This document shows, piece after piece, positions 1 through 20,221 of a DNA stretch of 20,221 bases. The notes beneath the pieces are model-generated. The model ran no database searches. It saw only the letters and a list, made by a program, of their open reading frames with translations, and had not been told where the DNA came from. Source of the DNA: a virus; the IMG/VR virus record IMGVR_UViG_3300030102_007725, positions 7,173-27,393 of that record, one strand, 5' to 3'. Every line of letters begins with the position of its first letter. The first letter of the stretch is position 1. The position numbers were made by a program, and so were the translations under genes.

Positions 1-3000
1 TGGTTCCGAGTCTGGAATCATAGGATGGGCATATGACGGAAATCCAATTTACGGACCAACTGGACGTGTAAATCCAAATAGTGACTTATCTTCAGATGTA
101 AAATCATTAGAATCTGGATATGTACTTGATACATCAAATGTAACAGATAGACCAGTTGGATTTTCCAGTGGATTTTTTGTAGAGGATTATAAATTTAATG
201 GAAGTGGTGATCTGGACGAATACAATGGAAGATATGAAAAAAATAAAGAATATCCAAACGGAGTATATGCATATCATGCGACAGTAAATGAATTTCCATA
301 CTTTATAGGTAATAAGTATAAATCCAAATTAATTTCAGATTCTGATTTAGATCAATCATTTGATTTTAATAATTCTAATTTATTGAGAAACACTCAACCT
401 TATAAAGTATCGGAAGAAAATGCAGACTATGATTTTATTAATGAAACAAATGATGTTTTAGATCAAAAAATAAAAGTTTCATCAGTAACATCTGGTTCAA
501 TAGAAGCAATAGAAATACAAAATGCAGGTAATAATTATAAAGTTGGAGATAAATTGATTTTTGATGAGGATGATACTTCTGGAAGTGGATTGAATGTTGA
601 AGTAAATTCTATAAAAGGTAAAGGCATTGTAGATATAGTTACAAATTCAACATTGAAATTAAATTCTACCTTTATATGGCAATCTAATGAAAAAATAAAA
701 GTTACAATATTACCTAAACATGACTTATCGAATTTGGATTTTGTTACAATATCAGGATTTTCTACTAACTTAGCATCTTTGAATGGAACTCATCAAATTA
801 CAGTTCCATCTTATGCAAACGGAAGATGTCTTTCATCAATAACAAGCGCATCTTCTGCAGGATTTACAACAGAAATATATGTTGCACCTATCCCCGAACA
901 AATTTCTGTTGGAAGTAGTATTGGAATTGGAACCGAAACACTAAAAGTTCTTGGTATATTTAAAAATGAAAATATTTTAAGAATTGAAAGAGGAGTAGTA
1001 GGACTATCACATACTGTTGGAACTGCAGTATCTTTCTTACCGGATTCATTTGTAATTTCAAAATCTGTAGATAAATTTGATTCCAAACTTGATAATGAAG
1101 TATTTTTCAATCCTAAAGAATCTATTGGGGTATCTACTATAAGTGGTGTTGGTTATTCGACTTCATTTGTTTTTGGAAATATTACCGTAAATAGAGATAT
1201 ACCATCCAGAAGTATTGCGATTGAAAATCATCCATTCACAACAAATCAAAGTGTTGGATTTAATACCAATGGATCGAATACAATAGGTGTATCAACTAAT
1301 GGACTTACCTCAGCAGAAGTTTTTATTGATACTTTCCCAAGTCTTTTTGTTATTAATAAAAATTCAAATCTTATTGGATTAAAAACTGCTATTAATGGAG
1401 AAGAGTTATTTTTCCACAGTAATGGTGATAATGATGATAGATATTCTTTAAATGCAAATAATACTAAAGTATTGGGTGATGTTGAAAAAAATCTAGTAAC
1501 GGTTTCAGTTTCTACATCTCATAATCTTCAGAATGGAGATATTATTAACTTAAATGTGCAACCAAATCTTTCTGTAGGTGTTGGAGATTCTACTTCTGTC
1601 AAAGTTATTTACAATTCTAATATTGATAATATTGTTGTAAACCCCATTGGATTTAATTCGACGGGTGTTAGCACAACCACAAATGAAATTACAATTATAA
1701 ACCACGGTTTGAAAACTGGAGATAAAATTCTTTATGATGATAATTCTACGGAAAATGAATATTTTGTCTCTAAAATTAGTAATAATAAGATAAATTTGTG
1801 TGAAACTTTCTTTGATACTAAACAGATTCCCCCAACAGTTGTTTCATTTGCATCGACTGGAGGTTCTGATCAAAAGATATCTTTAATTAATCCCAAATTG
1901 AATCCGGTTAAAAATAATAATTTGGTATTCGATCTTTCGGATTCTAGTTTAGTTGGATATAATTTAAAAATTTATACCGATTCCCAATTAAAAAATGAGT
2001 TTGTATCTACAGGAAATACTAACACATTTAGTGTTTCTAGAACTGGAATTGTTGGAAATTCTTCTGCGACTTTAACACTAACATATGATGATAAAATTAC
2101 ACAAGAATTATATTATAGTTTGGAAAAAGATGGAGTAGTAGTCAATTCTGATACTGATGTTAAAAATTATTCAAGTATTCAATATGTTGAAAGTGCTTAT
2201 AATAACACATATACTATATCAGGAGTAGGAGTAACAAACTTTAATTTAAATATAAGTAATAGGGCAGAAAAATCATCTTATAATTCAACAGAATGTGATA
2301 TTTTAGAATATTCTACAACATCTATTTCTACAACAGGACCAGTAAAATCACTAAAAATTATATCATTTGGTTCTGGATATAAAAAACTACCAGCTTTAAA
2401 ATCTACAAATTCAACTTCTGGAATAGATTTAATTGTAAATACAAAATCAAATGCTATTGGTGTACTAAATGAACAGGAAATTATTAATAATAAATTTACA
2501 TATTCTTCAGATAAAACATTAAGACCCATAGCAAATGTTTCTCCAAATATTAAATTGACGAATTTTAATATTTTGGATAAATTAACTATTATTAATGGAG
2601 GATCTGGTTATACCTCTCCACCTTTATTAACTCTTGTAAATTCTTTCAGTAGAGAAGTAATACCCAATTCTGGATTATTACGTGCAGAGTTGAGTGGATC
2701 TTCACTTTCTTTTGTAGATATTGAAATATCTCCAAAAGGTCTTCCAGATGATACTATAGAAGTATTTACTACCAATAACACTAATGGAATTTCAATTGAA
2801 AAAGTAGAATCGGTATCTTCTCAAGAATTTAAATGTACAATATCAACACCCAATACTGGTGTTGGAAACACTTTTACCGTTCAACCATTTGAAGTTGGTG
2901 ATTTAGTGTTTGTCGAGGGAGTTCAGAAATCTGGTTCTAATGGAAGTGGATTTAATTCTGCAGATTATGGATTTAAATTTTTTAAAGTAACAAATTACAG

Positions 3001-6000
3001 CACAACAGAATCGGTTAATGATGTAGTAACTGTTAGTATAAGTGGTTTAGGCACAAACACCGGAATTGCAAAAACAATTCAAGATTTTAGTGGGGTTATA
3101 ATCAACGAAAAGGACTATCCGAAATTTGAAGTAACTCAAAAAGCATTTAAGTTTTCTGTAGGAGAAAATCTGTCTTCAAATGGAATAGTAAGAGATTTGG
3201 AAGTTACTGCAAGTAATGATAATGATTTAAAAGTTATCGGATCATATGAATTGTCAAAAAATGAAATAATTACAGGAGTTTTATCCGGAAATATTGCAAC
3301 AATAGATCAAATTAAATTTAATGAAGGAGTTTTTGATGTTAATTATTCTAATTTAAAAAATATTGGATGGAATAATGAAATTGGTAAGTTGAATGAAGAT
3401 TTCCAAGTTATTTCTGATAATGATTACTATCAAAATTTATCATATTCTATAAAGAGTTCTAAAACTTATAAAGATCAACAATCTCCAGTAGAAAGTTTAG
3501 TACATACTAGTGGATTGAAGAATTTTGCGGATACTCAAATTAGTTCTCCAGTAAATGCAGGGTTAGCAAAATCAAATTCTACTTCCGACGAACTTTCTGT
3601 AATTTATGATTTGATAGATGAAAAAAGAGTTGATACTATTAATAATTTTGATAATGTTGTTGATATTAATGTAATAGAATCTGCATCAAAATTTTTAAAA
3701 TTAAATGCAAAAAAACTTACAAATTATTTCGAATTTAAAAATTTAAATGTACTAACTGTTGATAATATTGATGATCAATTCTCAAATTCAGAGTCAGAAA
3801 ATACCGAATTTTTACTAATAAATGAAGTTGATGATAAAACTTATCATAACTATTTGTTGAGAGTAACCAATGAAGATAATACTGAAATACAATTAGTAGA
3901 TATTACAATTTTGAGTGATGGGATTAAAACCGTCATTGTTGAAAATGAATCATTGCAAAATTCTACTTGTGGAAGTTTTAAATTATTTGAAAATGAATTT
4001 GATGAAACTTTCTTAAAATTTGACCCTGTTGATCCATTTAATAAAAACTACAATATTAAATTGATTGAACAGACTTTTAATACGACAAATTCTGGTATAG
4101 GAACGGAATCTATTGGATTTGTAGATTTGTTTGGATCAGTATCTGTAGAAAATACTGTTACTGGCATAGGAACAACAACTATAGTTTCTTTAAATTCTAA
4201 CAATTTTGAATCTCTTTATGTCAATGCACAAGTAATTGATACAGTCACCAATGAAATGAATTATGCACGATTATATATCGTGCATGATGGGACAGATACG
4301 TATATGGCAGAGTATTATATTGACAATGACGATAGTCTGCTTTCTGTGAATCAAATAGGTATATTCACTTGTACTGATTTGGGTGGTGGAGTTTTATCAT
4401 TGGTACATGAAAATACTTCTTCCAATCAAATTAGAATAAGATCTAATATTGTTGGATTCGGAACTACATCAGTCGGGAAAAATAATTTTAGATTTAAGTC
4501 CTCTGATCAAGTAGATGGGCAAGAAAGAAGTGCAGTTTATAATTCAGACTTCCAGTCTATGGTGGGTATAGCATCCACAACCATTCATACTTTAGACAAG
4601 ACATTATTTAATGCATCAAAATCTATAGTACAAGTTAGTATAGGTTCCAGTAAAGCACTTCATCAGGTAATGATGCTATTTGATGGAACAGATGTTTATA
4701 CTCAACAGTTACCTTTCCTCTCAGTGGATACTATCAATAATCCTCTTGATACTTTATCTGGTATTGGCACATTTGGTGGAGAACTTTCAGGCAGTAATTT
4801 TATACTAAAATTCTATCCAGATGATCAAAGTCAGGAAATTGATATTGAAGTTTTGAATAAGTCTTTATATACAGAGTTAGATATTTCTAATGATTATAAC
4901 AATTTATCATATGGATCTGTAAATGAAAGAATTGATGAAAAATTCTACAATTCTATTAATGGAGTTAGAATTAATAGGACTAATTTTAAATTGACTAGTG
5001 ACTCTGTACCGATTTTTTCCAAAACGTTTAATCCAAATTCAAGTTCTTTGGATGCAGCAACAGGAAAATTTGAAATTAAGGATCATTTCTTTGTAACAGG
5101 TGAAGAATTAATTTATACTCCAGAATCTACAATTGTTGGTGTTGGAACTAGTGCATTGCTTACTTCTGGTGGTGAATTACCATCAACAGTATATGCAATT
5201 AAAATTAATGAAAATGAATTTAAAGTTGCTCTGACTACTGCATTGGCTCAAAGTGGAATTGGAACAACATTTACTTCTTTAGGAGAAGGAAATGCTCATA
5301 GATTTACAATGAAGGAGAGAAATTCTAAGTCTATTATTACTATTGATGAGTTGGTTCAATATCCAATAGCATTTACAAAGATATCGCACAATTTAAGTGG
5401 AAATGTTGGAGGATCTTTGGGAATTAGCACCAGTTTTGTTTCTTTGAGTGGAATATCTACGGTTAATATAAAAGACATATTATTAGTTGATGAAGAATAT
5501 CTTGGTGTAGTTAATGTTGGATTGGGTACAACTAATATTGGTCCAATTACTAATAGTGGAAGTATAAATCTTGTTGAAGTTGAACGAGGATTTGTTGGAT
5601 CTTCTGCAACAACACACTCTGATGGATCTGAAGCAAGAGTTTATAAAGGAGCATTTAATATTGTAAATGATGAAATTCATTTCGCAGAAGCACCTAGAGG
5701 AAATCCTCAAATTGACAAAACAAAAAATAATTTAGATTTTCCAACCTCATCTTTTACTGGTAGAGTATTCTTAAAATCCAATTATGACGACAATAAAGTT
5801 TATGATGATATATCTGATGAATTTACTGGAATAGGCAGAACATTTACATTGTCTGTGGGTGGAGGTAGCACTACAGGTATTGGCACTAGTGGTGGAAATG
5901 GACTTGTTTTTGTTAATAACATTTATCAATCACCAAAAACTGCAAATAATCCATTAATATCAAACTATGAAATTTTTGAAAGTAATAGTGTAGGTATAAC

Positions 6001-8218
6001 AACTATAGAATTTTCTGGAATTACAAAACCAAATGTAGATCCTTTAGAATATGTAACATCCGATTATGATGTCAATATAAATGAAACTCCAAGAGGTGGA
6101 ATCATAGTTTCTTATGGATCTACTCCTGGACTTGGTTTTGCTCCTCTTGTAGGTGCTTCTGTAACTGCTGTCGTTGGTGCTGGTGGATCTATTGCATCTA
6201 TAAGTATAGGAACAACAGGAACATTTGGATCTGGATATAATGGATTGGTTTCTATTGGAATAAGTGTCCATGAAGAAGGACATTCTGGTGCAGCTGCGAC
6301 AATAACAGCAACTGCAAATGTTGGTGCTGGTGGTTCACTAACATTTAATGTTGTTGGTGGTGGTACTGGATATATAAACCCACAAATATTTGTATCTGAT
6401 CCATCATATGAAAATCTTCCCATTGTCGGTGTTTCTAGACTTGGAGTTGGAGCAACAACTGAAACCGGACAAGGAGTTCTATTAAATATTAAAGTGGGAG
6501 GATCCTCCTCTATCACAGGCATAGGATCCACTTATTTTGAGGTAACTGAATTTAATTTTGCAAGACCTGGATATTCATTCCAAAGAGGTGATGTTTTTAA
6601 ACCTGTTGGATTAGTTACAGATTCTTCATTATCTTCTCCAATTTCGGATTTTGAAATTACTGTTATTGATACATATTCTGATAATTTTGCTGCTTGGGAA
6701 TTTGGAGAACTTGATTACATAGATTCTATCAAAGAATTTCAAGATGGTAGGGTTAGATTCCCACTTGCTTATAATGGGCAACTTATTAGTTTTGAAGCTG
6801 AAGAAAACAGTGCTATTGAAAAAAATATTAACAATATTTTAGTTATTTTTATAAATGGTGTTATTCAAAAACCCAAAGTTAACTATATTTTTGAAGGAGG
6901 AACTTCTTTTATATTCACCAAACCACCTTTACCCGAAGATGAAATTGAAATTTATTTCTATAAAGGAATTAGAGGCACTGATTCTATATTCTTTGGTAAT
7001 GTTAGACCCACAATAAAAACAGGTGATAATGTTCAAGTTATAAGTAATAATTTAATTGCTAACTCAGCAACTCAGGAAGAAAGAACAGTATATAATATAA
7101 CAAGTTCAGATACATTTGAAACTAATCGTTATTCTGGCACTGGAATTGGTACAGAAACTGAATTTAAACCTCTGTCCTGGTCAAAACAAAAAAGTGATAA
7201 AAAAATTAATGGAGAATTTGTAAGTAAATCTAGAGATGTATTAGAAACTTTAGTGTTCCCAACTGCTAGAATAATTAAAGATGTTCAGTCAACAGATACT
7301 CAAATTTTTGTAGATAATGCAGAACTATTTAATTATGAAGCAGGAACTTTTGATAATTCACCCACTGATGCATCATTCAGTGATAAACCACAGTCTGGTT
7401 TTGATGCTTTAATCGTAGAAGATACAAATCCGGTTACTGCTACATTTACTGCTTCAATTGATGGAAACGGATCTGTTACTGGCATAACTACAACAAATCC
7501 TGGTTTTGGATACCTTTCAGATCAAACAACCATAGCATTGAAATTTGTTGGAATAGCAACAACAACAGCAACAGCAACAGCATCTATCACTAACGGAGTA
7601 GTTACTGGAACCACAATAACTAATCCCGGAGTTGGATATACAGTTGAACCTACAATATTTGCAGAAACTCCCAATTTAAACATCGAAAAAATTACAGAAT
7701 TTGAAACTATTAATGGATTCTCAGGAATTGTGACTGGAATTACAACAACTACAGGAACCGGAGGAAATCCATTAGCACTTCAATTCACCATATATCATGA
7801 TGATACATCACCTTTCTCTGGATTATCAGTAGGATATCCAGTTTATATTTACGATACTAGAATTGGAACGGGAGTCACATCTATTGATAATTCAAATTCT
7901 GCAGTTGTTGGGATCGGTACAGATTTCTTAGATAATATTTACTATGTTTCTGCTTTGTCTAATAGTGATAAAATTGGAATTATTACATGCAATGTAGATT
8001 CTAACTCGAATATTATTGGTATAGGAACAACGGGAAGTATATCAAGTCCTGTCGGAAAGTATTCATGGGGAAGATTATCCACCGGTACAAGATCTTCAAA
8101 TCCAATATCAATTGGTGTTACTGGAAATACTATTTCTGGATTGTCAACATATCCAACAATTCAAAGAAGAACTTTTGGTATTAGGTTAACTGGAGCACTT
8201 CCTAAAATTGTATCTTGA
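1..8218 (+). CDS. Giant YHYH-type virion structural protein, 5'-truncated by window edge
   Basis: The frame is open from base 2 to TGA at 8216-8218, giving 2738 visible codons; the true start lies left of the window. The first in-frame start-like codon (TTG at 383) falls inside a conserved module and is not a real start. Bases 14-300 encode a YHYH-type module: GIIGWAYDGNPIYGP, then DLDEYNGR, then YAYHATVNEFPYFIG. The middle is a string of beta-rich repeats with many GIGT and GVGT turns, including two DGTD units (about 4150-4880). Bases 6090-7000 form the core I recall as best conserved in marine T4-like phages, with APLVGA, GHSGAAA, GTGYINP, GIGSTYFEV, FGELDYIDS and a late FINGVIQKP...FTKPP unit. 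GxGY modules recur at about 2370, 2600, 6230, 6365, 7500 and 7630. No signal peptide or membrane segment is visible. By position before gp8 it takes the place of T4 gp7 (1032 aa), but I see no sequence match to gp7. Probable role: large baseplate or tail-peripheral component. The exact function is unknown. Confidence 0.85.
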   Translation, partial: GSESGIIGWAYDGNPIYGPTGRVNPNSDLSSDVKSLESGYVLDTSNVTDRPVGFSSGFFVEDYKFNGSGDLDEYNGRYEKNKEYPNGVYAYHATVNEFPYFIGNKYKSKLISDSDLDQSFDFNNSNLLRNTQPYKVSEENADYDFINETNDVLDQKIKVSSVTSGSIEAIEIQNAGNNYKVGDKLIFDEDDTSGSGLNVEVNSIKGKGIVDIVTNSTLKLNSTFIWQSNEKIKVTILPKHDLSNLDFVTISGFSTNLASLNGTHQITVPSYANGRCLSSITSASSAGFTTEIYVAPIPEQISVGSSIGIGTETLKVLGIFKNENILRIERGVVGLSHTVGTAVSFLPDSFVISKSVDKFDSKLDNEVFFNPKESIGVSTISGVGYSTSFVFGNITVNRDIPSRSIAIENHPFTTNQSVGFNTNGSNTIGVSTNGLTSAEVFIDTFPSLFVINKNSNLIGLKTAINGEELFFHSNGDNDDRYSLNANNTKVLGDVEKNLVTVSVSTSHNLQNGDIINLNVQPNLSVGVGDSTSVKVIYNSNIDNIVVNPIGFNSTGVSTTTNEITIINHGLKTGDKILYDDNSTENEYFVSKISNNKINLCETFFDTKQIPPTVVSFASTGGSDQKISLINPKLNPVKNNNLVFDLSDSSLVGYNLKIYTDSQLKNEFVSTGNTNTFSVSRTGIVGNSSATLTLTYDDKITQELYYSLEKDGVVVNSDTDVKNYSSIQYVESAYNNTYTISGVGVTNFNLNISNRAEKSSYNSTECDILEYSTTSISTTGPVKSLKIISFGSGYKKLPALKSTNSTSGIDLIVNTKSNAIGVLNEQEIINNKFTYSSDKTLRPIANVSPNIKLTNFNILDKLTIINGGSGYTSPPLLTLVNSFSREVIPNSGLLRAELSGSSLSFVDIEISPKGLPDDTIEVFTTNNTNGISIEKVESVSSQEFKCTISTPNTGVGNTFTVQPFEVGDLVFVEGVQKSGSNGSGFNSADYGFKFFKVTNYSTTESVNDVVTVSISGLGTNTGIAKTIQDFSGVIINEKDYPKFEVTQKAFKFSVGENLSSNGIVRDLEVTASNDNDLKVIGSYELSKNEIITGVLSGNIATIDQIKFNEGVFDVNYSNLKNIGWNNEIGKLNEDFQVISDNDYYQNLSYSIKSSKTYKDQQSPVESLVHTSGLKNFADTQISSPVNAGLAKSNSTSDELSVIYDLIDEKRVDTINNFDNVVDINVIESASKFLKLNAKKLTNYFEFKNLNVLTVDNIDDQFSNSESENTEFLLINEVDDKTYHNYLLRVTNEDNTEIQLVDITILSDGIKTVIVENESLQNSTCGSFKLFENEFDETFLKFDPVDPFNKNYNIKLIEQTFNTTNSGIGTESIGFVDLFGSVSVENTVTGIGTTTIVSLNSNNFESLYVNAQVIDTVTNEMNYARLYIVHDGTDTYMAEYYIDNDDSLLSVNQIGIFTCTDLGGGVLSLVHENTSSNQIRIRSNIVGFGTTSVGKNNFRFKSSDQVDGQERSAVYNSDFQSMVGIASTTIHTLDKTLFNASKSIVQVSIGSSKALHQVMMLFDGTDVYTQQLPFLSVDTINNPLDTLSGIGTFGGELSGSNFILKFYPDDQSQEIDIEVLNKSLYTELDISNDYNNLSYGSVNERIDEKFYNSINGVRINRTNFKLTSDSVPIFSKTFNPNSSSLDAATGKFEIKDHFFVTGEELIYTPESTIVGVGTSALLTSGGELPSTVYAIKINENEFKVALTTALAQSGIGTTFTSLGEGNAHRFTMKERNSKSIITIDELVQYPIAFTKISHNLSGNVGGSLGISTSFVSLSGISTVNIKDILLVDEEYLGVVNVGLGTTNIGPITNSGSINLVEVERGFVGSSATTHSDGSEARVYKGAFNIVNDEIHFAEAPRGNPQIDKTKNNLDFPTSSFTGRVFLKSNYDDNKVYDDISDEFTGIGRTFTLSVGGGSTTGIGTSGGNGLVFVNNIYQSPKTANNPLISNYEIFESNSVGITTIEFSGITKPNVDPLEYVTSDYDVNINETPRGGIIVSYGSTPGLGFAPLVGASVTAVVGAGGSIASISIGTTGTFGSGYNGLVSIGISVHEEGHSGAAATITATANVGAGGSLTFNVVGGGTGYINPQIFVSDPSYENLPIVGVSRLGVGATTETGQGVLLNIKVGGSSSITGIGSTYFEVTEFNFARPGYSFQRGDVFKPVGLVTDSSLSSPISDFEITVIDTYSDNFAAWEFGELDYIDSIKEFQDGRVRFPLAYNGQLISFEAEENSAIEKNINNILVIFINGVIQKPKVNYIFEGGTSFIFTKPPLPEDEIEIYFYKGIRGTDSIFFGNVRPTIKTGDNVQVISNNLIANSATQEERTVYNITSSDTFETNRYSGTGIGTETEFKPLSWSKQKSDKKINGEFVSKSRDVLETLVFPTARIIKDVQSTDTQIFVDNAELFNYEAGTFDNSPTDASFSDKPQSGFDALIVEDTNPVTATFTASIDGNGSVTGITTTNPGFGYLSDQTTIALKFVGIATTTATATASITNGVVTGTTITNPGVGYTVEPTIFAETPNLNIEKITEFETINGFSGIVTGITTTTGTGGNPLALQFTIYHDDTSPFSGLSVGYPVYIYDTRIGTGVTSIDNSNSAVVGIGTDFLDNIYYVSALSNSDKIGIITCNVDSNSNIIGIGTTGSISSPVGKYSWGRLSTGTRSSNPISIGVTGNTISGLSTYPTIQRRTFGIRLTGALPKIVS
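4150..4880 (+). repeat. Two diverged tandem DGTD domains within the giant protein
   Basis: Two successive segments share one layout: an amide- or serine-rich strand, a hydrophobic strand ending in a DGTD turn followed by a tyrosine (HDGTDTY at 4283, FDGTDVY at 4679), then a GIFTC or GIGTFGG turn, a strand (VLSLVHEN, FILKFYPDD) and a closing strand (IRIRSN, IDIEVLN). The two DGTD turns are 396 bases (132 codons) apart. Nucleotide identity is low, so this is an old protein-level duplication rather than a recent DNA repeat. Similar DGTD units are, from memory, common in marine T4-like phage giant proteins. Confidence 0.6.
4263..4285 (+). other. Perfect 9-bp hairpin inside the giant gene
   Basis: ATGCACGAT (4263-4271) and ATCGTGCAT (4277-4285) are exact reverse complements around a 5-base loop. 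The hairpin overlaps the codons leading into the first DGTD turn. No T-run follows, so it is not an intrinsic terminator. It may be a chance product of coding sequence or an mRNA structure. Confidence 0.6.
6173..6333 (+). repeat. 14-base direct repeat coding VGAGGS in adjacent glycine-rich modules
   Basis: GTTGGTGCTGGTGG occurs at 6173-6186 and again at 6320-6333, in the same frame. It encodes VGAGGS each time, at the beginning of two neighbouring GxGY-type modules (FGSGYNG, then GGTGYINP). This supports the view that the two modules arose by duplication. Confidence 0.6.
7556..7582 (+). repeat. CAA/CAG simple-sequence repeat in the giant gene
   Basis: The run is built from CAA and CAG triplets with hexamer period AACAGC and encodes alternating Thr and Ala (ATTTATATA). 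It lies between two GxGY modules near the C-terminus of the giant protein. Any slippage by whole units would stay in frame and lengthen or shorten a Thr/Ala strand or linker. Confidence 0.6.
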
Positions 8219-8226
8219 TTATATCG

Positions 8227-8234
8227 TATAAATA
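8227..8234 (+). promoter_or_regulatory. T4-type late promoter box TATAAATA upstream of gp8
   Basis: The 33-base gap between the giant gene and gp8 contains TATAAATA, an exact match to the T4 late promoter consensus, which is read by host RNA polymerase carrying the gp55 sigma factor and the gp33/gp45 co-activators. Its right end is 17 bases before the gp8 ATG, so the 5' leader would be very short. The box continues as TATAAATATCTAAA, a 14-base string repeated exactly at the only other sizeable gap (17306). No Shine-Dalgarno sequence is obvious before the gp8 ATG. Confidence 0.75.
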
Positions 8235-8251
8235 TCTAAAAACCTATTAAT

Positions 8252-9793
8252 ATGGCTGCATTCGTAACAGATCAATTTAGAATATTGAATGCTGGTTCTT
8301 TTGTAGAGTCTATCAGTAATAATTCTTATTATACTTTTTTAGGATTAGCAAATCCAACTGCAACTGGATTTGGTAGAACTGATACTTGGAATACAAGCAC
8401 AACTAATAATCCTGTAGATAATTTTCAGCACTTATCTCATTATAGAGATACCAGTTTATTTGGTAAAAAAATTACTGAACAAAATGCTAGAAGAGTTATA
8501 AAAAAAATTGAATGGATTGAGGGCACTGCTTATGATATGTATAGACATGATTATGGACAATATGCCGGAAATCAAAATTTAGCTATAGTCAGTAAGGCAC
8601 TAAGATTATATGATGCAAAATATTATGTAATTACTAGTGAATTTAAAATTTATATATGTATTGAGAATGGAACTACGGGTGATAGTGCGACTGCTCCTAC
8701 CTCAACTATAGAACCAAATCATACTGATGTAGAACCAGTAGAATATTCTGATGGATATAGGTGGAAGTATCTATTTAAAATTTCTCCGTCAGATGTTATT
8801 AAATTTGACTCTACAGAATTTATAGTTGTTCCGAATAGTTGGGAAACTAGCACAGAGAATGAAATTAAAGTGATTAGAGATGGTGGAGATTCTAATTTAA
8901 ACAATAATCAAATTAAAACCGTATTCATTGATCAAAAAGGTGCTAATTATACAAATGGAGATACTGCAGATATTATAGGAGATGGGACCGGAGGTAAAGT
9001 TTCAATAACAACAGACAACCTTGGAAGTATTACTAAAGTTACGGTGACTCAAGGTGGTAAAGGATATACTTATGGATATTGCAATTTTCCAACTCCGGAG
9101 GGTAATAGTCCAGCAAAATTAATACCTATTATTCCACCATCTAGAGGTCATGGATATAACATATATCAAGAACTAGGAACTGATAAAGTATTACTGTATG
9201 CAAGATTTGATGACTCCACTAAAGATTTTCCCGTAGATACTAAATTTGCTCAAGTTGGAATTATAAAAAATCCCGAAACATTTTCGGGAGTTGGAGTGAC
9301 TTTTACAGAAAATTCATTTTCATCACTTTTTTCTGCTAAATTGACAGAAAGTGTGCCCAAATTAATTAATGGAACTAGTATTATTGGACTAGAAATAACA
9401 CAGACTCAATCCGATGGTTCCGTTGCAAAAGGGTATGTTGCTTCCTTTGATGAAGAAACCAATGTTTTAAAATACTATCAAGATAGATCATTATCTTTTG
9501 GCAATTCGGTGGATCAAACACAAAACAATGATTCCAAACCTATTGTTTCATTTGACAATAGTGAGTCGATTAAATTTTCAGATTCAATTAACAGAACAGT
9601 TGATATTTCCTTTGAAGGTAGTTCTATTCTAGTTAATAGCAAACAAATTAACTTAGGTGTTTCTTTTACAGGTGGACTTGCAAATCCGGAGATAAATAAA
9701 AAGACAGGGGATATAATTTACATAGACAATCGACCCGAAGTTCAAAGAGACACTAGACAAAAAGAAGACGTTAAAATTATTCTGGAATTCTAA
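8252..9793 (+). CDS. 8: Baseplate wedge protein gp8 (T4-like), enlarged
   Basis: The 513-residue product matches T4 gp8 (334 aa) at spaced landmarks. Residues 164-175 (EYSDGYRWKYLF) correspond to T4 EPGDGYVWEYLF, and residues 189-194 (EFIVVP) to EYIVVP. A later block, KVLLYARFDD...QVGIIKNPE (from about 312), corresponds to TIRFKAYLDS...QISIITNP. The C-terminus (from 486, GDIIYIDNRPE...ILEF) corresponds to GEMIYMENRPP...LFTF. In T4, gp8 is a wedge component that binds gp7, gp10 and gp6 and is held as a dimer. Extra length sits in two places: a GGKGY-containing insert around residues 220-300, and about 130 residues between the NPE block and the C-terminal strand. The ATG at 8252 gives MAAFVTDQFRILNA, a beginning typical of marine homologues. 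It follows a late promoter box closely and ends 6 bases before the next gene. Confidence 0.9.
   Translation: MAAFVTDQFRILNAGSFVESISNNSYYTFLGLANPTATGFGRTDTWNTSTTNNPVDNFQHLSHYRDTSLFGKKITEQNARRVIKKIEWIEGTAYDMYRHDYGQYAGNQNLAIVSKALRLYDAKYYVITSEFKIYICIENGTTGDSATAPTSTIEPNHTDVEPVEYSDGYRWKYLFKISPSDVIKFDSTEFIVVPNSWETSTENEIKVIRDGGDSNLNNNQIKTVFIDQKGANYTNGDTADIIGDGTGGKVSITTDNLGSITKVTVTQGGKGYTYGYCNFPTPEGNSPAKLIPIIPPSRGHGYNIYQELGTDKVLLYARFDDSTKDFPVDTKFAQVGIIKNPETFSGVGVTFTENSFSSLFSAKLTESVPKLINGTSIIGLEITQTQSDGSVAKGYVASFDEETNVLKYYQDRSLSFGNSVDQTQNNDSKPIVSFDNSESIKFSDSINRTVDISFEGSSILVNSKQINLGVSFTGGLANPEINKKTGDIIYIDNRPEVQRDTRQKEDVKIILEF
9265..9289 (-). terminator. Antisense intrinsic-terminator-like hairpin inside gp8
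   Basis: On the minus strand the sequence reads TCCCGAAA, ATG loop, TTTCGGGA, then six T. This is a perfect 8-bp stem with four G:C pairs and a U-tract (A-run on the + strand at 9265-9270, stem 9271-9289). Read on the + strand it is only a hairpin, with no T-run. It lies inside gp8 codons for KNPETFSG. It would stop transcription running against the late genes, but no minus-strand gene is evident nearby, so the function is inferred and chance is possible. Confidence 0.45.
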
Positions 9794-9799
9794 AAAAAG

Positions 9800-12700
9800 A
9801 TGGCACAAAAAACAGACTTAAATATCAGTCCATATTATGACGACTTTGATAAAAATAAAAATTTTTATAAAGTTTTATTTAAACCAGGATTTCCAGTTCA
9901 GGCTAGAGAATTAACTACTCTTCAGTCTATTCTACAAAATCAAGTAGAATCTTTTGGTAATAATATTTTTAAAGAAGGTTCCATGGTTTTACCAGGATCC
10001 GTCACTTTTGATAATGAATATTGCGCTGTTAAATTAAATTCTATCAATCTAGGAATAGATATTTCAGTATATATTAAGAATTTTATTGGAAAAACAATAA
10101 CAGGAAGTTTATCTGGTGTAAGTGCCACAATCAAAGAAGTTGCACTTACAACTGATAGTGATATTGTAGATAATGTAACAATTTATGTAAAATATTCTAA
10201 GGCAGGAACTAACTCCGAATCTACAACTTTTGAATTGGGAGAAGAGTTAACCGCATCTGAAAATGTAGCATTTGGAAATATTACGTTTAATGCCGGAACT
10301 TCATTTGCCTCAGTTTTACAAGAAAATGCCATATTCATTGGTTCTTCCGCATCTATTGATAGTGGGGTGTATTTTATAAGAGGAACTTTTGTTGATGTAT
10401 CTAAACAGACTCTTATATTAGACTATTATACTAATGAACCATCATATAGAGTTGGATTGCAAATAAATGAGTCTATTGTTAGTGCTAAAGATGATCAATC
10501 TTTATATGATAATGCAAAAGGATTTTCTAATTTTGCTGCACCAGGAGCAGATAGATTTAAAATTTCATTAACTCTAGTTAAAAAATCTTTAACAGATTTT
10601 GATGATATTAATTTTGTAGAAGTTCTTAGAGTTGATGATGGCAAAATAAAGAAAGTAGTTGATAAAACTGTTTACAATATTATTAGAGATTATATTGCAG
10701 AGAGAACTTTTGATGAATCTGGACATTATACTGTTGACGAGTTTCGATTAAATGTTGTCGATTCACTAAATGATAGAATAGATAATGATGGTTTGTTTTT
10801 GGAAAACGAAACTACTGAAGAAGGAAATATTCCAAATGATGATTTAATGTGTGTTCAGGTTTCACCTGGAAAAGCATATGTGGCTGGATATGATGTCAAA
10901 CTTGATGCAACAGAAACGGTTGATGTTAAAAAACCAAGAGATACTGAAAATGTAGCATCTATCAATGTTCCATTTGAGATGGGCAATCTATTAAGAGTTG
11001 ATAATGTTGAGGGAGCACCAAAAGAAAGTGCTACCATACTTTTAAAAAGTCAATTTAAAGCAGATACATCTGGTCAAAAGGAGATTGGAAAAGCTAGGGT
11101 ATATACATTCAATTTAACAGATTCAGCATATTCGGGTGCGGCAACTCAATGGGATTTATACCTTTATGACATACAAACTTATACAAGTTTGACATTTAAT
11201 AGGACTGTATCAGCACAAGAAATTAAAGCAACATCTTTTATTGAAGGTAAGAGTAGTGGTGCAACAGGTTTCGCAGTTGCTGCTGGTGATGGGACATCAT
11301 CATTGAACATTTACCAAACTTCGGGAACTTTTGTTGCAAATGAGCAATTGATTGTTAATGGAGTTGATGCATCATTAGCATTAGCAAGTTTTATAGTATA
11401 TGGTATTAGAGATATTAAATCTGTTGAACAAACGGAATCCGGATTTCCTACATTTAAAGCAAATAGTACTCTAACCAGAAAACAAATTGATGGAATTAAT
11501 CAAGTCAGTATTACAGGAACTACTTTAACAAGTCCAGGAAAACTTTTTACAGGAATTAAAGTTGGTGATATCATCAAATATCAAGATGGAAATAATTTAA
11601 GATATAATAGAGTTTCTGACGTAGATGGAAATTTAACTTCATTAACAGTGACTGCTATAAACTCGGTAACTGGAGTTTTTAATGGTGGTGTTGGATCAAA
11701 TGGAACTTACAATGTTGAACTTGCAGTTCCAGAATTAAGAAATAATGAAAATGCATTCCTTTATGCAAATCTTCCAGACTCCAATATTGCTTCGGTAAAT
11801 CTTTCCAATTCTCAATTGTCTATAACCAGTCAACTTGTTAACCAAACAACAAACGGATCAGGGCAATTAACATTTAATTTATCCAATGTAAGTGGAATCA
11901 CTAGTGCATCTTTTGAATCATTTGATCAGGAAAGATATTCTGTGCACTATAATGGTGGTGGGATTGGTACAATTACTTCCGATTCCTTTAATCTATCAGG
12001 TAATACTGTAACAATTGAAGGTCTAATACCAAGTCAAAGTAGCAATGTTGTTGTAAATACAACTCTCATAAAGAATGGTATTCAAAGTAAGATTAAAGAA
12101 TATACAAGAAGTGCTTTAAATATTGTAAATCTTTCCAAACTTGTTCAGTCCGGTGCAGCAACTAGTGATTCTATCAATGATGGATTAACGTATAATGAAT
12201 ATTATGGATTAAGAGTTCAAGATGATCAAATTTCTTTAAATGTACCAGACGTATCCGAAGTTCTTGCAGTATATGAGTCTACAAATACGGGTGATCCACA
12301 ATTAGATGTACTTAAATTATCATCAATATCTCAGGTAGACACTGATGCAATTATCGGTGAAGATATTATTGGATCTGATACTGGTGCTTTGGCAAGAATT
12401 GTTTTAAATAGTTCTTCCGGAAAATCATATGTCAGTTCAAATCAATTAGGAATAGTTTATTTGAATGATCAAAAATTTAATCCCGGAGAAAATGTAGTAT
12501 TCAAAGAGTCTAATATAATTTCAACATTAGAATCAATAACTTTAGGAAAATATAAAAATATTACAAATGATTTTAATCTGGATAAAGGTCAAAGAGATCA
12601 ATATTATGATTACTCCAGATTAGTCAGAGTTGGAACTCAAATTCCTGAAAGAAGAATTTTAATTGTGTATGATCACTATACAATTTCAGCATCAGATGAT

Positions 12701-15700
12701 GGAGATGTCTTTACTGTTCTCAGTTATGATGCAGACAGATTCTCAAATAATATTCCCAACATAGGTTCTAAAGGTGTTAGAGCTTCTGATACTCTGGACT
12801 TCAGACCCAGAGTACCAACATTTAATCCAGCAACAACTAAATCTCCATTTGATTTTGCCTCAAGAAATTTTGGATCCAATAATCCAAAATTCACATTAAA
12901 ACCTGAAGAGGGATCACTTATTGGATATGACTTCTATCTACCAAGAATCGATAAAGTATATCTTGATAAATTTGGCAATGTTCTTGTGAGAAACGGAGTT
13001 TCTTCTGTAGAACCAGTTCCACCATCTAATGATGATGGTTCTTTAATGGAATTAGCACAGATTAATCTTCCTGCATATCTTTATAGTTCAGATGATGTTT
13101 CTATTAGAACATTAGATAATAGAAGATATACAATGAGAGATATTGGAAATCTTGAGGATAGACTTGAAAACTTAGAAAAAGTTACTTCCTTAAGTTTACT
13201 TGAAGTTAATACAAAAACTTTAAAGATTGAAGATTCTGAAGGAAATGATAGATTTAAAAGTGGAATATTCGTAGATAACTTTAATGATAGATCTTTGTCT
13301 AACAATAATTTGACGACTGCAAATATCATAGGTGGACAACTTAGACCTTTTACTATCAGAAATTCTCTGCAGCAAAGATTAGTTCCTGCGGTTGAAATTC
13401 CAGAGAATGAATTAGATTTATCTCAGAATTATGATTTATTAGATTCAAATGTTCAGAAGACTGGAAATGCCGTTACTTTGAAATATGATTCCGTTGATTG
13501 GTTAAATCAATCTTTTGCAACTAGAGTTGAAAATGTAAATCCATTCCATGTTGTAGAATATACTGGACTGATAAATCTTTCTCCCAATACTGATACTTGG
13601 GTAAGAACTATCAATCTTCCACCTCGTGTAGAAGAAAAAACAGTAAAGAGAACAATTAATGAAGAAGAAAATGTTTTTGCTGAGGATAGAGTTATAGACT
13701 TAAATCCAGATGAATTTGATTCATTTGTGGCAGAAACAGAAATATTATCAAGAACTTCTACAAACAGAATCGAAAGAAATACTACTTCTAGCACTAGAAC
13801 TGTTTTTGTTTCCTCAGGTGTAGAAAAATATATTCGTTCTAGAAATGTATCCTTCTTTGGAACTCTTTTTAGACCCTTAGAAAGACATTATCAATTCTTA
13901 GATAATCATAGTAATGTAAACTTTATACCAAAACTTATTGAAATTGCAAATTCTACCACTTTACAGAATATAGGTTCTTCCAATAATTCATTTCAAACGG
14001 GAGAAACAATAAGAGTTTATAATAGTGAGGGAACTAAAATAGGTGCATTTAGATTAGCAGCATCAAATCATAAAACTGGAAAGTTCGACTCACCAACAAT
14101 TACATATTCTACCAATCCATATACACCTTCAGAAAATATACCTGCAGGGTATAGTCAATCATCCAAGACTATTAACATTGATCTAAATTCATTATCTGCT
14201 GAAGATCAAGGAGATTTTAATGGATATATTGAAAAGGGAGCAAAAATAGTAGGACAAAATAGTGGTGCAATTGCATATGTTAAAAATCTTAGATTGATTG
14301 CTGATACAAACGGATCTTTATTTGGATCATTCTTTATTAAAAATCCACATGTAAGTCCTGCACCTAATCCAAGAATTCTTACTGGTAGAAAAACTTACAG
14401 GTTAAGTAGTAGTTCTTCAAATGAAAAACAACTGCCTGGTAGTACACTCATTTCTGCCGGAGATGCTACTTATACGGCAAATGGAACATCAAGAACATTC
14501 CAACAGGTAACTACAAATACTACAAGAATAACTTCCACTATAACTACAGTTATAACTAGGAGAAATACAAGAGCACGTAGAGTAGATCCATTAGCTCAAT
14601 CTTTTACAGTCGGTAGAGAAATTGATGCACCAAACTTTAATGGTGATAGTGATGATGATAATGGTGTATTTTTAACTGAATTGGATTTATTCTTTGCATC
14701 AAAACCTCAGGGAGAAGAACCACTCACTGTTGAAATAAGAACTATGGAACTGGGAATACCAACCTTAGATCTTGTAGGAGAATCCAAAACTCTGATACCA
14801 AGTGAAATTGCAACTTCAACAGATGGTACAACAGCAACTAGAGTTACATTCGATTATCCAATATTCTTACCCCCAGGACAAGAATATGCAATTGTTTTAC
14901 TTGCACCAAATTCAGACCAATATGAGGTTTGGACTGCAAAAATGGGTGAAAAAACTGTTGAAACACAAAATCTTCCAAATACAGAGTCTATAAAATATTC
15001 TAGACAATTTGCAATTGGAAGTCTATTTAAGTCTCAAAATGGATCAATATGGACTCCAGCGCAAGAATCTGACCTTAAATTTAAATTATATAAAGCAAAA
15101 TTCACTTCGAATACTGGAATTGTACATTTTGGAAATCCTCCTCTCGATAGTAGTAATGGATACGTTCCATCACTTCAAGATAATGCAATTACCGTATTAC
15201 CAAAAAAAGTAACTCTTGGTATTACACCGATACCTTCTGGTAGTTCTCTAGTTGATATTTTAACAGAGGGTAGAAAAATTAAAGGAACAGGATCTGGATT
15301 TGGACATATTGTTTCAACAGGAAGTAGTGTTTCTGGAACTACAACTACTAATGGTGGTTTGAACTATACAACAGGAACAAGATCTACAACCAATGTATTT
15401 GGTAGTGGTAGTGGATTAACTCTTAATGTTTCTAGTGTTGATTCTTCTGGCACTATTACTGGAATATCCGTTGTTTCTGGAGGAAATGGATATAATAGTG
15501 GTGATATTGTTGCACTCACAAATACTGGTAGTCAGACAGGTAGAGATGCAGTTATTTCTGTTACTGCTAGTGGTAATATTGATAGATTATTCCTTAGCAA
15601 TGTTCAGGGTTCAATTCCAACTGGAGATTTAGTCTACTTTGATACAGATAGCACCACAGTTTCTCTTGGAAATACTGATGTCTTAAGTTCAACTGATGTT

Positions 15701-17086
15701 GGAGGCATTTTCTCTGGAAATTATCTACAAGTTAAACATTTTAATCATGGAATGTATGCCAATAATAATAAGTTAGTGTTAAATGACATCTCTTCTGATA
15801 CAGCACCTACAGTATTAAGTGCTGATCTTCCTTCTACGACAGTTGCTGGAGGAGTAATTAACATTGAAGACTCCACAATCTTTACAACTTTTGAAGGACA
15901 ATCAGTTGATTCAACTAATCTTGGATATGTCAAAATTGGTGATGAAATTATTTCATATAGTGCGGCAAATTTAAATCAACTTACCATCAATTCAAGAGCA
16001 GTGGAAGGAATTGTCGAGAATCATTCAATCGGAGATAAAGTAACAAAATACGAACTTAACGGAATTTCTTTAAGAAGAATAAATGATGTAATCTATGATA
16101 TTTCTGATATTGATATTACTAGCAATTCATATTATGTTGAAGTTGATAGAGGTGCAACATCTACTGAGGAAGGAAAATCAATAGGTCTTAATAGAGCTAC
16201 TGATGGAACATATCCTCAAGTATCTTTTGCATCGGAACTGATTGGTGGAGGAGATCAAATTAAAGCTTCTGAAAATATAATGTTTAATAGGATTAATCCA
16301 AGATTTGATATTCTATCTCCTGGAAGACAAACATCCACATCTTCAAATATTAGGACCACATCAGGAACTAGTATTGATGGAAATGAAGTTTCATTCACTC
16401 TTGCAAATACTCTCGAATCAGTAATACCAAATCAAGTTAATCATTTAAATTCTGTTGGTATAGTTTGTTCTAGGGTAAATGAATTAAATCAATCTCAATT
16501 CTCCAATGTATCAGGAAATAGATCATTTAATTCTACGGTAACATTAAATACAACTGATGAAAATCTTTCTCCAATGATATTTGTTGATAGTTCAACAGTA
16601 GAATTTATTTCTGATGACATCAATCGTCCGATAACAAATTATATTCAAGATTCTAGAGTGAATTCAATATCTAATGATCCACACGAAGCAGTTTATGTTT
16701 CAAATGCGATAAAACTTGCCCAACCAGCATCTTCCTTGAAAGTTATATTGACGGCATATAGACCCGAGGTTGCAGATATAAGAGTTCTTTATACTTTAAT
16801 TAGAGAAGATTCGACAGATGTAGAACAAAGATTTGAATTATTCCCAGGTTTCAGTAATTTAGAATCATCATCTAATGGTTCTTTAAAAGTTGTTGACTCC
16901 TCACTTAATGATGGAAGACCTGATATTAAAGTTCCTGCAAGTGAAAAGAATCAATATTTAGAATATGAATTTACTGCAAATGATTTGGAAGATTTTAGTG
17001 GATATGCAATTAAGATAGTGATGTCATCAACAGATCAAGCAAACTATCCAATAATTAAAGATCTCAGAACTCTAGCAACGAAATGA
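9800..17086 (+). CDS. Giant DUF4815-type virion structural protein, 2428 aa
   Basis: The N-terminus (SPYYDDFD, then FKPGFPVQARELTTLQSILQ and IFKEGSMVLPG) is the signature of the DUF4815 family found in many marine and other phage tail proteins. Around residues 1108-1160 is YTMRDIGNLEDRLENLEK followed by SLLE and DRFKSGIFVDNF, a short coiled-coil-like stretch usual in this family. From about residue 1596 DPLAQSF leads into FLTELDLFFASKP and a PPGQEYAIVLL strand. A Gly/Ser-rich segment near 1830-1910 carries a GGNGY module, and 2043-2082 carries the GDEIISY...RAVEG...H..GD motif. The C-terminal 135 residues (DPHEAVYVSN, ADIRVLYTL, FELFPGF, DLRTLA) form a domain recalled as conserved in cyanophage homologues. 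It lies between gp8 and the neck genes, where T4 encodes gp9-gp12 and fibritin, so a baseplate or tail-fibre role is likely; no match to those T4 proteins is visible. The start is the ATG 6 bases after gp8, with only a weak A-rich ribosome site. Confidence 0.85.
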   Translation: MAQKTDLNISPYYDDFDKNKNFYKVLFKPGFPVQARELTTLQSILQNQVESFGNNIFKEGSMVLPGSVTFDNEYCAVKLNSINLGIDISVYIKNFIGKTITGSLSGVSATIKEVALTTDSDIVDNVTIYVKYSKAGTNSESTTFELGEELTASENVAFGNITFNAGTSFASVLQENAIFIGSSASIDSGVYFIRGTFVDVSKQTLILDYYTNEPSYRVGLQINESIVSAKDDQSLYDNAKGFSNFAAPGADRFKISLTLVKKSLTDFDDINFVEVLRVDDGKIKKVVDKTVYNIIRDYIAERTFDESGHYTVDEFRLNVVDSLNDRIDNDGLFLENETTEEGNIPNDDLMCVQVSPGKAYVAGYDVKLDATETVDVKKPRDTENVASINVPFEMGNLLRVDNVEGAPKESATILLKSQFKADTSGQKEIGKARVYTFNLTDSAYSGAATQWDLYLYDIQTYTSLTFNRTVSAQEIKATSFIEGKSSGATGFAVAAGDGTSSLNIYQTSGTFVANEQLIVNGVDASLALASFIVYGIRDIKSVEQTESGFPTFKANSTLTRKQIDGINQVSITGTTLTSPGKLFTGIKVGDIIKYQDGNNLRYNRVSDVDGNLTSLTVTAINSVTGVFNGGVGSNGTYNVELAVPELRNNENAFLYANLPDSNIASVNLSNSQLSITSQLVNQTTNGSGQLTFNLSNVSGITSASFESFDQERYSVHYNGGGIGTITSDSFNLSGNTVTIEGLIPSQSSNVVVNTTLIKNGIQSKIKEYTRSALNIVNLSKLVQSGAATSDSINDGLTYNEYYGLRVQDDQISLNVPDVSEVLAVYESTNTGDPQLDVLKLSSISQVDTDAIIGEDIIGSDTGALARIVLNSSSGKSYVSSNQLGIVYLNDQKFNPGENVVFKESNIISTLESITLGKYKNITNDFNLDKGQRDQYYDYSRLVRVGTQIPERRILIVYDHYTISASDDGDVFTVLSYDADRFSNNIPNIGSKGVRASDTLDFRPRVPTFNPATTKSPFDFASRNFGSNNPKFTLKPEEGSLIGYDFYLPRIDKVYLDKFGNVLVRNGVSSVEPVPPSNDDGSLMELAQINLPAYLYSSDDVSIRTLDNRRYTMRDIGNLEDRLENLEKVTSLSLLEVNTKTLKIEDSEGNDRFKSGIFVDNFNDRSLSNNNLTTANIIGGQLRPFTIRNSLQQRLVPAVEIPENELDLSQNYDLLDSNVQKTGNAVTLKYDSVDWLNQSFATRVENVNPFHVVEYTGLINLSPNTDTWVRTINLPPRVEEKTVKRTINEEENVFAEDRVIDLNPDEFDSFVAETEILSRTSTNRIERNTTSSTRTVFVSSGVEKYIRSRNVSFFGTLFRPLERHYQFLDNHSNVNFIPKLIEIANSTTLQNIGSSNNSFQTGETIRVYNSEGTKIGAFRLAASNHKTGKFDSPTITYSTNPYTPSENIPAGYSQSSKTINIDLNSLSAEDQGDFNGYIEKGAKIVGQNSGAIAYVKNLRLIADTNGSLFGSFFIKNPHVSPAPNPRILTGRKTYRLSSSSSNEKQLPGSTLISAGDATYTANGTSRTFQQVTTNTTRITSTITTVITRRNTRARRVDPLAQSFTVGREIDAPNFNGDSDDDNGVFLTELDLFFASKPQGEEPLTVEIRTMELGIPTLDLVGESKTLIPSEIATSTDGTTATRVTFDYPIFLPPGQEYAIVLLAPNSDQYEVWTAKMGEKTVETQNLPNTESIKYSRQFAIGSLFKSQNGSIWTPAQESDLKFKLYKAKFTSNTGIVHFGNPPLDSSNGYVPSLQDNAITVLPKKVTLGITPIPSGSSLVDILTEGRKIKGTGSGFGHIVSTGSSVSGTTTTNGGLNYTTGTRSTTNVFGSGSGLTLNVSSVDSSGTITGISVVSGGNGYNSGDIVALTNTGSQTGRDAVISVTASGNIDRLFLSNVQGSIPTGDLVYFDTDSTTVSLGNTDVLSSTDVGGIFSGNYLQVKHFNHGMYANNNKLVLNDISSDTAPTVLSADLPSTTVAGGVINIEDSTIFTTFEGQSVDSTNLGYVKIGDEIISYSAANLNQLTINSRAVEGIVENHSIGDKVTKYELNGISLRRINDVIYDISDIDITSNSYYVEVDRGATSTEEGKSIGLNRATDGTYPQVSFASELIGGGDQIKASENIMFNRINPRFDILSPGRQTSTSSNIRTTSGTSIDGNEVSFTLANTLESVIPNQVNHLNSVGIVCSRVNELNQSQFSNVSGNRSFNSTVTLNTTDENLSPMIFVDSSTVEFISDDINRPITNYIQDSRVNSISNDPHEAVYVSNAIKLAQPASSLKVILTAYRPEVADIRVLYTLIREDSTDVEQRFELFPGFSNLESSSNGSLKVVDSSLNDGRPDIKVPASEKNQYLEYEFTANDLEDFSGYAIKIVMSSTDQANYPIIKDLRTLATK

Positions 17087-17286
17087 CAAGATTAACTAAA
17101 GTTAAAGATAACCCTCATCTTTATCGAGATGAGGATACCGGAGCAATACTAAATTATGACACTATTGGTTATAACCAGAGATTAAAAAAAATAGAGTCTC
17201 AAAAAAACCAAAAGGAAGAATTGGACAACATGAAAAAAGATATTGAGGAGATTAAGTCTTTACTCAAAGATTTTTTAAATAAATAA
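17083..17286 (+). CDS. Small coiled-coil structural-cluster protein, 67 aa
   Basis: Its ATG overlaps the TGA of the preceding giant gene (ATGA), so translation is probably coupled. The N-terminal half contains LYRDEDTGAILNYDTIGYNQ, a pattern I recall from a short protein conserved at this place in marine T4-like phages. The C-terminal half (about residues 33-66) is Lys/Glu-rich with heptad-spaced hydrophobics (LDNMKKDIEEIKSLLKDFL), predicting a coiled coil and thus oligomerisation. No enzyme motif or membrane segment is present. It is likely a minor structural or assembly factor of the baseplate/fibre complex; the function is unknown. Retention across phages would argue against a chance ORF. 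Confidence 0.8.
   Translation: MTRLTKVKDNPHLYRDEDTGAILNYDTIGYNQRLKKIESQKNQKEELDNMKKDIEEIKSLLKDFLNK
17113..17134 (+). other. Perfect 8-bp hairpin near the start of the 67-aa gene
   Basis: CCTCATCT (17113-17120) pairs exactly with AGATGAGG (17127-17134) across a 6-base loop TTATCG. It begins 27 bases after the 67-aa start codon and 26 bases after the stop of the giant gene. No T-run follows, so it is not a standard terminator. It could shield the 3' end of the giant-gene message or slow ribosomes. It may also simply reflect the PHLYRDED codons. Confidence 0.5.
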
Positions 17287-17305
17287 GACTACTTTATCCG
17301 ATTAA

Positions 17306-17313
17306 TATAAATA
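17306..17313 (+). promoter_or_regulatory. T4-type late promoter box TATAAATA upstream of the small-protein/neck operon
   Basis: This exact TATAAATA lies in the 55-base gap between the 67-aa and 111-aa genes and continues as TATAAATATCTAAA, identical to the box upstream of gp8. It would drive the 111-aa protein, the fibre-like protein, gp13, gp14 and genes beyond the right edge. The distance to the ATG at 17342 is 28 bases. I noticed no other exact TATAAATA in the window. Confidence 0.75.
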
Positions 17314-17316
17314 TCT

Positions 17317-17338
17317 AAAGGAAAGTATGCCCATCTGA
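17317..17338 (+). promoter_or_regulatory. Shine-Dalgarno and 3-codon minicistron before the 111-aa gene
   Basis: AAAGGAAAG (17317-17325) lies just before ATG at 17327, which reads ATG CCC ATC TGA. This minicistron is in the same frame as the 111-aa gene, whose ATG follows the TGA by 3 bases. The Shine-Dalgarno-like site is too far (about 19 bases) to serve the ATG at 17342 directly. Ribosomes may load at the minicistron and reinitiate. Alternatively, the TGA is a recent change or sequencing error, and the gene once began at 17327. Confidence 0.4.
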
Positions 17339-17341
17339 ATA

Positions 17342-17677
17342 ATGGCAGTATTTGTATCAAATATAGTAATTGAGCAGGGATTTGATTTTAATACTAATTT
17401 TGTACTAGAGGATGTTTCCACAACTAATTTTTTGGATTTGAGTGGTTACACAATAGAGTCCAAACTCAAAAAAACATACAGTTCTTCTGGTTCAGTTTCT
17501 TTTGCATCAACTGTGATAAGTGCTACTGGAGGAGAAGTTAAAATATCATTAGCATCTACAGAAACAACCAATTTAAAAGGTGGTAGGTATGTTTATGATG
17601 TTAAAGCATCTAATGGATCTAGTGTATTAAAATTGGTGGAGGGAACTGCACTAGTTAGACCGGGAGTAACTAGATAA
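17342..17677 (+). CDS. Conserved small virion structural protein, 111 aa
   Basis: The product begins MAVFVSNIVIEQGFDFN and shows LEDVSTTNFLDLSGYTIESK, then a KGGRYVYDVKA strand and a closing LVEGTALVRPGVTR. This is an all-beta layout resembling the N-terminal domain of siphophage baseplate upper proteins (BppU type), and is recalled as a common small protein in cyanophage structural clusters. The fold assignment is inferred from the pattern of strands and turns; no catalytic residues are seen. It opens the second late transcription unit and overlaps the fibre-like gene by one base (TAATG), so the two are probably made together. A baseplate or fibre-attachment role is plausible. The start was chosen at 17342 because the upstream in-frame ATG is closed off by TGA. 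Confidence 0.75.
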   Translation: MAVFVSNIVIEQGFDFNTNFVLEDVSTTNFLDLSGYTIESKLKKTYSSSGSVSFASTVISATGGEVKISLASTETTNLKGGRYVYDVKASNGSSVLKLVEGTALVRPGVTR

Positions 17678-18339
17678 TGCCAACAATAAGAGGTTCTGTT
17701 AAGCAATCATCAGTAATAAAGGCTAGAGTTGGTCAACAAAATGTATCTCGCGTATTATCTAATGCATCTTCTCCTCCAACAAGATTAATAGATTTAACTG
17801 ATGTAAATAATCAGTTAAAAGATAAAGATGGAATGATTCTTGTCTGGAATCTTCCAACTCAAACCTTTATAATGACAAGTGTCATTGATGCAGATACTTT
17901 AAGTATTGGTAGTAGTGTTTTTTATACTGATACTACTGATAATATTTTAGGTGATGCCAATACTGGTGCTGTTCAAACTGATGGTGGTGTTGGAATTGGT
18001 AAAAATTTGACAGTTGGTTCCAGTTTTTCTGTCGCTGGAACAATTGATAATACTTTAGGTAATGCCCATACTGGTGCGGTTCAAATTGATGGTGGTGTTG
18101 GAATTGCTAAAAATTTATCTATTGGTTCTAGTTTATCAGTAAAAAAATCATTATTTTATGATTCTGAAAATTTTTATTCTCCTAACGGAGTTGCATATTT
18201 CGATAGTAGTGGAAAACTTGTTAGTGGACTTAGTACAGAATCTCCAATTTCTACAAGTAACTATATATTAACAACACTAGAAATCGCAGGAATAGGAACT
18301 CCTGTATGGACAAGCACTATTGACGGAGGAGAATACTAG
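17677..18339 (+). CDS. Fibre-like structural protein with two 36-residue repeats, 220 aa
   Basis: Residues 1-60 contain LIDLTDVNNQLKDKDGMILV followed by WN and TFIM, the LTDV...DG.vLv.n pattern common at the base of phage tail-fibre modules. Residues 88-123 and 124-159 are two copies of a repeat, DNxLGxAxTGAVQxDGGVGI, then KNLxxGSSxSV. This glycine-turn beta repeat is widespread in phage fibre and appendage proteins. The C-terminus (NYILTTLEIAGIGTPVWTST) may be a capping or attachment segment. The short length suggests a fibre stalk or adaptor, not a complete receptor-binding fibre. It sits between the 111-aa protein and gp13, the region where T4 has fibritin (wac), but I see no fibritin-like coiled coil. 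ATG at 17677 overlaps the previous stop (TAATG). Its own stop overlaps the gp13 GTG. Confidence 0.75.
   Translation: MPTIRGSVKQSSVIKARVGQQNVSRVLSNASSPPTRLIDLTDVNNQLKDKDGMILVWNLPTQTFIMTSVIDADTLSIGSSVFYTDTTDNILGDANTGAVQTDGGVGIGKNLTVGSSFSVAGTIDNTLGNAHTGAVQIDGGVGIAKNLSIGSSLSVKKSLFYDSENFYSPNGVAYFDSSGKLVSGLSTESPISTSNYILTTLEIAGIGTPVWTSTIDGGEY
17938..18153 (+). repeat. Two tandem 108-base in-frame repeats in the fibre-like gene
   Basis: Copy 1 spans 17938-18045 and copy 2 spans 18046-18153, each 36 codons and beginning GATAAT. The best-kept stretch is TGGTGGTGTTGGAATTG, identical in both. The first two-thirds of the unit align closely at the nucleotide level, pointing to duplication more recent than the diverged modules of the giant proteins. 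Recombination between copies could change fibre length in steps of 36 residues. Confidence 0.8.
18325..18331 (+). promoter_or_regulatory. Strong ribosome binding site deciding the gp13 GTG start
   Basis: GGAGGAG, among the best Shine-Dalgarno matches ahead of a gene start in this window, ends 7 bases before GTG at 18339. It lies inside the last codons of the fibre-like gene and supports the GTG start, which overlaps the preceding TAG by one base. Confidence 0.7.
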
Positions 18340-19178
18340 TGTCTAAACCAAATACCAAACAAGGATTAATTGATTATTGTTTAAGACAACTTGGAGCTCC
18401 TGTATTAGAAATTAATGTAGCAGATGAACAGATTGATGATCTGCTTGACGATACTATTCAATATTTTAATGAACGTCATTTTGACGGAGTTGAAAGAATG
18501 TATCTAAAATACAAAATTTCTCAAGATGACATTAATAGAGGCAAGGCAAGTGGAACGGATGGAGTTGGAATTGTAACAACCACTGGAACCTCAACTATAG
18601 TCGGAACTGCAACTACATTTAATTTTTACGAAAATTCAAATTATATTCAAGTTCCAGAATCTGTTGTAGGAATTGAGAAAATATTTAAGTTTGACACCAG
18701 TTCAATTTCTGGAGGAATGTTTAGTATCAAGTATCAATTATTTTTAAATGATTTGTATTATTTCAATTCTGTAAATCTTTTGCAGTATTCAATGACTAAA
18801 ACTTATTTGGAAGACATTGACTTTTTACTTACTACTGATAAGCAAATAAGATTCAACAAAAGACAAGATAGATTATATTTGGACATAGATTGGGGAGCAC
18901 AAACTAAAGATACATTTTTTGTAATAGATTGTCATAGGGCATTGGATCCAGAATCATTCACTCAAATATATAATGACTCATTTGTAAAAAAATATTTAAC
19001 TGCGATGATAAAAAGGCAGTGGGGTCAAAATTTAATAAAATTCAATGGGGTTAAACTTCCCGGTGGAATTGAATTAAATGGAAGACAAATATATGATGAT
19101 GCCCAGAGAGATTTAGATGACATTAAACAAAGAATGTCATCGGAATACGAATTACCACCTTTGGATTTTATTGGATAA
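18339..19178 (+). CDS. 13: Neck protein gp13 (T4-like)
   Basis: The 279-residue product begins MSKPNTKQGLIDYCLRQLGA and continues with EINVADEQIDDLLDDTIQYF and HFDGVERMYLKYKI. This matches the N-terminus of T4-type gp13 (309 aa in T4) and of cyanophage gp13. In T4, gp13 and gp14 form the neck that closes the filled head and joins it to the tail. An internal Gly/Thr-rich loop at about residues 67-90 (GVGIVTTTGTSTIVGTATT) resembles the GVGT-type turns of the baseplate proteins. The C-terminal part (QWGQNLIKFNGVKLPGGI, then ELPPLDFIG) is typical of marine homologues. The GTG start is supported by a strong ribosome site and by N-terminal agreement with the family. It ends 2 bases before gp14. Confidence 0.92.
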   Translation: MSKPNTKQGLIDYCLRQLGAPVLEINVADEQIDDLLDDTIQYFNERHFDGVERMYLKYKISQDDINRGKASGTDGVGIVTTTGTSTIVGTATTFNFYENSNYIQVPESVVGIEKIFKFDTSSISGGMFSIKYQLFLNDLYYFNSVNLLQYSMTKTYLEDIDFLLTTDKQIRFNKRQDRLYLDIDWGAQTKDTFFVIDCHRALDPESFTQIYNDSFVKKYLTAMIKRQWGQNLIKFNGVKLPGGIELNGRQIYDDAQRDLDDIKQRMSSEYELPPLDFIG

Positions 19179-19180
19179 TC

Positions 19181-20221
19181 ATGGCATTAAATCCCTTCTT
19201 TTTACAAGGTTCTTCCAATGAACAATATTTGGTTCAGGACTTAATTAATGAACAGTTGAAAATCTATGGTATAGATGTTTATTATCTTCCTAGAAAATTT
19301 ATGAGAACTGATGATATTTTAAATGAAGTAGAAACCTCAAAATTTGATGATAATTTTATATTAGAAGCATATTTGGAAAATTATGAAGGATATGCTCCCG
19401 GTAGTGATTTAATGACTAAATTTGGATTGAGATTAAAAAATGAAATTAATTTAGTTATTTCAAGAGAAAGATTTGAAGAATTTATAGTTCCTATGTTAAG
19501 AGGAAGAGATTCAGCAGTTACTGGTGGAAATATAACAGATTATGAGATGAATTTAGTATCCAGACCAAAGGAGGGAGACTTAATTTATTTTCCTTTGGGA
19601 GAAAGGTTATTTGAAATAAAGAGAGTAGAATTTGAAAAACCTTTTTATCAATTAGGAAAAAATTATGTTTATGAACTGCAATGTGAACTTTATGAATATG
19701 AAAATGAAGATATTGATACTTCAATCGAAGAAATTGACACAACTGTTGAGGATGAGGGTTATATCACATCTTTAATCTTAGGTGCATCTCAACAAACTAC
19801 TGCTACAGCAAATTCAACAATTGATGATGGTGTTGTGAGTCAAATTGTATTAGTTGATGATGGATCTTCATATTCATCAACACCAACTATTGGCATTTCA
19901 TCTTCACCAACAGGAAACAGTGACGATAATGCAATTGCTGTTGCAATTACAACATCTGTAGGTGATGCAAAGTCTATAGAATCTATAAAACTGATTTACG
20001 GTGGTCGTGGATATAGCATTTCTAATCCACCATTAATTACTATTACTGGAGGTGGAGGAATTGGAGCAGCTGCAACATCTATAGTTTCTAATGGTGCAGT
20101 AACTATAGTGACAATGACAAACAATGGTGCAGAATATTATTCTGAACCAACTGTTACTATTACTGGTCCATCAGTAGGACAAACTGCAACTGCAAAAGCA
20201 ACATTCAATCCATCTACAGGA
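19181..20221 (+). CDS. 14: Neck protein gp14 (T4-like), C-terminally extended, 3'-truncated by window edge
   Basis: The frame is open from ATG at 19181 to the window end (347 codons, no stop). It begins MALNPFFLQGSSNEQYLVQD. Landmarks shared with T4 gp14 (256 aa) are DLINEQLKIYGIDVYYLPRK, FILEAYLENYEGY, then GDLIYFPL at residues 132-139, LFEIKRVEFEKPFYQLGK and YVYELQCELYEYENEDIDT. gp14 partners gp13 in the head-tail neck. In T4 the protein ends soon after the last landmark. Here, from about residue 190, a Gly/Thr/Ser-rich extension follows, containing three PT or PP beta modules: SSYSSTPTIGIS, GGRGY (274-278) with NPPLITITGG, and NGAEYYSEPTVTITG. These are the same module type found in the baseplate proteins. 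In similar phages such insertions may be followed by the rest of gp14, but the right edge hides the end. Confidence 0.92.
   Translation, partial: MALNPFFLQGSSNEQYLVQDLINEQLKIYGIDVYYLPRKFMRTDDILNEVETSKFDDNFILEAYLENYEGYAPGSDLMTKFGLRLKNEINLVISRERFEEFIVPMLRGRDSAVTGGNITDYEMNLVSRPKEGDLIYFPLGERLFEIKRVEFEKPFYQLGKNYVYELQCELYEYENEDIDTSIEEIDTTVEDEGYITSLILGASQQTTATANSTIDDGVVSQIVLVDDGSSYSSTPTIGISSSPTGNSDDNAIAVAITTSVGDAKSIESIKLIYGGRGYSISNPPLITITGGGGIGAAATSIVSNGAVTIVTMTNNGAEYYSEPTVTITGPSVGQTATAKATFNPSTG
19845..20221 (+). repeat. GxGY/PxITI beta modules in the gp14 extension
   Basis: At least three protein-level units occur in the visible extension, each reading roughly V..I.....G..Y.s.PpiTItg. The clearest are GGRGYSISNPPLITITG (from 20000) and NNGAEYYSEPTVTITG (from about 20121). 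Similar units sit in gp8 (GGKGY, 9053) and in both giant proteins. The series continues to the window edge, so the number of units is unknown. Confidence 0.65.

Follow-up and report, generated by a model that had tools for sequence, protein, structure and literature searches.

The gp14 gene that closes the window, by which we mean the whole stretch of 20,221 nucleotides analysed here, belongs to a marine, cyanophage-type T4-like phage and encodes an ordinary neck stopper with, in the reading that we favour on balance, an insert of variable content in the C-terminal arm, which would place six surface loops on the neck and give them a putative contact with the outside. The ORF (19181..20221, + strand) comprises 347 open codons and runs off the contig; the window's right edge coincides with the point at which its record (27,393 bases) stops, so that this record has no sequence further to the right. 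The ORF list, Pfam and PHROG matches identify the product as the stopper, or head closure protein Hc2. Its core, residues 1-185 (19181..19735, +), is recognized within residues 1-190 by PF11649 (E 6.3e-29), is covered over the same residues by phrog_679, and is matched by the T4 gp14 chains of 9mkb and 9lu4 in phmmer searches (E 7e-23 and 1e-22). The head closure family phrog_460 covers residues 1-339 (1.7e-103), which implies that a gp14 with such an additional region is normal for its group. Directly upstream lies gene 13, encoding a 279-aa head-tail adaptor Ad2 (18339..19178, +; phrog_211) that, by alignment, is without domain III; gene 15 follows gene 14 in P-SSM2, Syn9, P-TIM68 and S-SSM7. 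The first-pass annotation had placed the end of a T4-like core near residue 190, with at least 157 further residues in frame and beta modules among them, and each of these observations holds, the core boundary falling at about residue 185-190.

Downstream of the core, a repeat HMM of our own detects Gly-rich beta repeats of the GxGY type, three of them complete and the fourth truncated where the contig stops, each unit of about 42 residues consisting of an alanine-rich strand, a strand ending in GxGY and a PxVxI strand. All on the + strand, the region opens with a linker or helix plus a beta strand in the model of relative L005 (residues 186-202, 19736..19786), which comparison with P-SSM4-type gp14 suggests is, in this clade, probably the first strand of a small barrel (the type-2 domain) hosting the array. 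There follow repeat 1 (residues 203-242, 19787..19906; 45.9 bits), repeat 2 (248-291, 19922..20053; 32.7 bits), repeat 3 (289-330, 20045..20170; 46.4 bits) and the truncated start of repeat 4 (330-346, 20168..20221; a weak 9.9 bits). The closest complete relatives among the best 80 loci, L004 and L005, are 90-91% identical to the window's gp14 and hold the frame to a stop after 479 aa, which rules out a misread gene or frame artefact; their layout is four GxGY repeats, then a type-2 domain (GExVxG), then a conserved tail. A comparison of gp14 lengths across relatives had been proposed: among the best 80 IMG/VR loci 69 are closed for gp14, and 59 of the 69 have 470-485 aa. The outcome that would have spoken against the modules, relatives without them and a frame stopping at once, did not occur. 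The four-repeat array occurs in 196 of 458 closed gp14s (a similarity-sampled set, hence not a prevalence), and the modules of the window evolve under purifying selection, with dN/dS of 0.29-0.45 against five relatives, the core giving 0.08-0.20; this recurrence, together with selection, argues that the modules are not chance. By the standard of T4 it is unusual to find modules of this kind in a neck protein; at the gene level they are ordinary for marine T4-like phages. The label "adhesion-type" finds no footing for the GxGY repeats themselves, since Pfam at E up to 1 matched the window's gp14 with PF11649 only.

The module region had been described as a C-terminal extension, and this description must be revised. 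From 496 sources, 494 contained a gp14 core and 458 gp14s were closed and complete; the IMG/VR loci represent the best 80 per scan over six scans with near-copies included (L337, for example, is apparently another copy of Syn9), so that counts are not prevalences, and the script placed the gp14 start 10 residues later than annotated in L089 and one residue later in L175. Of the 458, 452 carry a tail motif within their final 32 residues and have no match to it further upstream. Four Straboviridae gp14s end instead in [NS]PF[DG], and the remaining two are that of Marshall, which ends in IDFGE, and L397, in which the frame is broken. The last 12-20 residues are conserved with or without modules among the T4, Vibrio VH7D, Salmonella Marshall, Caulobacter Cr30 and cyanophage proteins compared: the module-free gp14 of Cr30 (261 aa) ends DIIDFTEDNPYGRY, and those of the window's relatives end DSILDFTEVNPFGE. 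Spacing between core and tail ranges from 36 to 665 residues across the 452 proteins. Because the tail peptide found downstream of the modules also ends gp14s that have none, the modules are, as read from these alignments, an internal insert, and a plain C-terminal extension is ruled out; the window's sequence stops before the point at which L004 and L005 show the motif, and the tail of the window's own phage, seen in its relatives only, would lie past the contig end. As a separate observation, the frame of the Syn9-type gp14 of L397 (from 4001) ceases to match related frames beyond about residue 205 and ends at 232 aa with no tail motif, a departure that may be an assembly error or real.

The contents of the slot between core and tail vary widely. 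The closed set comprises 88 module-free gp14s (L397 included), 81 with the type-2 domain only, 71 with type 2 plus two repeats (a class including L372, L373, L382 and L360), nine with three repeats, the 196 with four (L036 among them) and 13 with five to eight, the seven- and eight-repeat forms occurring in six loci with gp14s of 836-851 aa. A LamG-type domain occupies the slot in closed L041, L042, L043, L069 and L070 (757-759 aa), in contig-cut L048 and L068, and in the cultured phages S-SSM7 and Sf-FS3 (762 and 763 aa, respectively). Measured against the Pfam gathering score of Laminin_G_3 (27.6, applied to the excised domain), four of these nine score above (L041 and L042 28.2, S-SSM7 31.3, Sf-FS3 36.2) and five below (L043 26.3; L048, L068, L069 and L070 23.7 each). 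In the phage collection the domain appears in four records, all of them gp14 (S-SSM7 twice, S-SSM6a and Sf-FS3). Consecutive FG-GAP_2 (PF14312) stretches were found in L372 (six, E 1.9e-69), L382 (seven, 1.4e-74) and L373 (seven, 5.3e-77), loci that carry three different metagenome numbers. Relatives of the FG-GAP insert occur in 18 phage records, mostly of cyanophages; those that have a name are structural or baseplate proteins, and gp14 or neck appears as a label in none of the 18. Cultured phages display several of these states, P-SSM4 having the small barrel only, Syn9 two repeats, P-SSM2 four repeats and S-SSM7 the LamG form. In Syn9, L404, L372 and L382 the insert divides the type-2 domain itself: the first part of the domain lies at residues 187-227 in L372 and L382 and the rest after residue 629-639, with repeats and FG-GAP stretches between, and in Syn9 and L404 it is similarly divided around two repeats. 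By eye, a third module (Y..G.Y..T...G.GSGA..., Y..GD...I) can also be seen between the GxGY repeats of gp14 in L036, L360 and L078, and it resembles, again by eye, a stretch of the window's 2428-aa protein.

Comparison of close relatives indicates how these differences arise. L382 (748 aa) and L393 (390 aa) have gp14 cores 97.8% identical; in their DNA the first 644 bases are 88% and the last 467 bases 96% identical, and between those blocks lie 1136 bases in L382 versus 62 in L393. Similar pairs are L372 (758 aa) and L366 (390 aa), with cores 96.8% identical, and L430 (836 aa) and L432 (461 aa), with cores 96.2% identical. A cassette of about 360 residues is thus present or absent among cores that are 97-98% identical. 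The five closed LamG loci have cores 89-90% identical to those of their nearest shorter relatives, and for S-SSM7 and Sf-FS3 the figure is only 54-55%. On the evidence of these sequences the slot is exchangeable, the insert being swapped as a cassette between close relatives with core and tail staying in place. On a tree of the gp14 core only (114 representatives, L397 left out; 19 of 111 branches starred and 52 open), the eight architectures, taken from HMM counts and hand labels with the window assigned four repeats via its relatives, require 12 changes against a shuffled mean of 30.4, many of the branches being weak; LamG requires two changes, which the starred branches also force. The starred clade that holds the window has four-repeat forms in 83 of 92 rows, a relative constancy that would be expected of a fixed structural component no less than of an adhesin. 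Over 2000 random pairs among 184 gp14s of 460-490 aa, mean identity is 66% in the core, 41-48% in the repeats, 46% in type 2 and 69% in the tail, so that the modules change faster than core and tail.

Modules of this sort might have been recombined into gp14 from the phage's own tail proteins and then tolerated without use, a notion suggested by similar repeats in the window's giant structural proteins and by the FG-GAP relatives among cyanophage structural and baseplate proteins. The dN/dS values of the modules and a four-repeat architecture kept over a deep clade nevertheless show selection; we regard such neutral accretion as very unlikely, the least credible of the explanations considered.

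Several neighbouring genes of the window contain matches worth recording per se. A giant open-ended ORF (2-8218; 2738 aa in the window, its start upstream) has five weak to moderate GxGY matches. The gp8 baseplate wedge homologue at 8252-9793, of 513 aa (T4 gene 8 has 1005 bases), shows one weak GxGY match at residues 255-273 and is matched by the gp14 family phrog_460 at residues 190-274 (E 3e-4), which suggests that a similar module may sit in both baseplate and neck. The 2428-aa structural protein at 9800-17086 contains DUF4815 (PF16075, 1.9e-58) and three weak type-2-like module matches. A 111-aa protein (17342-17677) matches phrog_3304 (L-shaped tail fibre assembly), with LtfC below cut-off, and a gene named for L-shaped tail fibre assembly is likewise found shortly before gp13 in S-SKS1 and P-TIM68. 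The 220-aa protein at 17677-18339 contains, by eye, two copies of a repeat resembling GNxxTGAVQxDGGVGIxKNLxxGSS, together with a weak Pfam match to pAdhesive_15 below cut-off.

Structure prediction adds some detail to the module region. In the AlphaFold model of L005 gp14 the core is poor (mean pLDDT 60.8), and residues 211-370 reach pLDDT 73-91 by blocks of ten, the module region being predicted as beta strands. Foldseek returned T4 gp14 as the sole match with E below 0.001. In VIA-align all Z values were below 8: the matches to the module region include 9f4a_A0 (Z 7.6, rmsd 3.9, 89 aligned), the sheath protein of T4 (3foa_A; Z 6.0, rmsd 2.7 over 72 aligned residues, at model residues 220-303) and barrels of the aIF2-gamma/EF-Tu type (Z 4.5-5.8), values that may reflect only a common arrangement. 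The LamG region of L041 was modelled at pLDDT of about 25 and is unusable, so that the LamG assignment comes from Pfam profiles alone. Neither the LamG profile nor the FG-GAP insert matched any PDB sequence at E 0.1; the FG-GAP identification follows from the PF14312 repeats, and a closed propeller is putative.

The first-pass annotation, seeing no fibritin-like gene, had proposed, as speculation, that the insert lies where whiskers attach and could take over a whisker- or collar-like role; spelled out, the insert would replace fibritin and hold or help attach the long tail fibres. One part of the premise stands. The 50 residues of T4 at the domain III position correspond to only 7 in the gp13 of the window (about residues 198-206, 18930-18956), and the absence of a fibritin dock on gp13 is thereby well supported by alignment; absence of the fibritin gene is only likely, judged from the 27 kb of genome that are known. 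Among the gp13s compared, four from Straboviridae retain domain III (50-54 residues), and the other 15, including that of the window, have 7-9. In a wider census, aligned to a fixed column set in which insertions elsewhere are invisible, 441 of 445 complete gp13s lack the domain, and the four that have it all belong to Straboviridae. Matches to T4 fibritin number 1428 among 50,697 phage records, and Synechococcus and Cyanophage, which are among the ten commonest genus names for gp14, fall outside the ten commonest for fibritin, a distribution that agrees with replacement, as does the missing dock. The location of the insert does not bear out the proposal, since T4 fibritin is reported to bind gp13 domain III (residues 190-239), not gp14 (PMC12270204, preprint). 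The dock follows Straboviridae and is hence confounded with descent. Moreover, in Cr30, DLP6, phiM12, OC, Melnitz and Marshall neither gp13 domain III nor a gp14 module was detected, and the short stretch fetched of each holds no annotated fibritin; phages lacking both dock and modules therefore exist, and a whisker substitute is not required. Fibritin replacement as a necessary role is ruled out on these grounds, and as an actual role of the insert we consider it very unlikely.

Comparison with known neck systems places the insert more closely. The gp14 of T4 shares with the proteins described here a homologous core, a gp13 gene just upstream, a C-terminal arm and a P-F tail conserved in relatives; it differs in being module-free at 256 aa, whereas its GxGY-bearing relatives reach about 390-850 aa with the modules between core and tail. 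T4 fibritin (gpwac) is likewise an appendage at the neck, but is a coiled-coil trimer on gp13 domain III encoded by its own gene, whereas here a beta-rich insert lies within the gp14 frame. The collar protein gp13 of phage Milano is described as a beta-rich collar around the neck whose decorating domain resembles glycan-interacting proteins, although it is a separate protein in 15-fold rings outside the stopper (PMC10491603). A further parallel is Staphylococcus phage 812, with a decorated neck and a stopper, gp97, bearing an external beta-sandwich domain; its neck decorations gp164 and gp56 are separate proteins, unlike the insert within gp14, and the accessible text notes no exchange of LamG, FG-GAP or GxGY modules (PMC12886913). 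This parallel raises the alternative that the insert is outside but mechanical, clamping the gp13-gp14-gp15 joint, as the neck decoration proteins are proposed to do in phage 812. That the external domain of the phage 812 stopper is reported to be absent in E217 and Pa193 (PMC12886913) fits such a brace, as does the mostly four-repeat array of the window's clade. However, close relatives whose cores are 89-98% identical can be set apart by an entire FG-GAP or LamG domain, the modules have a higher rate of change than core and tail, unlike a fitted interface, and the 88 module-free gp14s show that many phages do without; a bracing role therefore seems to us rather doubtful.

Our preferred reading, a stopper with a variable, outward-facing insert, would operate as follows. 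In T4, gp14 residues 178-256 are reported as disordered before tail joining and thereafter bind gp15 (PMC12270204); by analogy with this arm, the core and tail peptide would keep the gp14-gp15 joint. The insert, tethered at both ends, would loop outward on the neck if its position carries over from T4, and the T4 hexamer would mean that six small beta barrels, each bearing a GxGY finger, surround the neck. It is unlikely that six copies of a FG-GAP insert of about 350 residues fit the DNA channel, and this size suggests an exterior position. As a surface appendage the insert might contact the host envelope, glycans or the phage's own fibres, which is the weakest step; exchange of modules would tune the appendage, and the insert would be no one-for-one stand-in for fibritin. 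LamG and FG-GAP domains are binding folds elsewhere. Adhesion or glycan contact is favoured over bracing because such domains occupy the slot, and their presence there in relatives lends indirect support to a display role. A study of pelagimyophages reports that VrlC and gp14 flank a "host recognition cluster" of hypervariable content (PMC7029224), so that in related phages gp14 is the neighbour of a region concerned with host contact. More tentatively, we propose that gp14 of marine T4-like phages may be a display platform, a nested and double-tethered slot that swaps adhesion-type domains (GxGY fingers, LamG lectin-like domains, FG-GAP beta-propellers) and might provide an evolvable collar by which whisker-less phages touch hosts or surfaces.

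In the open-access literature searched, subscription papers being mostly outside it, we found no account of gp14 inserts, including an exchangeable slot with LamG and FG-GAP forms. The exchangeable slot is what is new here; a gp14 with modules is already ordinary for marine T4-like phages, and differences among annotated gp14 lengths stem from the exchange of domains, not from mistakes. The connectors of the phage neck tend to be regarded as conserved plumbing. Should gp14 be an exchangeable display site, abundant marine phages would possess a locus for the evolution of host contact and surface binding outside the tail tip and fibres, and the cultured P-SSM4, Syn9, P-SSM2 and S-SSM7 forms make such a site testable.
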